A stretch of DNA of 64,000 nucleotides, taken from the NCBI GenBank assembly GCA_002256995.1, contig NCGX01000010.1, forward strand, positions 62,001-126,000, in the 5' to 3' direction. The notes beneath the pieces are model-generated. The model worked only from the letters and a program-made list of their open reading frames with translations. It was not told the DNA's origin and did no database searches. The translations under genes were made by a program, and so were the position numbers. This DNA is from Hydrogenophilales bacterium 16-64-40. GTDB lineage: Bacteria; Pseudomonadota; Gammaproteobacteria; Burkholderiales; Thiobacillaceae. Shown one piece after another: positions 1-64,000 of the stretch (its first letter is position 1; the number at the start of each line of letters is the position of its first letter).

Positions 1-1208
1 TCGACCACATCGTCGCCATCGTCAACGACGAAATCATCACCCGTCAGGAACTCGCCAAGCGTTACGCCGAAGTGGCGCAGAGCCTGGCGCGCCAGAACAC
101 GCCGCTGCCGCCGCGCGAGACGCTGGAAAAACAGCTGCTCGAACGCATGGTCACCGAACTGGCGCTGCAGCAGCACGCGCGCAGCACCGGCATCCGGGTC
201 GACCCGACCCAGGTCGAGCGCGCACTGCAACGCATCGCCGAACAGAACAAGCTCGACATGGCCGGCTTGCAGGCCGCGCTTGAAAAGGAAGGCCAGAGCC
301 TCGACAGCATGCGCAACACCATCCGCAATGAAATCCTCATTGCACGCGCCCGCGAACGCGACGTCGACAACCGCGTCGCCGTCACCGACGCCGAAATCGA
401 AGGCTATCTGCAAACGCAGGTGCAGCAGGGCGCGGAGACGGAATACGACTTTTCCCACATCCTCATCGCCGTGCCGGAAAACGCCTCGCCCGAAGAGATT
501 CAGGCGCGCCGCGCCCGCGCCGACCAGGTTCACGCCCAGCTTGCCGCGGGGGCCGATTTCGCCCAGCTGTCGGCCAGCCATTCCGACGCCCAAAATGCGC
601 TGCAGGGCGGCGCCTTCGGCTGGCGCGCCAGCGGCAAGATCCCGGCGCTGTTCGTCGATGTGCTGAAGCAGCTGCAACCCGGCCAGATTGCCCCGCTGCT
701 GAAAAGCAGCAACGGCTTCCACATTCTCAAGCTCAACAACAAGCGCGGGCTCGACGCCACCCTCAGCGTCACCCAGACGCACGCGCGCCACATCCTGATC
801 AAGACCAACGAACTCACCTCGGAAGCCGACGCCCGTAGCCGCCTGCTGCAACTGAAGGAGCGCATCGAGAACGGCGTGAAATTCGACGAGCTGGCGCGCC
901 TGCATTCCGAGGACGCCAGTGCCTCCAAGGGCGGCGACCTCGGCTGGATCAACCCCGGCGACACCGTGCCCGACTTCGAGAAGACGATGGACGCCCTGCA
1001 GCCCGGCGAAGTGAGTGCGCCGATCCAGTCGCCCTTCGGCTGGCACCTGATCCAGGTGCTGGAGCGCCGCGACCAGGACGTCACCCAGGAACGCCAGAAA
1101 CTGCTGGCGCGCAAGGCGATCCGCGAACGCAAGGCCGAAGAAGCCTTCCAGGACTGGGTGCGGCAGATCCGCGATTCGGCCTACGTCGAACTGCGCCCGC
1201 TCGACTGA
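1..1208 (+). CDS. surA: Periplasmic chaperone/peptidyl-prolyl isomerase SurA (5' truncated)
   Basis: The reading frame is open from base 3 and ends at 1208, giving 401 visible residues; SurA is usually 430-450 residues, so only the signal peptide and first strand are missing. The visible start ([17 protein letters not shown]) is the SurA N-terminal chaperone domain. Two parvulin (PPIC) domains follow, opening with [10 protein letters not shown] and later [10 protein letters not shown], each with the GGDLGW/GGAFGW-type signature. SurA escorts outer-membrane beta-barrel precursors through the periplasm. It lies 7 bp upstream of pdxA and rsmA, the usual proteobacterial order, in which lptD normally precedes it. 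A GTG at 72 is internal and is not the start. Confidence 0.96.
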
Positions 1209-1215
1209 TTCCGGC

Positions 1216-2208
1216 ATGGCCCTGACGTTGCCCGTGCTCGCGCTCACCGCAGGCGAGCCCGCCGGGATCGGCCCCGACCTCTGCATCGCGCTGTCGCAGC
1301 AGGCGCTGCCGTGCCGCATCTCGGTGCTGGGCGACGCCGACGTGCTGCGCGCCCGCGCCGCGCAACTGGGCCTCGCGGTCGACTTCGTCCGCAGCGACAG
1401 CGTGCCCGCGCATCGGCCCGGCGCGCTGCACGTGCGTCATCTCCCGGTGGCCGTCCCCGTCGCCGCCGGCGTGCCCGACCCCCGCAACAGCGCCCACGTG
1501 CTGGCCCTGCTCGACGCCGCCCTCGAAGGCTGCCTGAACGGGTCGTATCACGCCATGGTCACCGCGCCGGTGCACAAGGCCGTCATCAACGACGCCGGCT
1601 TCGCCTTCACCGGCCATACCGAATACCTGGCCGACCACAGCGGCACCCAGCAGGTCGTGATGATGCTCGCCGGCGGCGGCCTGCGCGTCGCCCTGGCCAC
1701 CACCCACCTGCCGCTGCGCGCGGTGGCCGACGCCATCACGCCCGCGCTGCTCGATGCGGTGATCCGCATCCTGCACGCCGACCTGCAAGGCAAATTCGGC
1801 ATCGCCCAGCCGCGCATCCTGGTGGCCGGCCTCAACCCGCACGCCGGCGAAGCCGGCCACCTCGGACGCGAGGAAATCGACATCATCGAACCCGCGCTCG
1901 AGCGCCTGCGCGGCGAGGGCATGAACCTCGTCGGTCCGCTGCCCGCCGACACCCTGTTTTCGCGCATCCGCGTCGAGCCCTGCGACGCCGTGCTGGCGAT
2001 GTACCACGACCAGGGCCTGCCCGTGCTGAAATACGCCAGCTTCGGCGCCGGCGTCAACATCACGCTCGGCCTACCCTTCATCCGCACCTCGGTCGACCAC
2101 GGCACCGCGCTCGACCTCGCCGGCACGGGGCGCGCCGAAGTGGGCAGTTTATTGGCGGCGATCGAGGTGGCGCTGGAGATGGCTGGCAGGGGTCAGGGAA
2201 TCGCGTGA
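1216..2208 (+). CDS. pdxA: 4-hydroxythreonine-4-phosphate dehydrogenase
   Basis: A 330-residue protein, normal for PdxA, which oxidises 4-phosphohydroxy-L-threonine with NAD in pyridoxal phosphate synthesis. The N-terminal signature [11 protein letters not shown] is at residues 11-21. The metal-binding histidines are visible as H164 (THLPL), H209 (NPHAGE) and H264 (YHDQG), each two residues before the E. coli positions, and the HTEYLAD substrate motif starts at H134. The gene starts 7 bp after surA and is probably co-transcribed with it. Nothing is unusual. Confidence 0.96.
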
Positions 2209-2278
2209 TGCCCGTTAATATAAAACGCTAAACGCCGCACAAAAAACCGATCCTGGAATCCCGATCCCTAACCCTCAA

Positions 2279-3058
2279 ATGCATACCCCGCGCAAACGCT
2301 TCGGCCAGAACTTCCTCATCGACGACGGCGTCATCCATTCGATCGTCAACGCCATCCATCCGCAGGCGGGGGAAACCGTCGTCGAGATCGGACCCGGCCT
2401 GGGTGCGCTGACCCGCCCCCTGCTCGAACGCCTGCCGCACCTGCATGCGGTCGAGCTCGACCGCGACATCGTCGCGCGCCTGCAGCGAGCCTGGCCGGCC
2501 GAGCGCCTCACCGTGCACAGCTGCGACGCGCTGAAATTCGATTTCGCCGCGCTGGGCCACGACCTGCGCATCATCGGCAACCTGCCCTACAACATTTCCA
2601 CGCCGCTCTTGTTCCACCTGCTGGAATATGCCGCGCACATCCGCGACATGACCTTCATGCTGCAGAAGGAAGTGGTCGAACGCATGGTCGCCGAGCCGTC
2701 GACCAACGATTACGGGCGGCTGTCGATCATGCTGCAGCGCCGCTTCCACATGGAGTGGCTGCTCGACGTGCCCCCCACCGCCTTCGACCCGCCGCCCAAG
2801 GTCAACTCCGCCGTGGTCCGGCTGATTCCCAAGACCCCGGCCGAAATCGTCGTGCTCGATGAAGCGCTGTTTGCGCGCGTCGTCGCCGCGGCCTTCTCGC
2901 AGCGCCGCAAGACCCTGAAAAACACGCTGGGCGGTTTGCTGAAAGCCGATACATTTGCCGTGCTCGGGATCGACGCCGGCAAGCGCGCCGAGAATCTCGC
3001 CGTCGCCGACTACGAGGCCATCACCCGGCATTTGAGCAGTTTGCAACCGAGGAGTTGA
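2279..3058 (+). CDS. rsmA: 16S rRNA dimethyladenosine transferase RsmA (KsgA)
   Basis: A 259-residue SAM-dependent methyltransferase that dimethylates the two adjacent adenosines in helix 45 of 16S rRNA. The family N-terminal motif FGQNFLID is near residues 8-15, the SAM-binding EIGPGLGALT follows, and the catalytic NLPYN motif is at residues 101-105. The C-terminal part (FSQRRKTLKNTL) is also typical. It sits 70 bp downstream of pdxA; that gap is AT-richer than its surroundings and shows no clear signal. Confidence 0.97.
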   Translation: MHTPRKRFGQNFLIDDGVIHSIVNAIHPQAGETVVEIGPGLGALTRPLLERLPHLHAVELDRDIVARLQRAWPAERLTVHSCDALKFDFAALGHDLRIIGNLPYNISTPLLFHLLEYAAHIRDMTFMLQKEVVERMVAEPSTNDYGRLSIMLQRRFHMEWLLDVPPTAFDPPPKVNSAVVRLIPKTPAEIVVLDEALFARVVAAAFSQRRKTLKNTLGGLLKADTFAVLGIDAGKRAENLAVADYEAITRHLSSLQPRS

Positions 3059-3060
3059 AC

Positions 3061-3657
3061 ATGATCGAGAACACGGAACGTTTCAGTCGCGCGATGGCAT
3101 TGTTCGACGCCGCCAATGCGCAAGACCCCAATCTGGACGAGGGCCAGCCGAAGGAGCTGCTCTACGCCCAGCGCATGTCGGACATGATCGCCCGCTTTGC
3201 GCCGGACGCATCCGAAGCGTCGCAGCTGGCGGTGCGCGCCCAGCACATCCAGCGCTGGATGGTGCCGCGCAACACCTATCCGATGACCAAGGAAGGCTAT
3301 CACGCCTGGCGGACCGGGCTTTACACCTTCCAGGCCGACAGCGCCGGCGAACTGATGCGCCAGGCCGGCTACGACGACGCGATGATCGAGCGCGTCAAAA
3401 AGGCGGTCGGCAAGCGCGGCATCAAGAGCAATCCGGACACGCAGATGCTGGAGGACATCGCCGGCCTGGTCTTCATCGAGCATTACATGCTGGCCTTCGC
3501 GCTCAGCAAGCCCGAATACGATGAAGAAAAGTGGCTGGAAATCATCCGCAAGACATGGAAGAAAATGTCGAAGGCCGCCCAGGCGTTTGCCCTGTCCGGC
3601 AAGATCGAGCTGCCGGAACCCCTGGTGCCGCTGATCACCAAGGCGGTCAGTCAGTAA
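3061..3657 (+). CDS. DUF4202 domain-containing protein
   Basis: A 198-residue soluble protein matching the DUF4202 family along its whole length by recognisable stretches such as HIQRWMVPRNTYPMTKEGYH and KKAVGKRGIKSNPDTQMLED, and a histidine-rich first half (AQHIQRW). The function of the family is unknown to me. The ATG at 3061 is preferred over an in-frame TTG at 3055 because a GAGGAG ribosome site lies about 6 bases upstream of the ATG. It follows rsmA by 2 bp, so the two are probably co-transcribed. It converges with the reductase gene at 3703. Confidence 0.85.
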   Translation: MIENTERFSRAMALFDAANAQDPNLDEGQPKELLYAQRMSDMIARFAPDASEASQLAVRAQHIQRWMVPRNTYPMTKEGYHAWRTGLYTFQADSAGELMRQAGYDDAMIERVKKAVGKRGIKSNPDTQMLEDIAGLVFIEHYMLAFALSKPEYDEEKWLEIIRKTWKKMSKAAQAFALSGKIELPEPLVPLITKAVSQ

Positions 3658-3659
3658 GC

Positions 3660-3672
3660 GAAGCCCGGCTTC
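3660..3672. terminator. Short GC hairpin between convergent genes
   Basis: GAAGCC-C-GGCTTC forms a perfect inverted repeat in the 45 bp between the DUF4202 gene and the convergent reductase gene. There is no T-run, so it is not a textbook intrinsic terminator; position is the main argument. Confidence 0.25.
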
Positions 3673-3702
3673 ACCCCGGCGCCCGATGCAGGAATCAGGC
3701 GC

Positions 3703-4782
3703 TCAGCCTGCCAGGAAGGGATAGTCGGTGTAGCCCTTCTCCTCTCCGGTGTAGAGCCTGTCGTAGTCGGGCGCGTTGAGCGGCGCGCCGCGGCGGAAGC
3801 GCTCGACCAGATCGGGGTTGGCCAGCAGCAGGCGGCCGAACGCGATCGCATCGGCCGCGCCGGACATCACGGCCTGCTGTGCCGTCTCGAAGTCGTAGTC
3901 GTTGTTGAGGATCAGGTTGCCCTTGTACAGCGCGCGCGTTTGATCGTAGTCGAACGGCAGCCACTCATCCCGGGGTGCGCCGCCGGTACCCTGCAGCACG
4001 TCGAGGAAGGCCAGGTTCAACGGATTGAGCTGGGTCACGACGTAATCGAAGGTCTCCTGCGGGTGCTCGTCGCTGAGGTCGTTGAACGGCGTCACCGGCG
4101 ACAGCCGCACGCCGACGCGGCTATTGCCGATTGCGCTGCACACCGCCTCCATCACCTCCAGCAGCAGGCGCGCGCGGTTTTCCTTGCTGCCGCCGTAGGC
4201 GTCGGTGCGGTGGTTGGTGGACGAGCGCAGGAACTGGTCCAGCAGATAACCGTTGCCTGCATGGACTTCCACCCCGTCAAACCCCGCCTCCATCGCATTG
4301 AGCGCGGCCTGGGCGAATGTTGCGATCAGCGCGGGGATTTCAGACAACTCGAGCGCGCGCGGGGTGACGAAATCCTGCATCGCCTGCCCGGTGAACACCT
4401 GGCCGGCCGGGCGGATCGCCGATGGCGCGACCGGCAGGGCCCCGCCCGGCTGCAGGTCGGGGTGCGAAATCCGCCCCACATGCCACAACTGCAGCGCGAT
4501 CTTGCCGCCGGCGCCGTGCACCGCCGCGGTCACCTGCTTCCACCCGGCGATCTGCTCAGGGGTATGGATGCCGGGGGTGCGCGGATAGCCGTGGCCCTCC
4601 GCGCAGATCGGCGACGCCTCGGTCAGGATCAATCCGGCCGAAGCGCGCTGGCGATAGTACTCAGCGATCAGCGGCGTCGGCACATTGCCGACGCCGGCGC
4701 GGTTGCGGGTCAGCGAAGACATCACCACGCGGTTGGCCAGTTCGATGGCGCCGAATTGGGCGGGGGAAAAAAGGTCGGTCAT
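3703..4782 (-). CDS. Old yellow enzyme family alkene reductase (NemA-like)
   Basis: A 359-residue FMN-dependent oxidoreductase of the old yellow enzyme family, which reduces activated C=C bonds or nitro groups with NAD(P)H. Family marks are the N-terminal LFSPAQFGAIELANRVVMS, the active-site stretch VHAGNGYLLDQFL (the His and Asn that bind the substrate carbonyl), NHRTDAYGG, and the C-terminal FMN-phosphate stretch IAFGRLLLANPDL. Length and order are normal. It is transcribed alone, converging on the DUF4202 gene. The physiological substrate cannot be told from sequence. Confidence 0.92.
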   Translation of the reverse strand: MTDLFSPAQFGAIELANRVVMSSLTRNRAGVGNVPTPLIAEYYRQRASAGLILTEASPICAEGHGYPRTPGIHTPEQIAGWKQVTAAVHGAGGKIALQLWHVGRISHPDLQPGGALPVAPSAIRPAGQVFTGQAMQDFVTPRALELSEIPALIATFAQAALNAMEAGFDGVEVHAGNGYLLDQFLRSSTNHRTDAYGGSKENRARLLLEVMEAVCSAIGNSRVGVRLSPVTPFNDLSDEHPQETFDYVVTQLNPLNLAFLDVLQGTGGAPRDEWLPFDYDQTRALYKGNLILNNDYDFETAQQAVMSGAADAIAFGRLLLANPDLVERFRRGAPLNAPDYDRLYTGEEKGYTDYPFLAG

Positions 4783-4874
4783 GCGGCAAGTCCTCGGCGT
4801 TGGATGGGGCGATTGTTCCGCCTTGATGGTAACCCACCGAGGCGCACACGAACCGGCGGGCCGCGCCCGCTGCG

Positions 4875-5234
4875 TCAGGCGACCTTGATCTCGATCTTGC
4901 GCGGCTGCGCGTGTTCGGCCTTGGGAATGCGCAGCTTGAGCACGCCGTGGTTGAACTCGGCGCTCACCTTGCCGGTGTCGAGCTCGCGCGACAGCGTGAA
5001 GCTGCGCCGGTAGCGCGACAGGCTGACCTCGGCATGGGCGGCGTCCATGCCTTCCGGCACGTCTAGCGCAACTTCGCCCCCGATCGTCAGCGTATCGGCC
5101 TCCAGCTGCAGGTCGAGCTTGTCCTTCGGCACGCCCGGCAGGTCGGCATACAGGGTGATGCCGGCGGCGTCCTCGAACACGTCCACTGGCGGGATCATGG
5201 CGGCTTCGGCTTGCTTGGCGACAGTGTCATTCAT
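4875..5234 (-). CDS. Hsp20/alpha-crystallin family small heat-shock protein (second of pair)
   Basis: A 119-residue small heat-shock protein. The alpha-crystallin domain spans nearly the whole protein: YADLPGVPKDKLDLQLE, the TLTIGGE strand, RRSFTLSREL, and the conserved A/G-x-L motif as GVLKLRIPKAE near the C-terminus. These proteins hold unfolded clients without ATP. The start ATG overlaps the stop of the upstream Hsp20 gene by 4 bp (ATGA), so the pair is translationally coupled. The open frame continues upstream, but that part is the neighbour read in another frame. Confidence 0.93.
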   Translation of the reverse strand: MNDTVAKQAEAAMIPPVDVFEDAAGITLYADLPGVPKDKLDLQLEADTLTIGGEVALDVPEGMDAAHAEVSLSRYRRSFTLSRELDTGKVSAEFNHGVLKLRIPKAEHAQPRKIEIKVA

Positions 5235-5686
5235 GGCTGATCTCCTGACTGAATCTGGATGCGGCGCGGCTGTGCGGCTTGCTGGCGCGGGATGCTGATG
5301 TGCAGCACGCCGTTGCGGTAGCGCGCCTCGATGGCCGCGGCGTCGACATCGTCCGGCAGGCTCACCACGCGGCGGAAGCGGCCGGCGAAGCGTTCCTCGA
5401 TGTGCAGGGTGGCCTTGGCGTCCGGCTGCGGGGTGTCGGGCTTGCGTTCGCCGGCAATGGTGAGAACGCCCTTTTCCACCTGGACGTCGAGGCTGGCCGG
5501 ATCGACCCCCGGCGCAAACGCATAGAGCTCGACCGACTGCGGCGTGCCGCCGACATTGATGGCCGGAAAGCCGTCGCGGCCCAGGCCGCGTATGCTGGGT
5601 GTCATGTCGATTCGCTGCTGCATGCCGCGTTGCAGGCGATCCAGTTCCGCGAACAGGTCGCGGGGAAACAAGGTGCGGGCCATCAT
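5231..5686 (-). CDS. Hsp20/alpha-crystallin family small heat-shock protein (first of pair)
   Basis: A small heat-shock chaperone of 151 residues from the chosen start. The ATG at 5686 is preferred over one 12 bases upstream at 5698 because GGAGG lies 5 bases before it and would overlap the upstream ATG. The alpha-crystallin domain is visible as ELYAFAPGVDPASLDVQVE, LTIAGER, FRRVVSLPDDVD and RNGVLHISIPRQ. It forms a dicistron with the second Hsp20; such pairs probably form mixed oligomers. A sigma-32-like promoter lies upstream at about 5730-5752, and the cbpA-cbpM chaperone pair diverges from the same gap. Confidence 0.93.
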   Translation of the reverse strand: MMARTLFPRDLFAELDRLQRGMQQRIDMTPSIRGLGRDGFPAINVGGTPQSVELYAFAPGVDPASLDVQVEKGVLTIAGERKPDTPQPDAKATLHIEERFAGRFRRVVSLPDDVDAAAIEARYRNGVLHISIPRQQAAQPRRIQIQSGDQP

Positions 5687-5729
5687 TGATTCCTCCATTC
5701 AATTAAACATTCGTTCCTTTCCCGCAGCT

Positions 5730-5752
5730 ATGGGCAGGCCGCCCGATTTCAA
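5730..5752 (-). promoter_or_regulatory. Sigma-32-type heat-shock promoter for the hsp20 pair
   Basis: Read on the minus strand, TTGAAA (5752-5747) is followed after 11 bases by GCCCATAG (starting at 5735), close to the RpoH consensus TTGAAA ... CCCCAT. It lies about 45 bp before the first Hsp20 start. The match is by eye, but position and gene content agree. Confidence 0.6.
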
Positions 5753-5755
5753 TAT

Positions 5756-5780
5756 CTTGATGGTGGCGACCGCCGCCATC
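5756..5780 (+). promoter_or_regulatory. Possible heat-shock promoter for cbpA-cbpM
   Basis: CTTGATG (5756-5762) and CGCCATC (5774-5780) with an 11-base spacer resemble a weak RpoH promoter facing cbpA. A small perfect inverted repeat ACGCA-GCT-TGCGT (5796-5808) lies between it and the start codon. Weaker than the divergent hsp20 promoter. Confidence 0.3.
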
Positions 5781-5825
5781 ACCTAGAAAGAAGTAACGCA
5801 GCTTGCGTCACACCAGAAAGCCGAC

Positions 5826-6767
5826 ATGGAATTCAAGGACTATTACAAGACCCTGGGGGTCGCGCGCGACGCCACGGCGGAAGACCTGAAAAAGGCCTTG
5901 CGCAAGCTCGCGCGCAAGTACCACCCGGACGTTTCCAAGGAAACGGATGCCCAGTTGCGCATGCAGGAAGTCAACGAGGCCTACGCCGTGCTGTCGGACC
6001 CGGAAAAGCGTGCCGCCTACGACCAGCTGGGGCGCGGCCACCAGCCCGGGCAGGAGTTCCGCCCGCCGCCGGACTGGGACGCCGGCTTCGAATTCTCCGG
6101 CCGCGGCTTTTCGCCGCACGAGGCCGCCGGCTACAGCGATTTCTTCTCCGAGCTGTTCGGCCGCATGGGCGGCACTCACGCCGGCTTCCGGGCACGCGGC
6201 GAAGATCACCATGCCAAGGTGCTGCTCGACCTCGAAGACGCCTTCAGCGGCGCCACCCGGCAAATTTCACTGCGCGTGCCGCAGATGGATGCGCGCGGCC
6301 GGGTTCAGCTCGTTCCCCGCACCCTCAACGTAAAGATTCCGGTGGGCGTGCGCGCCGGCCAGGTCATCCGGCTGGCCGGCCAGGGCACGCCCGGGGTGGG
6401 CGGCGCGGCCGCCGGCGACCTGCTGCTGGAAGTGCAGTTCAAACCGCATCCGCGCTTTCGCGCAGACGGGCGCGACCTGCATCTGAGCCTGCCGCTGGCG
6501 CCGTGGGAGGCGGCGCTGGGAAGCGTCGTGACGGTGGATCTGCCGCATGGCAACGTCAAGGTCCGCATCCCCGAAGGGGCGCAGAGCGGAAAATCATTGC
6601 GCGTGCGCGGCAAGGGCATCCCGGGCGATCCGCCCGGCGACCTGCTGCTCGACCTGCAGGTGGTGCTGCCGCCGGCCGACACGGCCAAGGCGCGCGCGCT
6701 GTACGAAACCATGGCGCGCGAACTGGCGTTCGAGCCGCGCGCCCCCGGGAGGACATGGCATGGATGA
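5826..6767 (+). CDS. cbpA: DnaJ-class co-chaperone CbpA
   Basis: A 313-residue CbpA-type J protein. The J domain covers residues 5-70 with the invariant HPD at 33-35. A Gly/Phe-rich linker (QEFRPPPDWDAGFEFSGRGF) follows, and then the two C-terminal beta-sandwich client-binding domains (NVKIPVGVRAGQVIRL ... LRVRGKGIPG). The zinc-finger cysteines of DnaJ are absent, as in CbpA. It stimulates DnaK and binds curved DNA. It overlaps cbpM by 8 bp and diverges from the hsp20 pair, giving a compact chaperone cluster. Confidence 0.94.
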   Translation: MEFKDYYKTLGVARDATAEDLKKALRKLARKYHPDVSKETDAQLRMQEVNEAYAVLSDPEKRAAYDQLGRGHQPGQEFRPPPDWDAGFEFSGRGFSPHEAAGYSDFFSELFGRMGGTHAGFRARGEDHHAKVLLDLEDAFSGATRQISLRVPQMDARGRVQLVPRTLNVKIPVGVRAGQVIRLAGQGTPGVGGAAAGDLLLEVQFKPHPRFRADGRDLHLSLPLAPWEAALGSVVTVDLPHGNVKVRIPEGAQSGKSLRVRGKGIPGDPPGDLLLDLQVVLPPADTAKARALYETMARELAFEPRAPGRTWHG

Positions 6768-7053
6768 CGACGACATCCTGATCGGCAGTCTGCTGGAGGA
6801 ATCCTGGCTGACGCTGGAACAGTTGGCCGCAGCCTGCACGGTGGAACCGGCATGGCTCATCCGCCACATCGAGGAAGGCCTGTTTCCCCATGCCGAGTGC
6901 GTGGCGGGCACCTGGCGCTTTACCGGCGCCAGCCTGCTGCGCGCACGGCGGATGCGCCAACTGGAGCGCGATTTCGACGCCGTGCCGGAACTCGCCGCGC
7001 TGGTGGCCGACATGCTGGAGGAAATCGACAGCTTGCGTTCACGCACCGGCTAG
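6760..7053 (+). CDS. cbpM: Chaperone modulator CbpM
   Basis: A 97-residue MerR-like helix-turn-helix protein starting MDDDDILIGSLLEESWLTLEQL, with the CbpM core LAAACTVEPAWLIRHIEEGL and the arginine-rich SLLRARRMRQLERDF. CbpM binds the J domain of CbpA and inhibits its co-chaperone and DNA-binding activities. The ATG at 6760 overlaps the end of cbpA by 8 bp and is preceded by GGAGG, so the two are translationally coupled. The open frame extends upstream inside cbpA but that part is not coding. Confidence 0.9.
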   Translation: MDDDDILIGSLLEESWLTLEQLAAACTVEPAWLIRHIEEGLFPHAECVAGTWRFTGASLLRARRMRQLERDFDAVPELAALVADMLEEIDSLRSRTG

Positions 7054-7085
7054 GCGATCGCCCGTGCCGCGCGGGTGGGTGCGAC

Positions 7086-7490
7086 TCAGGTCTGCGACCA
7101 GCCGGCGGTGCCCTTCTGGATGAACTCGATCGGATAGCCGTCCGGGTCCTCGATGAACGCAATCACCGTGGTGCCGTGCGACATCGGCCCGGCCGGGCGC
7201 AGCACCTTGCCGCCCATCGCCGCAGCGGCATCGCACGCGGCGTAAGCATCGTCGACCTCGATGGCGATGTGGCCGTAGCCGCTGCCGATCTCGTACCGGT
7301 CGACGCCCCAGTTGTAGGTCAACTCGAGCGCCGCCGCCCGCTCTTCGCTGTCGTAGCCGACAAAGGCGAGGGTGAACTTGCCGCCCGGGTAATCCTTACG
7401 GCGCAAGAGCTTCATGCCGAGGACACGGGTGTAGAAATCGATCGAGCGATCGAGATCGCCGACGCGCAGCATGGTGTGGAGGATTCGCAT
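7086..7490 (-). CDS. gloA: Lactoylglutathione lyase (glyoxalase I)
   Basis: A 134-residue vicinal-oxygen-chelate enzyme that converts the methylglyoxal-glutathione hemithioacetal to S-lactoylglutathione. The start [20 protein letters not shown] carries the first metal histidine (H5); ALELTYNWG supplies a metal glutamate, [11 protein letters not shown] the second histidine, and [14 protein letters not shown] the last glutamate. Length is normal. The open frame continues upstream into repeat DNA, but the ATG at 7490 matches the family N-terminus exactly. It is separated from ygjP by repeats. Confidence 0.96.
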
Positions 7491-7603
7491 GATGTTCAAC
7501 CTTAAAAAATCGTTTGCCCGCGAAGGGCGCGAAGAAACGCGAAGAAAACTGGGTGGGTGTCTTAACGACGCGCCAATTAATCCGAAATCACCGTCATTGC
7601 CAG

Positions 7604-7678
7604 GTAGGAGCGGCGCCCTCGCCGCGATTGCCCGCGCCGCGCCATCGCCAGCAATCGGCCCGGGGGCGGGCCTCCTAC
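7604..7678. repeat. REP-like palindromic element (family A, inverted pair)
   Basis: Begins GTAGGAGCGGCG and ends with the inverse GGGCGGGCCTCCTAC; the centre holds GCGATTGCCCGCGCCGCGC. The two arms face each other as in a REP doublet. Close copies lie at 12931, 13969, 37321, 37570, 47741 and 54950. Confidence 0.8.
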
Positions 7679-7689
7679 ATCCCGACAAT

Positions 7690-7718
7690 CGTCATTGCAC
7701 GCGCAGCGCGGCAATCCA
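7690..7718. repeat. Dispersed CGTCATTGC...GGCAATCCAG repeat
   Basis: A degenerate copy of a common bacterial hairpin repeat (CATTGC followed by an imperfect stem and GCAATCCAG). A second copy, in the other orientation, is at 38705-38731, where it is read as protein. Confidence 0.5.
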
Positions 7719-7761
7719 GTGCTTTGATTAAGCGACCTTCGCGGACAAAAACCTTCCGAAA

Positions 7762-8442
7762 TCAAATCTGAAACAGCACCCCGCCCATTGTGCGCAACTC
7801 GGCGCGCCGTGCCAATGCATCGGGGCACAATTCGGCGACCTGCGCCCAGAAGCGCGGCGAGTGGTCGAGGTGGACCAGATGCGCCAGTTCGTGCGCGGCG
7901 ACGTAGTCGATCAGCGTGAGCGGCGCCTGCACCAGCCGCCAGTTCAGCCGCACATGACCGCGCCGGGTGCAGCTGCCCCACTGCGTCTGGGCGTTGGACA
8001 ATGCGAAGCGACTGGGGGCGCGCCCCAGTTTGCGGGCGATGCGCGCGAGCCGCCAGGCCAGCAGACGCGCGGCGCGGGCGTGGAACCAGGCGCGGACCAG
8101 GGCGCCGGCATCCGCGTCGTGCGGGGCGTGCACGCGCAGGGTGTCGCCGTGGCGCCGCACCTCGCTGAACAGGGAGGGCCGGATGTCGAGCGCGAGGGTG
8201 CGGCCGAGATAGCGTACTTCCGCCGGAGATGCCGGCCCGGCTTGCGGCGCGCGCGCCTGCATGCGAGTCCAGGCGCGCTGCAGCCAGTCATGCTGCTGCC
8301 GCACATAGCAGTCGATTTCGGCGCGCGGGGTCCAGCTCGGCGCGTGGATGCGCACTTCGCGTGCGGTGACGGTCAGCCCCAGGGTACGGCGGCGGCGCGA
8401 GCGCTTGAGCGCAAACGGCACCGCCGCATCGCCGATCTGCAA
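7762..8442 (-). CDS. YgjP-like (DUF45/M48-fold) zinc metallopeptidase
   Basis: A 226-residue member of the YgjP/DUF45 group of SprT-like zinc metalloproteases. The N-terminal LKRSRRRRTLGLTV and VRIHAPSW are typical; WGSCTRRGHVRLNWRL precedes the HELAHLVHLDHSPRFW stretch that contains the HExxH zinc site with a third histidine. The cellular substrate is unknown. It is the last gene of the glyQ-glyS-gmhB-plsC-ygjP run and starts 7 bp after plsC. Confidence 0.9.
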   Translation of the reverse strand: MQIGDAAVPFALKRSRRRRTLGLTVTAREVRIHAPSWTPRAEIDCYVRQQHDWLQRAWTRMQARAPQAGPASPAEVRYLGRTLALDIRPSLFSEVRRHGDTLRVHAPHDADAGALVRAWFHARAARLLAWRLARIARKLGRAPSRFALSNAQTQWGSCTRRGHVRLNWRLVQAPLTLIDYVAAHELAHLVHLDHSPRFWAQVAELCPDALARRAELRTMGGVLFQI

Positions 8443-8449
8443 AACGCCG

Positions 8450-9172
8450 CTATTGGTGTGCGGCAGCAGGGGGCAGCCTCGTCATTTCGGTTTCGATCCA
8501 GGCTTCCACCGCGCGGGTGAGTTCGACCGCGCTCTTGCCAGTGGAGTCGATCGCCGGGCCGATACGCACGGTGACGGTGCCGGGGTGTTTGATGAAGGCG
8601 TTCTTCGGCCACACCTCGCCGGCATTGTGCGCAATCGGCACGATGGGCGCGCCGGTGTCCGCCGCCAGCCAGCCGCCGCCGATGCCGTAGCGGCCTTTTT
8701 CGCCCGGGGCGACGCGCGTGCCTTCGGGGAACACCAGCACCCAGAATCCCAGCGCCAGCTTCTCCTTGCCCTGCGCGACGATCTGCTTCAACGCCTCGCG
8801 CCCGGCGCCACGGTCGATGGCGATGGGCGAGAGCATGCGGAATGCCCAGCCGAAAAACGGCACTCTCAGCAGTTCCTGCTTGATCACCGGCGAGACCGGC
8901 GGGAACAGGCAGAGGAAGGCCACCGTTTCCCACGCCGACTGATGCTTGGCAAGGATGATGGCCGGCTGCGCCGGCAGGTTTTCGCGCCCCTCCACCACGT
9001 AGCGGATGCCGAGCACCCAGCGTGCCAGCCAGATCACGATATGGTTGTAGCCGGTGATCAGCCGGTAGCGCGCATGCGCCGAAAACGGAAAGCTGAGCAG
9101 CGCGACCACGCTGAACAGAATCGTCAGCGCGGTCTGCAGGACCGCAAAAATCAACGAGCGGATCAGGCTCAT
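8450..9172 (-). CDS. plsC: 1-acyl-sn-glycerol-3-phosphate acyltransferase
   Basis: A 240-residue membrane acyltransferase that makes phosphatidic acid. An N-terminal membrane segment (SLIRSLIFAVLQTALTILF) precedes the PlsC domain with the HQSAWE catalytic box (H-x4-E variant of H-x4-D, common in this order of proteobacteria), the substrate motif FPEGTR, and GAPIVPIAHN. The start ATG overlaps the gmhB stop by 4 bp. The longer open frame upstream is gmhB read out of frame. Confidence 0.93.
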   Translation of the reverse strand: MSLIRSLIFAVLQTALTILFSVVALLSFPFSAHARYRLITGYNHIVIWLARWVLGIRYVVEGRENLPAQPAIILAKHQSAWETVAFLCLFPPVSPVIKQELLRVPFFGWAFRMLSPIAIDRGAGREALKQIVAQGKEKLALGFWVLVFPEGTRVAPGEKGRYGIGGGWLAADTGAPIVPIAHNAGEVWPKNAFIKHPGTVTVRIGPAIDSTGKSAVELTRAVEAWIETEMTRLPPAAAHQ

Positions 9173-9711
9173 GCTGCAGTAGATAGCAGGTATTCGACGG
9201 CCGCCATCAAATCCTCGAACACCGGCGTGCCTTCGGGCAGGCCGCCCGCCACCAGGGTCTTCCTGCCCTTGCCGGTTTTCACCAGCAGCGGGCGGGCGCC
9301 CACGCTGGCCGCCGCCAGCAGGTCGCGCAGCGAATCGCCGACGGCGGGCACGTCGTGCAGGTCGCGGCCATAACGCGTGGCGATCTCCTCGAACAGCCCC
9401 GGCTTGGGCTTGCGGCAGCTGCACTCCATTTCGGCCGAATGCGGGCAATAGAACACCGCCTCGATGCGCCCGCCCGCCTGCCCCACCGCCTTGTGCATTT
9501 TGGCGTGGATGGCGTTGAGCGTCGCCATCTCGAACAGCCCGCGCGCCAGCCCGGACTGGTTGGTCGCCACCACCACGCGCCAGCCCTCGCGCGACAGGCG
9601 CGCGATCGCTTCCAGGCTGCCGGGAATGGGTTTCCATTCGTCCGGGCTCTTGATGAACTGGTCGGAGTCGAAATTGATGACGCCGTCGCGGTCGAGGATG
9701 ATGAGCTTCAT
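9169..9711 (-). CDS. gmhB: D-glycero-beta-D-manno-heptose-1,7-bisphosphate 7-phosphatase
   Basis: A 180-residue HAD-family phosphatase of ADP-heptose (LPS inner core) synthesis. The catalytic motif DRDG is at residues 7-10, motif II appears in VVVATNQSG, and the zinc-binding stretch is YCPHSAEMECSCRKPKPG, which identifies GmhB rather than a generic HAD. VGDSLRDL is the acidic motif IV. The gene lies between glyS and plsC, 10 bp after glyS, the usual betaproteobacterial order. The ATG at 9711 is chosen because MKLIILDRDG is the family start. Confidence 0.94.
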   Translation of the reverse strand: MKLIILDRDGVINFDSDQFIKSPDEWKPIPGSLEAIARLSREGWRVVVATNQSGLARGLFEMATLNAIHAKMHKAVGQAGGRIEAVFYCPHSAEMECSCRKPKPGLFEEIATRYGRDLHDVPAVGDSLRDLLAAASVGARPLLVKTGKGRKTLVAGGLPEGTPVFEDLMAAVEYLLSTAA

Positions 9712-9721
9712 GCGCGAAAGT

Positions 9722-11845
9722 TTACGCCGCCAGCCGCGACAAGTCCGCAACCCGGTTCATGGTCTGGTGCAGTTGGTTCAGCAGCGCCAGCCGGTTGGCC
9801 TTGAGGGCGGGATCGTCGGCGTTGACCATCACCTGGTCGAAGAAGGCGTCGACCGGAGCTTTGAGCGCCGCCAGCGCCTGCAGCGAGGCGGTGTAATCGC
9901 CCGCGGCAAACGCGGCGTCGGCGCGCGGCGCGATCCCGGAAAGCGCGGCAAACAGCGCTTTTTCCTCCACTTCGACAAAGCGCGCTGGGTCGGCCGCGCC
10001 GCCCACTTCTCCTTCGGCTTTTTTCAGAATATTGCCGACGCGCTTGTTTGCCGCAGCCAGGCTCGGCGACTCCGGCAGCGAGGCGAACTCCTGCACCGCA
10101 CGCAGCCGCTTGGCAACATCGTGCAGCGGCGGCAGATTCGAGAACACGGCCGCTACGGCCTCGGCGCCGAACACGGGTGTCAGCTGATTGGCATTGCGTT
10201 CGTAGATGAAAAGCTTGAGTTCCTCGGCCACGTTCCCGCCCAGCATACCCGCCGGAAAAACCGACAGACTGAAGGCAATCAGATCATCGAGATCCAGCCG
10301 CAACGCTGCCTCGTCCAGGGCAGACTTGAGTCCCAGCAACTGGAAGGACTTGATAACGGAAAGCGCATGGCGACGCAGCGCAAACGGATCCTTGTCGCCC
10401 GTCGGCCTGAGCCCGATTCCCCAGATGCCCACCAGCGTTTCCATCCTGTCGGCAATCTGCAGCACTTCGCTGATGAGGTTGGAGACGTCTTCGGTCTCCT
10501 CGCGGCGCACCAGATACTGGTCCGCAATCGCCTGGGCGACCTGCTCGTCCTCGCCATTATGGCGCGCGTAATAGCCGCCCATGATGCCCTGCAGTTCGGG
10601 AAACTCACCCACCATGTCGGTCAGCAAATCGGCTTTTGCGAGTTCCGCGGCGCGATCCGCCAGGCCGACACCCGCGCCGACCTTTTCAGCCACCCAGCGG
10701 GCGATGGCGCGGACGCGTTCGACCCGATCGCCCTGGCTGCCCAGCTTGTTGTGGTACACCACCTTGGACAGACCCGGCACGCGCGAACCCAGCGTCTTCT
10801 TGCGGTCCTGGTCGAAAAAGAACTTGGCGTCGGCCAGACGCGGGCGGACCACGCGCTCATTACCGCCGATCACGGCAGACGCGTCGGCGGGCGAGATGTT
10901 CGAGACGATGAGAAAGCGATTGGTCAGCTTGCCAGCCGCATCCAGCAGCGGAAAGTACTTCTGGTTCGCCTTCATGGTGAGAATCAGGCATTCCTGCGGC
11001 ACCTCGAGGAAGGCTTGCTCGAACTGGCCGACCAGCACATTGGGGCGCTCGACCAGCGCGGTGACCTCATCCAGCAGGGCGTCGTCCTCGATCGGTTTCA
11101 AGCCTGACGGCGCAGCGGCCGCCTGCAACTGGCGGACGATTTCGGCACGCCGTTCCGCAAAGCTCGCGGTCACCGCGCCTTCGTCTTTCAATTGCGCGGC
11201 GTAGCTGTCCGCGCTTTGAATCACCACCGGGCTGACGCGCGCCTCGAAGCGATGGCCCTGCGTGTCACGCCCGGCCTGCAAACCCAGCACGGAAACCGGC
11301 ACGATGTCGGCGCCGTGCAGCGCGACCACGCCATGCACCGGACGCACGAAGTTGACGCTGCTCCAGCCATCGGCCAGCTGGTACTGCATCACCTTCGGGA
11401 TCGGCAGCTTCGCCATCGCGGTTTCGAGCGCATGCTGCAGGCCGTCGGCGAGCGTCGTTCCCGGCGCGATGCTGTCATGGAACAGCGCTTCATTCTTGCC
11501 GTCCGCCGCGCGGCGCAACTGGCCGACCACGGATGCATCGGCGCCCAGCGCAGCCAGGCGCTTCAGCAGCGCAGGCGTGGCCTTGCCGTCCGCGTCGAGA
11601 CCCACGGCAACCGGCATCAGCTTGGTCGACACCGGCTTGTCGGCGGCGCGCGCCAGCACGCTTTGGACATGCACGCCGAGGCGGCGCGGCGAAGCGAACC
11701 CGGTGACCGTGGCATTTGAATCGGCCAGTCCCTGCGCAACCAGGCTCTCGGCCAGCGCAGCGGCGAAGGCCTCGCCCAGCTTCTTCAGCGCCTTGGGCGG
11801 CAGTTCCTCGACGAACAATTCAATGAGCAGATTGGCGGCGGTCAT
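9722..11845 (-). CDS. glyS: Glycyl-tRNA synthetase beta subunit
   Basis: A 707-residue beta subunit of the heterotetrameric glycyl-tRNA synthetase. It starts with the standard [19 protein letters not shown], contains the [19 protein letters not shown]-like region and the HD-like domain around [21 protein letters not shown], and ends in the anticodon-binding region ([20 protein letters not shown]). The start overlaps glyQ by 4 bp. A 547-residue open frame on the opposite strand is a high-GC shadow. Confidence 0.98.
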
Positions 11846-12765
11846 GCTGCGGCCTTCTTTTCGATCTGTGCCAGCACTTCGTCTGCCCAGGCCTTGGGCG
11901 CCATCGGGAAACCCAGCCGCGCCCGGCTGTCGAGATAGCTCTTCGCCACCGCGCGCGCCAGGTTGCGAATGCGGCCGATATACGCCGCGCGCTCGGTCAC
12001 CGAAATCGCGCCGCGCGCGTCGAGCAGGTTGAAGGTGTGGGCAGCTTTCAGCACCTGTTCATACGCCGGCAGCGCAAGCTGCGCCGCCACCAGCTCCTGC
12101 GCCGTCTGCTCATGCGCGGAAAAGGCGGCGAGCAGGAACTCGACGTCGCTGTGCTCGAAGTTGTAGGTCGACTGCTCGACCTCGTTCTGGTGATAGACGT
12201 CGCGGTAAGTGAGTCCCTCGGTCCAGACCAGGTCGTACACGCTCTCGACGCCCTGCAGGTACATCGCCAGGCGCTCCAGGCCGTAGGTGATCTCGCCGGT
12301 GATCGGCTTCACATCGATGCCGCCGACCTGCTGGAAGTACGTGAACTGGGTGACTTCCATCCCGTTCAGCCACACCTCCCAGCCCAGCCCCCAGGCGCCG
12401 AGCGTGGGGTTTTCCCAGTCGTCCTCGACGAAGCGCACGTCGTTCTTCTTCAGATCGAAGCCCAGCGCTTCAAGCGAGCCGAGATACAGCTCCAGGATGT
12501 CCGCCGGCGCCGGTTTCAGCACCACCTGGAACTGGTAGTAGTGCTGCAGCCGGTTGGGGTTGTCGCCGTAGCGGCCGTCCTTGGGCCGGCGGCTCGGCTG
12601 CACGTAGGCCGCCTTCCACGGCTCCGGCCCGAGCGCACGCAGAAAGGTCGCGGTGTGCGACGTGCCCGCGCCGACCTCCATGTCGTAGGGCTGCAACAGC
12701 GCGCAGCCGCGCTCGGCCCAGTAGCGTTGCAGGGTGAGGATGGTGTCCTGAAAGGTGGGTTTCAC
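11842..12765 (-). CDS. glyQ: Glycyl-tRNA synthetase alpha subunit
   Basis: A 307-residue class II synthetase subunit that activates glycine and joins it to tRNA-Gly together with GlyS. The highly conserved N-terminus ([20 protein letters not shown]) and the stretches [20 protein letters not shown] and [12 protein letters not shown] are present. It heads the minus-strand run that continues through glyS, gmhB, plsC and ygjP. Confidence 0.98.
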
Positions 12766-12883
12766 GGCGGATCAGCGGCTTTTCGGGAAAGGCGCATTTT
12801 AGCGTGGTTGGCTGGGGTTTCGCTGTTCACGGTAGCGGGAACGCGGCGGGACTGCCGACCGTCGGCCAGGGACAGTCCAATGC

Positions 12884-12910
12884 GTTGGGCATGGCAGCCC
12901 AACCTACGGC
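12884..12910. repeat. Family-B palindromic repeat, copy 1
   Basis: GTTGGGC-atggca-GCCCAAC followed by CTACGGC. The two arms are perfect inverse complements. Nearly identical to copies at 13017 and 42186. Confidence 0.75.
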
Positions 12911-12930
12911 CAGCCGCCTCGCCCACTTTT

Positions 12931-13005
12931 GTGGGAGGGCCGCCCCCGGCCCGATGCCGTAGAGATTGCGACGGCGCGAAAATCGCGGCGGGGCGCCCCT
13001 CCCAC
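12931..13005. repeat. REP-like element, family A
   Basis: GTGGGAGGGCCGCCCCCGG ... GGGCGCCCCTCCCAC: same layout as the copy at 13969 but with GTGGG in place of GTAGG at both ends, so the two arms have changed together. Confidence 0.75.
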
Positions 13006-13016
13006 ACGTCCAATGC

Positions 13017-13043
13017 GTTGGGCTAGGCAGCCCAACCTACGGC
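13017..13043. repeat. Family-B palindromic repeat, copy 2
   Basis: GTTGGGCtaggcaGCCCAACCTACGGC; same sequence and flanks (CAATGC before, CAGC after) as copy 1, 133 bp away. Confidence 0.75.
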
Positions 13044-13145
13044 CAGCTATTATGCAGATGGAAGCACAAGGTGAAGTGCAAGGATGCTGGCCCGATATTT
13101 TCGTTTCCAGCCCTGTCTCAATGATTTCGTTCAAGGGACACAGAC

Positions 13146-13436
13146 ATGAATACACTTGAAACGCTACGCACCCACAAGGCCGAGATCGAGCATCTGGCAA
13201 GTCTCCACGGTGCCCGGAATATTCGCGTATTCGGCTCAGTCGCCAGAGCCGAGGACACATCGGATAGCGATATCGACTTCCTGATCGATATGGAAGAGTC
13301 CCGTAGCCTTCTGGACCTGGTCGGCTTCCAGCAAGACCTGGAAGCCATGCTCAATCGGCCGGCAGATGTCCTGACAGAAAGGGGCATCAACCCCTACCTG
13401 CGTGAACGCATACTCGACGAGGCTGTCACGCTGTGA
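13146..13436 (+). CDS. MntA-like nucleotidyltransferase antitoxin (module 1)
   Basis: A 96-residue minimal nucleotidyltransferase (MNT). The signature GS-x10-DxD is exact (FGSVARAEDTSDSDIDFLID). MntA proteins of type VII toxin-antitoxin systems AMPylate and silence a HEPN partner. The partner gene begins at 13433 with a 4-bp GTGA overlap but carries a frameshift. The C-terminal half (NRPADVLTERGINPYLRERIL) is typical. DNA from this gene is found again in scars at 14199-14302 and 17502-17540. Confidence 0.9.
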   Translation: MNTLETLRTHKAEIEHLASLHGARNIRVFGSVARAEDTSDSDIDFLIDMEESRSLLDLVGFQQDLEAMLNRPADVLTERGINPYLRERILDEAVTL

Positions 13437-13803
13437 AAAAAGACCCGGCTGTTTACATCCGGCATATCCATGACTGCATCCTCCGCATCGAAGCCATGTA
13501 CAAGAAGGCCGCGCCGCTTTTTTCAACGACCACAAGACCCAGGATGCCGTCATACGCAATCTTGAAGTCATCGGACAAGCGGTTAAAGACTTGGGAACCG
13601 AGCGTTTAAGCGCCGAGCAGCCAGCCATTCCCTGGACGCAAATCGCAGGCGCCAGAAACGTCCTGGCTCACCAATATCTTGGTGTCGACCTCAATCTGGT
13701 CTGGAATATCGTCGAAAAAAACCTGCCCGCCTTGAAGGCGGCCATACACGAAACGGCTGCCCACCTGGCCATCCGGCTCTCAGGACACAACGACCAACAA
13801 TGA
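13433..13803 (+). pseudogene. HepT-like HEPN toxin (DUF86), frameshifted (module 1)
   Basis: Reading starts at GTG 13433 (KKDPAVYIRHIHDCILRIEAM) and runs to a stop near 13605 with nonsense sequence after the run of six T at 13518-13523. In the frame entered after that run the normal DUF86 sequence continues: FNDHKTQDAVIRNLEVIGQA, then the active-site RNVLAH (R-x4-H) and NLVWNIVEKNLPAL, ending at 13803. One extra T would restore a single frame reading PLFFND. A related fragment at about 17146 encodes FFDHKTQ, supporting a 1-base loss here. The toxin is probably dead, unless slippage on the T run restores it. Confidence 0.8.
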
Positions 13804-13861
13804 ATCCACCCATGGTTTTTCGGGAAGTCCGCTCATAAAATACCCTGGACAGCACGCCCAG

Positions 13862-13930
13862 GTTGGGCCAAATGAAGTAAAGCCCAACACGCCTCAGCAT
13901 GACCCATTCGCGACAAGCACGCCCAACACA
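13862..13930. repeat. Family-D palindromic repeat, copy 1
   Basis: GTTGGGC-caaatgaagtaaa-GCCCAAC, followed by a conserved tail (acgcctcagcatgacccattc). Copies with the same tail are at 17040 and 42110. Confidence 0.65.
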
Positions 13931-13968
13931 GAAGACTTAACCGCCGCCAATCTCGGATGTCTCCCCGT

Positions 13969-14044
13969 GTAGGAGGCCCGCCCTCGGGCCGATGCCGTGG
14001 AGCATGCATCGGCGCGAAATTCGCGGCGAGGGCGCCGCTCCTAC
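13969..14044. repeat. REP-like element, family A
   Basis: Starts GTAGGAGGCCCGCCCTCGGG and ends GGCGAGGGCGCCGCTCCTAC. The right half and the following ~155 bp are repeated at 16111-16298. Confidence 0.8.
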
Positions 14045-14123
14045 AGAGATAGGCGAAATATCGTGAAGCCCAACATTCCCGCTGTGGCTTTGCTACCCAG
14101 CCAACTCAACCCATAATCCGTTC

Positions 14124-14302
14124 ATGGACACGCACGCCCAATCCGATCGGCATCACCTCATCAGGCAAGCCCTGACCGAACACGGTGGCGTGCGCCTGAC
14201 ATGGAAGAATCCCGCAGCCTTCTCGATTTGATCGGCTTCATGCAAGATCTGGAAGCCATGTTTAATCGACCGACAGTGTCCTGACTGAAAGAGGCATCAA
14301 CC
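14124..14302 (+). pseudogene. Chimeric remnant of two MNT genes
   Basis: Bases 14124-14198 copy the start of the module 3 MNT gene (16225 onward: MDTHAQSDRHHLIRQALTEHGGVRL). At about 14199 the sequence switches to a copy of 13288-13392, the middle of the module 1 MNT gene (MEESRSLLDLIGFMQDLEAM), then decays. The catalytic GS-x10-DxD segment is missing. The junction looks like an illegitimate recombination or deletion between two related modules. About 110 bp upstream (14013-14123) is also duplicated at 16113-16224. Confidence 0.75.
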
Positions 14303-14459
14303 CTTGCCCAACATGCTGCTACGTACCCATGCACAGACTCATTGCAGAATCCATGTCCATGGGCGTATTTAACCCCTTGGCAAGGCAATCAAACCGGGGC
14401 ATGCATCCCAATGGACTACCATCAGCAACTCGAAATGATTTAATTCAAGAAAAGTTGAC

Positions 14460-14750
14460 ATGCGCCCTTCTCTAGCCCTGCAAGCCCATCGTGACGCAAT
14501 ACGTGAAATCGCGCTGCGGCATCATGTCGAACAAGTCCGGGTTTTTGGGTCGGTGCTCCATGGCGAAGACACCGACAAAAGCGATCTTGATCTCCTGGTC
14601 GAACCCACCGCAGAAACCACACTTATGGATATCGGCGCCATTCGGTATGAACTGCGCCAACTGCTGGGCGTCCCCGTTGACGTGTTAACCCCCAAAGCCT
14701 TGCCGGACAATTTCCGTGAACAAATACTCGCCGAGGCAGTGCTGATATGA
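14460..14750 (+). CDS. MntA-like nucleotidyltransferase antitoxin (module 2)
   Basis: A 96-residue MNT protein with an exact GS-x10-DxD motif (FGSVLHGEDTDKSDLDLLVE). The second half (LRQLLGVPVDVLTPKALPDNF) is the usual MNT C-terminus. It overlaps the HEPN gene by 4 bp (ATGA), the standard antitoxin-toxin coupling. AAGAAAAG about 5 bases upstream is the likely ribosome site. It differs clearly from module 1, so it is not a recent duplicate. Confidence 0.9.
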   Translation: MRPSLALQAHRDAIREIALRHHVEQVRVFGSVLHGEDTDKSDLDLLVEPTAETTLMDIGAIRYELRQLLGVPVDVLTPKALPDNFREQILAEAVLI

Positions 14751-15121
14751 GCAAGGCAGGCAAGCAGCGTGTGCCGGATTATTTGGGGCATATCCTGGAA
14801 GCCATTCGGCGCATTCGTCACTATGTCGCGGACATGACGGAAGTTCAATTTCTTGACGATGAGAAAACCCAGGACGCCGTCATCCGGAATTTCGAGATCA
14901 TCGGCGAGGCTTGCCGGAACATTGATTCATATCATCCCGATTTTGCACAACAGCACCCCGAGGTGCCTTGGGGATTTGCCTACGAAATGCGCAATGCACT
15001 GGCGCATGGCTATTTCAAGGTAGACCTGGAAATAGTCTGGAAGACCATTCACAACGACCTGCCGGATCTGGCCCATCAGATTGAAACTTTGCTGAGCACG
15101 CACAGATTGAGCTCAATCTAA
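14747..15121 (+). CDS. HepT-like HEPN ribonuclease toxin, DUF86 (module 2)
   Basis: A 124-residue HEPN-domain protein of the DUF86 group. The conserved QDAVIRNFEIIGEACRNI precedes the catalytic R-x4-H motif (MRNALAHGYF), and LEIVWKTIHNDLP closes the fold. HEPN toxins of this type cleave RNA and are neutralised by AMPylation by the cognate MNT protein. The gene is full length and looks intact, so module 2 is likely functional. Its 3' end is copied into the scar at 17597-17678. Confidence 0.9.
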   Translation: MSKAGKQRVPDYLGHILEAIRRIRHYVADMTEVQFLDDEKTQDAVIRNFEIIGEACRNIDSYHPDFAQQHPEVPWGFAYEMRNALAHGYFKVDLEIVWKTIHNDLPDLAHQIETLLSTHRLSSI

Positions 15122-15154
15122 TCAAGCCCAACACACGAGACGCGTGGCTCCATT

Positions 15155-15203
15155 CCCACGCTGTGAAAAAAGACCCGGCCGTTTACATCCGTCACATCTC
15201 CCG
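15155..15203 (+). pseudogene. Fragment of the module-1 HEPN start
   Basis: The stretch from CACGCTGTGAAAAAAGACCC to CATCCGTCACATC copies 13427-13470 (end of MNT-1 plus the first ~12 codons of HEPN-1) and then loses similarity. It lies just after intact module 2. Confidence 0.7.
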
Positions 15204-15296
15204 CAAGCGTGCGACAGGGCGAACGAGTCGCTGCGCGAGTTTCACGCCAAGAATCCAGCCTGGAGCTGAGTTGGAACGGTTATTGTGTTCTGAGGA

Positions 15297-15328
15297 TGAT
15301 GCCATATAATCATCGCATCATGGCATCA
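15297..15328 (+). promoter_or_regulatory. vapBC promoter and putative autoregulatory operator
   Basis: Perfect inverted repeat TGATGCCAT (15297-15305) ... ATGGCATCA (15320-15328) with a 14-base spacer. A TATAAT box (15305-15310) lies at the edge of the left arm, with TTGTGT (15283-15288) as a possible -35. A VapB dimer bound here would block RNA polymerase. A GGAGG ribosome site (15335-15339) follows. Confidence 0.65.
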
Positions 15329-15345
15329 ATTTACGGAGGCATGAA

Positions 15346-15603
15346 ATGAGAACAACGCTGGATATCGACGAGGACGTGCTGGTGGCGGCGAAAGAACTCG
15401 CCAAGCGCCAGAATTTGTCGGCCGGGCAAGTGGTGTCTCAGATGCTGCGGAAGGTGCTGACTGGTCAGGCCGGGCAATCCTCGGCCTCAGAAGATGCCGG
15501 TTCGGGGGCTCAAACGATCGCGGGGTTTCGCCCTTTCCCGGCGGGCAAGGCTGTCGTAACGAACGATGCGGTCAATCGCCTGCGGGAAGCTGAAGGCCTG
15601 TAA
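15346..15603 (+). CDS. vapB: VapB-like ribbon-helix-helix antitoxin
   Basis: An 85-residue protein starting MRTTLDIDEDVLVAAKELAK, a ribbon-helix-helix DNA-binding fold, with a C-terminal tail (AGFRPFPAGKAVVTNDAVNRLREAEGL) of the kind that wraps the VapC toxin. Its stop overlaps the toxin start (TAATG at 15601-15605). ATG 15346 is the start: the ATG at 15341 is followed at once by TGA. It probably represses its own promoter through the palindrome at 15297-15328. Confidence 0.9.
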   Translation: MRTTLDIDEDVLVAAKELAKRQNLSAGQVVSQMLRKVLTGQAGQSSASEDAGSGAQTIAGFRPFPAGKAVVTNDAVNRLREAEGL

Positions 15604-16034
15604 TGCGTGCCTTTTTGGATGTCAACATCCTGATCGCGTTGCTTGATGGCAGCCACCTACATCATGGCCGGGTAACCGATTGGCTTTCCAGCCACATTGA
15701 TGAAGGCTGGGCTTCGAGCCCAATCACCCAGAACGGATGCATCCGTATTCTTTCTCAACCGGGTTATCCCAATCCGGTTCCTGCCGCGCAAGTGGCCAAG
15801 CGACTTGCAGAAGCGACGCAGCACCCGTCTCACGCATTCTGGGCCGACTCCATCAGCTTGCTGCATCCCGGGCACCTGATGTGGGAGCGGATTCTGAGTT
15901 CTCGGCATGTAACCGATGCCTATCTGTTGGCACTCGCCGTCCAGCAAGGCGGGCGTTTTGTCACACTGGATCGGGGTATTCCTCTTGATGCCGTCGGCGG
16001 GGCATTGACCGAGCATCTCGCGGTCATCTCATAA
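15603..16034 (+). CDS. vapC: VapC-like PIN-domain ribonuclease toxin
   Basis: A 143-residue PIN-domain protein. The acidic metal-binding residues are visible in FLDVNILIALLD (first Asp at residue 6), in the HVTDAYLLALA segment, and in FVTLDRGI; the ITQNGCIRILS stretch marks the VapC subgroup that pairs with this VapB type. Such toxins cleave tRNA or rRNA. It is full length and intact, directly coupled to vapB. Confidence 0.92.
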   Translation: MRAFLDVNILIALLDGSHLHHGRVTDWLSSHIDEGWASSPITQNGCIRILSQPGYPNPVPAAQVAKRLAEATQHPSHAFWADSISLLHPGHLMWERILSSRHVTDAYLLALAVQQGGRFVTLDRGIPLDAVGGALTEHLAVIS

Positions 16035-16110
16035 GGACCCTTATGAACTACGCCAACTGGCGGGCGTCATCCACAATCCGATGGTAGACCCCATTTCCCC
16101 CATTTCCCGC

Positions 16111-16145
16111 GGGTGCGAAATTTGCGGCGAGGGCGCCGCTCCCAC
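16111..16145. repeat. Half REP-like element, family A
   Basis: Only the right half (GCGGCGAGGGCGCCGCTCCC AC) remains. Together with the following bases up to about 16298 it duplicates 14013-14198. Confidence 0.6.
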
Positions 16146-16224
16146 AGAGATAGGCGGAATGTCGTGAAGCCCAACATTCCCGCTGTAGCTTTGCAAGCCG
16201 GCCAACTCAACCCATAATCCGTTC

Positions 16225-16632
16225 ATGGACACGCGTGCCCAATCCGATCTGCATCACCTCCTCAGGCAAGCCCTGACCGAGCACGGTGGCGTGCGCCTGG
16301 CGATCCTGTTCGGCTCCCGTGCAACCGGGCGCGCCACGCCCCACAGCGATCTTGACCTTGCTGTGCAGGCGTCGGCCCCGCTGACTGCCGCCGACAAAAT
16401 CGCACTGATCGAAAAGCTCGCCCACGCCACCGGCCTGCCGATCGACCTGATCGATCTCCAACACGCTGGCGAACCCTTGCTGGGACAAATTCTGAAGCAC
16501 GGTGTAAGACTGCTGGGCAGCGACGAAGCCTACGCGGCCCTTCTGACACGTCATGTATTTGACGAAGCCGACTTTCTGCCCTATCGCAACCGCATCCTGT
16601 CCGAGCGGAGGCTGGCATGGATCGGCAAGTAA
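16225..16632 (+). CDS. MntA-like nucleotidyltransferase antitoxin (module 3)
   Basis: A 135-residue MNT protein of the longer MntA type. GS-x10-DxD is exact (FGSRATGRATPHSDLDLAVQ). The C-terminal part (LLGSDEAYAALLTRHVFDEADFLPYRNRIL) matches the MntA proteins paired with HepT. It overlaps the HEPN gene by 16 bp. The first 75 bases are duplicated in the scar at 14124-14198. Confidence 0.92.
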   Translation: MDTRAQSDLHHLLRQALTEHGGVRLAILFGSRATGRATPHSDLDLAVQASAPLTAADKIALIEKLAHATGLPIDLIDLQHAGEPLLGQILKHGVRLLGSDEAYAALLTRHVFDEADFLPYRNRILSERRLAWIGK

Positions 16633-17039
16633 TCGAGCAAAAACTTGAATCCCTGAGACGCTGCTTGATGCGGGTCCAGCAGAAAACGCCTGCCACCTTT
16701 GCAGAACTCGAGCACGATCCCGACGCCCAGGATGTGCTCACCCTCAACCTCACGCGTGCGGTTCAGATCAGCGTGGATATCGGAACGCACCTGATCGCAA
16801 ACAGCGATCAACCCGCACCAGACACGATGGGCCAAACATTCGACGTTCTGGCCAACATGGGGCTGATCAGTCCTGACCTCGCGCTGCGCATGAAAAAAGC
16901 AGTCGGCTTTCGCAATATCGCAATCCACAACTACGAAACCATTGACTGGCAGATCACCTTCCATATCGCCACCCGTCACATAGTGGACTTTTCCGCTTTC
17001 GCCGCTGCAATCATCAACCATATGGAAAAGCATGCGTAG
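16617..17039 (+). CDS. HepT-like HEPN ribonuclease toxin (module 3)
   Basis: A 140-residue HEPN toxin of the HepT/DUF86 family. The catalytic stretch MKKAVGFRNIAIHNYETID carries R-x4-H, followed by tyrosine, the residue reported to be AMPylated in this family. MDRQVIEQKLESLRRCL is the typical N-terminal helix. It is intact and coupled to its MNT partner, so module 3 should be functional. Confidence 0.92.
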   Translation: MDRQVIEQKLESLRRCLMRVQQKTPATFAELEHDPDAQDVLTLNLTRAVQISVDIGTHLIANSDQPAPDTMGQTFDVLANMGLISPDLALRMKKAVGFRNIAIHNYETIDWQITFHIATRHIVDFSAFAAAIINHMEKHA

Positions 17040-17100
17040 ATTGGGCTGAATGAAATGAAGCTCAACACACCAGGCGCATAAGCCCATTCCTGGCAAGCGC
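17040..17100. repeat. Family-D palindromic repeat, copy 2
   Basis: ATTGGGCTgaatgaaatgaAGCTCAAC followed by the tail cacaccaggcgcataagcccattcc, shared with copies at 13862 and 42110. Confidence 0.6.
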
Positions 17101-17139
17101 AGTCCAATGCGTCGGCCGGGGACAGCCCTACCTACGGCC

Positions 17140-17168
17140 TCCCTTCTTCGACCACAAGACCCAGGGTG
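17140..17168 (+). pseudogene. Short fragment of a DUF86 HEPN gene
   Basis: CTTCTTCGACCACAAGACCC AGG encodes FFDHKTQ, matching the HEPN-1 region right after its frameshift (13520-13545). Only about 25 bp remain. It shows the family sequence at the frameshift point with two phenylalanines. Confidence 0.5.
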
Positions 17169-17248
17169 GCAGCCCTATGGACTCATCGATTGACACCCCG
17201 CCACACAAGGCTAGGCTTTGACATATGCCAACTTCAAAGGGGCTACCC

Positions 17249-17488
17249 ATGAATACGGGAAGACATGTCCGTTTTTTTCGTAACGGCCGAAACCAGGCGC
17301 TCCGCATCCCGCGCGAGTTCGAACTGGACGCGGAAGAGGCCATCATTCGCCGGGAAGATGATCGTCTGGTGATCGAGCCCATCAGAAAAAATGGGCTGCT
17401 TGCCACACTCTCGACGCTGCACACCCTGGATGAAGACTTTCCCGATATCGACAAGGGAATGCCGTCTTTGGATGATATCGAGCTGTGA
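17249..17488 (+). CDS. VapB/MazE-type AbrB-fold antitoxin without toxin
   Basis: A 79-residue protein (from ATG 17249) whose N-terminus, HVRFFRNGRNQALRIPREFEL, is the SpoVT/AbrB swapped-hairpin domain of VapB antitoxins; the acidic tail (DEDFPDIDKGMPSLDDIEL) is the usual toxin-binding end. An in-frame ATG at 17225 would add 8 residues, but AAAGGGG just before 17249 favours the shorter form. The GTGACC overlapping its stop codon is where a VapC toxin should begin; after about six codons the sequence turns into MNT/HEPN debris, so the toxin has been cut away. Confidence 0.85.
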   Translation: MNTGRHVRFFRNGRNQALRIPREFELDAEEAIIRREDDRLVIEPIRKNGLLATLSTLHTLDEDFPDIDKGMPSLDDIEL

Positions 17489-17690
17489 CCCGAACGCCGC
17501 GTTACCTGCGTGAACGCATACTTGACGAGGCTGTCACGCTGTGAAAAAAGACCCGGCCGTTTACATCCGGCATATCCATGGCTGCATCCTCCGCACCGGA
17601 AATAGTCTGGAAGACCATCGGATCTAGCCGATCAGATTGAAACTTTGCGGAGAACGCACAGATTGAGCCAATCCTAAAAAACTCCACCAT
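17487..17690 (+). pseudogene. Composite scar: VapC start, MNT-1 end, HEPN-1 start, HEPN-2 end
   Basis: Starts with GTGACCCGAACGCCGCGTTA (17487 onward), a plausible VapC start. From 17502 it copies 13394-13490 (last codons of MNT-1 and first ~19 of HEPN-1). At 17596/17597 it switches to a copy of 15027-15118 (last codons of HEPN-2). Three joins in 200 bp, with no complete gene. Confidence 0.75.
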
Positions 17691-17721
17691 GTTCTAATTG
17701 CTAAACTTAATAGAGTCCATA

Positions 17722-18579
17722 ATGTCGATCAGTGAAAAAATCAACGCTTTAAAAAAAGCAATCAATCGAAAAGCAAGAGGCGAAAAGCACTTCAAAAATA
17801 TCTATTTGAAAACACACGGAAAAGAATTAAACACAAGAGAACCCAAATCATTTTCCGAAAAGCTTTTCTGCCGAATGATTGAAATTAACAGCGCAGGTAA
17901 CAAAACCTACTCCAAACTTGCCGATAAATACAAAGTGCGCGAGCACATATCAAAAACCATTGGCGAAAAATATTTAGTAAAACTATTGTGGCATGGAGCA
18001 AACCCAGACAAAATACCTTTTGAAAGCCTACCGCAGGAATACATAATCAAGGCAAATCACGGATCAGGGATGGTTATACCAGTTCGTGGCGATGTTAGCA
18101 TAAATGAAATTCAAGAAACCATTTCATCATGGCTAAAGACAAACTATTACCTTACTGACCACGAATACCACTACGCCGCGATAAAGCCATTGATTATCAT
18201 CGAAGAATATCTTGATGATAAAAAAGAGCTAGGCCCTTTAAACTATAGCTTTTGGTGCATTAACGGCCAAACAGCCATGATTCAGGTTGACAACAGCAAT
18301 CGCAGCATCAACCCATTTTATGATACAAGCTGGAATAAGCTTCCATTAACCTCTCGCAGAAACCTCCCCGATAGCCAAATAGAAAAACCCAAAAATCTAG
18401 ATGAGATGCTTTCCGTTGCACACACGTTGGCCAAGGATTTTGATTTTGTTCGCGTAGATCTTTATAACATCAATGGAAAAGTATATTTTGGGGAACTGAC
18501 ATTTACGCCTGGATCAGGAAGATTCAAATTTTTACCTGAAGAATGGGACATTGAATTAGGAAGACGCTGGCACTCTTGA
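17722..18579 (+). CDS. TupA-like ATP-grasp protein
   Basis: A 285-residue ATP-grasp-type protein of the TupA-like group found in surface-polysaccharide loci. Visible marks are the N-terminal SEKLFCRMIE, the nucleotide-binding EYIIKANHGSGMVIPV, IIIEEYLDD, YSFWCINGQ, and the C-terminal DFVRVDLYNINGKVYFGELTFTPGSG with the metal-binding acidic residues. Known members add amino acids such as polyglutamate to teichuronic acids; the substrate here is unknown. The gene is strikingly AT-rich against a GC-rich background, which points to transfer. A TTG at 17698 could add 8 residues; neither start has a strong ribosome site. Confidence 0.8.
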   Translation: MSISEKINALKKAINRKARGEKHFKNIYLKTHGKELNTREPKSFSEKLFCRMIEINSAGNKTYSKLADKYKVREHISKTIGEKYLVKLLWHGANPDKIPFESLPQEYIIKANHGSGMVIPVRGDVSINEIQETISSWLKTNYYLTDHEYHYAAIKPLIIIEEYLDDKKELGPLNYSFWCINGQTAMIQVDNSNRSINPFYDTSWNKLPLTSRRNLPDSQIEKPKNLDEMLSVAHTLAKDFDFVRVDLYNINGKVYFGELTFTPGSGRFKFLPEEWDIELGRRWHS

Positions 18580-18735
18580 CGCCGCATGCGCATCCGGATT
18601 GCCAGGCATAAGCGCCTCCGTCACCGTGGCGAATGGATTGTGGTGCATTGCCTGCACCTTGAGTCGGATGACCAAAATAATAAGCCGGACGAATTTCTGA
18701 CAATATCTAATGCATAATTCAGAGAGGATGTAGCT
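18580..18735. other. Gap upstream of the PP-loop gene
   Basis: The first half returns to GC-rich sequence; the second is AT-rich and should hold the PP-loop promoter (GACAATATCTAATGCATAAT around 18700). I see no coding content. Confidence 0.4.
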
Positions 18736-19998
18736 TTGAACAAAACGTTGACAATCGGAAAAATACATAAAGACATCTCCGGGAACAAAGTTGTCTTTTC
18801 TTCGGAAATAAATTTCGGCAACCAAACACAAACACTCTGGTATCGCTTAGATACAGAATACAGCGATTATTTTTGCGAGGATCGGGCCGACGGTCTGGTT
18901 GCAAGTCTGTTGTATTTCTCGTTGATGAACGGCGCAGACATAGTCAGCGAGTTGCCCATTTCCGAAAAGCTGTACTATCAACTGACGCATTATCTAATTC
19001 CGCAATTGTGCAGCTGCAACAAGTCGGTCATTTCTCCAATCAAGATCAAGGCACCGCTTGTTTCAACAGCGTATCGGGAGGCAACCGGGGTTGGCTGCGG
19101 AATATCTTGTGGCGTCGACTCCTTCACGACGCTTTATGAATACACTCAACTCATTCCACTCGATTCATACAAGCTAACCCATCTCACCTACTTTAAGGTT
19201 GGCGCTCATGACGGTCAGATTGGAAGATATGACAGCAACGTGCAGGAAGACCTCTTTCAAACCCAACTATCGCATGCCAAAGCATTCTGCGCTCGATATG
19301 GATACAAGCTTGTCGTGGTGGAATCCAATCTTACGGAAATAATAGATCACATGTTCGGTTTTTATAATTATGATCAGTTTCATTCTTATGTGAGTGCCGG
19401 AACGGTTCTGCAACTGCAAAAACTATTTCGCCGATATTACTATTCGGCAAGCTATGGTCTTGATTCGTTCTTTGTGGATATAAAGAAGGATGCGGCTCAT
19501 TATGAGGCCGTACTGCTCCCCATGCTTTCCACGGAAACAACGAGTTTTTACATTTCCAACCAGGAGATGAGCCGTATTGAAAAAGTTCGCCTAATCTCAG
19601 AGTTCGAGCAAAGTTATGAATGGTTGCTAGTATGCTGGTTACATAAACCAAATTGTGGGAAATGCAGAAAATGCATTCGAACCATGCTGGAGCTTGATTT
19701 CCTTGGCAAGCTGGAACTTTACCGAAGCTGTTTTGATTTAGATGAATATCGAAAAAACAGAGAAAAATATCTTAGACTTATTAATCAAAATAAAGATCGC
19801 GACTATTTTATGAAGGAGCTTTATGAGTACGCAATTACCAATAATATTGCGCTTCCCGCATGTGAGGGTCAAAAAATACACAATGATCCCCTAATCCCAT
19901 GGAATATTGTTAATCAGGTCTTCGATTCTTTACGTAAAAGAGGTGTGCGACAGACGCTGTCCGTAGCCATACAGCGTTTGAGACGGCGTGTGCTGTGA
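18736..19998 (+). CDS. PP-loop ATPase with zinc-finger-like CxxCxxC motif, unknown substrate
   Basis: A 420-residue protein. An SGG-x-DS-type PP-loop is visible as GCGISCGVDSFTTL (ATP pyrophosphatase fold of QueC, asparagine synthetase and WbpG). Near the C-terminus NCGKCRKCIRTML is a cysteine cluster likely to bind zinc, placed like that of QueC. These suggest adenylation of a carboxyl or amide carbon; the substrate is unknown. TTG at 18736 is the start: AGAGAGG lies 8 bases upstream. The gene is AT-rich like the ATP-grasp gene before it, and both were probably imported together. Confidence 0.7.
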   Translation: MNKTLTIGKIHKDISGNKVVFSSEINFGNQTQTLWYRLDTEYSDYFCEDRADGLVASLLYFSLMNGADIVSELPISEKLYYQLTHYLIPQLCSCNKSVISPIKIKAPLVSTAYREATGVGCGISCGVDSFTTLYEYTQLIPLDSYKLTHLTYFKVGAHDGQIGRYDSNVQEDLFQTQLSHAKAFCARYGYKLVVVESNLTEIIDHMFGFYNYDQFHSYVSAGTVLQLQKLFRRYYYSASYGLDSFFVDIKKDAAHYEAVLLPMLSTETTSFYISNQEMSRIEKVRLISEFEQSYEWLLVCWLHKPNCGKCRKCIRTMLELDFLGKLELYRSCFDLDEYRKNREKYLRLINQNKDRDYFMKELYEYAITNNIALPACEGQKIHNDPLIPWNIVNQVFDSLRKRGVRQTLSVAIQRLRRRVL

Positions 19999-20071
19999 TT
20001 TCGGCGCGATGTTACCGACCACACACCTTTATAACCGGATTGAAAGACAAGCTCAGCATGCTGATCGCAAG

Positions 20072-20331
20072 GGTGTGTCCGATATTTTGTGTAAACGGGG
20101 TTTCGTTCACAGCTGAGGGAGTCGCTCCTCGAACAAGATAGTAAGGCGAGTCAGGGCGCCTTTCCAGTCCCGGATCGACATCGTCCATTTCTGTCTGATA
20201 TTCCTGAGTGCAAGATAGAAGAACTTCAACAGCGCCTCGTCGCTCGGGAACTTGCCGCGGTTCTTGGTCAGCTTACTCAAACTCATGTTCACCGGTAATG
20301 CGACAGGTAAGTCGTGTTTCTTGGTGCTCAT
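20072..20331 (-). mobile_element. Remnant of an IS256-family insertion sequence
   Basis: GGTGTGTCCGATATTTTGTG (20072 onward) resembles an IS256-family terminal repeat just beyond the 3' end of the transposase remnant. No matching inverted copy is visible on the other side, so one end is lost. It sits between the AT-rich island and the EPS locus. Confidence 0.6.
20107..20331 (-). pseudogene. Internally deleted IS256-family transposase
   Basis: A 74-codon frame that joins what looks like the transposase N-terminus (MSTKKHDLPVALPV, with GGAG 5 bases before the ATG) straight to the C-terminal stretch LTKNRGKFPSDEALLKFFYL ... KWTMSIRDWKGALTRL. Full IS256 transposases are about 400 residues with a DDE catalytic core between these parts; that core is missing, so the element cannot move by itself. 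Confidence 0.7.
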
Positions 20332-20562
20332 TGTGTCTCCGCCGCCGCCCATGTGTAAGAGGGGATCGGCAACGTGAGCACGCCACCTATTCCGAGGCCG
20401 GCCCGATCGTGGATGACGGTTATTACCCACAGTGCCAATGCCGTAAAGCCTGCATCACACGAAATTTGGAGCCTAGGTGCTTGATCACACCGGACCTCAT
20501 CTCATATGCCTTTTAGGTATTCGCCAAAATAACCCACCTGGGCTTTTCACACGCTTCCCTAA
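20332..20562. other. Gene-free gap between IS remnant and EPS operon promoter
   Basis: About 230 bp with no recognisable coding sequence. Upstream activator sites for the sigma-54-like promoter at 20563 would be expected here, but I see no clear palindrome shared with the other end of the locus. Confidence 0.4.
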
Positions 20563-20577
20563 TGGCACATGCCTTGC
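20563..20577 (+). promoter_or_regulatory. Sigma-54 promoter (perfect TGGCAC-N5-TTGC)
   Basis: TGGCAC-ATGCC-TTGC followed by A: the full RpoN consensus with the obligatory GG-N10-GC spacing. Transcription would start near 20589, about 20 bases before the small ORF at 20609 and 190 bases before the flippase gene. It heads the plus-strand EPS operon and faces inward; a second such promoter heads the operon at the opposite end (62848). Confidence 0.8.
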
Positions 20578-20608
20578 ATATCAGCTTGGGCCATTAGAAT
20601 AGCGAGCC

Positions 20609-20785
20609 ATGAACGCCACCGCCTCAACCAACCCCGCCAGCATCCGCCACGCAACCCAAACGGTTTGCGGCCTACCGCCCGCGCACAAACCCGTGCTTGC
20701 CTGGCGGCGTCATGCCGTCAGTTCCGGCGATTTATCGATACCGGGTCGTAACCGCCGCGCGGCCCGAGCACCCCGCCCAGCATGA
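20609..20785 (+). CDS. Possible small protein or leader ORF of the EPS operon
   Basis: A 58-codon frame beginning MNATASTNPASIRHATQTV. It starts about 20 bases after the predicted transcription start of the sigma-54-like promoter and ends in an ATGA overlap with the flippase gene, as expected of a translated, coupled ORF. I recognise no family, the arginine-rich C-terminal half looks like generic GC-rich sequence, and the ribosome site is weak. It may be a leader peptide, a truncated gene or chance. Confidence 0.3.
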   Translation: MNATASTNPASIRHATQTVCGLPPAHKPVLAWRRHAVSSGDLSIPGRNRRAARAPRPA

Positions 20786-22248
20786 GCCTCGGACAAACCA
20801 TGCGCCATGGCATTGCCTGGATGTTTGTCGGCAATACAGGCCGACAGGTGCTAACGTTTCTCTTCGGCATCGTGCTGGCGCGCCTGCTGGCACCCGAGGA
20901 TTTCGGCATCCTGCTCACCATCCAAGTGTTCACCGGCCTGGCCGGCTTCGTCGCGGGCGGCGGCATGGGCCAGGCGCTGGTGCGCGCAAAGGAAGCGACA
21001 AAGCAGGATTACGACATCGTTTTCACCCTGCAGCTTGGCATCGGCTGCCTGATCTACGCTGGGTTCTTCTTTGCCGCGCCCTGGTTTGCCAAGTGGTACG
21101 ACACCCCGCTGTATGCCGACCTGCTGCGAGTCTCAGCGCTGTCCTTCATCTTCCGTCCACTGGTCAACTTGCCAGCCAGCATGCTGTACCGGAACATGCG
21201 CTACAAGGCGCAAACCATCGTCGGCATCACATCGCTACTGGTTTCCAGCGGCACCAGCATCCTCATGGCCTGGCTGGGCTACGGCGTCTGGAGCCTGATA
21301 TGGGGTGGTATTGCCGGTGCAGCCTTCAGCGCGGCACTGATGATCCCACTGACCCGCTGGCGCCCCGGGTTCTCGCTGGAATTCCGACGCGGGCGCGACA
21401 TCGCGCGCTATGGCATCCTGGTGTCAGCCAACGATATCGTCGGCTACTTGCACAATCAGGTCAGCATTTTCATCCTGTCGCGCACCCTCGGCCCGACCAG
21501 CGTTGGCCTTTTCAATAAAGGGAAAAGCCTGGCCACAATGCCCCACAGCTTCATCACGGGATCGGTTTACCACGTCCTGTTTCGCGCCATGGCCGCCGAA
21601 CAGGACAACCTCGACAAATGCCGCTATCTCTTCTTTCGGAGCATCGCGCTGGTTGCTGTCTATGCCACGCCTTTCTATATCGGCCTGCTGTGGCTGTCCG
21701 AACCGTTCATTCGAGGCATTTATGGCGAAAAATGGGTTGCTGCCGCGGGCCCCTTGATGATTCTGGCATTCGCTTGGCCGTTCTGGCTGATGGACAACCT
21801 ATCCGGCGCAGTCCTCGCCGCACAAAACTGGCTCGGTCGCGAGTTGCCTGTCCAGATCGCGACCTTGATCATCACAGCTCTTGGCATCACCATTGCCCTA
21901 CCTTATGGCATCGAAGGTGTGGCCTGGGCCATCGTCGGGGTTGCGGTTTATTCAGCGTTTCACCTGTACTGGCTGGCCACGCGTTGCCTGCGGGCAAAGT
22001 TGTCTGGATTTTTCAAAGCGGTCGCACCCGCTGCAGTGCTCAACGGCTTGCTCGCGCTAGTGCTATTCAGCGCCGACTCGACCCTGCCCGCATCAGTCAC
22101 GGAAAATGATTTCGCGTACATGGCATTGATGGGCGCAACAGGCGGCTTAATTTATATAGTGAGTTTTCTTTATTTGCCCTTCCGCTCGCTGGGCGCCGAG
22201 CGCGAACGCTGGAAAATAAAGCTCAAACTTGCCAAGGCCGCCGCATGA
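20782..22248 (+). CDS. Wzx-type polysaccharide flippase (lipopolysaccharide biosynthesis protein, MOP family)
   Basis: A 488-residue integral membrane protein with about 12-14 hydrophobic segments and the family N-terminus GIAWMFVGNTGRQVLTFLFG followed by LARLLAPEDFGILLTIQVF. It resembles the WzxC group that moves lipid-linked repeat units across the inner membrane. First clearly recognisable gene of the plus-strand EPS operon; it overlaps the deacetylase gene by 4 bp. Confidence 0.93.
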   Translation: MSLGQTMRHGIAWMFVGNTGRQVLTFLFGIVLARLLAPEDFGILLTIQVFTGLAGFVAGGGMGQALVRAKEATKQDYDIVFTLQLGIGCLIYAGFFFAAPWFAKWYDTPLYADLLRVSALSFIFRPLVNLPASMLYRNMRYKAQTIVGITSLLVSSGTSILMAWLGYGVWSLIWGGIAGAAFSAALMIPLTRWRPGFSLEFRRGRDIARYGILVSANDIVGYLHNQVSIFILSRTLGPTSVGLFNKGKSLATMPHSFITGSVYHVLFRAMAAEQDNLDKCRYLFFRSIALVAVYATPFYIGLLWLSEPFIRGIYGEKWVAAAGPLMILAFAWPFWLMDNLSGAVLAAQNWLGRELPVQIATLIITALGITIALPYGIEGVAWAIVGVAVYSAFHLYWLATRCLRAKLSGFFKAVAPAAVLNGLLALVLFSADSTLPASVTENDFAYMALMGATGGLIYIVSFLYLPFRSLGAERERWKIKLKLAKAAA

Positions 22249-23042
22249 CCTGGATCGACCCCCTCTCACGCTATCTGCACCGGGCTGCCGGCCAACATGG
22301 CCCCGTCATGCTCATGTACCACGCCGTCACTCCCGGCAAAATCAGGCCTGGCTGGCCGTGGGCCGTTTCCATGCAGCAGTTCCGCGATCAACTCAATTTT
22401 CTGGCTGCCGAAGGCTACGCCACGCCAACCATGGGCGAACTTGTTGCCGAGCCGAATAAGTGGACAGGCCGCACCGCCGTCATCACTTTCGACGATGGCT
22501 ACGTCGACAACCTCGCCGCCTGCGATGAACTGCAAAAGCGCGGGTTACGTGCCACCTGGTTCGTCGTCACCGGATCGATCGGCGAATCACCCAAGTGGCC
22601 CGCCGACGGCCGCCCGGAAGGAAGGTTACTGAACGTAGTTGAGCTGCGTGAGATGCAGTCACGCGGCATGGAAATCGGCTCGCACACGGTGAACCATGTT
22701 CGGTTGACAGAAGTTTCCGATGCCCGCCTTACTAGTGAATTATCTGACTCCAAGGCCGCCTTGGAAGACCTGCTTGGCCGGCCTGTTGGCAGCTTTGCCT
22801 ATCCTTACGGTGTATGGGATGTGCGCTGTGACGATGCCGTGAAACAGGCTGGCTATTCAGCAGCCTGTATTACCCGTACCGGATGGGCGCTGCGGGACGC
22901 GAACCCTTACCTGCTGCGCAGGCTAACCATTTTCAATACCGATACCGTCAGCACAATGGCGCGTAAGCTCTATCTTGGTAGTCATGATGTACGCTGGCGT
23001 GACCTTGCAGGCTATGCGCTACGACGGTTACGGCATGGATAA
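22245..23042 (+). CDS. NodB-type polysaccharide deacetylase
   Basis: A 265-residue carbohydrate esterase family 4 protein. The catalytic-base motif is TFDDGYVDN, the metal-binding histidines are in GSHTVNHVRL (H-x3-H), and FAYPYGVWD carries the catalytic arginine-loop equivalent. It has no obvious signal peptide, so it may act on lipid-linked precursors in the cytoplasm or be exported otherwise. It overlaps the flippase by 4 bp. One of three NodB-like genes in the locus. Confidence 0.92.
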   Translation: MTWIDPLSRYLHRAAGQHGPVMLMYHAVTPGKIRPGWPWAVSMQQFRDQLNFLAAEGYATPTMGELVAEPNKWTGRTAVITFDDGYVDNLAACDELQKRGLRATWFVVTGSIGESPKWPADGRPEGRLLNVVELREMQSRGMEIGSHTVNHVRLTEVSDARLTSELSDSKAALEDLLGRPVGSFAYPYGVWDVRCDDAVKQAGYSAACITRTGWALRDANPYLLRRLTIFNTDTVSTMARKLYLGSHDVRWRDLAGYALRRLRHG

Positions 23043-23054
23043 CACTTAATTTAA

Positions 23055-24011
23055 ATGAACGCGACCATCTCCATCGTCATGCCCTGCTACAACGCAGCGG
23101 CACATCTGCAGACCAGTATCGGCAGCGTTCTGGCCCAGACGCTGCAGAACTGGGAACTGATCATTGTCGACGACGGATCGACAGACCAGTCCTGGCAAAT
23201 CCTCCAGCAGCTTGCAGCGCAAGATCCGCGCATACAAATCGTGCAGCAGACCAATGCCGGCGCGGCTACCGCACGCAATCGCGCATTGCGAGAAACGCGC
23301 GGCGCGTATACGGCTTTCCTGGATTCCGACGACACCTGGCATCCTGAGTTTCTCGAAGCCATGATGATCGCACTCGCCTCCGATCCCGACGCCGGCATCG
23401 CCTATTGCGGCTGGCAAAACATTGGGCTTGGACAGGGCCGCGATGAGCCTTTCATCCCGCCCGAATATGAAAATAGCGACAAGGTCGAGTCACTGCTTGG
23501 AGGGTGCCGATGGCCCATACATGGGGCGCTGGTGCGCACCCATATCATCAAGGATGCCGGCTGCTTTGACGAAGATCTGAGTTCATGCATGGACTATGAT
23601 CTCTGGCTTCGTCTGGGCACCACGCATCGGCTGGTCCGCGTACCGCGTGTGCTTGCCTACTATCATCATCATGGCGGCGAACAGATCACCCGTAACCGTG
23701 CACGAATTGCCTTGAATCATTGGCGTGCCCAGCGCAAGTATCTGCGCGCAAACCCCGATGTCATCGATGCGCTCGGAAAAAATCGCACCAAGCAATTAAC
23801 CAACGGCGAACTGCTTCACCGTGGCTATGTTTGCTACTGGAAACGCGACCTGCCCTCTGCTCGAAAAATCTTTCGTGCAGTAATGAAACAGGGCTATGGC
23901 ACACTCATCGACTGGAAATACATGCTTCCCGCATGGCTACCCGAATCGTGGCATCGTCGGCTTATCCGCCGGGTTGACAACAAATCCCGCGAAAACAAAA
24001 ACCTGGTTTAG
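23055..24011 (+). CDS. Family 2 glycosyltransferase
   Basis: A 318-residue GT-A enzyme. SIVMPCYNAAAHLQTSIGSV and LIIVDDGSTDQSWQIL are the nucleotide-sugar binding start of family 2, and AFLDSDDTWHPEFL carries the metal-binding DxD. The acceptor region CMDYDLWLRLG includes the likely catalytic base (ED/xDW-like). Donor and acceptor are not predictable. Starts 12 bp after the deacetylase. Confidence 0.92.
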   Translation: MNATISIVMPCYNAAAHLQTSIGSVLAQTLQNWELIIVDDGSTDQSWQILQQLAAQDPRIQIVQQTNAGAATARNRALRETRGAYTAFLDSDDTWHPEFLEAMMIALASDPDAGIAYCGWQNIGLGQGRDEPFIPPEYENSDKVESLLGGCRWPIHGALVRTHIIKDAGCFDEDLSSCMDYDLWLRLGTTHRLVRVPRVLAYYHHHGGEQITRNRARIALNHWRAQRKYLRANPDVIDALGKNRTKQLTNGELLHRGYVCYWKRDLPSARKIFRAVMKQGYGTLIDWKYMLPAWLPESWHRRLIRRVDNKSRENKNLV

Positions 24012-24031
24012 AACCACACTGACCGCGCCAC

Positions 24032-24979
24032 ATGACATCGATCACTGTTGCATTTTGCACCTATAACCGCGCCGGACGGCTCGACCGTCTGGTGACGGCA
24101 CTGCGCGCGCAAAACTGTCCGGTGCCATTCGAGATACTCGCGATCAACAACAACAGCCGCGATGACACGCTCGACGTTCTTGCCCGCTTGCAGCAGCAAG
24201 CCGGCGCGCCGCTGCGCGTGGTCACCGAAACCGCTCCCGGCATCGTGCCAGCACGCAATCGTGCATTGAAGGTGGCGCTCGACCGCGACATCCTTGTCTT
24301 CATCGACGACGATGAATTGCCGGTACCGGGCTTTCTGCAGGCAGCCCACGACGCAATCGTGCATGAAGGCGCGCAATGCGTGGGCGGCAGGATCGAGATC
24401 GATTTCACGGAGCATGAACGTCCGGCCTGGCTGGACGACGAGATCGCGGGTTTTCTTGGAAGGCTAGACCACGGCGCCGAAGCGCTCTGGGTTGTCGACG
24501 ACACCACGCCGGTGTGGAGCGGCAACACGGCCTACGCGATGCAGTACTTCCGCGACCATTCGGAGCTGTGTTTCGACGCACGCTATAACCGAGCAGGCGA
24601 GGGCGTCGGCGGCGGCGAGGACGCCGTGATGCTGCGCGCCCTACTCAAACTGGGCGCTCGCATCCGTTATCGCCCCGACATGGTCGTCCTGCATGCCGTA
24701 GAATCCTGGAAATTGAAGCGCAGCTATTTCTTGAGGCTGCATTATCAGGCAGGGCTTCGCCAAGGCCGGTTTCATATGCCTGACTTTCCACGAAAAATTT
24801 TTGCAGTACCCCCTTTCTTGGTCGGTCAATTCCTACGCCATGCTTTTCGGACAGCGATCATGTTCGCAACAGCCCGGCAAGGAATTGTCAGACAAGCCAT
24901 GAACGCAGCCAACGCGCTTGGTGCCCTCATCGGTTACGCACGGCGCATGGAAAACAACCCGCCAGGAGAACACGCATGA
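24032..24979 (+). CDS. Family 2 glycosyltransferase
   Basis: A 315-residue GT-A enzyme beginning SITVAFCTYNRAGRLDRLV, with EILAINNNSRDDT and the DxD-type stretch VFIDDDELP. The GGGEDAVMLRALLKLG segment near residue 195 fits the acceptor-side acidic motif. Its N-terminal half resembles that of the fusion protein at 28912. It overlaps the FkbM gene by 4 bp. Confidence 0.92.
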   Translation: MTSITVAFCTYNRAGRLDRLVTALRAQNCPVPFEILAINNNSRDDTLDVLARLQQQAGAPLRVVTETAPGIVPARNRALKVALDRDILVFIDDDELPVPGFLQAAHDAIVHEGAQCVGGRIEIDFTEHERPAWLDDEIAGFLGRLDHGAEALWVVDDTTPVWSGNTAYAMQYFRDHSELCFDARYNRAGEGVGGGEDAVMLRALLKLGARIRYRPDMVVLHAVESWKLKRSYFLRLHYQAGLRQGRFHMPDFPRKIFAVPPFLVGQFLRHAFRTAIMFATARQGIVRQAMNAANALGALIGYARRMENNPPGEHA

Positions 24980-25734
24980 ATCAAACCATTGAGCTACTCA
25001 ACCGTCTCGTTTCGGGACGGGGCTACAGTTGCGTGCGCAAAGATGAACTGGGACTGGCCGCTGGACATCACTACCTCAAAAGACTGTTTGAACACTTCTC
25101 GTTCGATTTCGTCTTCGATGTTGGCGCAAACAATGGCCAATATGCGCACTTGATACGCAAGGATATCGGTTTCAACGACCACATCCTCTCCGTCGAGCCG
25201 ATCCCGGACATCGCGCGGAAATTAATTGAAAAGTCACGTCACGACCCCCATTGGTCTATCCATGAAGCGGCGCTTGATGCCACCTCGGGCAGCGCTGACT
25301 TCAACATCATGGTCGGGCATGAGTTCAGTTCCCTGATGGCGCCATCCGGCGAGTTTGACGGCAAATTTCACGGCCAGCAGAAAATAAAGGAGACCATTCG
25401 CGTAAATTTAGAAACACTGGATGATCTGTTTCGCAGCCAGGAAGCGGAATTTGGATTCAAGAAACCCTTCATCAAACTGGACACGCAAGGGACCGAGCTG
25501 CGCGTTCTCGACGCTGCGGGATACGCACTTGCAAGAATCCCGGCTATTCAGATCGAGGTCAGTTTCCAGGTCATTTACGAAGGTGCGCCAGACATTTCGG
25601 AGAGCATTCGCTTCATGGCCGATCGCGGATTTTCTCTGAGCGGGCTGTTTGCCAACAACCGCGGACACTTCCCGCGGCTCATCGAAATGGATGCAGTTTT
25701 CATCAAATCATCGCTACTGGGCGAACTGCCCTGA
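24976..25734 (+). CDS. FkbM family methyltransferase
   Basis: A 252-residue SAM-dependent methyltransferase. FVFDVGANNGQYAHLIR is the SAM-binding loop, ILSVEPIPDIARKL follows, and FIKLDTQGTELRVLDAAG is the FkbM signature. In polysaccharide loci these enzymes O-methylate sugars. Overlaps the preceding glycosyltransferase by 4 bp. Confidence 0.92.
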   Translation: MNQTIELLNRLVSGRGYSCVRKDELGLAAGHHYLKRLFEHFSFDFVFDVGANNGQYAHLIRKDIGFNDHILSVEPIPDIARKLIEKSRHDPHWSIHEAALDATSGSADFNIMVGHEFSSLMAPSGEFDGKFHGQQKIKETIRVNLETLDDLFRSQEAEFGFKKPFIKLDTQGTELRVLDAAGYALARIPAIQIEVSFQVIYEGAPDISESIRFMADRGFSLSGLFANNRGHFPRLIEMDAVFIKSSLLGELP

Positions 25735-25746
25735 ACGAGCAAACCC

Positions 25747-26961
25747 ATGATCGACCCCCATCACGCACCCAGCGCCTCACCCAGAAAAATCTTGGTCGTT
25801 GCACCGTTCATGCACCGGCTCGGCCACTTTTCGGTCTTTCCGCTGGAGATGGCCACGGGATTCTCCTTGAATGGTGCAAGCGTTGCCCTGCTGCATCCCT
25901 TTCCTGCCAAGGCGACCTCGCACAAGGCCACCACCATCCCGAGCCTCTGTCTCGCCGATCGTGCAGACACCTTCACTGGACTGATGAAGTGGCTGTGGCT
26001 GAGATGCCGCGACAGCCCCATCCTGCTCTGCCTGGCATGGCTGACCCTTCATGTTCGCCCCGGCACTTACGATCTTGTCTATTGGTCCGACTTCAAATCC
26101 GACAATCAGCAGAGCATGTGGCCGCTCGGTCTAGCATCGCTCCTGGGCCTTTACCGGCATCGAACTGCCTTCACCGAACACCACAACTTCAGCTGGAACA
26201 GGCACCGCTGGCAGCGGTTTTTTCGTCTCGACCATATACGTCTTCGACGCATTGAAATGTTCGCCCACTCAAAGAAACTGCTGGACTGGATCAGGCTCAA
26301 CATGAACTGGCCGACAGTCGGCCACTATGTCGCACACGGGCTTTGGCCCACCCCCGTCAGCAACGAAGAGCGCACAATCGCCAGGCGCAATCTGGGCATT
26401 GCCGAAGATGCCCGGGTGTTGCTGGTCTTTGGACTGCAGGCCATCCGCCGCAAGGAAATCGACACGCTGGCGGCGGCCTTGGAGAGCCTTACGATCGCCC
26501 GCCCGCTGGTCGTGGTTTTCGCCGGCATGCGCACACGCGACGAAGCCCACCCGTTCGACGCGCAAGTCTTACGCGGCAAGCCGCACCTCACCGTGCATCG
26601 CCACGAAAGCTTTATCGCCGAAGACGAAGTCAAAGCACATTTTGCCGCCGCCGATGCCGTGTGGGCCTATTACGGTTCATTCATCGGAGCATCCGGCGTA
26701 CTCATGCAGGCGATTGCCTACGGCAGGTTGTCGATCTGTGCCAACGCCGGGGAAAGCGGCGATCTCGCACGGCAGTTCGGCATCGGTTTGCTGCCACCCG
26801 CTGACGACGTGGCCGGTGTGGCGCAGGTCCTGCAGCGTTTCATAACCCTGTCCGCCGACGAACAGGCCGGGGTCGAGGCCGCCGCCTGCAAGGCGGCGTC
26901 TGAACTCGCCTGGCCGAATGCCACGCGCAAGATACTCGACTACACCTTTCCGCACACCTGA
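25747..26961 (+). CDS. Glycosyltransferase, GT-B fold (family 4-like)
   Basis: A 404-residue protein with the N-terminal Rossmann start KILVVAPFMHRLGHFSVFPL, YHRTAFTEHHNFSW-like sequence in the middle, and a C-terminal nucleotide-sugar domain: ARVLLVFGLQAIRRKEIDTL and AADAVWAYYGSFIGASGVLMQAIAYGR. The glycine-rich and E-x7-E motifs of family 4 are degenerate, so the family call is weaker than for the other GT-B genes here. It ends 14 bp before the sulfotransferase start. Confidence 0.75.
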   Translation: MIDPHHAPSASPRKILVVAPFMHRLGHFSVFPLEMATGFSLNGASVALLHPFPAKATSHKATTIPSLCLADRADTFTGLMKWLWLRCRDSPILLCLAWLTLHVRPGTYDLVYWSDFKSDNQQSMWPLGLASLLGLYRHRTAFTEHHNFSWNRHRWQRFFRLDHIRLRRIEMFAHSKKLLDWIRLNMNWPTVGHYVAHGLWPTPVSNEERTIARRNLGIAEDARVLLVFGLQAIRRKEIDTLAAALESLTIARPLVVVFAGMRTRDEAHPFDAQVLRGKPHLTVHRHESFIAEDEVKAHFAAADAVWAYYGSFIGASGVLMQAIAYGRLSICANAGESGDLARQFGIGLLPPADDVAGVAQVLQRFITLSADEQAGVEAAACKAASELAWPNATRKILDYTFPHT

Positions 26962-26974
26962 AGATCAGCCCACC

Positions 26975-27976
26975 ATGACCGCACCACTTGCCACGCCCGC
27001 CCCGGTCTTCATCGTTGGCGCCCCGCGCTCCGGCACGACCATGCTGCAATACATCCTGGATGATCTGCCCGGCCTGTGCATGCCCACCGGCGAATCGCAC
27101 TTCCTGATTCCTTTGTATCGGAGCCAAGCGGCGTTCGATAATTTGGAAACGCGCACGGGCATGCGGCGCCTGCTCGAAACCATTCACGGTTTCAACCCCA
27201 TCTTCCTCCACGGCGACCTACACGGCATGCGGTTCGACGTGGACGCGTTGACCGAGACCTTTCTCGCCGAGCAACGCACGACGGTGCGGGACGTCGTGGC
27301 GGGTCTGTTCGAAAAGAACGCCGCCGGACTGGGCAAGCAACGCTGGGGCGACAAGACGCCCTACTACGCGCTGCATCTGGACAAGCTCGCCGACTGGTGG
27401 CCGGACGCAAAATTCATCCACCTGATCCGCGACGGACGCGACGTCGCCCTGTCGCTGTTTGGCCGCCGGCACGATTTCAGCGCCTACAACATCTACTACG
27501 CCGCCCAGTATTGGCAGAAATACGTCGACGTGTGCCGCGACCAGGGCCATTTTCTTGGCGCCGACCGCTATCTCGAACTCCGCTACGAGGACGTGCTGGA
27601 CGACCAGACCCGCGCCATGCAGACGGTGTGCGATTTCATCGGCGAACCCTATCGCCCGGGCGCCGCCACCGCCGCCGCCTCAGGCGAATCCGCGCAGCGC
27701 CTGCGCACCGCCGACAGGACAAATCAGGGTAAATGGCGCAGTCGGCTCAGCGCCTGGCAACTACGAGTGTTCGAGAGCGAAGCGGGGCGAACGCTCGACG
27801 CGGCTGGCTATCCGCTCACCACAACACCGCGCCGCCTGCTCCTTCCGATTCGCGTGCTCTACCGTTTGCACAACGACCTGTCAGTCCGTTACAACCGGAT
27901 GCTCGGTCGCAACCGCAGCAAACTCCGTTTTACGGTTCGCCCCGCCCCCCAACCCAGCAACATGACCAAGCTATGA
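26975..27976 (+). CDS. Sulfotransferase family protein
   Basis: A 333-residue PAPS-dependent sulfotransferase. The 5'-phosphosulfate loop is VFIVGAPRSGTTMLQYIL at the N-terminus and the 3'-phosphate-binding segment is FIHLIRDGRDVALSLFGRR; RWGDKTPYY is the usual third mark. It probably sulfates a hydroxyl of the EPS repeat unit. ATG 26975 fits the family start; the longer open frame upstream overlaps the glycosyltransferase. It ends in an ATGA overlap with the next gene. Confidence 0.9.
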   Translation: MTAPLATPAPVFIVGAPRSGTTMLQYILDDLPGLCMPTGESHFLIPLYRSQAAFDNLETRTGMRRLLETIHGFNPIFLHGDLHGMRFDVDALTETFLAEQRTTVRDVVAGLFEKNAAGLGKQRWGDKTPYYALHLDKLADWWPDAKFIHLIRDGRDVALSLFGRRHDFSAYNIYYAAQYWQKYVDVCRDQGHFLGADRYLELRYEDVLDDQTRAMQTVCDFIGEPYRPGAATAAASGESAQRLRTADRTNQGKWRSRLSAWQLRVFESEAGRTLDAAGYPLTTTPRRLLLPIRVLYRLHNDLSVRYNRMLGRNRSKLRFTVRPAPQPSNMTKL

Positions 27977-28902
27977 ACGCGATGACCCCGCCCGCAGTCA
28001 GCTTCACCGTCAACGTCTGCAATTCGGATGCACCTTATCTGGAGCAGACTGTGCGCCACATGATGCGCCAACTGAACTTCCCCTTCGCCGAGCGAATCGC
28101 CACCTACGATCCGGGCCGCCAGGTTGGTAAATATGCCGAGCGCATCCAGGGGTCACAAACCGAAGTCGAGCGCATTCTGCAAAAGTTGCTGGATGACAAA
28201 GTGATCGACCGGGTGGATGTGGTGCCGTGGACCGAAGCGGAACAGCACCGCATCCTGATGAAGTATTTCGGTGATGAAAGCATCGACCTCAAGGACTTCT
28301 CAGGTGCCCCCATCTATCAGTATCTGTATGCGATGGATGCCTGCAGCGGCGATTACATTTTCCACGTTGACTCCGACATGCTATTTTACCGGCAGGGCGC
28401 GCGATCCTGGATTTACGAGGGACTCGATCTGCTGCAAAGCCAAAGCCATGTCGTCGTCGCCACACCACAGGGCGGGCCGCCACAGGCGCGCAACTGGCTG
28501 GAAAAGCTGACCGGCGTTTCGTTCGAGCCGAAGCCGAAAGCCGACTGGCATCACGCCAGTTTCACCTCCACTCGCTATTTTCTGATGGATGTTTCACGTT
28601 TTCACGCCTGCCTGCCGCTGCAGCAGGCCAAGCCCGGCGATCCCCTGGAAAACAGCTTGTCGCATACCTTCACCCAAAAGGGCTACCAGCGCTGGTCGAT
28701 GAACGGCTATACCCATTGGGCGATCCACCCCTGGCGCCACGATGAAAACTATGTGCGCTATCTGGACGACTTGATCTGGGCGGTGGAAAACGGCATCTAT
28801 CCGTTCAAGCGCACCGGCTTCAAGTGGGACATGCGCACCGAAGGCGAACATATCAATGAATGGCTGGCAGTGCTGCGCGAGCATGGTCGCGCAGTGGATT
28901 AA
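27973..28902 (+). CDS. Probable glycosyltransferase of GT-A fold
   Basis: A 309-residue protein opening with VSFTVNVCNSDAPYLEQTVR, with a DxD-type motif in GDYIFHVDSDMLFYR and YLYAMDACSGD just before it. The remainder (SFTSTRYFLMDVSRFHACLP, NGYTHWAIHPWRHDENYVRY) is unlike common family 2 enzymes. The ATG at 27973 overlaps the sulfotransferase stop by 4 bp, so the upstream extension of the open frame is not coding. The precise family is not known to me. Confidence 0.75.
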   Translation: MNAMTPPAVSFTVNVCNSDAPYLEQTVRHMMRQLNFPFAERIATYDPGRQVGKYAERIQGSQTEVERILQKLLDDKVIDRVDVVPWTEAEQHRILMKYFGDESIDLKDFSGAPIYQYLYAMDACSGDYIFHVDSDMLFYRQGARSWIYEGLDLLQSQSHVVVATPQGGPPQARNWLEKLTGVSFEPKPKADWHHASFTSTRYFLMDVSRFHACLPLQQAKPGDPLENSLSHTFTQKGYQRWSMNGYTHWAIHPWRHDENYVRYLDDLIWAVENGIYPFKRTGFKWDMRTEGEHINEWLAVLREHGRAVD

Positions 28903-28911
28903 GTTGGCACA

Positions 28912-31900
28912 ATGACCGATCCCGCCCGCCTAGCGGTTGTCATTTGCACCTATAACCGCAGCGCATCTCTTATCCAGACGCTGGCCTCGATATATGGCTG
29001 CGGTTACGCCGGCCAAGAGCAGGTCGACGTCGTGGTGGTGGCGAATAACTGCAGCGATGACACGCTTGCCCGGCTGGCCGACTTCAAGGCTGCCCACCCG
29101 CAGGACACCCTGAGACTCTCGTGGATTGAGGAACCCCAGGCCGGCAAGTCATACGCACTGAATGCCGCCATTGCGCACTGCCCGCAGGATGTGCTGTGCT
29201 TCATCGATGACGACCAAACTGTCGAGGATGGCTTTCTCGCCCATCTGCTTGAAGGCATGGACGCCTACCCGGACGACGCCATCTACTGCGGGCGCATCTG
29301 GCCCGCATGGGATGGTAGCGAACCCGCATGGGTCCACACACAGGGCGAATATGCTGTCCCGATCCGGCCGTTTCCGGAATTCGATCTCGGCAGAGAGACC
29401 GTTTCGATCACCCCCCATGACCGCTATCCCAGCGGCGGCAACATCGTGGTGCGGCGGGCAGTCTTCGATGCAGCCGGCCTGTTTTCAGTGGAGATGGGGC
29501 CCACCGGCCACAATCTCGCGGGTGGCGAAGACCACGATTTTCTGAGACGGGCTACCGACAAGGGATTTGCTATCCGCTATCTGCCCGGCGTACGGCAGCT
29601 TCATGCCATTGATGCCGAGCGAACGAGCACCCCCTACACCCTGCGCAAAAGTTTCCTGCGCTCGCGCGCGAATTATCTGATCAAACGTCAAGGCCAACGC
29701 CCCCAGCCGTATATGTTCCGCAAGATTTTGGAGCATCTGGGCAGCGCGGCATTCACGCTCGACGCCAAGCGTCGGTTTTTTTATCTGGTGCGGCTGTCGG
29801 CCAGCCTGGGCGAACTCGCTGGTGCGGTGGATGCATATCGGGCGCCCAGCGCGGCCAGACTTGCCCTCCCCCCGGACCGCGGCATGCTGGGCGTTGAAGC
29901 CCTGGCACTGCTCACCGGCGCCAGCGGCTTCATCGCCTGGATTGTCGCCGGCGACGCGCGCTGGGGCGGCATCCTGCCGGCAATAGGCGTCGCAGGCGTC
30001 GGGGCAACAGCGTTGCTCGCCAAATCGCTGATCGACTTTTCCCAGACCGGGCCGCGCATGCGCGAGGAAGTGCTCACGTATTACCGGCGCTACACCCTGT
30101 TTGCACTGGCACGCCTGACCGCCTGGGCGTTCGCGCTGATGCTGTTCACCGGCGGCGCGGGGGTGCTGCTGTACTTCATGCTCAACACGGTGATTGGTGC
30201 GCTGTGGTCGACGGGCCTGGCCTTCATTGCCGCTATCCTGGGCGTGCTGGCTGCGTTCTCGCTGCAATTCATCCGCAAGCTGCGCTTCAACCCCGGCCTG
30301 CTGGTGGCATCTATGCACTACCGCATGAGCCGGCTGTACAGACTCTGGCAGTGGATGACCCCGGCCTTCATCACGGCCCTGCAATGGGGCGCCATGGGCC
30401 TGGTCGGACTGCTGCTCATGGCCGCCAGCTGGCAGTTGTCGAAGGAGGGGCGTATCGGCGACCTGATGGCGCTGTGGGCGGCCACACTGTTTTTTGCGGG
30501 GACGATCACCTGGGCAGGCTGGCAGCCGCAGGCACGCGCGCCGCGCAAACGGCCGACGCGCGCAGCCGATGCGCCGCCCAACATCCTGATGATCGGCTCC
30601 GACACGCTGCGTGCCGACCGCCTGGGCGCGCTGGGCTACCACCGCGCACTGACGCCGAACATCGATGCGCTGGCCGCAAACGGTGCCCTGTTTGCCAACT
30701 GCTACGTGCCATGCGCGCGTACCGCCCCCAGCCTGATCTCGATGCTGACCGGCACCTGGCCGCACACGCATGGCATTCGCGACAACTTTGTTCCCGATGA
30801 CGATACGCGCCTGAAAGTCGATGCCCTGCCCACGCTGCTGAAACAGGGGGGCTACCGCACCGCTGCGCTGTCGGACTGGTGCGGTAGCGACATGGGCAAG
30901 TTTTCCTTCGGTTTTGATTACACCGACCTGCCGGAAGATCAATGGAACCTGAAGTACCTGATTCGCCAGGGTCCCAAGGACCTGCGCCTGTACCTGTCCC
31001 TGTTCACCCATAACCGGCTGGGACGGCTGATGCTGCCCGAGCTGTACTATCTGGGCGGGGTACCACTGACGCAGCCGATGGGCAAGCGTGCGCGGCGGCT
31101 GGTGTCGCGCCTGGCAGAAAGCCCGCAGCCGTTTTTTCTCAACGTGTTCTATTCCACCACGCACCCGCCGTTTGCATCGGAATGGCCGTGGTACACGCGC
31201 TTTGCCGACCCGGGCTATGCGGGCGAATCCAAGTTCGCCATGGCGAGGCTCACCGATCCGTTCGATATCATCCGCCGCCAGGGCGCGCCCAAGAAAGAAT
31301 TCGACCTCGATCAGATCATCGATCTGTACGACGGCTGCGTGGCGGAGTTCGACGATGAAGTGGGCAAAATGCTGGCGCATCTTGAAACCTGCGGCCTGGC
31401 TGGGAATACCATCGTTGTCGTCTATTCAGATCACGGCATGGAGTTTTTCGAGCACGACACCTGGGGCCAGGGCAACTCAGCCATCGGCGAAGCCAGCCCG
31501 CGCATTCCGCTGGTGATCCGCGATCCGCGCCTGGCGCCTAAGGGAAAAATAGACCAGGTGGTGCGTTCGATCGACCTGGTGCCCACCCTGCTGGAACTCG
31601 CCGGCCAGCCATCTGCCCCGGCAATGGACGGAGTATCGCTTGCGGGTGGCCTAAAAGCAGACAGCGCCTGCCCGGAACTGGACGCATTCAACGAAACAGG
31701 CATCTGGATCACCGACATTCCCGGCCTGCCCGACGATCACCTGCGCTACCCGGATCTGTTGGAGCTCATGGAAGTACCGGATCGGGCCAGTGGCACGATG
31801 GCAATCAAGCCGGAATACTGCGATGCTATCCATGCAGCGAAGGACAGGATGATCCGACGTGGGAAATGGAAACTGGTGTATCAGCCGCTAACGGATGGAC

Positions 31901-32079
31901 ACACTCTGCTTTTGTACGACCTTGAAACAGACCCATCGTGTCAGCAAGATGTATCCGCACAGCACATTGAAGTGCGTACTGAGTTATGGAAACAGTTGCA
32001 GAGGCTCATGAGGGAAGCGCACACACAGGTCAAAGCCCTTCCGAAAAGTAACCTGCGACTGCTCACCAGTCACACCTGA
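28912..32079 (+). CDS. Three-part fusion: family 2 glycosyltransferase, membrane segment, sulfatase/alkaline-phosphatase-fold domain
   Basis: A 1055-residue protein. Residues 1-310 are a family 2 glycosyltransferase (LAVVICTYNRSASLIQTL; DxD in VLCFIDDDQTVED; GGEDHDFLRRA). Residues ~325-540 contain about seven hydrophobic segments. Residues ~550-1040 form an alkaline-phosphatase-superfamily domain: D564 in MIGSDTLRADR, a nucleophile region RTAPSLISMLTG, and the metal pair D840-H841 in YSDHGMEF. The formylglycine Cys of true sulfatases is replaced by Thr604 and the following Arg by Leu, as in phosphoethanolamine/phosphoglycerol transferases of this fold. It may therefore transfer or hydrolyse a phospho group rather than remove sulfate. 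Last gene of the plus-strand run. Confidence 0.85.
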   Translation: MTDPARLAVVICTYNRSASLIQTLASIYGCGYAGQEQVDVVVVANNCSDDTLARLADFKAAHPQDTLRLSWIEEPQAGKSYALNAAIAHCPQDVLCFIDDDQTVEDGFLAHLLEGMDAYPDDAIYCGRIWPAWDGSEPAWVHTQGEYAVPIRPFPEFDLGRETVSITPHDRYPSGGNIVVRRAVFDAAGLFSVEMGPTGHNLAGGEDHDFLRRATDKGFAIRYLPGVRQLHAIDAERTSTPYTLRKSFLRSRANYLIKRQGQRPQPYMFRKILEHLGSAAFTLDAKRRFFYLVRLSASLGELAGAVDAYRAPSAARLALPPDRGMLGVEALALLTGASGFIAWIVAGDARWGGILPAIGVAGVGATALLAKSLIDFSQTGPRMREEVLTYYRRYTLFALARLTAWAFALMLFTGGAGVLLYFMLNTVIGALWSTGLAFIAAILGVLAAFSLQFIRKLRFNPGLLVASMHYRMSRLYRLWQWMTPAFITALQWGAMGLVGLLLMAASWQLSKEGRIGDLMALWAATLFFAGTITWAGWQPQARAPRKRPTRAADAPPNILMIGSDTLRADRLGALGYHRALTPNIDALAANGALFANCYVPCARTAPSLISMLTGTWPHTHGIRDNFVPDDDTRLKVDALPTLLKQGGYRTAALSDWCGSDMGKFSFGFDYTDLPEDQWNLKYLIRQGPKDLRLYLSLFTHNRLGRLMLPELYYLGGVPLTQPMGKRARRLVSRLAESPQPFFLNVFYSTTHPPFASEWPWYTRFADPGYAGESKFAMARLTDPFDIIRRQGAPKKEFDLDQIIDLYDGCVAEFDDEVGKMLAHLETCGLAGNTIVVVYSDHGMEFFEHDTWGQGNSAIGEASPRIPLVIRDPRLAPKGKIDQVVRSIDLVPTLLELAGQPSAPAMDGVSLAGGLKADSACPELDAFNETGIWITDIPGLPDDHLRYPDLLELMEVPDRASGTMAIKPEYCDAIHAAKDRMIRRGKWKLVYQPLTDGHTLLLYDLETDPSCQQDVSAQHIEVRTELWKQLQRLMREAHTQVKALPKSNLRLLTSHT

Positions 32080-32114
32080 AGATGGTAAAGCCATTACTTC
32101 ACCTCAGCAGCTAG

Positions 32115-33014
32115 TTACATCCAGTCCAGATCGCGAATAGTGCGAGCATAGTGACCACCCGTAAACCGGCATGTGCCAATAAAATGAATAAATCGAGTTT
32201 TACCCGGCTGAGCTTTTACGCAGTCAGCATACTCTGGATGGGGAAGCACGATCGCACTTGGCTGATTCGCCACGACTAAATTAGACATCACCTGCTCACT
32301 CCCCCATTCCAGCCAACGTTTTCCAATCAGCGCTTGCATCTGGCTGGAAATCGCACACAGTAAATCAATTTTGTCCGTGCCTGCGGGGAAGCCTGAAAAA
32401 CCCGAACAGCCACGCACATATTTCAGCGTTTCCGCCTCATGCAGGTTGGCGAAATTTGCTTCTGCAAGTAATTGCACATGGGGTCGTTCACCAACCAGGT
32501 GGCTCTTAGCAGCGTCCGATCGATCAAGTGCCGGCTCGATTCGTTGATGATCCCAGGTTCCGATAGAAAATGCGGTTTCGCTTTTAGCTGCGGCCGCGAC
32601 TTCCGGGATAGAGGCCAAGGTAAGCGTGTCGGCATCCAGCTGAATAACATAGCGCGCCTCCGAAAAGCGCGCAACTGCAATTAACCTCTCCCATGTCCCA
32701 CCATTGGGGAGTCCCGGTACACGGAAACTGGCCAGCGCATGAATGCGAATGCCTGGAATATGTCTGGATAGCAGATTGCGGTCGTCTGCAGTCAAGCTTC
32801 CGTCGTCGACAACGTGTACTTCCGCAGGCGGAATATGTCTCGCGAATGACTTGGACGCAGCCAAATACATTAAAACGTCCTTGTGTTGCAATTGCGACAC
32901 AAGAACGGGCGCCGACGGTACGTCAACCATCATTAATGGCGGGGTATCCAGGACGCCACGAATTCCTCGGTTAAAACACCATCTCTGCAGTTTATTTTTG
33001 AGGCTATAGAACAT
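32115..33014 (-). CDS. Probable glycosyltransferase (GT-A fold)
   Basis: A 299-residue protein. VLVSQLQHKDVLMYLAASKS and EVHVVDDGSLTADDRNLL fit a Rossmann-like nucleotide-binding half, and YVIQLDADTLTLASIPEV carries a DxD motif preceded by a hydrophobic strand. FIHFIGTCRFTGGHYARTIRD closes the protein. The family is not one of the common GT2/GT4 groups; GT8-like is a guess. It converges with the fusion gene and follows the TPR gene by 31 bp. Confidence 0.7.
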   Translation of the reverse strand: MFYSLKNKLQRWCFNRGIRGVLDTPPLMMVDVPSAPVLVSQLQHKDVLMYLAASKSFARHIPPAEVHVVDDGSLTADDRNLLSRHIPGIRIHALASFRVPGLPNGGTWERLIAVARFSEARYVIQLDADTLTLASIPEVAAAAKSETAFSIGTWDHQRIEPALDRSDAAKSHLVGERPHVQLLAEANFANLHEAETLKYVRGCSGFSGFPAGTDKIDLLCAISSQMQALIGKRWLEWGSEQVMSNLVVANQPSAIVLPHPEYADCVKAQPGKTRFIHFIGTCRFTGGHYARTIRDLDWM

Positions 33015-33045
33015 ATCTCGCTTAGCTCACCTGTGAAGCCGCCCC

Positions 33046-33807
33046 TCAATCCGGGCAAAACCGGCAGTAGGGATTTGTTGGGCTCCCAATTTTCGGTTCG
33101 ATCAATTGAACTGGTGGCTTCACATCTATCGCGGTTTCTGCCTCCTCACGAATTTCTGACTCAGCAACCTCTGGCACTGCTGAAGATGAAGGCGACGTTT
33201 CAACCTGAGGAACCAATATAGGGTCGTTCAAGGCTTTGATGTCGCCGCCTAGTTCCGTATAACGCCGGCGCAAACTTCTAGTATCTGGATTACTTTCAAT
33301 CCCGCTTTTCAGAACTGCGAGCGCTGCGTCCCTTTTGCCCTGCTTGATGTATATGTCTGCCAACTCAATGCTCGCTGGCGCAAGCCGTGAATTCAGTTCA
33401 AGCGCTTTTTGAAAGTCAGCAAAAGCTGGTCCATCCTGTCGCATGAGTTTATAGGCACGTCCACGGTTGAGGTGGGCCTCGGCACGAAGATAGAAATCCG
33501 GCGTCCAGCGTTCCAGAACGTATTTAAATTCGTTGACCGCGTTACCCAGATTGGCCTTCTGGCGGCCCGTTGTACCTCGGTAGTAGCGGTTTATTTCAAT
33601 CAAGCCACCACAATAGTGATGCAGGTGCACCCAGTTTTCGCGTCCCATATTCCGGAGCCATTGCGCAACCACCGCTGGCTCTTGACGCCCCATTTTTGCG
33701 TCACAGTACGTTGGCAGCATTGAAATGTCCTGCGGGGTGGTATCCGTTGCCGCGTTAACCTGGTTTATTGCAGCAAGCCCAAAAAAGATGATCCATAGAT
33801 ATTTCAT
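33046..33807 (-). CDS. Exported TPR-repeat protein
   Basis: A 253-residue protein with a signal peptide (MKYLWIIFFGLAAINQVNA, cleavage near residue 19) and about three TPR-like helices: FYLRAEAHLNRGRAYKLM, AFADFQKALELNSRLAPAS and LADIYIKQGKRDAALAVLKS. The C-terminal ~60 residues are acidic and low-complexity, ending in a CRFC pair. TPR proteins of EPS loci often scaffold assembly in the periplasm; that role is inferred. The ATG overlaps the stop of the upstream glycosyltransferase by 4 bp. Confidence 0.8.
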   Translation of the reverse strand: MKYLWIIFFGLAAINQVNAATDTTPQDISMLPTYCDAKMGRQEPAVVAQWLRNMGRENWVHLHHYCGGLIEINRYYRGTTGRQKANLGNAVNEFKYVLERWTPDFYLRAEAHLNRGRAYKLMRQDGPAFADFQKALELNSRLAPASIELADIYIKQGKRDAALAVLKSGIESNPDTRSLRRRYTELGGDIKALNDPILVPQVETSPSSSAVPEVAESEIREEAETAIDVKPPVQLIEPKIGSPTNPYCRFCPD

Positions 33808-34943
33808 ACACGAACTCCTTTAGTTTTTGACGCCACCGCATTCCATGTGAATTGCTCAGTCACACGCAAGAGGCCGGTTTTTCCAAGACGTCCGCAAAAA
33901 TCCTCGTCTTTCAACATGCGTCGCAGACCGGCCACTATGGCGCTGTGTGACGCGCCATCTACCCGCAGACCCGTCACTTCATTCAATACCGCAGAACCGG
34001 TACCACCCGCCTCACCTGCCAGGCTGGGCTTGCCACAGGCCGCCGCTTCGATGAACACCATGCCGAAGCCTTCATTGTCGCCGTTTATGTCGCGGTTGGG
34101 CATGGCAAAAACGTCGCAGGCGTTCATCCAGCGCGGCAGGTCGGCCTCGCTCACCGCGCCTATGCGGTGGACGATGCCTTGTGCATTTTGTTCCGCGATC
34201 AGGCCGTCGAGGTGTTCGGCGTCTTCACCGATGCCGGCGATGACATAGCGTAACGGGATGCCTTCGGCGTGTAAGTGCGCCACTGCACGGATCATCTGGT
34301 CGAAGCCCTTGCGGCGCGACAGGCGGCCGACCGAGAAAACCAGTTTTTCATCGGGGCGGATGCCGAGGCTTTCGCGCAGACCCGTGGTGTCGAGGCCGGG
34401 GCGGAAGACCGACACGTCGACGCCCGGATAGATGATGGTGATGCGAGCCGGATCGACGCCCATTTCCAGCAATGTGTCGCGCGTATGCTCGCTGTTGGCG
34501 ACCACCCTGTCGGCATGACGCAGGGCGAAGCGCATGGCCTTGAATTTTCCACCGCGTCCCCACGTGGTGAGTTCCTCCCCATGAGCATAGATCACCACCG
34601 GGCGAAAGGTCAGCCGCGCCACGGCCCATGCGACCAGGCCTTCGGGCAGGGCGCGAAAGGCGTGGATGGCGTCGAAGCGATGGGTGAGCGCCAGCGCCAG
34701 CGACTTGAAGAAGAAGCGCGCGTACATCGCCAGGGATTCGGGGCGCAGCCAGGGGATGCGCTTGAGGTTGAGGCGGTGGATGGTGTTGGGATGCGCCGCG
34801 TCGACTTCGGCGGCGCCCGGCACGTCGGCGGTGACGATGTGGATTTCCTTGCCGCCGAGACGCTTGTAGACCTCGGCCGCCCACACGGCGGTGCCGCCCT
34901 TGGTGGGGAGGAAGAGTTCGGTGAGGACGAGCAGGCGGTTCAT
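33804..34943 (-). CDS. Family 4 glycosyltransferase
   Basis: A 379-residue GT-B enzyme. The N-terminal LFLPTKGGTAVWAAEVYKRL, the acceptor-domain HGEELTTWGRGGKF, and the C-terminal donor-binding stretches KLVFSVGRLSRRKGFDQMI and EGFGMVFIEAAACGKPSLAG (E-x7-E) are typical. Neighbour of a TPR gene with a 4-bp overlap. A repeat-rich 200-bp gap separates it from the upstream glycosyltransferase. Confidence 0.92.
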   Translation of the reverse strand: MNRLLVLTELFLPTKGGTAVWAAEVYKRLGGKEIHIVTADVPGAAEVDAAHPNTIHRLNLKRIPWLRPESLAMYARFFFKSLALALTHRFDAIHAFRALPEGLVAWAVARLTFRPVVIYAHGEELTTWGRGGKFKAMRFALRHADRVVANSEHTRDTLLEMGVDPARITIIYPGVDVSVFRPGLDTTGLRESLGIRPDEKLVFSVGRLSRRKGFDQMIRAVAHLHAEGIPLRYVIAGIGEDAEHLDGLIAEQNAQGIVHRIGAVSEADLPRWMNACDVFAMPNRDINGDNEGFGMVFIEAAACGKPSLAGEAGGTGSAVLNEVTGLRVDGASHSAIVAGLRRMLKDEDFCGRLGKTGLLRVTEQFTWNAVASKTKGVRV

Positions 34944-34993
34944 GGGGTGGGGGTGTATTTAATTGGCTGGATCCCGGTGTTCACCGGATTTGG

Positions 34994-35076
34994 TGTCGCC
35001 CGCCCTCGGGCCGATTGCTGACGTTCGCACGGTGCTGACATTCGCGGCGAGGACGCCGCTCCCACAGGCAGGTCCG
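34994..35076. repeat. REP-like element, family A (degenerate left arm)
   Basis: GTCGCCCGCCCTCGGGCCGATT ... GCGGCGAGGACGCCGCTCCC AC. A fragment of family C (ACCACCCGCAAGGAGGG) follows at 35092-35108. Confidence 0.65.
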
Positions 35077-35146
35077 ATGCCGTTGTGGGACCACCCGCAA
35101 GGAGGGATATTGTGGTCGACCATGGGCAAATGCGATAGGCCATGCG

Positions 35147-36073
35147 TTAACCCCTGATCATCGAGAGGATGTCGCGCAGAGCTCGCCAATTGGGGCGCGC
35201 GCTTATGGTGGGCAGCACGGCCTTGACTGCGGCGATGCGCTGGCCGCTTTTGCTCAAGGCACAGCCGAGGTTGTAGCGGGCGCTTTGCATCCGCGCCGCC
35301 ACGCCCCGCCGGACCGGCGACGGAAAGTTCTCCGCCAGCCGGGAAAGATCGGTCAGGGTGCGCACGTTCTCGCGCTGCGCCGCCACCGGGTCGCGGCGGG
35401 TGGCGCTGCCGCCGTGGATCACGTAGACGCCGAGGCTTTGGCAGACCACGCCGATGCGGCGGCTCTTCGCCACCAGCCGGGTCAGAAAGTGCACGTCCTC
35501 GCACACCTTGTAGCCGGTAGGGTAGCCGCCCAGTTCGATGAAGCGCGCGCGCGGCACCGACAGCGTGTGGGTGTCGCCGAAATGGTCGGCAACGAAGGCG
35601 GCGACCTCGACGGGAGTTTCAATCACCACCCGCGCCGCGCCCGCAGCCTTGTTCAGCATCATGCGGCCGGATTCGTGCTGCGCCATCGAGGTGCCGAGCA
35701 GGGCGCCGGCTTCGTCGCGGTATTCGTAATCGCCGGTCAGGAAGTCGAGCGCCGCGTCTTCGGCGATCCACTCGGCATGCAGCTTGATGCGGTCGGGGGC
35801 ATACCAGTCGTCGGCGTCGAGAAACGCCAGCCAGTCGCCGCTGGCCGCTGCCGCGCCGGCGTTGCGGGCGACCGAGACGCCGCTGTTTTTTTGCCGGATC
35901 AGGCGCACGCCGTCGAAGCCGGCCGCGATTTCCGCAGTGGCATCGGTCGAGCCGTCGTCGACCACAATGATTTCGTGCGCCGGCCAGCTTTGCGCGCGCA
36001 CCGATTCGATGGCGCGCGCCAACGTGGCGGCGGAATTGAAGGCCGGGATGACGACCGAGAGGCGCGGGGTCAT
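35147..36073 (-). CDS. Family 2 glycosyltransferase
   Basis: A 308-residue GT-A enzyme beginning LSVVIPAFNSAATLARAIES, with EIIVVDDGSTDATAEIA, the DxD-containing WLAFLDADDWYAPDRI, and CEDVHFLTRLV as the acceptor-side acidic motif. The ATG at 36073 overlaps the stop of the upstream deacetylase-like gene by 4 bp; the long open frame upstream is that gene in another frame. Confidence 0.92.
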   Translation of the reverse strand: MTPRLSVVIPAFNSAATLARAIESVRAQSWPAHEIIVVDDGSTDATAEIAAGFDGVRLIRQKNSGVSVARNAGAAAASGDWLAFLDADDWYAPDRIKLHAEWIAEDAALDFLTGDYEYRDEAGALLGTSMAQHESGRMMLNKAAGAARVVIETPVEVAAFVADHFGDTHTLSVPRARFIELGGYPTGYKVCEDVHFLTRLVAKSRRIGVVCQSLGVYVIHGGSATRRDPVAAQRENVRTLTDLSRLAENFPSPVRRGVAARMQSARYNLGCALSKSGQRIAAVKAVLPTISARPNWRALRDILSMIRG

Positions 36074-37263
36074 GCGCGGCCTCCCAGCAAAGCCAGCGGC
36101 AAGGCCAGGCCGCTCAATTGCGACAGGCGGCGAAAGCGCGGGATTTCGTCGAGGCGCGCGCGCCAGGCGGCAAGCCGGGGCTTGAGCCGGGTTTCGATCC
36201 AGGCCGGGTCGCGCTGCCGGATCGCGCGCGCGAGATCGATCGGGGCGGCAAAGCGCAGGTCGGGGCAGCGTGTGAGGGCTTCGCGCAGGCCGGTTTCGAG
36301 GGCGGCCAGGCTGGCGTCCGGCGCCTGCAGGAAATTGAAGCGGTGGGTCTCGACCAGGCAGGCACGTCCCTGCCGGGTGCGCGCCTGCAGGCCGTCGACC
36401 AGACGCTGCGGCACATGCCCCAGTGCCGGCTCGAAATACACGTCGCGCACCAGAAAGCCTGGCCCGGCGAGTGAACGCCCGCCTGTCAGCATGGTGGCAT
36501 CCACGCAGCCCGGTTGGCCGGCGCCATTGCGGCAGGTGGCGCGGCGGCCCGGGGTGATGATGGCCTCGACGCCGGCCTGCGCCCAGGCGGCTTCGACCGC
36601 CTCGTTCCAGACGAAGGTGGTGGCGACGGCCACCTGCGGCGCGCTGCCGAACAGGGCCTGGTAGTCGGCGGCCTCGGTGGCGATGGCTTGCTGGATTGCG
36701 GCGGGCGTCAGCGCGCGCGACGGCAGGCAGGACGCATCGACCCAGCGGCTTTGCAGGGGCGAGGGCAGGTCTTCGGTGGACGCAGGGTCGGGAGCGGTGA
36801 GCCAGTCGCGCACGACGAGGTTGTCCTGTGCTGCCGCCAGCAGCGCGGGCGGCCAGTAATGGCACTGGCCGTGCAGCTGCGGGGCGAATACGCCGGACCG
36901 GATGCCGGCCTGGACGGCGGCGCGCACGGCGTCGAAGCGGGGATCGGCCAAGGGCAACGCGTGGTATTCGGTGCAGTGGGTGGCGGCGATGCGGGGGCCG
37001 TCGGGGACTTCCAGGATGACGCCGAGGGTCATGACTGCGGGCCGGCCGCAGCGGTCGCGGATGCCTTGCAGGGTGCCAGTGAGGCGCGTCAGCGCGTCGG
37101 CCTGCTGCAAGGGGCCGGCGCCCCAGTCATCGCTTTCGATGATGAGGACGGGGTGGCGCAGGACGGGTTCGCGCCAGCGGGCGGCGAGTGGGGTTGCGAA
37201 GGCGAGCAGGACCGCTGCCCATAGCAGGAGGATGGCGGCGAGGGCGATGACTGGGATCGTCAC
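36070..37263 (-). CDS. Membrane-anchored NodB-like deacetylase, divergent
   Basis: A 397-residue protein with an N-terminal membrane anchor (VIALAAILLLWAAVLLAFAT). LIIESDDWGAG resembles the Asp-Asp base motif of CE4 deacetylases, and APQLHGQCHYWPPAL gives an H-x3-H pair for the metal. The remainder is not close to standard NodB. It may deacetylate the EPS in the periplasm. It is coupled to the glycosyltransferase at 35147. Confidence 0.65.
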   Translation of the reverse strand: MTIPVIALAAILLLWAAVLLAFATPLAARWREPVLRHPVLIIESDDWGAGPLQQADALTRLTGTLQGIRDRCGRPAVMTLGVILEVPDGPRIAATHCTEYHALPLADPRFDAVRAAVQAGIRSGVFAPQLHGQCHYWPPALLAAAQDNLVVRDWLTAPDPASTEDLPSPLQSRWVDASCLPSRALTPAAIQQAIATEAADYQALFGSAPQVAVATTFVWNEAVEAAWAQAGVEAIITPGRRATCRNGAGQPGCVDATMLTGGRSLAGPGFLVRDVYFEPALGHVPQRLVDGLQARTRQGRACLVETHRFNFLQAPDASLAALETGLREALTRCPDLRFAAPIDLARAIRQRDPAWIETRLKPRLAAWRARLDEIPRFRRLSQLSGLALPLALLGGRA

Positions 37264-37286
37264 CGGGGTGCCCTCTGAGTTGCGTC

Positions 37287-37306
37287 ATTCCGGCGGATGC
37301 CGGAAT
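37287..37306. repeat. ATTCCGGC-GGAT-GCCGGAAT hairpin repeat
   Basis: Eight-base perfect arms with a 4-base loop, preceded by GTC and followed by CCAG: the form of widespread dRS3-like repeats that serve as phage or element targets in some bacteria. A related hairpin is at 43696. Confidence 0.7.
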
Positions 37307-37320
37307 CCAGTTTGATAAGA

Positions 37321-37382
37321 GCGCTGGCCGATTGCGGGCGGTGATGCGGTGCGGGCAATCGCGGCGAGGACGCCGCTCCTAC
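37321..37382. repeat. REP-like element, family A
   Basis: GGCCGATTGCGGGCGGTG ... GCGGCGAGGACGCCGCTCCT AC; left arm shortened. Confidence 0.65.
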
Positions 37383-37511
37383 GACACCCGCCCGTGGTTT
37401 GCGGGTTGCACGGGATTGCCCTAAAGGACTCCGATCTACTACGTGCTGAAGCACATGCAAAGTCGTATGCCACGCTTCGCCCGCAATGACGGCAAAGGCA
37501 TATTCCGGCGT

Positions 37512-37640
37512 GTAGGAGCACCCGCGAGGGGTAGGCCATGCTTGTAAAGCCGCTAAAGCGGCAACAAGCGTGCTCGCCCGCCCCCGGGCCGATTGCGGGC
37601 GATGGCGCGGCGCGGGCAATCGCGGCGAGGGCGCCGGTGC
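37512..37640. repeat. Compound repeat: family C joined to family A
   Basis: Begins GTAGGAGCACCCGCGAGGGG (family C), continues through an inverted pair GCCGCTaaaGCGGC, and passes into CTCGCCCGCCCCCGGGCCGA (family A). The same C-then-A order is seen at 47621 and 49777. Confidence 0.7.
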
Positions 37641-37702
37641 GTGGTTGTTGCCGACTTGTCGGCCATACAACCACGGCCTACCCCTTGCGGGTGCTCCTAC
37701 AA
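37640..37702. repeat. Family-C repeat, inverted copy
   Basis: Ends CCTTGCGGGTGCTCCTAC, the inverse of the family-C start. Inside are GCCGACTTGTCGGC and GGTTGTT ... CAACCACGGCC, forming a long imperfect hairpin. Confidence 0.7.
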
Positions 37703-37735
37703 CTGCTGGCCATGGCTGGCGAGGGGCGCTGCCCA

Positions 37736-38749
37736 TCAATACCCCATCCGCTTAGCCACGTCCGCCACCTTCGGCAGCACGCGTTCGATCTTGTCCCGGT
37801 TGCGGCCGTCTTTCCATTTGTCCAGGCGGATTTCGGAGAAGGCGTTGTAGGGGATGTCGAGCACGTCGGCGCAGTGCGCCTGCAGGCGGGCGTCGAATGC
37901 CAGGCTACAGCCTTCGAACACCTGGCGGAAGGTGGCCACCGGGTCGCGCAGGAAATCCTCATAGAACACATCAACCCATTGCCCGGCGGGCACGTCGGCC
38001 TTGGCGTCGAGGATGGCCTGGTTGATGGCGGTGTACTGGAAGGCGGCGACGTCTTCGACCGGCGCATTGACATACTCGCGCCAGCCGTCGGCGAGGAAGA
38101 AGCACCACTGGGTCAGGGTGCCGTTTTCCACCGCCACCGTCGCCGGCAGGTCGTTCGACCAGGTGGCGAACTCGTCGGGTTTTCGCCAGCCCTCGATCAG
38201 CGAATTGAGGTTGTCGCCGGGGCTGCGCTTGATGAAGACGAACACGGCATCGGGAAACAGCGCCCGCAGATAGGGTACGCACAGGCCGTTCTGGTTGTTC
38301 TTGTCGACCCAGCGATGCTGCCCGGTCCAACTGTAGAAATAACGGCTGACGGTATCGCGATCCGCCGGGCTGGCGTCGCCGGCATCCAGCGCATGGGTGT
38401 CCCAGTGCTTGTCGGCCGGCGGGTGCAGGTCGGTCCAGTAATCGTGGGTTTCGCGCTGCAGGCTGCCGATCTCGCGCGACTCGGACAGGGTCTTGTAGAC
38501 CAGGGTGGTGCCGGCGCGCGAGCAGCCGACCACGATGATCGGGCGCTGCGCGGGCGCGCGCGAAATCGACCAGCGTGCGCTGCGCAGGCCGCGCTGGATG
38601 CGCCGCGCGTGATGGGCCAGTGTTTTGCTAACTTTAATCAGGAATTCATTCAACGGCTTGGGCTTTCTGACATTAGGGCAAAGGATTTCAGCATCGATCA
38701 CACCGCTGGATTGCTTCGTTGCACTCGCAATGGCCGGAAACAAATCCAT
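37736..38749 (-). CDS. Sulfotransferase family protein
   Basis: A 337-residue sulfotransferase. The phosphosulfate loop is IIVVGCSRAGTTLVYKTLSE (near residue 71) and the 3'-phosphate segment is VFVFIKRSPGDNLNSLIEGW. The ATG at 38749 is supported by AGGAA 5 bases upstream. The first ~20 residues (AIASATKQSSGV) are encoded by a dispersed repeat, so the gene seems to have gained its start from repeat DNA; a TTG at 38653 would give a more usual N-terminus. Flanked on both sides by non-coding repeats, it stands alone. Confidence 0.85.
   Translation of the reverse strand: MDLFPAIASATKQSSGVIDAEILCPNVRKPKPLNEFLIKVSKTLAHHARRIQRGLRSARWSISRAPAQRPIIVVGCSRAGTTLVYKTLSESREIGSLQRETHDYWTDLHPPADKHWDTHALDAGDASPADRDTVSRYFYSWTGQHRWVDKNNQNGLCVPYLRALFPDAVFVFIKRSPGDNLNSLIEGWRKPDEFATWSNDLPATVAVENGTLTQWCFFLADGWREYVNAPVEDVAAFQYTAINQAILDAKADVPAGQWVDVFYEDFLRDPVATFRQVFEGCSLAFDARLQAHCADVLDIPYNAFSEIRLDKWKDGRNRDKIERVLPKVADVAKRMGY
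38705..38731. repeat. Dispersed GGATTGC...GCAATGG repeat inside coding DNA
   Basis: CTGGATTGCTTCGTTGCACT CGCAATGG: a hairpin repeat common in proteobacterial genomes, here within the first codons of the sulfotransferase gene. Confidence 0.55.
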
Positions 38750-38845
38750 GTTTCCTGACCCGATTCAACATACAGGATTCGTGCCAAGCGGCAGGCTCGT
38801 TTATATTGGCGGACATTATCCCGCATCACTCTGGCACACGACACC

Positions 38846-40672
38846 ATGGATGGCATTTTTGGCTGGCTGGGCAACCACGGCGCGCATCAGGATTTGATCA
38901 AGCACATGGGGCAGGCGGCACGCTTGTCGCCTGAAGGCGCACTGAATGCGCACAGCAGCCAGGTGCTGGGGGTGGCGGGCTGCTCGCGCCTCGGCAAGGC
39001 CGATATCCACGTTGAGAACGGGCTGGCCGCGGCATTGTACGGACGACCGCGCTTTCTCGACGCCGATCTGGCCTTTATCGCCCGCGACCAGAATCCGGCC
39101 ATGGCGGTGGCGCACGGCTGGCTACGCTTTGGCGAAATACTGCCCACGTTGATGCAAGGCAATTTCGCCTTCGCCGTGCTCGAACCGCTGAAGAAAAAAG
39201 CCTTTCTAGCGCTCGACCGCGTCGGCGCCGAACGCCTGTGTTACGCCAAACACGGCGACCAGCTGGTGTTCGGCAGCAGCGTGCAAAGCGTGGCGGCCCA
39301 CCCCGCCGTCGGCCGCGTCATCGACCCCCAGGCGATCTACGACTATCTCTATTTCCACGCCATTCCCGCGCCACGCAGCTTGTATCAGGGCGTGCACAAG
39401 GTGCTGCCGGGACAAACCCTCACCCTGAAGAACGGCCAGCTCAGCACCGCGTTTTACTGGCAGGCCGACTACGCCCCGGTCGATGCCGGTTTCGCCCCCC
39501 ACCGCCGCGATTTCCGCAACATACTCGACCAGGCGGTGCGCGATGCCGATGCGCCAGCCACCGCGGCGTTTCTTTCCGGCGGCACGGACAGCTCGACCAT
39601 CGTCGGCGCCCTCACCGCGGCGCGCGGCGCGCCTGTCGACACCTTTTCCATCGGCTTCGACGCCGCCGGCTTTGACGAAATGGAATACGCGCGCTGCGCC
39701 GCCGAGCGCTACGGCAGCCGCAGCCATGAGTATTACCTGAAGCCCGCCGACATCGTGACCGCGATTCCCATCATCGCGCAGGAATATGACGAACCCTTCG
39801 GCAACGACTCGGCGGTGCCGACCTACTTCTGCGCCAAGGCTGCGCGCGAAGCGGGATTCGAGAACATGTTTGCCGGCGACGGCGGCGATGAAATATTCGG
39901 CGGCAATGCGCGCTACGCCAAGCAGCGCCTGTTCGAGGCCTATGCCCACCTGCCCGCCGTGCTGCGGCGCGGGCTGATCGAGCCGGTTGCAAACCTGCCG
40001 GGGCTGTCGGACCGGTTTCCGCTGTCCAAGCTGAAAAGCTACGTCGCCCAGGCCCATGTCAGGCTGCCGCTGCGACTGGAAAGCTACAACTTCCTCCACC
40101 GCACTCCGCTCGACCAGATTTTTGCTGCGGATTTCATTCGTGCCGTCGACCCCTCGTCGACGGACGCCGCCCTCAGCGAAGTCTACGACCGCACCAGTTC
40201 CGACCATTACATCAACCGCCTGATGCACCTGGACCTGAAGTTCACCCTGGCCGACAACGACTTGCGCAAGGTCGGCACCATGACAGAAGCGGCGGGGATC
40301 GAAGTGCACTACCCGCTGCTCGACGACCGCCTGGTCGCGTTTGCCAATCATCTGCCGGTGGATTACAAGGTGCGCGGGCAAAAGCTGCGCTGGTTCTTCA
40401 AGGAAGCCCTGGACGACCTGCTTCCGGAAAAGATCATCAACAAGACCAAGCATGGCTTCGGCCTGCCGTTCGGCGTGTGGAGCACGCAATACGCCCCGCT
40501 CGGCGACATCGTCGGCGACAGCCTGTCGGACTTCAAAAAGCGCGGCTTGATCCAGCCGGCGTATCTGGACCACATGCTGGCTATGCAGCGCGGCCAGCAT
40601 GCAAGTTATTACGGAATAATGATCTGGGTGGTGATGATGCTGGAGCAGTGGCTGGCGGCGAACGAACATTGA
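38846..40672 (+). CDS. Asparagine synthetase-like amidotransferase lacking the glutaminase cysteine
   Basis: A 608-residue AsnB-fold protein. The N-terminus reads MDGIFGW instead of the MCGI that class II glutaminases need, so the nucleophile Cys2 is Asp; the rest of the N-terminal domain is present but diverged. The synthetase domain is intact: PP-loop SGGTDSS at 244-250, YDEPFGNDSAVPTYF, and FAGDGGDEIFGG. It probably adenylates a carboxylate and uses free ammonia or another amine. The only plus-strand gene in the 32-63 kb region. A normal paralogue lies at 47834. Confidence 0.88.
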   Translation: MDGIFGWLGNHGAHQDLIKHMGQAARLSPEGALNAHSSQVLGVAGCSRLGKADIHVENGLAAALYGRPRFLDADLAFIARDQNPAMAVAHGWLRFGEILPTLMQGNFAFAVLEPLKKKAFLALDRVGAERLCYAKHGDQLVFGSSVQSVAAHPAVGRVIDPQAIYDYLYFHAIPAPRSLYQGVHKVLPGQTLTLKNGQLSTAFYWQADYAPVDAGFAPHRRDFRNILDQAVRDADAPATAAFLSGGTDSSTIVGALTAARGAPVDTFSIGFDAAGFDEMEYARCAAERYGSRSHEYYLKPADIVTAIPIIAQEYDEPFGNDSAVPTYFCAKAAREAGFENMFAGDGGDEIFGGNARYAKQRLFEAYAHLPAVLRRGLIEPVANLPGLSDRFPLSKLKSYVAQAHVRLPLRLESYNFLHRTPLDQIFAADFIRAVDPSSTDAALSEVYDRTSSDHYINRLMHLDLKFTLADNDLRKVGTMTEAAGIEVHYPLLDDRLVAFANHLPVDYKVRGQKLRWFFKEALDDLLPEKIINKTKHGFGLPFGVWSTQYAPLGDIVGDSLSDFKKRGLIQPAYLDHMLAMQRGQHASYYGIMIWVVMMLEQWLAANEH

Positions 40673-40697
40673 TCTGTTCGCCAACCGTCAAGGTCTT

Positions 40698-42071
40698 TTA
40701 GCGCAGCTTTTTCTTGTAGTGCCAATAAATGCCTTTGGCCGCCTTGTGTAGCACGCTCTCATCCGAGATGTACTTGCGGTATATCCCCTCGGCACGCTTT
40801 TCAAACGTCCATTTCAGGTAATCCAGCACAGCGCGGTCACGATAGGCTTTGAAATAGGTAGCGAGTTCATCGCGTGTTTTCGCCATGCCATTGTCAGCAT
40901 ACTTGGCCACATATGGTGTGAAATCGGGGTACAGCCGCGATGGGCCCCAGTCGCCGTGCAGGGTGGTTTTCATAAAGTTGGCGATCAGCATGTCGTCGAA
41001 AACCTCATAACGGATTGCTGTCATCAGCGAGTTTCGCGGGGCCTCGAAAGTGACGCCGCGGTTGAATTTCCGGTCGCTGATCTTGATGGTGTGATCCTGT
41101 CCGCCAACGCGCAGATTGACGTAATCCAGATGCGTGGCCAGATGCCCGATCGCTTTGAAATAACGGCTGGCGAGTTCGCGATCCTCGGCGTCGAGCTTGT
41201 CGTTCCAGTCATCGCCAAAATCCGTTGCGGGCAGGATCGTCACCGGCAGTTCGCGCGGGCGGATTTCCTCCCAACTGTCGTCCATGCAGTTGTAACGCAC
41301 ATAGGCCGGCAGCATCTGGCATTTGTCTGACTCAAAACCGTTGCGGTAATCGTCCAGCGAGGTGTGAAAGATGTTGGCCCAGGCCGAGTCCTCGCGCTGA
41401 TAGGTGTGCATCGAGCTGAACGGGATGAAGTATTTGGCGCCGACCGTTTCGGTGCGATTGGCATTGCGCTTGCCGATAGCGGGCGTGACCTCGGTCGGCG
41501 CGATACGGCTGCCGTCCTCATGAAAGAAGTTGATCATGTCGGCGTCACCATAGCGGCTGGACAGCCCCATCATGAACGACACCGGATAACGCTTGATGAT
41601 GCTGCGAACGTGGTTTTCCCACCCGTGGTCCGATGCGTCGGTGCGGTTGAAGACCAGCCGGCCGTTGATGTCAGCGAGCAGCACAGCGTCCTGATTGAGG
41701 TCGGAAATGCAATACACCCTGACGTGCTCGGACAAGGTATACCAGCGGCGGTCCTGCATCACATGCACATCGAAGCCCTGCCCCTTCAGATCATCGTGGA
41801 TGCGCTTGCCGACATGGTCGGGCAGCAGAATCTTCTTTCCCATCAACTGCGGAATCGACTCGGGGTTGAGATGGTCGGGATGCCCATGCGACAGCCAGAC
41901 ATATTCTGCGCCCAGAATGCCTTTCATTTGCTGTTCGGGAATTTCGTGCGACTGGCCCCAACTGCCGAAATAGGCCTGTGGTGTAAACCAGGGGTCAGTG
42001 ACAAGGACAGGTCGCCCGTTGTCATATAAGGTGAGAATGGCGTTGCCGATTGTTTCGAATCCGGTTTTCAT
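40698..42071 (-). CDS. Metallo-beta-lactamase-fold hydrolase
   Basis: A 457-residue protein. The MBL metal motif HGHPDH is at residues 62-67, and PVLVTDPWFTPQAYFGSWGQ precedes it as in UlaG/RomA-type lactonases and phosphodiesterases. The second half (~250-457) is a separate, unrecognised domain rich in aromatic residues. The fold suggests hydrolysis of a phosphodiester or lactone on an EPS precursor, but the substrate is unknown. It converges with the AsnB-like gene. Confidence 0.82.
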   Translation of the reverse strand: MKTGFETIGNAILTLYDNGRPVLVTDPWFTPQAYFGSWGQSHEIPEQQMKGILGAEYVWLSHGHPDHLNPESIPQLMGKKILLPDHVGKRIHDDLKGQGFDVHVMQDRRWYTLSEHVRVYCISDLNQDAVLLADINGRLVFNRTDASDHGWENHVRSIIKRYPVSFMMGLSSRYGDADMINFFHEDGSRIAPTEVTPAIGKRNANRTETVGAKYFIPFSSMHTYQREDSAWANIFHTSLDDYRNGFESDKCQMLPAYVRYNCMDDSWEEIRPRELPVTILPATDFGDDWNDKLDAEDRELASRYFKAIGHLATHLDYVNLRVGGQDHTIKISDRKFNRGVTFEAPRNSLMTAIRYEVFDDMLIANFMKTTLHGDWGPSRLYPDFTPYVAKYADNGMAKTRDELATYFKAYRDRAVLDYLKWTFEKRAEGIYRKYISDESVLHKAAKGIYWHYKKKLR

Positions 42072-42109
42072 GTCAGTTGTTCAGTGAATATTCTTAACAG
42101 ATTGCCCGC

Positions 42110-42165
42110 GTTGGGCTGATTAAAATGAAATTCAACACACCAAGCGCATGACGTCCTTTCCTTGT
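42110..42165. repeat. Family-D palindromic repeat, copy 3
   Basis: GTTGGGCTGATTAAAATGAA ATTCAAC plus tail cacaccaagcgcatgac; degenerate compared with the copy at 17040. Confidence 0.55.
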
Positions 42166-42185
42166 GAGCACACAGCGTAGTTCAA

Positions 42186-42213
42186 GTTGGGCTTAGCAGC
42201 CCAACCTATGGCC
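42186..42213. repeat. Family-B palindromic repeat, copy 3
   Basis: GTTGGGCttagcaGCCCAACCTATGGCC; one change from the copies at 12884 and 13017. Confidence 0.7.
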
Positions 42214-42230
42214 TAAGCGACAACAACCAC

Positions 42231-42297
42231 GCTCGCCCTCGGGCCGATGCCGCGAAGGTTGCAACGGTGCGAAAATCGGGGTGAGGGCGCCCCCTAC
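42231..42297. repeat. REP-like element, family A (degenerate)
   Basis: CGCTCGCCCTCGGGCCGATG ... GGTGAGGGCGCCCCCTAC. Confidence 0.6.
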
Positions 42298-42301
42298 GAG
42301 C

Positions 42302-43627
42302 CTATATGCGCCGTCCAGCCCCTTCATGGCCGAACTTGCTGGACGGATGCGGCGGCGGTTTTTTCGCTGGGGCCATCGTGGGCGTGGCCCGGGTCTTGTC
42401 GAGCACACCCGAGAATTTCGCCGCGAGAATCAAAACAATCATCAGGTGATAAGTCAGGTCGAAATAGGCCAGCCCCAGGAAGAGCCCCCCTGCCCCGTAT
42501 CCGACCAGACTGACCTGGATCATCGCGGCCAGGTCGGCCGCCCATTTTCGCTTGAGGTCATTCTTGCACTCACGAATAACCTGATTAGCACGCAGCCAGA
42601 CTAATACCGCCAGCAGAATGAACATGCCGAACCCGATGAAGCCGTGCTCGCCCATCACCTCGAAATAGATGCTGTGCACGTCGTGCACCCTGAAGGGCTC
42701 GGGGGCGTATTGACGGAAGGTCGGCGCCCTAAACATTTCGAACCCGCCGCCGGTGACCCGGGCCTTTGCTACATTGAATGCGGTATGCCAGGCGTTGATG
42801 CGCCCCAGTGCCGAGTCGTCTTCTTCATAGGTCTTGATCGTATCCATGCGGTCGTACCATTCCTGGGGCATCACCGATGCCATGATCGCGACCGCGATTG
42901 CCATGTAGATAGTCATGACGAGCTTGTGGCGGCTCTTGAACCACAGGAAAAAGCCCATGGCCGCCATCGCCAGCAAGCCGCCGCGCGACTGGCTGCCGAT
43001 GGCGGCGATTCCAGACAGCACCATGGCTGACGCCAGCCCCCAACGCACCCATTGCTGGCTAGCCTGCAAGTGCAGATAGCGGATCAGCGGAACGAGCATG
43101 GCCAGTACCAGCGCCATTTCATTGTTACCGCCGAAGAAGGTGCCGGCCGGACCCTGCACCCTGAACTGGCCGCCGTGCATGATGGTGAAGATGCCGCCCT
43201 TGACCCCGTAGTAACCCAATGACAAGGCAATGACCCAGATCATCCAGTTCAGATGCTGGCGTTCCTTGATGATCATGGCGGTGAGAAAAACCATGAGCTG
43301 GATTCTCCAGACCTTGCTCCACTGGTCCCACGCAAGCTCGGAATAAAACGCAAAATACGTGGTGAGGAGCATCCATCCGATGAACATCAGCAGCAATATC
43401 GTCTCTCGCGTCCAGATCATTCCCTTTTTCTCTTTCGAGAACATGAAGGCGGTGATGGTGACGATGGCAGTAATGAAAGCAAATGGCATGTCGTAGGCGA
43501 AGCCCCAGGCCTGCCGATGCGGGTTCATGTAGGCCAGCCAGCACCACAGCATGATGCCGACCCAGGGGCGCTTGAATATGAAAGGCAAGACGCCAAACAC
43601 AATTGCGGTGACCAGTATGTCTCTCAT
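42302..43627 (-). CDS. Putative O-glycosylation ligase, exosortase A system-associated (Wzy/WaaL-like)
   Basis: A 441-residue membrane protein with about 10-12 hydrophobic segments. The N-terminus (MRDILVTAIVFGVLPFIFKR PWVG) and the large periplasmic loop with HGGQFRVQGPAGTFFGGNNEMAL and VHSIYFEVMGEHGFIGFGMF match the family TIGR03097 as I remember it. Such enzymes polymerise EPS units or ligate glycan to protein. It is specific to genomes with XrtA. A 119-bp gap with a hairpin repeat separates it from the PaaK-like gene. Confidence 0.92.
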   Translation of the reverse strand: MRDILVTAIVFGVLPFIFKRPWVGIMLWCWLAYMNPHRQAWGFAYDMPFAFITAIVTITAFMFSKEKKGMIWTRETILLLMFIGWMLLTTYFAFYSELAWDQWSKVWRIQLMVFLTAMIIKERQHLNWMIWVIALSLGYYGVKGGIFTIMHGGQFRVQGPAGTFFGGNNEMALVLAMLVPLIRYLHLQASQQWVRWGLASAMVLSGIAAIGSQSRGGLLAMAAMGFFLWFKSRHKLVMTIYMAIAVAIMASVMPQEWYDRMDTIKTYEEDDSALGRINAWHTAFNVAKARVTGGGFEMFRAPTFRQYAPEPFRVHDVHSIYFEVMGEHGFIGFGMFILLAVLVWLRANQVIRECKNDLKRKWAADLAAMIQVSLVGYGAGGLFLGLAYFDLTYHLMIVLILAAKFSGVLDKTRATPTMAPAKKPPPHPSSKFGHEGAGRRI

Positions 43628-43695
43628 GCGAACTCAACTTTCTCGGCCATGACAGGTTTCATGGCAGGGGTATTCAGGACACGTCCAACAATCGT

Positions 43696-43718
43696 CATTC
43701 CGGGCTTGCCCCGGAATG
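43696..43718. repeat. CATTCCGGG-CTTGC-CCCGGAATG hairpin repeat
   Basis: Perfect 9-base arms with a 5-base loop upstream of the ligase gene and downstream of the PaaK-like gene. Could double as a terminator for the latter, though it lacks a T-run. Confidence 0.65.
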
Positions 43719-43746
43719 ATGAACCCGGAATAACTAGAAGCGCTTT

Positions 43747-45123
43747 TCATACAACAGCCTGCGCCAGCCCGTTCTGCAGGGGAACGTGACTGACGACATA
43801 ACGATGCTTGCCCGAGGCTTCTGGGGCAATGGCATCCAGCAGTTTCAGTTCGACGGACACCGTTGAGCCCAGACGTACCCGCAAGCCCTCACTGACAGCC
43901 TCGCGCGCGGCGTCGTTCCAGCGCACGTCCGGCACTACCTGCACTTCCATCCGGTCGACCGTGTGCTGGATCAGCTTGAACTGGCCGACGCCCGGGATCG
44001 CACGCAGCACATAAATCACCGCCAGCGCATGCATGATGCGGCCGTCGGCGGCGACGATGAAATCGGTCTGCCGGCCGACCACGGCATCCAGCACGTCGAG
44101 GCCGCGCCCGCCGGGATCGGTCTTGCCCGCACGCCGGACCACGTCGCCAGTGCGGTAGCGGATGAAGGGCTGCGCCTCGGATACAAGGCTGGTGATCACC
44201 GCCTCGCCCTCCTCCACCGGATTGCCGGCGTCGTCGAGCACTTCGATGATATGCGTTTCGCTCATTTGCAGCAGGGTGCCATTCGGCGATTGCAGCGCCA
44301 TCAGGCCGGCATCTCGCGCGCCGTACTCGACCGAGACCGGCACGCCGAACAGCCGTTCGATCAGGTCGCGCTGGTGCGGAAACAGCGGCTCGCCGGTGGT
44401 GCTCACCACGCGCAATGCGGGCAGCTTGGGGCGGATGCCGCGTGATTCGGCGTGCGCCGCCAGCAGCGCCAGACTGCTGGCATAGCCATAGATCGCCTTC
44501 GGGTTCCATGCCTGGATCGCCGCCAGATAGTCATCCATGCGCGCGGGCGACATTTCAAACGCATTCAGAAGCAGCTGATTCACCAGGCGGTCGCGCAGGG
44601 TCTTGATGCGGTCGGTCTTGTTCAGTTCTACTGGCGCGCCCCACAGGTATACCTCGCGCTCCCCCGGTTGCACGCCCCACCAGCGGCGTGCACGTAGGCG
44701 GCCTGCGGCATCGGCGGCCTGACGTGCACGGCCGAAATAGAAGATCAGCGGCTCGCCGCTGGAACCACCGGTGGTGTACTTGAACACCCCGCCCGGCACC
44801 CCGCGCCACACCAGCTGCTCTACGTTATCGCGGGCATCGCGCTTGTTCATCGTCGGCAGGCGTGACAGATCGCCAAGTGTCACTGCCCCCGCTCTGGCCG
44901 CTTCTTCCATCCCGGCTGCACGCAGGCGGTCGGCGTGCCAGGGGCTCTGTGCCAGTGCGCTTCGCAGCAGTGCGTTGAGGCGGCCCGTCTGATAGACGCG
45001 CATGGCATCGTGCGACAGCCATTGGGTGCGATCAAGTTCAGCGAGCATCGCAAAGGTAGGGCGGTGCATCGCCGCTTCCTGTGCGCGAAATATGCTGCGG
45101 GCAAACCAGGCGGGGACGCTCAT
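43747..45123 (-). CDS. PaaK-like AMP-forming ligase (phenylacetate-CoA ligase family)
   Basis: A 458-residue adenylate-forming enzyme. FKYTTGGSSGEPLIFYFG is the phosphate-binding loop, VVSTTGEPLFPHQRDLIERL and VEYGARDAGLMALQSP form the central motifs, and FIRYRTGDVVRRA holds the hinge Asp. Relatives occur regularly in XrtA EPS loci; the substrate is more likely an acyl or amino group of the polysaccharide than phenylacetate. The start overlaps the glycosyltransferase stop by 4 bp. Confidence 0.88.
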   Translation of the reverse strand: MSVPAWFARSIFRAQEAAMHRPTFAMLAELDRTQWLSHDAMRVYQTGRLNALLRSALAQSPWHADRLRAAGMEEAARAGAVTLGDLSRLPTMNKRDARDNVEQLVWRGVPGGVFKYTTGGSSGEPLIFYFGRARQAADAAGRLRARRWWGVQPGEREVYLWGAPVELNKTDRIKTLRDRLVNQLLLNAFEMSPARMDDYLAAIQAWNPKAIYGYASSLALLAAHAESRGIRPKLPALRVVSTTGEPLFPHQRDLIERLFGVPVSVEYGARDAGLMALQSPNGTLLQMSETHIIEVLDDAGNPVEEGEAVITSLVSEAQPFIRYRTGDVVRRAGKTDPGGRGLDVLDAVVGRQTDFIVAADGRIMHALAVIYVLRAIPGVGQFKLIQHTVDRMEVQVVPDVRWNDAAREAVSEGLRVRLGSTVSVELKLLDAIAPEASGKHRYVVSHVPLQNGLAQAVV

Positions 45124-46364
45124 TTGACGGCGAACTCCGGTTGCACAGAAGCATGGTCGATGAGATTTTCGTAAGCCCGCAGCAATTGCGCCACGCACTT
45201 GTCCCAGTGATTGTCGCGGGCGTAACCGAGGATCGTGGCGCGGTCCCATTCCTTGTTGAGCGCGGCATCCAGCGCCTGCTGCAAGGCTGCGCTGTCGCCG
45301 AATGGAACGATGCTGCCGAGTTCCTCGCGGCATACCACTTCGGCGTTGCCGCCAACGTCGGTGGAAATTACGGGCAGGCCGCAGGCCATGGCTTCGAGAA
45401 AGACGTTGGCCCAGCCTTCGTTGCGGGTGGCGAGCACAAACACATCGGATGCCGACAACGGCCACTTGAGTTCGTCCGGCGGCAGTGCGCCAAGGAAATG
45501 CACGCGATCGGCCAGCCCCAGCCGTGCCACCTGGGCGGTGAGTTCGGTGCGGTTGTCGCCTTCCGGGCTGGCGCCGCCGACGATGAGGTAGTGCAGATCA
45601 GGGTGATGTTTGAGCAGCGCCGGCAGGACGTCGATGACGCGGTGCAGGCCCTTGCGCTCGACCAGGGCGCCCACCGAGACCAGCACCTTCGCGCTGTCCG
45701 GCAGGCCGAAGCGGACGCGGGCGACGGCGCGGGCCACCGGCTGGAAGCGCTCCGTGTCGATGCCGTTGCCGACGACTTCGGTTTTATCTTCGGCGGCGCC
45801 CAGTTCGATCGCCAGGCGGCGCAGGGAATCGGAGACGGAGAACACCCGGGCAGCGGATTTCAGGGTGCGCGACAGCCGTGGGCGCAGCACGGCGTTCCTG
45901 CTGTGCGGCACTTCGGTGCCGCGCAGGGTGATCGTCGCTGGCAGGCCGAGCCAGCGCCCCAGCCGGGTGGCGGCTTCGCCGTCGGGGTAGGTGAAATGGG
46001 CATCGATCAGTTGCGCGCCCTGGCGCTTCAATTTTCGCATCAGACCGACGCTCGCCAGCGCCATCGACCAGCCGTCGAGCTGGCGCAGCAGGCCGGGAAC
46101 CGACAGATAGCGCGGGTGGTAGACGCGGATTCCCTGCTGGATTTCCAGCGCCGGGGCCTGCGGGCGGTAGCCGGGGCGCAGCAGGCGGATCAGCGACTGC
46201 CCGGGAAACCACGGCTGCGGCGAGACGACGGCGAGCGGCCGGTGCTGAGCGACGCGGAACATGCGCTCGCGAATGAACAGGCCGGCGCCGGGGCGCGCCG
46301 CGCTGGGGAAGAGCGCGCTGAACACGACCAGATCGATGCGGTCGGATGGGCGATTTTCAGCCAA
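45120..46364 (-). CDS. Family 4 glycosyltransferase
   Basis: A 414-residue GT-B enzyme. LVVFSALFPSAARPGAGLFI, the central LPATITLRGTEVPHSRN, KVLVSVGALVERKGLHRVI and NEGWANVFLEAMACGLPVIS (E-x7-E) are typical of family 4. It overlaps the upstream glycosyltransferase by 8 bp and the PaaK-like gene by 4 bp, so all three are translated as one unit. Confidence 0.93.
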   Translation of the reverse strand: MAENRPSDRIDLVVFSALFPSAARPGAGLFIRERMFRVAQHRPLAVVSPQPWFPGQSLIRLLRPGYRPQAPALEIQQGIRVYHPRYLSVPGLLRQLDGWSMALASVGLMRKLKRQGAQLIDAHFTYPDGEAATRLGRWLGLPATITLRGTEVPHSRNAVLRPRLSRTLKSAARVFSVSDSLRRLAIELGAAEDKTEVVGNGIDTERFQPVARAVARVRFGLPDSAKVLVSVGALVERKGLHRVIDVLPALLKHHPDLHYLIVGGASPEGDNRTELTAQVARLGLADRVHFLGALPPDELKWPLSASDVFVLATRNEGWANVFLEAMACGLPVISTDVGGNAEVVCREELGSIVPFGDSAALQQALDAALNKEWDRATILGYARDNHWDKCVAQLLRAYENLIDHASVQPEFAVK

Positions 46365-47583
46365 GCGCGGTCACCATGCCGGATTTGACGAGGCTGCCGT
46401 ACACGCCGCGGTAGCGCGCCACGCTGGCAGCCCAGGTGCGCTCGGACTCGACGAACTGGCGGCCGTTTTTCTTCATGCTGTCCCAGCCCTGCTCGTACTT
46501 GAGCAGGCCCACCACCTTGCTGGCGAGGTCGCCCGCGTTGCCGGCGTGGAACAGGACGCCGGTCTTGCCGTCCTGGATCAGTTCCTTGTGGCCGCCGACG
46601 TCGGACGCCACCATCAGCCGACCCTGCGCCATGGCTTCCAGCGGCTTCAGCGGGGTGACCAGTTCGGTCAGCCGCATCGGGTGGCGTGGATAAACCAGCA
46701 CGTCGACCAGATCGTAATAGCGGTTGACGTCGGCGTGCGGCACGCGCCCGGTGAACACCACGCGGTCCTTGAGGTCGAGCGCCATCACTTGCTGCTTCAG
46801 CGCAGCATCCTGCGGCCCGCCGCCGACCAGCAGCACCTTGACGTCGGGCATCTGCTTCGTGATGGCCGGCAGCGCGGCGATCAGCAGATCGAGCCCTTCG
46901 TAAGCGTAGAACGAGCCGATGAAGCCGAGCACGCGGCTGCTGCCGAGGCCGAGTTTCATTTTCAGTTCGGCATCGGGCTTGCCGCCGACGACGAATTGGT
47001 CGACATCGACGGCATTGGGGATGACGGTGATCTTGCCAGGCGGGATGCCGCGTGCGACGAGATCGCGGCGCAGGCCTTCGCAGATGACGGTGACGGCGTC
47101 GGCGTTTTTCACCGCCCAGGTTTCCAGCGCGCGGGTGAGCTTGTAGCGCAGGCTGCCTTCCTGGGTGCTGCCGTGGTCGACCGCGGCGTCTTCCCAGAAG
47201 GCGCGAATTTCATAGACGACGGGGATGTCCAGCTTGCGGCCGACGCGGATCGCCGGCACCGCGTCGAGCACCGGCGAATGGGCATGGATGATGTCGGGTT
47301 GCAGTTCCTTCGCCAGGCCCAGCAGGCGTTTTTCGATTGCACCCATCACCGCGAAGGGGTCGCCGCCGGGCAGTTTCGCCAGCACGCCGGTGGGCTTGGG
47401 CGTGCGGTAGAAGTGGAGGCCGTCGGCGTCTTCTTCCAGCACGTTGCAGTTGAGTTGCTTGGGGCCGGACAGGTGATAGGTGTCCCAGCCCAGCTTCCGC
47501 TGGTTGCGCAGGATGGCGGCACTGCGGAAGGTGTAGCCGGAATGCAGCGGCAGGGTGTGGTCGAAGACGTGGAGGATTTTCAT
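46357..47583 (-). CDS. Family 4 glycosyltransferase, exosortase A-associated (Daro_2409-like)
   Basis: A 408-residue GT-B enzyme whose N-terminus MKILHVFDHTLPLHSGYTFR is characteristic of the XrtA-associated group I recall as TIGR04063. IIHAHSPVLDAVPAI, YEIRAFWEDAAVDHG, VLGFIGSFYAYEGLDLLIAA and HPMRLTELVTPLKPLEAMAQ follow. First gene of a three-gene coupled run; a repeat-filled gap lies upstream. Confidence 0.93.
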   Translation of the reverse strand: MKILHVFDHTLPLHSGYTFRSAAILRNQRKLGWDTYHLSGPKQLNCNVLEEDADGLHFYRTPKPTGVLAKLPGGDPFAVMGAIEKRLLGLAKELQPDIIHAHSPVLDAVPAIRVGRKLDIPVVYEIRAFWEDAAVDHGSTQEGSLRYKLTRALETWAVKNADAVTVICEGLRRDLVARGIPPGKITVIPNAVDVDQFVVGGKPDAELKMKLGLGSSRVLGFIGSFYAYEGLDLLIAALPAITKQMPDVKVLLVGGGPQDAALKQQVMALDLKDRVVFTGRVPHADVNRYYDLVDVLVYPRHPMRLTELVTPLKPLEAMAQGRLMVASDVGGHKELIQDGKTGVLFHAGNAGDLASKVVGLLKYEQGWDSMKKNGRQFVESERTWAASVARYRGVYGSLVKSGMVTALG

Positions 47584-47620
47584 GGGGTGTCAGGCGAAAC
47601 GGGTCGCATCCACAGGACGG

Positions 47621-47813
47621 GGTTGTAGGAGCACCCGCAAGGGCTAGGCCGTGGTTGTCCCCGCAAGGGAGAGGCCGCATCTGTAAAGCCGACAAGTCGG
47701 CAACAACTGCGCACTAAAACCGCTGAAGGGGTAACAACCACGCTCGCCCGCCCTCGGGCCGATTGCAGGCGGTAGCGCGGCGCGGGCAATCGCGGCGAGG
47801 ACGCCGCTCCTAC
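47621..47813. repeat. Compound repeat: family C joined to family A
   Basis: TTGTAGGAGCACCCGCAAGG at 47621 starts family C, with GCCGACAAGTCGGC inside; family A follows from CGCTCGCCCGCCCTCGGGCC (47741) to GGACGCCGCTCCTAC (47813). Fills the gap between the amidotransferase and glycosyltransferase genes. Confidence 0.7.
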
Positions 47814-47833
47814 AAAGGGCATCGGGGCCGGCA

Positions 47834-49753
47834 TCATGCGGCCTGCCGCTCCGTTTCGTCCATGCCCAGCACCTGGCCGAGGAAGGCGTCGAACATCAGC
47901 ACGGTCCACAGGATGACGGAATAATCGCGGCGGCCGGACTGATGCGTCTCGACCACCTCGCGCAGGAAATCCTGGTTGAACAGGCCGGTGGATGCCAGCC
48001 GCTCCCCCAGCACCACGCCGCGGATGATGGCGGCCAGCGGGCCGCGGAACCATGCGGCCAGCGGCACCGAGAAACCCATTTTCTTGCGGTACAGAACGTC
48101 GTGCGGCAGATAGGGTTCCATCGACTTTTTCAGCAGGTACTTGCCCTCGGTGCCGCGCAGCTTGAGGTCGACCGGCAGGCCCGAGACCCAGCCCATCAGT
48201 TCGTGGTCGAGCAGCGGCTCGCGCACTTCGAGGCCATGCGCCATGCTGGCGCGGTCGACCTTGGTGAGGATGTCGCCGACCAGGTAGGTCTTCATGTCGA
48301 GGTACTGCACCAGCGACAGCGGGTCGTCGGTGGGCGCCACGGCGGCGTGGCGGCGCAGCACTTCCACCGCTTGGTAGCCCTGCAGTTCGCGCGTGAAGGC
48401 CGGCGAGAACAGCTGGCGGCGCTGGGTGTCGGACAACAGCGAGACGCCGTGGAAGTAGCCTTCGACGGTGTCGCGTGCCAGCGACTCGAAGGTAGTCTTG
48501 GCGCGGAATACCTTAGGCGCCCAGTCGGCCTTGGGGTAGAGCTTGCCGAGCGTGCCGAACAGCGGGCGGCGCAGCGCCAGCGGCATCACGGCGCGCATGC
48601 GCTCTTCGTAGCGGAACCAGCGGTAGCGCCGGTAGCCGGCAAAGTGCTCGTCGCCGCCGTCGCCGGAGAGTGCGACCTTGACGTGCTTGCGCGCGAGTTC
48701 GCACACCCGGTAGGTCGGCAGTGCGGACGAATCGGCGTAGGGCTCGTCGTACACGCCGGCGAGCTTGTCGACCAGGCTGAAGTCGTTGGAGGCGACGGTC
48801 TCGATGTGGTGATTCGTCTTGTAGCGGTCGGCGACCTTCTGGGCGAATTCGATTTCGTTGAATGCGGGATCGTCGAAGCCGATCGAGCAGGTGTTCACCG
48901 GGACTGCTGACTGCGTGGCCATCATCGCCACCACCGCGCTGGAATCGACGCCACCCGACAGGAAGGCACCCAGCGGCACGTCGGCGATCATGCGCAGGCG
49001 GATCGATTCCTGCATGCGCTCGACCAGCTCGTCCATCGCGCCGGCCTCGTCCGTAACCTTTACCGGGGTGAACGGCATGTCCCAGTACTGCTTCGGCAGC
49101 GCGCGCGCCTGGTCGCGCTTGATCGTGAGGGTGAAGCCCGGCGGCAGCTTACAGGCGCGCTTGAAAATGGTGCGCGGCTCGGGCACGTAACCGTAGGCAA
49201 AATATTCCTCGACCGCCAGCGGATCGATGTCGCGCGCGAGGCTGGGATGCACCATCAGCGACTTCAGCTCGGAGCCGAAAATAAATTCGCCGGTGTCGAG
49301 GAAGGCGTAATACAGCGGCTTGACGCCGAAGCGGTCGCGCACCACGAACAGTGTTTCCTGCTTGCGGTCCCACAGCGCGAACGCGAACATGCCGCGGAAG
49401 CGTGCAACGCAGGCTTCGCCCCAGGCTTCCCAGGCGTGGACGATGACTTCGGTGTCGGAGTGGGTGCGGAAGGTATGGCCAAGTGCTTCGAGCTCGGGCA
49501 CCAGCTCCTGGAAGTTGTAGATCTCGCCGTTGAACACGACGACGACGCTGCCGTCCTCGTTGAACAGCGGCTGCTGGCCGCTGGACAGGTCGATGATCGA
49601 CAACCGCCGATGCCCCAACCCCAATCCCGGCTCCAGATGCAGGCCGCCCTCGTCGGGACCGCGGTGGAACTGGGTCTCGTTCATGCGATGCAGCAGCTCG
49701 CGTGAAATCTCGTTCACGCTGCGGGTGTCGAAAATGCCGGTTATGCCGCACAT
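47834..49753 (-). CDS. Asparagine synthase-type amidotransferase, exosortase A-associated
   Basis: A 639-residue glutamine-dependent amidotransferase. Start MCGITGIFDTRSV provides the nucleophile Cys2, with RGPDEGG and FNGEIYNF completing the glutaminase site. The synthetase domain has FLSGGVDSSAVV, DEPYADSSALPTY and ALSGDGGDEHFAGY. It matches the XrtA-locus group (TIGR03108 by memory), thought to amidate uronic acids in EPS. The ATG at 49753 is fixed by MCGI; the upstream extension is repeat DNA. Confidence 0.95.
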   Translation of the reverse strand: MCGITGIFDTRSVNEISRELLHRMNETQFHRGPDEGGLHLEPGLGLGHRRLSIIDLSSGQQPLFNEDGSVVVVFNGEIYNFQELVPELEALGHTFRTHSDTEVIVHAWEAWGEACVARFRGMFAFALWDRKQETLFVVRDRFGVKPLYYAFLDTGEFIFGSELKSLMVHPSLARDIDPLAVEEYFAYGYVPEPRTIFKRACKLPPGFTLTIKRDQARALPKQYWDMPFTPVKVTDEAGAMDELVERMQESIRLRMIADVPLGAFLSGGVDSSAVVAMMATQSAVPVNTCSIGFDDPAFNEIEFAQKVADRYKTNHHIETVASNDFSLVDKLAGVYDEPYADSSALPTYRVCELARKHVKVALSGDGGDEHFAGYRRYRWFRYEERMRAVMPLALRRPLFGTLGKLYPKADWAPKVFRAKTTFESLARDTVEGYFHGVSLLSDTQRRQLFSPAFTRELQGYQAVEVLRRHAAVAPTDDPLSLVQYLDMKTYLVGDILTKVDRASMAHGLEVREPLLDHELMGWVSGLPVDLKLRGTEGKYLLKKSMEPYLPHDVLYRKKMGFSVPLAAWFRGPLAAIIRGVVLGERLASTGLFNQDFLREVVETHQSGRRDYSVILWTVLMFDAFLGQVLGMDETERQAA

Positions 49754-49776
49754 AGGATTCGGTTCGGGTGGGGTTG

Positions 49777-49898
49777 TTGTAGGAGCACCCGCAAGGGGTA
49801 GGCCGTGTTTGCAATGCCGCTGTCCCAAGGGATACACCTTCGGATAAAGCGGCAACAACCACGCTCGCCCGCCCCCGGGCCGATCGCGGCGGGAGCGG
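49777..49898. repeat. Compound repeat: family C joined to a truncated family A
   Basis: TGTAGGAGCACCCGCAAGGG (49777) to CACGCTCGCCCGCCCCCGGG (49860) and then GCGGCGGGAGC. The right arm of family A is cut short. Confidence 0.65.
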
Positions 49899-49934
49899 TC
49901 ATGTCGACATAGCGGTTCAGGTGTCGGTGTCCCA

Positions 49935-51059
49935 TCAATGTTTTCTACCCAATGTCAGTTCGTAGACCAGGCTGTAGGCCTCGGCCATGACCGGAATGCT
50001 GAAGCGCTGCACGGCGTGCTGCCGCGCATGCGCCCCCTGTTCGGCAATGCGCGCCGGTGCATCCAGATACGCGAGCAAGGCCTGTGCCATGCCGCCCACA
50101 TCGCCCGGCTGGACCAGCATGCCGTTGACGCCCTCTTCCACCAGTTCGAGATTGCCGCCCACCGCGGTGGCGATCACCGGCAGGCCGCTCGCCAGCGCTT
50201 CCAGAATGGTATTGGAAATCCCCTCGTTTTTGGACGGCAGCACGAACACGTCGAGCACCTGCATGATGTCCGCGATGTCGTCGCGCGCGCCCGGCAGCCA
50301 GGCCAGGTGCGCCAGGCCGGCGGCCTGCAGCAGGTCGAGGCAGGTCTTGCGGGCCGGGCCCTCGCCGACGATGACCAGGCGCGCGCGCGCGGCACGTTCG
50401 GGCTGCTGCCGCACCAGCTGGATGAAGGCCCGCGTGAGCGTGGGGTAATCTTTGACCGCGACCATGCGCCCCACCGAGCCGAACACGATGCTGTCGGGAT
50501 GGGCGAACGCTGGCCGCGCACCTTCGCGCGGATGGAATTTTTCGCTGTCGACGCCGTTGTAGATATGGTGCAACTTGCGCGGCGGCACGCGGATGGCCAG
50601 GCGCAGCCATGTCTCAAGGTCCTGGCTCACGGCAATGTAGTTCGACACAAAGGGCTTGGCGGCGCGGCGCAACACGTTGTATTTCCAGTTCTGGCCATAC
50701 AGATCGAACACGTCGCGCCCATGCTCGCCGTGCACGGTGGCGCGGATGCCGGCGGCCGCAGCGACGAACTGCGCCTCCAGCGCCGCCAGGTTGCGGGTGT
50801 GCACCAGATCGGGCTTGAGTTGGCGCAGCAGCTTCCACAAGCGCAGCGTCCAGCCGAAGCCATGGCCGGGGGCGCGGTGCAGCGCATGGAATTCGACCGG
50901 CTGCGCGGTGATTCGCTGGCGAAAATCGCCGTAGTCGGTGAGCGCGACCACGGTGTGGCGGTAACGGTCCGGCGGCAGGGTGTTGAACAGGTTGACCATG
51001 CCGTTTTCCATGCCACCGGTATCGAAGCGATGGACGATATGCACGATGTGTGCAGTCAC
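49935..51059 (-). CDS. Family 4 sugar transferase, PEP-CTERM/EpsH1-associated (Stp2-like)
   Basis: A 374-residue GT-B enzyme. IVHIVHRFDTGGMENGMVNL is diagnostic of the exosortase-locus group I recall as TIGR03088; VHGEHGRDVFDLYG, YNGVDSEKFHPRE, VFGSVGRMVAVKDYPTL and KNEGISNTILEALASGLPVI follow. The start is GTG at 51059, overlapping the exosortase stop by 4 bp (GTGA). The longer frame upstream runs through xrtA and is not coding. Confidence 0.93.
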   Translation of the reverse strand: MTAHIVHIVHRFDTGGMENGMVNLFNTLPPDRYRHTVVALTDYGDFRQRITAQPVEFHALHRAPGHGFGWTLRLWKLLRQLKPDLVHTRNLAALEAQFVAAAAGIRATVHGEHGRDVFDLYGQNWKYNVLRRAAKPFVSNYIAVSQDLETWLRLAIRVPPRKLHHIYNGVDSEKFHPREGARPAFAHPDSIVFGSVGRMVAVKDYPTLTRAFIQLVRQQPERAARARLVIVGEGPARKTCLDLLQAAGLAHLAWLPGARDDIADIMQVLDVFVLPSKNEGISNTILEALASGLPVIATAVGGNLELVEEGVNGMLVQPGDVGGMAQALLAYLDAPARIAEQGAHARQHAVQRFSIPVMAEAYSLVYELTLGRKH

Positions 51060-52618
51060 CGCCCGTCGACCTGATCGAGCGCGCGCCCGATTGCCGGCGC
51101 CATGTCGGCGGCAAAGCGCGCCAGGGTGGCGACCGCGGTCGCGTGTTCCGCCGCGTCGTACGGGGTGGCGATCAGCACCGACAGGCCGTCGTCTCGCTGC
51201 AACCGCGCCCGGTCGAGGGCCAGGTCCAGCTTGGCGGCATGGTCGTTGACGGTGGGGTGCTGGTCGATCAGGTTCCACTGCCATACCAGCAGACGCTGGC
51301 CATCGCTGCCGCGCAGCTTGGCCTGCCGCACCTGGCGCGATTGGCCGCCGATTTCCACCGTGGCGCGGGATTCGCCGACGTTCGACCAGGCCGGGTCCTT
51401 CTGCCGGATCATGAAATTCTGGGAGTTGATGAGTTCGGCATCCTGCCGCTGGGTGACGTAGTAATTGAGCTCCAGCAATACGTTGCGCCCGGCCTGGGCG
51501 TAGGACTGGCGCAGCTGGCGGTCGGCGCCGACCCAGTGCGGCATCCAACTGGTGAAGGTCGCGGTCGGCTGCCAGCCGCCCTGCGACTCGACTTGCAATT
51601 CCGGCATGGCCGGCAGCGGGCGCGCGCTGAGCCAGCTGGCGTAAGCCGGCCACAGGCCTGCAACCAGCAGGACCGCGATCGCCACCGGCAGGCGCGGCCG
51701 CGCGGGCCGGTCTGCCGGCACCGCAACGGGCGATGCGACAGCAGTTTGTGACTGGCCGGGCTCGGGCTGGTCGTCCTCCCGCCAGAATCCGCCGATCCAG
51801 AACAGTAGCAGCATGACCAGACCGAAGAACACCCAGCCGTAAATGTAGTGGTCAACGCCGAGCGCCAGCTGCATGTCGGACAGGTGGGCGATCATCACGA
51901 TCATGTAGGCGCGCCCGCTGTTGGCGAAGATCGGTACGATGATGGCGGCGATCGAGAACAGCAGCCGCCGTTTCCACGAGCGGTAGGTGAGATAGGCGTA
52001 GAGCACGCCGAGCGTGACCGAGGCGATCAGATAGCGCAGCCCGGAACAGCCTTCGACCACCGACCAGTCGCCGCTGGGAATGCTGAAGAACATGCCTTCT
52101 CGGTACACCGGAATACCCGTGAATTGCAGCATCGCCACAGTGAAATCGGCCGTCACCCCCATCAGCGGCTGGATCAGGAATTCGCCCACCGGCACCGCGA
52201 AAAACAGGAACATCAGGGGAAAGAATGCGGCCCACACGAAGCGCCAGCCGAGCAGCGTCCACACTGCGGCAATCAGCATGGCAATGAACGCGTATTGCGC
52301 GACGACGTTGACGCTGCCGGCGTCGGCCAGCAGCCAGCCGGCGCCGGCAGCCGCCAGCAGGATCAGTCCGCGCAGGTCGGGCCGCGGCTGCACCTGTGCC
52401 AGTTCATGGCGCTGGCGCCAGAGCAGCCAGGCGCTGATGGGGAAAATGAGATAGCCGTGGGTGAAGGTTTCCGAGCGCTCCCATATTTCGACCATCGAAT
52501 AGAACGTCGGCCAGAACACGCCAGTCAGGATCAGCAGGACGCCGAAGGTCAGCGCACCCGGCAGCAGCCAGTTGCTGCGTGGGGGAACGGCGGGAAGGGC
52601 ATCGGGCAGTGCGCTCAT
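51056..52618 (-). CDS. xrtA: Exosortase A with C-terminal EpsI domain (fusion)
   Basis: A 520-residue protein. Residues ~20-285 form the exosortase with about eight membrane segments; its transpeptidase residues are Cys191 (EGCSGLRYL), Arg236 (NSGRAYMIV) and His257 (DHYIYGWVFF). After a linker and one more membrane segment (~305-325), residues ~330-515 are a periplasmic EpsI-like domain. In many genomes the two are separate genes. XrtA cleaves PEP-CTERM proteins and hands them on to the EPS-bearing surface. It overlaps genes on both sides by 4 bp. Confidence 0.95.
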   Translation of the reverse strand: MSALPDALPAVPPRSNWLLPGALTFGVLLILTGVFWPTFYSMVEIWERSETFTHGYLIFPISAWLLWRQRHELAQVQPRPDLRGLILLAAAGAGWLLADAGSVNVVAQYAFIAMLIAAVWTLLGWRFVWAAFFPLMFLFFAVPVGEFLIQPLMGVTADFTVAMLQFTGIPVYREGMFFSIPSGDWSVVEGCSGLRYLIASVTLGVLYAYLTYRSWKRRLLFSIAAIIVPIFANSGRAYMIVMIAHLSDMQLALGVDHYIYGWVFFGLVMLLLFWIGGFWREDDQPEPGQSQTAVASPVAVPADRPARPRLPVAIAVLLVAGLWPAYASWLSARPLPAMPELQVESQGGWQPTATFTSWMPHWVGADRQLRQSYAQAGRNVLLELNYYVTQRQDAELINSQNFMIRQKDPAWSNVGESRATVEIGGQSRQVRQAKLRGSDGQRLLVWQWNLIDQHPTVNDHAAKLDLALDRARLQRDDGLSVLIATPYDAAEHATAVATLARFAADMAPAIGRALDQVDGR

Positions 52619-53835
52619 GCGGGGCAGGTCTCCAGAATGGGGGGCACGACCGCTGTCCGTTCAAACAGGGGGTCGATCGTGCTCAGATTACGGGCCCAGT
52701 CGTAGTGGGCGAGGATGCAGTCGCGCGCGGGCGCGGCGGAAGACGCGGTCTGCAGACGGGCGACGACGGCATGGGCGAATTCGGCTTCGCCCAGCGCCAG
52801 CGTGAAGTCGCGTCCGGCCTCGGCGCGGATGCCTTCGGCGGCCTGGGCGCTGGCGACGACGGGACGCGCCATCGCCATCGCTTCGAGCACCTTGTTCTGC
52901 ACGCCGCGTGCGATGCGCAGCGGGGCGACCGCGCAGGCAGCATGGGCCAGCCAGGGCCGTACGTCGGGCACGCTGCCGGTAACGACGACGCCGGGCTGAC
53001 GCGCCAGTTCCAGGACGGCGTCACTGGGGTGACTGCCGACGATGGTGAACTGCGCGTCCGGCGCCGCCGCGCGGACGGCGGGAAAGATCCGTTCGGCAAA
53101 CCAGCTGACAGCGTCGACGTTGGGCCAGTAATCCATCGCGCCGGTGAACACCACGCCCTGCACGCCGGGCGGATACGGGTCGGGATAGTCGCGCGCCGGG
53201 GAGAAGTAATCGGCATCGACGCCGTTCTCGAACGCGCCGATCTTGTGTTGGGCGGCCGGCGCGCGCTGTTGCAGCAGCGCCGCCTCGGCGTGCGACACCA
53301 GCAGAGTGGCGTCGAAATCCTGCGCCACCCTCGCCTCCCATGCCGCCAGCTTGCGGCCTTCACGGGCGTACAGCCACGACAGCGGCCAGCGCTGGGTCGG
53401 CGCGTACTGGGTCCATTTGTCGGAATCGACATCGACCATGTCGAGCACGCGGCGCGCGAGGCCGGCCGGCATGAACTGCGCCATCGCCGAAGAGAACGCC
53501 AGCCCGCGCGTCACCGCGCCGGAGGCGGCCAGTTCATGCGCCCAGCGGGCAAGTTCGCGGTTGCGGTAATACGGCAGGGTCAGTGCCTCTCCGCTCAGCA
53601 GGCCGACCAGGCTGGCCAGTTTGGCACGGCGCGGATGCAGCGGCAGCAGCTTGATCGATGCGCAATACGGTTTCAGCGCGTCCCGGTACCGCCAGTCGTC
53701 GGGATCGTCGACGAAGGCGCCGAGATGGATGGCATAGCGCGTGGAGAGGTGCCGCAGCAGATTGAACGAGCGGATCTTGTCGCCCTTGTTGGGCGGAAAC
53801 GGGATGCGATGCGCGAGAAACAGCAGGCCTTCCAT
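52615..53835 (-). CDS. Family 4 sugar transferase, PEP-CTERM/EpsH1-associated (Stp1-like)
   Basis: A 406-residue GT-B enzyme starting LLFLAHRIPFPPNKGDKIRS, the hallmark of the exosortase-locus group I recall as TIGR03087. VDVDSDKWTQYA, NGVDADYFSPARDYPDP, VVFTGAMDYWPNVDAVSWF and VLEAMAMARPVVAS are further marks. It sits between the FemAB-like gene and xrtA, as in other XrtA loci. An 853-residue open frame on the opposite strand is a shadow. Confidence 0.94.
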   Translation of the reverse strand: MEGLLFLAHRIPFPPNKGDKIRSFNLLRHLSTRYAIHLGAFVDDPDDWRYRDALKPYCASIKLLPLHPRRAKLASLVGLLSGEALTLPYYRNRELARWAHELAASGAVTRGLAFSSAMAQFMPAGLARRVLDMVDVDSDKWTQYAPTQRWPLSWLYAREGRKLAAWEARVAQDFDATLLVSHAEAALLQQRAPAAQHKIGAFENGVDADYFSPARDYPDPYPPGVQGVVFTGAMDYWPNVDAVSWFAERIFPAVRAAAPDAQFTIVGSHPSDAVLELARQPGVVVTGSVPDVRPWLAHAACAVAPLRIARGVQNKVLEAMAMARPVVASAQAAEGIRAEAGRDFTLALGEAEFAHAVVARLQTASSAAPARDCILAHYDWARNLSTIDPLFERTAVVPPILETCPA

Positions 53836-53838
53836 GCG

Positions 53839-54903
53839 TCAGCCCAGATTCTTGACGATATGCGGCCCGATCACGTTGGCGAGCGCCAGCGGCATTTTTT
53901 TCCAGGCCTGGATGAACAGGCGGTACTTGGGGTTGAGCGGATTGATTTCAGGGACGTCCGTGTCGGTCACCAGAAAATACTCGTAATGCAGCGGCGTCGG
54001 CTCGAAGCCCCAGTTCTTCTTGAAGTCGAACGAGCCGGTGCCGCGCTTGCTGCGGCCGAAGTCGAACACGCGCAATCCGCGCTCGCAGGCGCGCCGCATC
54101 AGATCCCAGTACATGAAGTCGTTGCCGGCCACCGCGCGCGCGGCATCGACGCCGCCGCCGTAATACGGCAGCACTTCGTCGCGGAAATAGAAGGACATCA
54201 CGCTGGAGATCACTTTGCCGTCGAGCGTGATGGTCAGCACTTCGCAGTCGTCGCCGAATTCGTCCTTCAGCAGGCGGAAGAATTTGCGCGAAAAGACCGG
54301 CGTGCCCAGGCGGTGCACGCTCGCCGAGTAGGCCTCGAAGAAGCGCGTGGTGTCGGCGTCGATCTGGCCGGTGAGCCCGGCCTTGATGCCCTTCCTCACC
54401 ATCGCCCGTTGCTTGCGCGGGATGGCGTTCATGTTGGCCTCGATTTGGGGTTCGATGGCTTTTTTGAAAGTGACGTACAGGTCCTTGGTCGGCCAGTGCG
54501 CGTGCTGTGCGATCTGGTTGCGGTATTCGAGTGCGCCGACCTTGAGCGTGCCGGCGAGCGCCTGCGCGGCTTCGTCGAGCGCACGGAAAGCGGCGTCGTG
54601 GTCGGCCAGGATGCCGCCGTAGGCGCAGAACGGCAGCGAGCCGAGCCCGTGGCCGAACAGCCAGCTGTTGATTTCGGCCAGCGGCAGCACTCCCACCACC
54701 TCGCCGCCGCGCTCGGCCAGCAGGAAATGGGTGCGGTGGCCGAACGCCTCCTCGATCACGCGGCGCCAGCCGGCGCGGTGAAAAAAGGTCGCGTCCGGAT
54801 GCGTGTTCACATAAGCGTCCCAGCGCGCGAGGTCGCTGGTTTCCAGGGGTCGCACCGTAACGTCAGCCGACAACGCGGCAGGGAATTCGGCCTGCATGTT
54901 CAA
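53839..54903 (-). CDS. FemAB-like peptidyl/acyl transferase, exosortase A-associated
   Basis: A 354-residue protein with two GNAT-like halves, as in FemAB aminoacyl transferases: VRPLETSDLARWDAYVNTHP near the start, FHRAGWRRVIEEAFGHRTHF, IPRKQRAMVRKGIKAGL in the middle, and FDFGRSKRGTGSFDFKKNWG near the end. XrtA-locus members (TIGR03019 by memory) probably transfer an acyl or amino acid to the polymer. TTG at 54903 has GGAG 8 bases upstream; the ATG two codons later is 14 bases away, so TTG is slightly preferred. Confidence 0.92.
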   Translation of the reverse strand: MNMQAEFPAALSADVTVRPLETSDLARWDAYVNTHPDATFFHRAGWRRVIEEAFGHRTHFLLAERGGEVVGVLPLAEINSWLFGHGLGSLPFCAYGGILADHDAAFRALDEAAQALAGTLKVGALEYRNQIAQHAHWPTKDLYVTFKKAIEPQIEANMNAIPRKQRAMVRKGIKAGLTGQIDADTTRFFEAYSASVHRLGTPVFSRKFFRLLKDEFGDDCEVLTITLDGKVISSVMSFYFRDEVLPYYGGGVDAARAVAGNDFMYWDLMRRACERGLRVFDFGRSKRGTGSFDFKKNWGFEPTPLHYEYFLVTDTDVPEINPLNPKYRLFIQAWKKMPLALANVIGPHIVKNLG

Positions 54904-54949
54904 CCGGGTTTCTCCGTCTGGATGCCAGCCGCGCCGGCCCAGCAGGGCG

Positions 54950-55024
54950 GTAGGAGGCCCGCCCTCGGGCCGATCGCGGGCAGTCGCGCGGCGCCCGCAA
55001 TCGGCCCGAGGGCGGGCCTCCTAC
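54950..55024. repeat. REP-like element, family A, symmetrical copy
   Basis: GTAGGAGGCCCGCCCTCGGG at one end and its exact inverse at the other (ending 55024), with GCGGGCAGTCGCGCGGCGCC CGC between. The most symmetrical copy in the window, splitting the FemAB-like gene from the deacetylase gene. Confidence 0.8.
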
Positions 55025-55048
55025 AGGGATGTGTTGGGAAAATCAGGT

Positions 55049-55894
55049 TCATTTTTCAGCCAGGAACACGCGGTCGACGCGGTCCCATTCAAAATCGTTC
55101 AGCAATTGGCGCAGTCTGCCCGGCATGCGTTGCAGATTGACGTAATGGCGGAAGCGCGTCTTGGCGGAAATGCCGTGCTGGCGCGGCTGCCCGGCGTCGA
55201 GCTCCCAGGGATGGAAATAGAACATGCACGGTGCCAGGTCCTGCGTATTGACGCGCCGCAGCATCCAGCGCGACACCTCGTACGGCAGCAGGCGGAACCA
55301 GCCGCCGCCGGCAGCGGGCAGGTTGCGGCCCATCAACGGCAGCGTGGTCGGCGGCAGTTCGAGGATGCCGGCCTCGCCATTGGGCCGGTGCGGAAAGCGC
55401 GGCGCGTCGGGCATGCCGTAATGATCGTGTTTGACCGGATAGATGCTGGAGCTGTACACGTAACCGGCGTTTTCCAGTTCTTCGACCGCCCACCAGTTGT
55501 GCTGGTTGATGGAAAAGCTCGGCGCGCGGTAGCCGCGGATGGCGACGCCGCCGAGGTCTTCGAGGAGGCGCTTGGCGTGGGTGATGTCGTCTCGGAATGC
55601 GGCCGGCGTTAGGTCGGACACGCGCTGGTGGCCGTAGCCGTGGCTGGCGAGTTCGTGGCCGTCGTCGACGATGCGCCGCACCACCTGCGGGTAGCGCTCG
55701 GCGATCCAGCCGAGGGTAAAAAAGGTCGCGCGGGTGTCGGCCTCGTCGAGCAGGCCGAGGATCGCGTCGACGTTGCGCTCGACCCGGCACGGCAGGCTGT
55801 CCCAGTCTTCGCGGCGGATGTGCGGGGCAAACGCCGAGACCTGAAAATAGTCCTCGACGTCGACCGACATGGCGTTCTTGATTGGCCCTGCCAT
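55049..55894 (-). CDS. Polysaccharide deacetylase, exosortase A-associated
   Basis: A 281-residue NodB/CE4 deacetylase. NAMSVDVEDYFQVSAFAPHI is the start typical of the XrtA group (TIGR03006 by memory); ATFFTLGWIAERYP, GHELASHGYGHQRVSDLT (H-x3-H metal site) and RGYRAPSFSI follow, and FYFHPWELD near the end. ATG 55894 overlaps the wecB stop by one base (TGATG). A frame open for 12 more codons upstream lies within wecB. Confidence 0.95.
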   Translation of the reverse strand: MAGPIKNAMSVDVEDYFQVSAFAPHIRREDWDSLPCRVERNVDAILGLLDEADTRATFFTLGWIAERYPQVVRRIVDDGHELASHGYGHQRVSDLTPAAFRDDITHAKRLLEDLGGVAIRGYRAPSFSINQHNWWAVEELENAGYVYSSSIYPVKHDHYGMPDAPRFPHRPNGEAGILELPPTTLPLMGRNLPAAGGGWFRLLPYEVSRWMLRRVNTQDLAPCMFYFHPWELDAGQPRQHGISAKTRFRHYVNLQRMPGRLRQLLNDFEWDRVDRVFLAEK

Positions 55895-56997
55895 CACGCA
55901 GCCCGTGTCCCTTTCCGCTGCGGCAGCCAACCCTGCAGGGTATGCGCAATGCGCATCGCCGCGCGGCCATCCCAGTATTCCGGAATGCGCCCGGCCTTGC
56001 CGCCGTGGGTCATGACGTCGTTGAACGCCGCCCGGATCGCAGCGGGATCGGGGCCGACCAGGGTGTTGGTGCCCTCGGCGATCGTGATCGGCCGTTCGGT
56101 GTTCTCGCGCAGGGTGAGGCAGGGCACGCCCAGCGCGGTGGTCTCTTCCTGGATGCCGCCGGAATCGGTGAGCACCAGCTTGGCGTCGCGCATCAGACCG
56201 AGCATTTCCAGATAGCCGAGCGGCGGCAGGATGTGCAGGCCGTCGAGGCGGGCGGTGAGCCCGAATTTCTCGATGTTGCCGCGGGTGCGCGGATGTAGCG
56301 GCAGCACCACCGGCAGGCTGCGGTTGATTTCGCCGATCACATCGAGCAGCCCGGCAAGCGTGTCGGGATCGTCGACGTTGGACGGCCGGTGCAGCGTCAG
56401 CACCGCGTACTGCGGCAGCAGGGTGCCGAGGGTGTGGCTCGCCGCCACCGCGCGTTCGAGGTTGCGGTGCAGGGTGTCGATCATCACGTTGCCGACGAAC
56501 TCGACGCGCGCGGGGTCGATGCCTTCACGCACGAGGTTGGCGAGCGCGCTCTTTTCGGTGATGAACAAGAGATCGGAAATCTGGTCGGTCAGCACGCGGT
56601 TGATTTCTTCCGGCATGCCGCGGTCGTAGCTCCTGAGGCCGGCCTCGACGTGGATCACCCGCACGCCGTGCTTGGCCGCCACCAGCGCGCAGGCAATGGT
56701 GGAGTTCACATCGCCCACCACCAGCACCGCCTGCGGCTGCACGCTTTCGAGCACCGGCTCGAAGCGCTTCATCACCTCGGCGGTCTGCACCGCATGGCTG
56801 CCGGAGCCCACTTCCAGGTGATGATCGGGACGCGGGATGCCGAGGTCGGCAAAGAAGCTGTCGCTCATCGCCGCGTCGTAATGCTGGCCGGTGTGCAGCA
56901 GCTGGGCGGCGATCCCGGTCTCGGCCAGTGCGGCCATCACCGGGGCGATTTTCATGAAATTCGGGCGCGCGCCCGCGACGCATAAGACCTGGGTCAT
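55894..56997 (-). CDS. wecB: UDP-N-acetylglucosamine 2-epimerase (non-hydrolysing)
   Basis: A 367-residue enzyme that makes UDP-ManNAc from UDP-GlcNAc. VAGARPNFMKIAPVMAAL, LLHTGQHYDAAMSDSFF, HVEAGLRSYDRGMPEEINR and LTDSGGIQEETTALGVPCLT are the family signatures. Its place in the XrtA core suggests that ManNAc or a derived uronic acid is part of the EPS. Overlaps the ATPase gene by 4 bp. Confidence 0.96.
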   Translation of the reverse strand: MTQVLCVAGARPNFMKIAPVMAALAETGIAAQLLHTGQHYDAAMSDSFFADLGIPRPDHHLEVGSGSHAVQTAEVMKRFEPVLESVQPQAVLVVGDVNSTIACALVAAKHGVRVIHVEAGLRSYDRGMPEEINRVLTDQISDLLFITEKSALANLVREGIDPARVEFVGNVMIDTLHRNLERAVAASHTLGTLLPQYAVLTLHRPSNVDDPDTLAGLLDVIGEINRSLPVVLPLHPRTRGNIEKFGLTARLDGLHILPPLGYLEMLGLMRDAKLVLTDSGGIQEETTALGVPCLTLRENTERPITIAEGTNTLVGPDPAAIRAAFNDVMTHGGKAGRIPEYWDGRAAMRIAHTLQGWLPQRKGTRAA

Positions 56998-58034
56998 GGC
57001 TGGGGGGTGCCGTCCTGCCTGTCTGCCGGCGCAGTTCCGTCTGCCGCCGCATTGCGCTCGCTCACGGTGTACAGAATCTTGCGCACGATGGGCAGGATGC
57101 GGTTGACCGAGCGTTCCATCTGCTCGACCCGCTGGGTCAAAAGCGCGGCATCTTCGTTGTGCGGCATGCCGTCGCTGGACGCACCGCCGTTGATGCCGGT
57201 GGCGCCATGGAAATCCTGGTGCGCGACTTCGTTCTTCAGGTCGGCGATGACTTCGTTGACCTCGGCTTCGCCGAAATGGGTCTTCTCTTCGAGAAAACCG
57301 AACAACAACAGGCGGTCGCAGGTGGTGTTGATGCGGCGCGGGATGCCGCCGGTAAAAAGATGCAGCGCGGCAAAGGCTTCCGCATCGAAGGTGGGGCTGC
57401 CCTGCCAGCCGACGGTGCGCAGGCGGTGTTCGATGTAGCCGCGGGTCTCGTCCGCGTCGATCGGCCCCAGGTGGTAGGAGGCCACCACGCGCTGGCGCAG
57501 TTGCTGCATGTTGGGGCTTTGCAGGATGCCGCGGAACTCGGGCTGTCCCAGCAGGAAGGTCTGGATCAGCGAGCGCTCGTTGTTCTGGTAATTGGACAGC
57601 ATGCGCAGCTCCTCGACCGCGCGCGGGGTGAGGTTCTGCGCTTCGTCGACCACCAGCAGCGCACGCTTGCCCTGGCGGGTGGCCGCGATCAGAAACTCTT
57701 CCAGGTTCTTCAGCAGCGCCGATTTGGTGAGGCCTTCGTGCTCCAGCCCGAACGAGGCGGCGACGCTGCGCAGGGTGTCTTCGGCATCCAGCTGGGTCGA
57801 CACCAACTGCGCGGCGACCAGGTTGTGGGCCTCGAGCTGGCGAAACAGGTTGCGCACCAGCGTGGTTTTGCCGGCACCGACTTCGCCGGTGATGACGATG
57901 AAGCCCTCACCCAGCGACAGGCCGTAATCGAGATACGCCATCGCCCGCTTGTGCCCCTTGGAACCGTAGAAAAAACGCGGGTCGGGGTTGAGCTGAAAGG
58001 GTTTGGCGCTGAAGCGGTAGTAATCTTCGTACAT
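56994..58034 (-). CDS. XrtA-associated AAA ATPase (ExeA/GspA-like)
   Basis: A 346-residue ATPase. MYEDYYRFSAKPFQLNPDPR is the family start; Walker A (GEVGAGKTT) is at 50-58, Walker B is in ALLVVDEAQNL, and GGIPRRINTTCDRLLL is the sensor region. The C-terminal ~60 residues include a coiled-coil-like stretch. It matches the group I recall as TIGR03015. Its role in EPS assembly is unproven. ATG 58034 is fixed by the family start. Confidence 0.94.
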   Translation of the reverse strand: MYEDYYRFSAKPFQLNPDPRFFYGSKGHKRAMAYLDYGLSLGEGFIVITGEVGAGKTTLVRNLFRQLEAHNLVAAQLVSTQLDAEDTLRSVAASFGLEHEGLTKSALLKNLEEFLIAATRQGKRALLVVDEAQNLTPRAVEELRMLSNYQNNERSLIQTFLLGQPEFRGILQSPNMQQLRQRVVASYHLGPIDADETRGYIEHRLRTVGWQGSPTFDAEAFAALHLFTGGIPRRINTTCDRLLLFGFLEEKTHFGEAEVNEVIADLKNEVAHQDFHGATGINGGASSDGMPHNEDAALLTQRVEQMERSVNRILPIVRKILYTVSERNAAADGTAPADRQDGTPQP

Positions 58035-58056
58035 GAACGGTCCGTTTTCTGAGGGT

Positions 58057-58102
58057 GGCACAGCCCGTGTGCACGCAGGATGCGAAGCAACGGCTGTGTG
58101 CC
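58057..58102. other. Imperfect inverted repeat in the gap before the ATPase gene
   Basis: GGCACAGCC (58057-58065) pairs with GGCTGTGTGCC (58092-58102) with a 2-base bulge. In the mRNA of the minus strand it would form a hairpin between the beta-barrel stop and the ATPase start. Possible processing site or attenuator. Confidence 0.35.
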
Positions 58103-58117
58103 ATGCCGGAAGACTGG

Positions 58118-59623
58118 TCAGAAGCGCATGTTGACCGAGGCCGTAAGGCGGTTTTCTTCGTAGTCGGCATCCGCCACGTTCGAATCCCGCTCGGTGTGGC
58201 GGAAGGTCAATGCGCCGCTCAAATCGGTGGCGAATTGATGGTGGATGCCAAGCGAAAGGGTGAGCAGGTCGTCCTCCCGATCGGTGGTGCCGGAGAGGGC
58301 GGCAGGCACCTCGTTGCGGGTCAGACCGACGCTGCCGATGACGTTGGTCTTGGGGGCGTAGCGGTAGTTCACCGCGCCGCGGACGCCGCGGCTGCGATCC
58401 TCGCTGTCGAGCAACTGGTAGTCGCGGCGGGTGTCGAAGGCATTGAGCGAATAGTTGAGCTTGCCTTTCCCCCAGCTCACCCCTGCGCGCAGGGTTTTGG
58501 AGACGAAGACGCCGTTGCGCAGATCGAACAGCAGGCCGGGCTTTGCATTGAAGCTCACGCAGTTCGTCGGGGCAGGCGGAAAACTGAATGGCCAATCGTC
58601 AAGACACAGGTAGTCATACATCGTACCGGTCGTTCCCAGGAACTGGCTAATGTCGTTGACATCTTCGACATAACTCAGATTCCAGTTCGAGGTGCGGGTG
58701 CGGTGACGTGCCGTCGCGCTGTAGGTGTTGCCGAAGAAGCGCTCGCCGATCGAAGCTTCGAGGCTGGTGCGGCGCGTAGGCGCCCAACCGGCGCCCACGC
58801 TCCAGGAAGAGCCGTCGGTTTCGCTGGCGCTCAGGAAATCGTTCCATTCCTGCCCGACACTGCCGAATACGCGAAACTTGCGGTTCAGGGCATAGCCCGC
58901 CGAGGCGGTCACGCGCTCGAAGGTCGAATCGCTGACATTCTCGTCGCGGTTGTTGACCTCACGGATCGAGTAGTTCAGCCCCCAGCTCAGGTCGGTGAAA
59001 CGGGTGCCGCTGTTGAGCGAGGCACTGAGCGCATTGCCGACCGCGTTGGACGCGACATCGTTTTCGAAAATGGCGCCGGAATGGGTGTAGCGCGCCTGCG
59101 CATTGGCGAAGGTGCCAAGGCGTTGCTGGATGTAGGGACTGAGGGTATAGGTGCCGACGGTGGCGCGGTTGCTGTCGTTGATCTCGGCGTCAGCCGGCGA
59201 ACCCAGCAGCGAAATCAATTCCTGCGAGATGCGGGCGCTGCCGTCGATGAACAGGAAATCATCGATGAGCTCGGCTTTGCCCTTGGCGTTGAGGTTGTGA
59301 TAGAAGTCGGTGCTATCGCCCTCACCGAAGCGTGCCACGCCTGTCAGACCATATTGCAGCGTGGCCTGCACCCGCCGCGAACCCTGGGAGCGCAGCATGA
59401 AACTCGGGGTCACGCTGAGGATCAGCGCATTTTCCGGGTCCGTTGCGCTTTGATTGGCATTGTCGGTAAAGCTGGCCGACGCGCCGACGCTGCGCTCCAG
59501 GCGCCAGTCGAGGGCGTGCGCGGGCATCGCAAAAGCCATCGCCATGAAAATAAAGCCCGCGCCTGCCGGGAAAGCCGGGCTGCGCGGGCGCGGCTTATTT
59601 GCCGTAACTGCCATAGTAGCCAT
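58118..59623 (-). CDS. Outer-membrane beta-barrel protein, PEP-CTERM/exosortase system-associated
   Basis: A 501-residue protein with a signal peptide (FPAGAGFIFMAMAFAMPAHA, cleavage near residue 38) and then about 18-20 alternating amphipathic strands ending in the aromatic terminus RLTASVNMRF typical of outer-membrane barrels. It corresponds to the XrtA-locus protein I recall as TIGR03016 and probably forms the outer-membrane exit for the EPS. Its first 10 codons overlap the tyrosine-rich tail of the kinase gene by 29 bp. Confidence 0.92.
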   Translation of the reverse strand: MATMAVTANKPRPRSPAFPAGAGFIFMAMAFAMPAHALDWRLERSVGASASFTDNANQSATDPENALILSVTPSFMLRSQGSRRVQATLQYGLTGVARFGEGDSTDFYHNLNAKGKAELIDDFLFIDGSARISQELISLLGSPADAEINDSNRATVGTYTLSPYIQQRLGTFANAQARYTHSGAIFENDVASNAVGNALSASLNSGTRFTDLSWGLNYSIREVNNRDENVSDSTFERVTASAGYALNRKFRVFGSVGQEWNDFLSASETDGSSWSVGAGWAPTRRTSLEASIGERFFGNTYSATARHRTRTSNWNLSYVEDVNDISQFLGTTGTMYDYLCLDDWPFSFPPAPTNCVSFNAKPGLLFDLRNGVFVSKTLRAGVSWGKGKLNYSLNAFDTRRDYQLLDSEDRSRGVRGAVNYRYAPKTNVIGSVGLTRNEVPAALSGTTDREDDLLTLSLGIHHQFATDLSGALTFRHTERDSNVADADYEENRLTASVNMRF

Positions 59624-60539
59624 AGTAATAATCTGCGCCCGGGGTCGGCGTGGTCTTGTTCAGCAACATGCCCACCACTTCACACGACTGGATGTGGCTC
59701 AGGGCTTCACGCACCGCATCCTGCGAGGTCCGCTCGGCTTCCACCACCATGACGATCTGTCCCATGTGGGTAGCCAGCACGCTCGATTCGCTGGTCGCCA
59801 GCAGCGGCGGCGAATCGAACAGGATGATGCGGTCCGGATAGCGGTTGCCGATATCCTCGATCAGGCGCGTCATGGCGGCGCTGGCCAGCAGCTCGGTGGC
59901 ACGCTTGTAGGTGCGGCCGGCGGGCAGCACGCTCAGCTTGGCGATGTCGGTGCGGATCAGCACGTCGGACAGTTTCAGGTCCTTGTCCTGCAGCACGTCG
60001 AGCAAGCCCTTGTCGGCGTGAATGCCGAGATACTCGGGGATGCGCGGCTTGGCGACGTCGGCGTCGATCAGCAGCACGGTGCGATCCATTTCCATCGCCA
60101 TCGAAATGGCCAGGTTGATGGCGCAGAAGCTCTTGCCTTCACCCGGCAGCGAGCTGGTGACCATGATGAGGTTGCCGTTCTTGACCCGCGCGGCACCCTG
60201 GCCGAAGGCGTTGGCGATGAGCGGACGCTTGATGATGCGAAACTCTTCGGCGATCTGGCTTTTCTCGGCATCCGGCGACACCACGCCCATGCGGTGCAGG
60301 CGCGCCAGGTTGATCGACTGCACCTGGCTGTTGCCTTCCAGGACATCTTCGGCACCCGTCGCATTGAACATCGGTTCGACCGGGGTGGCGACAAAGGGCG
60401 AAGCGTGACCGCTGCGCTGCGGGTTGTGCGCGTTTTCGATCAGGCCGGCGTCATGGCCGGAATCGCTGTTGCCGACCTGGGGCGCGGGGCGGGGAGCGCC
60501 GGCGCCAATCTTGCCGGCTGCTTTTTCAATAATGCTCAT
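59595..60539 (-). CDS. XrtA-associated tyrosine autokinase (BY-kinase)
   Basis: A 314-residue cytoplasmic BY-kinase. Walker A is at 127-138 (VTSSLPGEGKS), Walker A' at 156-162 (LLIDADV), and the Walker B-like ILFDSPPLL follows. The last twelve residues contain six tyrosines (DYYYGYYGSYGK), the autophosphorylation cluster that regulates chain length. It pairs with the Wzz-like protein upstream. Matches TIGR03018 by memory. Starts 8 bp after the Wzz-like gene. Confidence 0.95.
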   Translation of the reverse strand: MSIIEKAAGKIGAGAPRPAPQVGNSDSGHDAGLIENAHNPQRSGHASPFVATPVEPMFNATGAEDVLEGNSQVQSINLARLHRMGVVSPDAEKSQIAEEFRIIKRPLIANAFGQGAARVKNGNLIMVTSSLPGEGKSFCAINLAISMAMEMDRTVLLIDADVAKPRIPEYLGIHADKGLLDVLQDKDLKLSDVLIRTDIAKLSVLPAGRTYKRATELLASAAMTRLIEDIGNRYPDRIILFDSPPLLATSESSVLATHMGQIVMVVEAERTSQDAVREALSHIQSCEVVGMLLNKTTPTPGADYYYGYYGSYGK

Positions 60540-60547
60540 GGTTTCTC

Positions 60548-62080
60548 CTAGCCTGCGCGCGACACAACCAACTGCAGGATCATCACGGCGCCATACGCGC
60601 CGATCAAGCCGCCCAGCGCGGCCAGATAGGCCAGCAAGCCCTTGCGCTTGCGGCTGCGGGTTTCATCGGTTTCCACCCGCCCCACGGCCCCCAGCAGCGG
60701 CAACCCGGTCAACTCACGCAGGGCGCGGCGGTCGGTCACGGTGCGGCGTAGCTGGCTCAGCAGGAAGGCCACCGCGATACCGGCGCCGAGTCCGCCAAGC
60801 GTCACCAGCGACAACAGCAGCGGACGATCAGGCCCTGCCGGCTGACTCGGCACGAAGGGCGGGTCGATCACACGGAAGTCGACGGTGTCGGTCTTGCTTT
60901 CGACCTCGCCCGACATGGTGACCGATTCGCGGCGCTTCAGCAGCGCATCGTAGTTCTGCCGGTAGACCTCGTAGTCGCGCATCAGCTGGGTGTAATCCTG
61001 CTCCACCTGCGGAATCATGTTGGACGCATTGCGCAGTTCGCTGTAGCGGCGCTGATATTCGTTCACTCGGGCGCCCAGCGAAGACACCGTGGCATCCGCC
61101 TCGGCGATGGCGATGGTCAGCTGCTGATAGACCGGATTCTGGATTCGGGCCCCAGCCGGATCGGCCGTGCGCCCGGCCAGATCGATTTTCTTCTGTTCTT
61201 CCAGCCTTTCGATCAGACGCTTGGTCGACTGGATGTCGGGATGCAGGTCGGTGTATTGCATGCGCAGTTGGTCAATCTGCTGTTGCAGCGCCTGAATGCG
61301 GCCGTCGATCTCGCTGTTGCCCGATGCCATCGCTGCAGCGGCGAGCTCGGGCTCTTCGTCTTCCAGTTGACGCTTGAGCTGGTTGCGGCGGTTGACGGCT
61401 TCCTGCTGGTCCAGCTGCGCCTGGCGCAGCTGCGCCGTGGTTTCGGCCAGCTTGGCGTAGTAGTCACCACCCTGCCCCGGCATCATGCCGATGTGTGTCC
61501 GCTTGAATTCGGTGAGTGCAGTTTCGGCGTCGGTGAGCTTCTGCTGGTATTGCTGCAGCTGGTCCTCGATGAAGCGCTGCGAGCTGGAAATATCCAGGCG
61601 GGTCTTGCCGAGGCTGGTTTCCACAAAAATGGTCAACAGCGACTGCACGACTTTCTTGGCCAGTTCGCCATTGGGGTCCTGATAGCTGATGGTGTAGAGG
61701 TTTTCGCGCCCGGTATCGGCGATGCTAATTCGGCTGGCCATGCCATTCAGCAATGCCTCGGTCTGCTCGGGCGTTTTGGCCCTCACGTCGAGGTCGGTCA
61801 TGCGCGCGACCTTCTCCAGCGTCGGCCGACTGACCAACTGGCGCGTCATCATCGTGATCTGCTGATTGACACTGGGCTGAACCGCCAGTCCGGCGAGCAA
61901 CGGCTGCAGCAGGCTCTGGGTATCCACATAGACGCGTGCCGACGCCTGATAGCGGTCGGGGATCGTCATCACCCAGGTCCAGCCGATGATGCACACCAGC
62001 CAGGCCACCGCCACGCCCCACCAGCGGCGGCGCCAGGTCGCCTTGGCATAACCCAGTATTTGTTGAAGTATTTGATCCAT
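60548..62080 (-). CDS. Polysaccharide chain-length determinant (Wzz-like), exosortase A-associated
   Basis: A 510-residue inner-membrane protein. One membrane segment lies near residues 20-38 (GVAVAWLVCIIGWTWVM), a large periplasmic coiled coil (residues ~160-400, with ALQQQIDQLRMQYTDLHPDI) follows, and a second membrane segment (LLLSLVTLGGLGAGIAVAFL) near 430 is followed by a third near the C-terminus. It co-polymerises the EPS and activates the BY-kinase. It matches TIGR03007 by memory. It lies 46 bp after the export gene. Confidence 0.94.
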   Translation of the reverse strand: MDQILQQILGYAKATWRRRWWGVAVAWLVCIIGWTWVMTIPDRYQASARVYVDTQSLLQPLLAGLAVQPSVNQQITMMTRQLVSRPTLEKVARMTDLDVRAKTPEQTEALLNGMASRISIADTGRENLYTISYQDPNGELAKKVVQSLLTIFVETSLGKTRLDISSSQRFIEDQLQQYQQKLTDAETALTEFKRTHIGMMPGQGGDYYAKLAETTAQLRQAQLDQQEAVNRRNQLKRQLEDEEPELAAAAMASGNSEIDGRIQALQQQIDQLRMQYTDLHPDIQSTKRLIERLEEQKKIDLAGRTADPAGARIQNPVYQQLTIAIAEADATVSSLGARVNEYQRRYSELRNASNMIPQVEQDYTQLMRDYEVYRQNYDALLKRRESVTMSGEVESKTDTVDFRVIDPPFVPSQPAGPDRPLLLSLVTLGGLGAGIAVAFLLSQLRRTVTDRRALRELTGLPLLGAVGRVETDETRSRKRKGLLAYLAALGGLIGAYGAVMILQLVVSRAG

Positions 62081-62126
62081 AACGGCGTTCCATCAATAAG
62101 CGCCGCACAATGCGGCGCAGACAACC

Positions 62127-62750
62127 TTAGAACAGACTTTCGGGCACCACCAGCACATCGCCCGGGCGCATGTCGACGTTGGCTGAAATGTCACCGCCTC
62201 GCAGCAGGTCTTCCAGCCGCACGCCGAGGCGTTCCTGCTGGCCGTTTTCGGTGCGAAGGATGTAGGCCTTGTTGCCCGCGGCAAAATCGGTGAGACCGCC
62301 GACCGCGATCATCAGGTCGATCAGGCTCATTTTTTCGCGGTAGTTGAGCGCCTGCGGCTTGGCCGCCTCGCCGACCACGCGGAGCTGCTGGTCGAACGGA
62401 CCGACGCCGCCGCCGACGATGACGGTGACGATGGGTTCCTGGATGTATTTGGCCAGCGCCTTTTCAATGTCGCGCGCCAGCTGGGTGGGGGTCTTGCCGG
62501 AGGCCTGCAGGTCCTCGATCAGGTTCATGGTCATCTTGCCGTCGGGGCGCACCGGGAAGCTGCCGGACACCTCGGGATTGCGCCAGACAAACACATTGAC
62601 CGAGTCGCCCGGTCCGACCAGATAATTCCAGTCGAACTGCCCGGTGCGCTCGGGCGCAGGCGGATAGGTCGGCGTGCCGGCGCAGCCCGCCATGGCAGCA
62701 ACGGCCAGCACCACGCTAGCGCGTGCGATATGCTTGTTGATCGAAAACAT
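62127..62750 (-). CDS. Polysaccharide export lipoprotein (Wza/GumB-like), exosortase A-associated
   Basis: A 207-residue protein. A lipoprotein signal peptide ends in AMAGC, giving lipidation at Cys23. The polysaccharide-export domain (YLVGPGDSVNVFVWRNPEVSG, PVRPDGKMTM) and an SLBB-like domain (QLRVVGEAAKPQALNYREK MSL) follow. The ATG at 62750 is the start: AGGGAGGG sits about 6 bases before it and is too close to the GTG at 62756. First gene of the minus-strand EPS operon, behind a sigma-54-like promoter. Matches TIGR03027 by memory. Confidence 0.94.
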   Translation of the reverse strand: MFSINKHIARASVVLAVAAMAGCAGTPTYPPAPERTGQFDWNYLVGPGDSVNVFVWRNPEVSGSFPVRPDGKMTMNLIEDLQASGKTPTQLARDIEKALAKYIQEPIVTVIVGGGVGPFDQQLRVVGEAAKPQALNYREKMSLIDLMIAVGGLTDFAAGNKAYILRTENGQQERLGVRLEDLLRGGDISANVDMRPGDVLVVPESLF

Positions 62751-62801
62751 GTCCACCCTCCCTTAATATGCAGTTAATCCGCTGGCATTATGCCTGAGCG
62801 A

Positions 62802-62819
62802 GTTACATCCGGTTACATC
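62802..62819. promoter_or_regulatory. Direct repeats GTTACATC, 10-bp period
   Basis: GTTACATC at 62802-62809 and again at 62812-62819, one helical turn apart, in the predicted 5' leader of the export gene. A regulator site or leader element is possible. Confidence 0.35.
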
Positions 62820-62833
62820 GCCTGAGACTATAA

Positions 62834-62848
62834 GCAAACCTCAGGCCA
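62834..62848 (-). promoter_or_regulatory. Sigma-54 promoter for the XrtA core operon
   Basis: Read on the minus strand: TGGCCT-GAGGT-TTGC followed by TTAT. GG-N10-GC spacing is exact and the -12 element TTGC is perfect; -24 has CT in place of AC. Transcription would start near 62823, giving a leader of about 70 bases. Inverted repeat CCTGAG ... CTCAGG (62821-62845) overlaps it. Confidence 0.7.
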
Positions 62849-62911
62849 GACTATAGACGCTCCCGCCGGCTTGTTAAGCAAGGGCCGCCGCCGGCCAGGA
62901 CGTCGACAACC

Positions 62912-62925
62912 CGACACGGGTGTCG
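62912..62925. promoter_or_regulatory. Palindrome CGACAC-GG-GTGTCG, possible activator site
   Basis: Perfect 14-bp palindrome, 64-77 bp upstream of the -24 element of the sigma-54-like promoter, a distance used by enhancer-binding proteins. It also lies 36 bp before the MazG-like start, so it could serve that gene. Confidence 0.4.
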
Positions 62926-62960
62926 TAAGCCCGCCGCCTGTCGCGGTATCATGCCACTCC

Positions 62961-63332
62961 ATGAGCCCTCACGAAATCGACTGCCTCGACACCCTGCGTC
63001 TGCGCATCCGCGAATTCGCCCGCGCGCGCGCATGGGAAAGCTACCACACGCCCAAGAACCTGGTCATGGCGCTCTCCGTGGAAGCGGCGGAACTGCTGGA
63101 ACCCTTCCAGTGGCTGACCCCGGAGCAAAGCCAGCACCTGAACGCCGAGCAGCACGAGGCGGTGCGCCAGGAAATCGCCGACGTGCTGATCTACCTGACC
63201 CGGCTGGCCGATCTGCTGGACATCGATCTGCTGGCCGCCGCCGCCGACAAGCTGGCGCTCAATGCGCGAAAATACCCGATTGAAAAATCGCACGGCAACG
63301 CCACTAAATATTCGGACTTCAAGAATGACTGA
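62961..63332 (+). CDS. MazG-like nucleotide pyrophosphohydrolase (RS21-C6/DCTPP1 type)
   Basis: A 123-residue all-alpha NTP pyrophosphohydrolase. MALSVEAAELLEPFQWLTPE carries the E-x2-E metal motif and EIADVLIYLTRLADLLDIDL the E-x2-D motif, together the MazG core. It likely hydrolyses modified dCTP or similar nucleotides for pool cleaning. The start at 62961 matches the family; the open frame continues upstream without similarity. It overlaps the ferredoxin gene by 8 bp. Confidence 0.9.
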   Translation: MSPHEIDCLDTLRLRIREFARARAWESYHTPKNLVMALSVEAAELLEPFQWLTPEQSQHLNAEQHEAVRQEIADVLIYLTRLADLLDIDLLAAAADKLALNARKYPIEKSHGNATKYSDFKND

Positions 63333-63642
63333 CCTCTATTTCAAGCACCACGTCTTCTTCTGCACCAATCAGCGCGAGGACGGCGCCAAGTGCTGCGGCG
63401 CATCCGGCGGCCAGCACATGCGGGATTACCTGAAAAAAAAGGTGAAGCAGGCCGGCCTCAACGGCAAGGGAAAATACCGCATCAACAGCGCCGGCTGCCT
63501 CGACCGCTGCGATGAAGGCCCGCTGCTGGTGGTATACCCCGAAGGCGTCTGGTACACCTACGTGGACGAATCCGACATCGACGAGATCTTCGAGGTCCAC
63601 CTCAAAAAGGGGCAGATCGTCGAACGCCTGCAGCTGAAGTGA
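63325..63642 (+). CDS. Thioredoxin-fold [2Fe-2S] ferredoxin
   Basis: A 105-residue protein with cysteines at 13, 23/24, 58 and 62 (FFCTNQ, AKCCGA, AGCLDRC), the pattern of Shethna/thioredoxin-like [2Fe-2S] ferredoxins. EGVWYTYVDESDIDEI is a typical C-terminal stretch. It probably donates electrons to an unidentified partner. It is coupled to the MazG-like gene before it and to the hydrolase gene after it by short overlaps. Confidence 0.92.
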   Translation: MTDLYFKHHVFFCTNQREDGAKCCGASGGQHMRDYLKKKVKQAGLNGKGKYRINSAGCLDRCDEGPLLVVYPEGVWYTYVDESDIDEIFEVHLKKGQIVERLQLK

Positions 63643-64000
63643 AGCGGCCGGGCGAAGCGGCCAAAACAAAACGCTACAAGCTGCGCATTCCGGTTTCGGT
63701 CGGCAAGCTGGAGACCGTGATCGACGACCCCGAAACCGACCGTCGCGGCCTCTTGCTGGTGGCGCACCCGCATCCGCTGCATGGCGGCAGCCTGGACAAC
63801 AAGGTCGTCACCACACTCGCCCGCGCAGCCAACGAGGCCGGCTGGGTCAGCGTGCGGCCGAACTTTCGCGGCGTCGGCATGAGCGACGGCGAATTCGACG
63901 CCGGCGTGGGCGAGACCGACGACCTGCTGGCGGTCGCCCGCTTCGTCGAAGCAAGCTATCCGGGCCTGCCATGGGCGCTGGCCGGCTTTTCCTTCGGTGC
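63639..64000 (+). CDS. Alpha/beta hydrolase (3' truncated by the window end)
   Basis: Reads from GTG 63639 (overlapping the ferredoxin stop by 4 bp) to the end of the window, 120 codons. LLLVAHPHPLHGGSLDNKVV and VRPNFRGVGMSDGEFDAGVG are the oxyanion and early-strand motifs of the family, and ALAGFSFG at the very end is the nucleophile elbow, G-x-S-x-G. Substrate unknown; such genes often follow this ferredoxin in betaproteobacteria. Confidence 0.85.
   Translation, partial: MKRPGEAAKTKRYKLRIPVSVGKLETVIDDPETDRRGLLLVAHPHPLHGGSLDNKVVTTLARAANEAGWVSVRPNFRGVGMSDGEFDAGVGETDDLLAVARFVEASYPGLPWALAGFSFG

Follow-up and report, generated by a model that had tools for sequence, protein, structure and literature searches.

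Two proteins of Halobacterium salinarum, Agl30 (VNG1056C) and Agl31 (VNG1057C), are reported in PMC11980604 to be glycan sulfotransferases with a sulfatase fold. Agl30 is a membrane protein and Agl31 is cytosolic; according to deletion and to expression in Haloferax both sulfate a glycan, and the authors argue that they act on its lipid-linked form. The words catalytic, active site, cysteine and threonine do not occur in the text of that paper. The fused protein described below shares with Agl30 and Agl31 the alkaline-phosphatase/sulfatase fold and a gene position within a glycan assembly cluster. The PDB entry that best matches the sequence of the fused protein, 6HHM, is the one given in the paper as the closest solved structure to Agl31. 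Unlike the fused family, the two Agl proteins are archaeal and have at most one predicted helix, and no glycosyltransferase half is mentioned for them (PMC11980604).

Formylglycine sulfatases of family S1 (SulfAtlas, PMC5066984) have PF00884 over most of the domain, as well as D564, H751 and D840-H841, in common with the fused protein. In the latter, however, their Cys/Ser is replaced by Thr, Arg by Leu, Lys by Asp, a second Lys by Gln and the second metal position by Thr, and the chain is also polytopic and joined to a family 2 glycosyltransferase (GT2). Like EptA, LtaS, OpgE, OpgB and BcsG, it carries a membrane domain before the catalytic domain. Transferases of the EptA/LtaS type use a Thr nucleophile and D/E...D-H metal residues.

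The plasmid protein LBBP_RS17975 of Leptospira borgpetersenii, named a sulfatase-like hydrolase/transferase, is 29% identical over 491 aligned positions. It has Thr at the nucleophile place and helices before the domain, and joins the family in the tree with a support of 99, but it is devoid of the GT2 half, has no glycan genes in the stretch seen and has seven helices, one of them just under the strong cut-off. Proteins carrying this name are frequent in databases and mostly unexplained; the present family, in which a Thr-type sulfatase fold is fused to a glycosyltransferase, offers a testable case. The initial annotation of this DNA knew of no described system with such an architecture, and no description of a GT2-sulfatase fusion was recognised in searches of an open-access library, judged by titles and abstracts.

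The fused gene, its locus and its occurrence

The window is a 64,000-nucleotide stretch of the genome of Hydrogenophilales bacterium 16-64-40, a sulfur oxidiser. The following features are referred to below.

20782..22248, + strand, polysaccharide flippase-like gene (PF13440), in the + strand cluster
26918..27976, + strand, predicted sulfotransferase (PF13469, E 1.5e-34), upstream of the fused gene and in the same direction
27733..28902, + strand, upstream gene without a Pfam match; relatives have about 308 aa
28912..32079, + strand, fused gene of 1055 aa, with a GT2, six predicted membrane helices and a Thr-type sulfatase-fold domain
28912..29862, + strand, exchangeable GT2 module covering about aa 1-317, with D99-D101 and E206-D207 unchanged in 43/43 chains
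29863..29871, + strand, junction of the exchange, set by eye at about codon 318, immediately ahead of LPPDRG
29890..30525, + strand, membrane region, aa 327-538, six predicted helices (hydropathy)
30577..32016, + strand, sulfatase-fold domain, aa 556-1035
30721..30723, + strand, Thr604 codon, at the position of the formylglycine Cys/Ser; 81/81 members have Thr
37736..38749, - strand, second predicted sulfotransferase (PF13469, E 2e-21), same locus
42302..43627, - strand, O-antigen-ligase/polymerase-like gene (PF04932, PF19358)
51056..52618, - strand, exosortase A with EpsI domain

The open reading frame 28912-32079 (+) starts with ATG and encodes a single chain of GT2, membrane region and sulfatase-like domain, as the initial annotation had it. 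PF00535 matches at aa 9-186 (E 8.9e-19; 68.5 bits against a curated cut-off of 23.3) and PF00884 at aa 556-898 (E 4.3e-47; 161 bits against 25); the phosphodiesterase profile PF01663 also matches the protein (E 6.4e-16). Residues D99, D100, D101, E206 and D207 are invariant in the alignment of 43 chains, and we take D99-D101 to be the acidic metal motif and E206-D207 the catalytic ED of GT2 enzymes. By profile and motifs the N-terminal half belongs to the GT2 glycosyltransferases, and its predicted activity is sugar transfer.

The fused gene sits inside a glycan assembly cluster, and the locus is assigned, from its exosortase A with EpsI domain, as an XrtA exopolysaccharide locus. Thiobacillus denitrificans is named among the XrtA organisms in PMC1569441, the available text of which does not contain the word 'sulfatase'; in that of PMC8205485, sulfatase is mentioned only in a reference title. 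Counted over all six frames, with the 12/81 stretches that have under 4 kb before the core left out, a sulfotransferase gene lies on the strand of the fused gene and no more than 6 kb upstream of it in 35/69 loci and anywhere in the stretch in 62/69, and PF13469 scores above its cut-off in 10/12 carrier genomes. Since two ordinary sulfotransferases are already present in the locus of the window, sulfate may not need the sulfatase-fold domain.

Strong matches to the family (E 1e-200 or better) were found in 30/35 Thiobacillus genomes and in 1/24 other genomes of the order. Among the 30, two carry the C-terminal part unfused (G001, G028), four have a different N-terminal half (G007, G021, G032, G035) and three are broken over contigs (G022, G025, G031). 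The named genomes contain 80 loci: 60 have the window's broad kind of GT2 in frame, five another GT2, ten the C-terminal part alone and five are cut before a GT2 becomes visible. In nine of the ten unfused loci the C-terminal part lies directly 3' of a GT2-like gene. Thiobacillus, Thauera and Aromatoleum each include named strains with a member of the family. No match was found at E 1e-45 among 397 other genomes drawn from the phylum, nor in viral contigs with the 1055-aa protein as the single query, and plasmids yielded one distant relative (E 1e-40). Chance or an assembly artefact was rejected as the origin of the fusion because it recurs across many assemblies; the fusion is genuine, as had been claimed. 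The fusion, its conservation and its neighbourhood, as well as the module exchange and the loss of sulfatase catalytic positions described below, are read directly from the sequence.

Exchange of the GT2 half

The GT2 of the window's kind forms one clade in the tree of the GT2 halves themselves, but requires nine label changes on the tree of the C-terminal parts. The disagreement between the GT2 half and the rest is significant in the AU test (p 4e-6). On this evidence the GT2 half has been exchanged repeatedly between relatives, independently of the remaining protein. At the junction, identity to the protein of locus L042 rises from 33% over aa 301-320 to 96% over aa 321-345.

The gene immediately upstream (27733..28902, +), the true start of which is probably near 27967, is present in 12/13 loci with the window's kind of GT2 module and in 0/68 other stretches. 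At the thirteenth such locus, L070, 1.5 kb of upstream sequence is present and holds only a tail remnant of the gene. The gene travels with this kind of GT2 module, the swap falling at about residue 317. This independent swapping of the GT2 half, together with the upstream gene, is new relative to the initial annotation. This repeated replacement of the GT2 half inside a single frame clearly illustrates how intragenic recombination diversifies a polysaccharide. As the GT2 is swapped as a module, strains would differ in the sugar added or in its acceptor and share an unaltered modifying half.

Active site and kinship of the sulfatase-fold domain

The fused protein has Thr at position 604, Leu at 608, Asp at 564 and Asp-His at 840-841. 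The initial annotation had read Thr604 as occupying the nucleophile place, with Leu for the next Arg and the metal residues D564, D840 and H841 retained, and the family bears it out: T604, D564, H751, D840 and H841 are kept in 81/81 members examined. Four residues beyond the nucleophile, where sulfatases have Arg, stands residue 608, which is Leu in 80/81 members and Met in one. Other sulfatase residues are also gone, Lys being replaced by D655 (in 81/81 members, at the Lys of the sulfatase signature), His by C657 and another Lys by Q853, and the second metal position of sulfatases is T565 in 81/81.

The patterns of the formylglycine sulfatases (S1) were taken from PMC5066984. The catalytic pattern, [CS]-x-[PA]-x-R, matches 0/81 members, as does the updated PS00149 pattern with G-K (the Lys/His signature); both match all three E. 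coli sulfatases of the comparison panel. Calcium pattern 1, [DE]-[DQ], also matches 0/81, but E. coli YidJ and YdeN miss it too. Calcium pattern 2, D-[NHQ]-G, in full is found in 0/81 and is missed by YidJ, yet D840-H841 is present in 81/81. The initial annotation had argued against a formylglycine sulfatase, and that reading is rejected here as well, because the catalytic residues are lost and Thr604 is universal while the catalytic pattern is absent throughout. The sulfate-binding residues of sulfatases are absent, and phosphate or another group would fit this equally well.

In profile comparison the domain matches the E. coli sulfatases YidJ, YdeN and AslA with probabilities of 99.5, 99.0 and 98.4%. 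Of the E. coli membrane proteins of this superfamily, LapC reaches 92%, over 84 columns only, and EptA 26, OpgE 24, OpgB 6, EptB 3 and BcsG 1%. By sequence, the domain is nearer to sulfatases than to EptA/LtaS. The initial annotation had linked it to phosphoethanolamine and phosphoglycerol transferases; the Thr nucleophile and D...DH metal residues typical of that class are indeed present in 81/81 members, but the kinship was not found.

In a tree of 36 sulfatase-fold proteins, which is unrooted, made by a quick method and has long branches, the family stands between sulfatases and haloarchaeal glycan-cluster proteins. A branch with a support of 98 has 17 sulfatase-like rows on one side and the family plus 12 other rows on the other, and a branch with a support of 90 joins the family and the Leptospira protein with the sulfatase side against the haloarchaeal proteins. 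The grouping of the rows, based on motif and neighbourhood, preceded the tree. Sixteen of the 17 sulfatase-like rows have Cys or Ser plus Arg, Marinov2759 has neither, and ten fit the strict pattern; hal_Hmontanus934, with Cys and Arg, was assigned to the Thr group on account of its DSLR and the lack of GKWH. In six haloarchaeal stretches hand-picked among the best 60 of 374 matching records, nine plasmid proteins are encoded next to glycosyltransferase or agl genes; eight have Thr and one has Ser, in no case with the Arg. A seventh stretch, from Halorussus, encodes Cys with Arg and has no glycan genes alongside.

Membrane topology and possible functions

Hydropathy gives six membrane helices (327-347, 351-371, 404-424, 431-451, 487-507 and 518-538), where the initial annotation had counted about seven. 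With charge bias included, six helices with both ends inside are predicted in 43/43 chains with the window's GT2 type, although three of these give seven at a lower cut-off. The predicted outer loops of the window protein contain 1, 0 and 2 Lys/Arg, the inner loops 3, 5, 6 and 5. Applied to six E. coli membrane proteins of the superfamily, the method places the C-end outside in five and miscalls OpgB; EptA, EptB, OpgE and LapC are given five helices and an outside domain, whereas the fused family has six and an inside domain. The six helices and the positive-inside bias lead to the prediction that both the GT2 and the sulfatase-fold domain are probably cytoplasmic. The initial annotation had the sugar added inside and the decoration outside, which this prediction contradicts. 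It had also named as refuting a placement of both domains on one side with no membrane crossing: the same side is what is predicted, but the chain does cross the membrane.

We infer the membrane side, the transferase activity, the donor and the acceptor in what follows. A transferase acting on a glycan is plausible. The explanation we favour, tentatively and with a confidence somewhat short of even, is a two-enzyme membrane protein of exopolysaccharide assembly that works on the cytoplasmic face, adding a sugar to a lipid-linked glycan and modifying the same glycan. Judging from family and locus, the GT2 module would act at the inner face of the cytoplasmic membrane, where it would add a sugar to a glycan linked to undecaprenyl. 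The sulfatase-fold domain, with its Thr nucleophile and one kept metal site, would modify that glycan on the same face before export. The analogy with Agl30/Agl31 and the sulfotransferase-rich locus make sulfate the most likely group to be moved, ahead of a phospho group. Exchange of the GT2 half between strains would vary the sugar or the acceptor and leave the modifying half constant. If the domain does transfer sulfate, such proteins would have to be annotated as adding groups instead of removing them. A bolder form of this idea is rather doubtful: a bacterial sulfatase-fold transferase welded to interchangeable glycosyltransferase modules, one cytoplasmic-face machine adding and sulfating (or phosphorylating) a sugar, its front module swapped across lineages together with the neighbour gene at a fixed junction in the manner of a serotype cassette. 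Archaea and bacteria would then both use the sulfatase fold to transfer sulfate during glycan assembly, with Thr instead of formylglycine.

An EptA/LtaS-like mechanism, in which GT2 acts inside and a transferase of the phosphoethanolamine or phosphoglycerol type, located in the periplasm, moves a head group from a membrane phospholipid onto the exported glycan, is unlikely. The Thr nucleophile, the D...DH metal site and the membrane anchoring are as in EptA and LtaS, and the helix counts of chains with another GT2, like those of the three at the lower cut-off, would suit it; the inside C-end in 43/43 chains, the loop charges and the profile similarity to sulfatases instead of EptA, EptB, OpgE, OpgB and BcsG speak against it. 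The sulfatase fold has mostly hydrolytic members, and the PF01663 phosphodiesterase family uses Thr. The PF01663 match and the position of the family next to sulfatases in the tree are consistent with a hydrolase (a phosphodiesterase, phosphatase or unusual sulfatase) whose role is to edit or trim the glycan, its lipid carrier or a nucleotide. This is quite unlikely: a biosynthetic GT2 as fusion partner and linked gene, together with the polytopic anchoring, points to a transferase, and T604 excludes formylglycine chemistry. For YejM/LapC a non-catalytic role of the sulfatase-fold domain has been argued. A comparable binding or sensing domain, holding the glycan beside GT2, would account for the many lost catalytic positions and for the partial LapC similarity, but is very unlikely given the invariant nucleophile position and metal ligands.

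Helix counts vary outside the window's type. Some unfused forms have ambiguous counts, and of the five chains with another GT2 four have seven helices and one has eight, one of them weak. Such counts reverse the side of the domain, unless one long hydrophobic stretch is a hairpin. The topology of these five chains would fit the inside/outside arrangement of the initial annotation.

Structure and occurrence of the fused protein

28912-32079, + strand, fused gene (1055 residues)

The product of this gene is a conserved, rare, two-enzyme protein. The family 2 glycosyltransferase (GT2, PF00535) match spans residues 9-186 and the sulfatase (PF00884) match residues 556-898. T604, D564, D840 and H841, singled out in the initial annotation, were confirmed in the translated protein. 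The source genome is split over 68 contigs, 3.10 Mb in total. Matches at E 1e-200 or better, counted as strong, are present in 30 of 35 genomes of the same genus and in one of 24 other genomes of the order. When 300 genomes of the order were sampled, 14 had a match at E 1e-50, among them the window's source genome and another from its genus; none of 397 other genomes drawn from the phylum had one at E 1e-45.

When genome contigs were searched with A1, the C-terminal core, 141 stretches were confirmed and the best 80 of them retained. These belong to Thiobacillus, Sulfuricella, Nitrotoga, Sulfuriferula, Thauera, Aromatoleum, Marichromatium and others. The fusion is real, as had been proposed, because the window's broad kind of GT2 lies in the same frame as the core in 60 of these best 80 loci. 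A different GT2 is joined to the core in 5, the C-terminal part stands alone in 10, and the sequence ends before any GT2 could show in 5. In nine of the ten unfused loci the C-terminal part is directly 3' of a gene with a GT2 match (27-38% identity). In stretches L110, L113, L114 and L120 a GT2 of the broad kind seen in the window (41-42%) is followed by a sulfotransferase, another GT2 and a separate gene for the C-terminal part; this arrangement is likely either ancestral to the fusion or a form in which it has split.

Exchange of the GT2 module

The identity of the GT2 half correlates poorly with that of the remainder (r 0.37 over 903 pairs of 43 full-length chains). In 60 pairs the GT2 is at most 50% and the core at least 75% identical; in 137 pairs the GT2 is at least 60% and the core at most 60% identical. 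The window's narrower GT2 kind (11 rows) forms a single clade in the GT2 tree with a support of 100. In the tree built from residues 556-1035, the same label must change 9 times, and starred branches force at least 7 of these changes; after shuffling, the labels needed 10.0 changes on average, and 123 of 500 shuffles were as low as the observed 9. The AU test against one clade for this kind on that tree gave p 3.9e-6. Between the window and the homologous stretch L042 the identity rises from 33% (residues 301-320) to 96% (residues 321-345), the switch point being at about residue 317 as judged by eye from the aligned rows.

27733-28902, + strand, upstream gene (about 308 amino acids in relatives)

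The upstream gene has no Pfam match up to E 0.1; its HVDSDMLF stretch resembles a glycosyltransferase metal motif. It accompanies the window's GT2 kind in 12 of 13 loci, and the thirteenth, L070, retains a tail remnant alone, in two short pieces at 1428-1539 just 5' of the fused gene. It was found in none of the 68 other stretches, some of which have a short upstream reach. Since the gene is confined to the window's GT2 kind, gene and module seem, from their distribution, to move as one.

Active site, kinship and side of the membrane

The nucleophile place is Thr in all 81 members compared (the window and the best 80 of 141 loci), in which D564, T565, R567, D655, H751, D840, H841, E847, H848, W851 and Q853 are invariant; at position 608, 80 members have Leu and one has Met. 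According to PMC5066984, the nucleophile is exclusively Cys or Ser in 4058 sequences and the second place is Arg in 99% of sequences. Neither the catalytic formylglycine pattern given there nor the updated PS00149 matches any of the 81 members; both match three of three E. coli sulfatases. With Thr in the nucleophile place, the domain is thus not a formylglycine sulfatase, and that candidate was ruled out.

The likeliest role of the Thr-type half is that of a transferase modifying a glycan at the cytoplasmic side of the membrane, with sulfate ranked before a phospho group. A live rival is a periplasmic, EptA-like transferase. The kinship with EptA and LtaS suggested initially was not borne out: in profile comparison the domain scored 98.4-99.5% with E. 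coli sulfatases versus 1-26% with EptA, EptB, OpgE, OpgB and BcsG (LapC reached 92% over 84 columns). The PDB matches listed are sulfatases and phosphonate hydrolases, with 6HHM at the top. In an unrooted, quick-method tree of 36 sulfatase-fold proteins, with long branches and rows grouped beforehand, one branch (support 98) has 17 sulfatase-like rows on one side and, on the other, the family, 11 further rows and a protein of Leptospira. Both the family and this protein are placed beside the sulfatases (support 90), however, and a closer tie to haloarchaeal proteins than to sulfatases does not follow from the tree. The Leptospira protein, the nearest row outside the family, is encoded on a L. 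borgpetersenii plasmid (L146:5059-7512) and has, in 817 residues, helices and a Thr-type sulfatase-fold domain.

A TopPred-like scan gave six strong helices with both termini inside in all 43 full-length chains that carry the window's broad kind of GT2 (selected from 59 usable loci and the window), rather than the about seven segments counted initially. At a lower cut-off, 40 of the 43 chains had six helices and three a weak seventh. The C terminus was placed outside for EptA, EptB, OpgE, BcsG and LapC, and inside for OpgB and for eight of nine transporter controls; the OpgB call is wrong. By helix prediction, therefore, the domain is likely on the cytoplasmic side in window-type chains, whereas the external location proposed initially, and with it the EptA-like reading, retains support from five chains with another GT2. 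Four of these have seven helices and one has eight, one of them weak; by parity the domain of these five would lie outside, unless the long segment in their GT2 part forms a hairpin. In unfused cores the count is five or six helices.

Glycan clusters and genomic neighborhood

A Paenibacillus plasmid carries a Thr-type 'sulfatase' (L157:1088-3075) directly 3' of cysC. The latter encodes adenylyl-sulfate kinase, a step in PAPS supply, and its position would suit sulfate transfer. Six chosen haloarchaeal plasmid stretches contain 14 sulfatase-fold proteins, nine of which adjoin glycosyltransferase or agl genes; these nine have Thr (eight) or Ser (one) in the nucleophile place and never the sulfatase Arg. 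The other five lie beside genes of sugar degradation or of other kinds; each combines Cys with that Arg, and four fit the strict pattern. The glycan clusters L148, L149, L150 and L152 hold one to three Thr- or Ser-type genes apiece, L148 and L149 with epimerases too. PMC11980604 reports, from deletion and from expression in Haloferax volcanii, that the sulfatase-fold Agl30 and Agl31 sulfate the Halobacterium salinarum N-glycan.

The window's + strand cluster comprises a flippase-like gene, a deacetylase, GT2s, a methyltransferase and a sulfotransferase; on the - strand are a second sulfotransferase, a polymerase-like gene and the XrtA set, including exosortase A. In 35 of 69 loci a sulfotransferase gene is encoded no more than 6 kb upstream in the same orientation; counted over the whole stretch, 62 of 69 have one. 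PF13469 occurs in 38 of 60 relatives, the window's own genome counted. Among 12 of the 14 order-level carrier genomes it occurs in 11 (above the cut-off in 10), and it is also present in the remaining two, G000 and G049. These sulfotransferases fit a sulfated polymer; the role of the sulfatase-fold domain is not fixed thereby.

A 299-residue gene at 32115-33014 (- strand), with no more than a weak GT2 match (E 0.0055), is present in five of the stretches that were clustered, the window among them. The G+C content falls from about 0.65 to 0.43-0.55 at 14001-20000, possibly a young insertion; a TupA-like ATP-grasp gene is located inside this region at 17698-18579.
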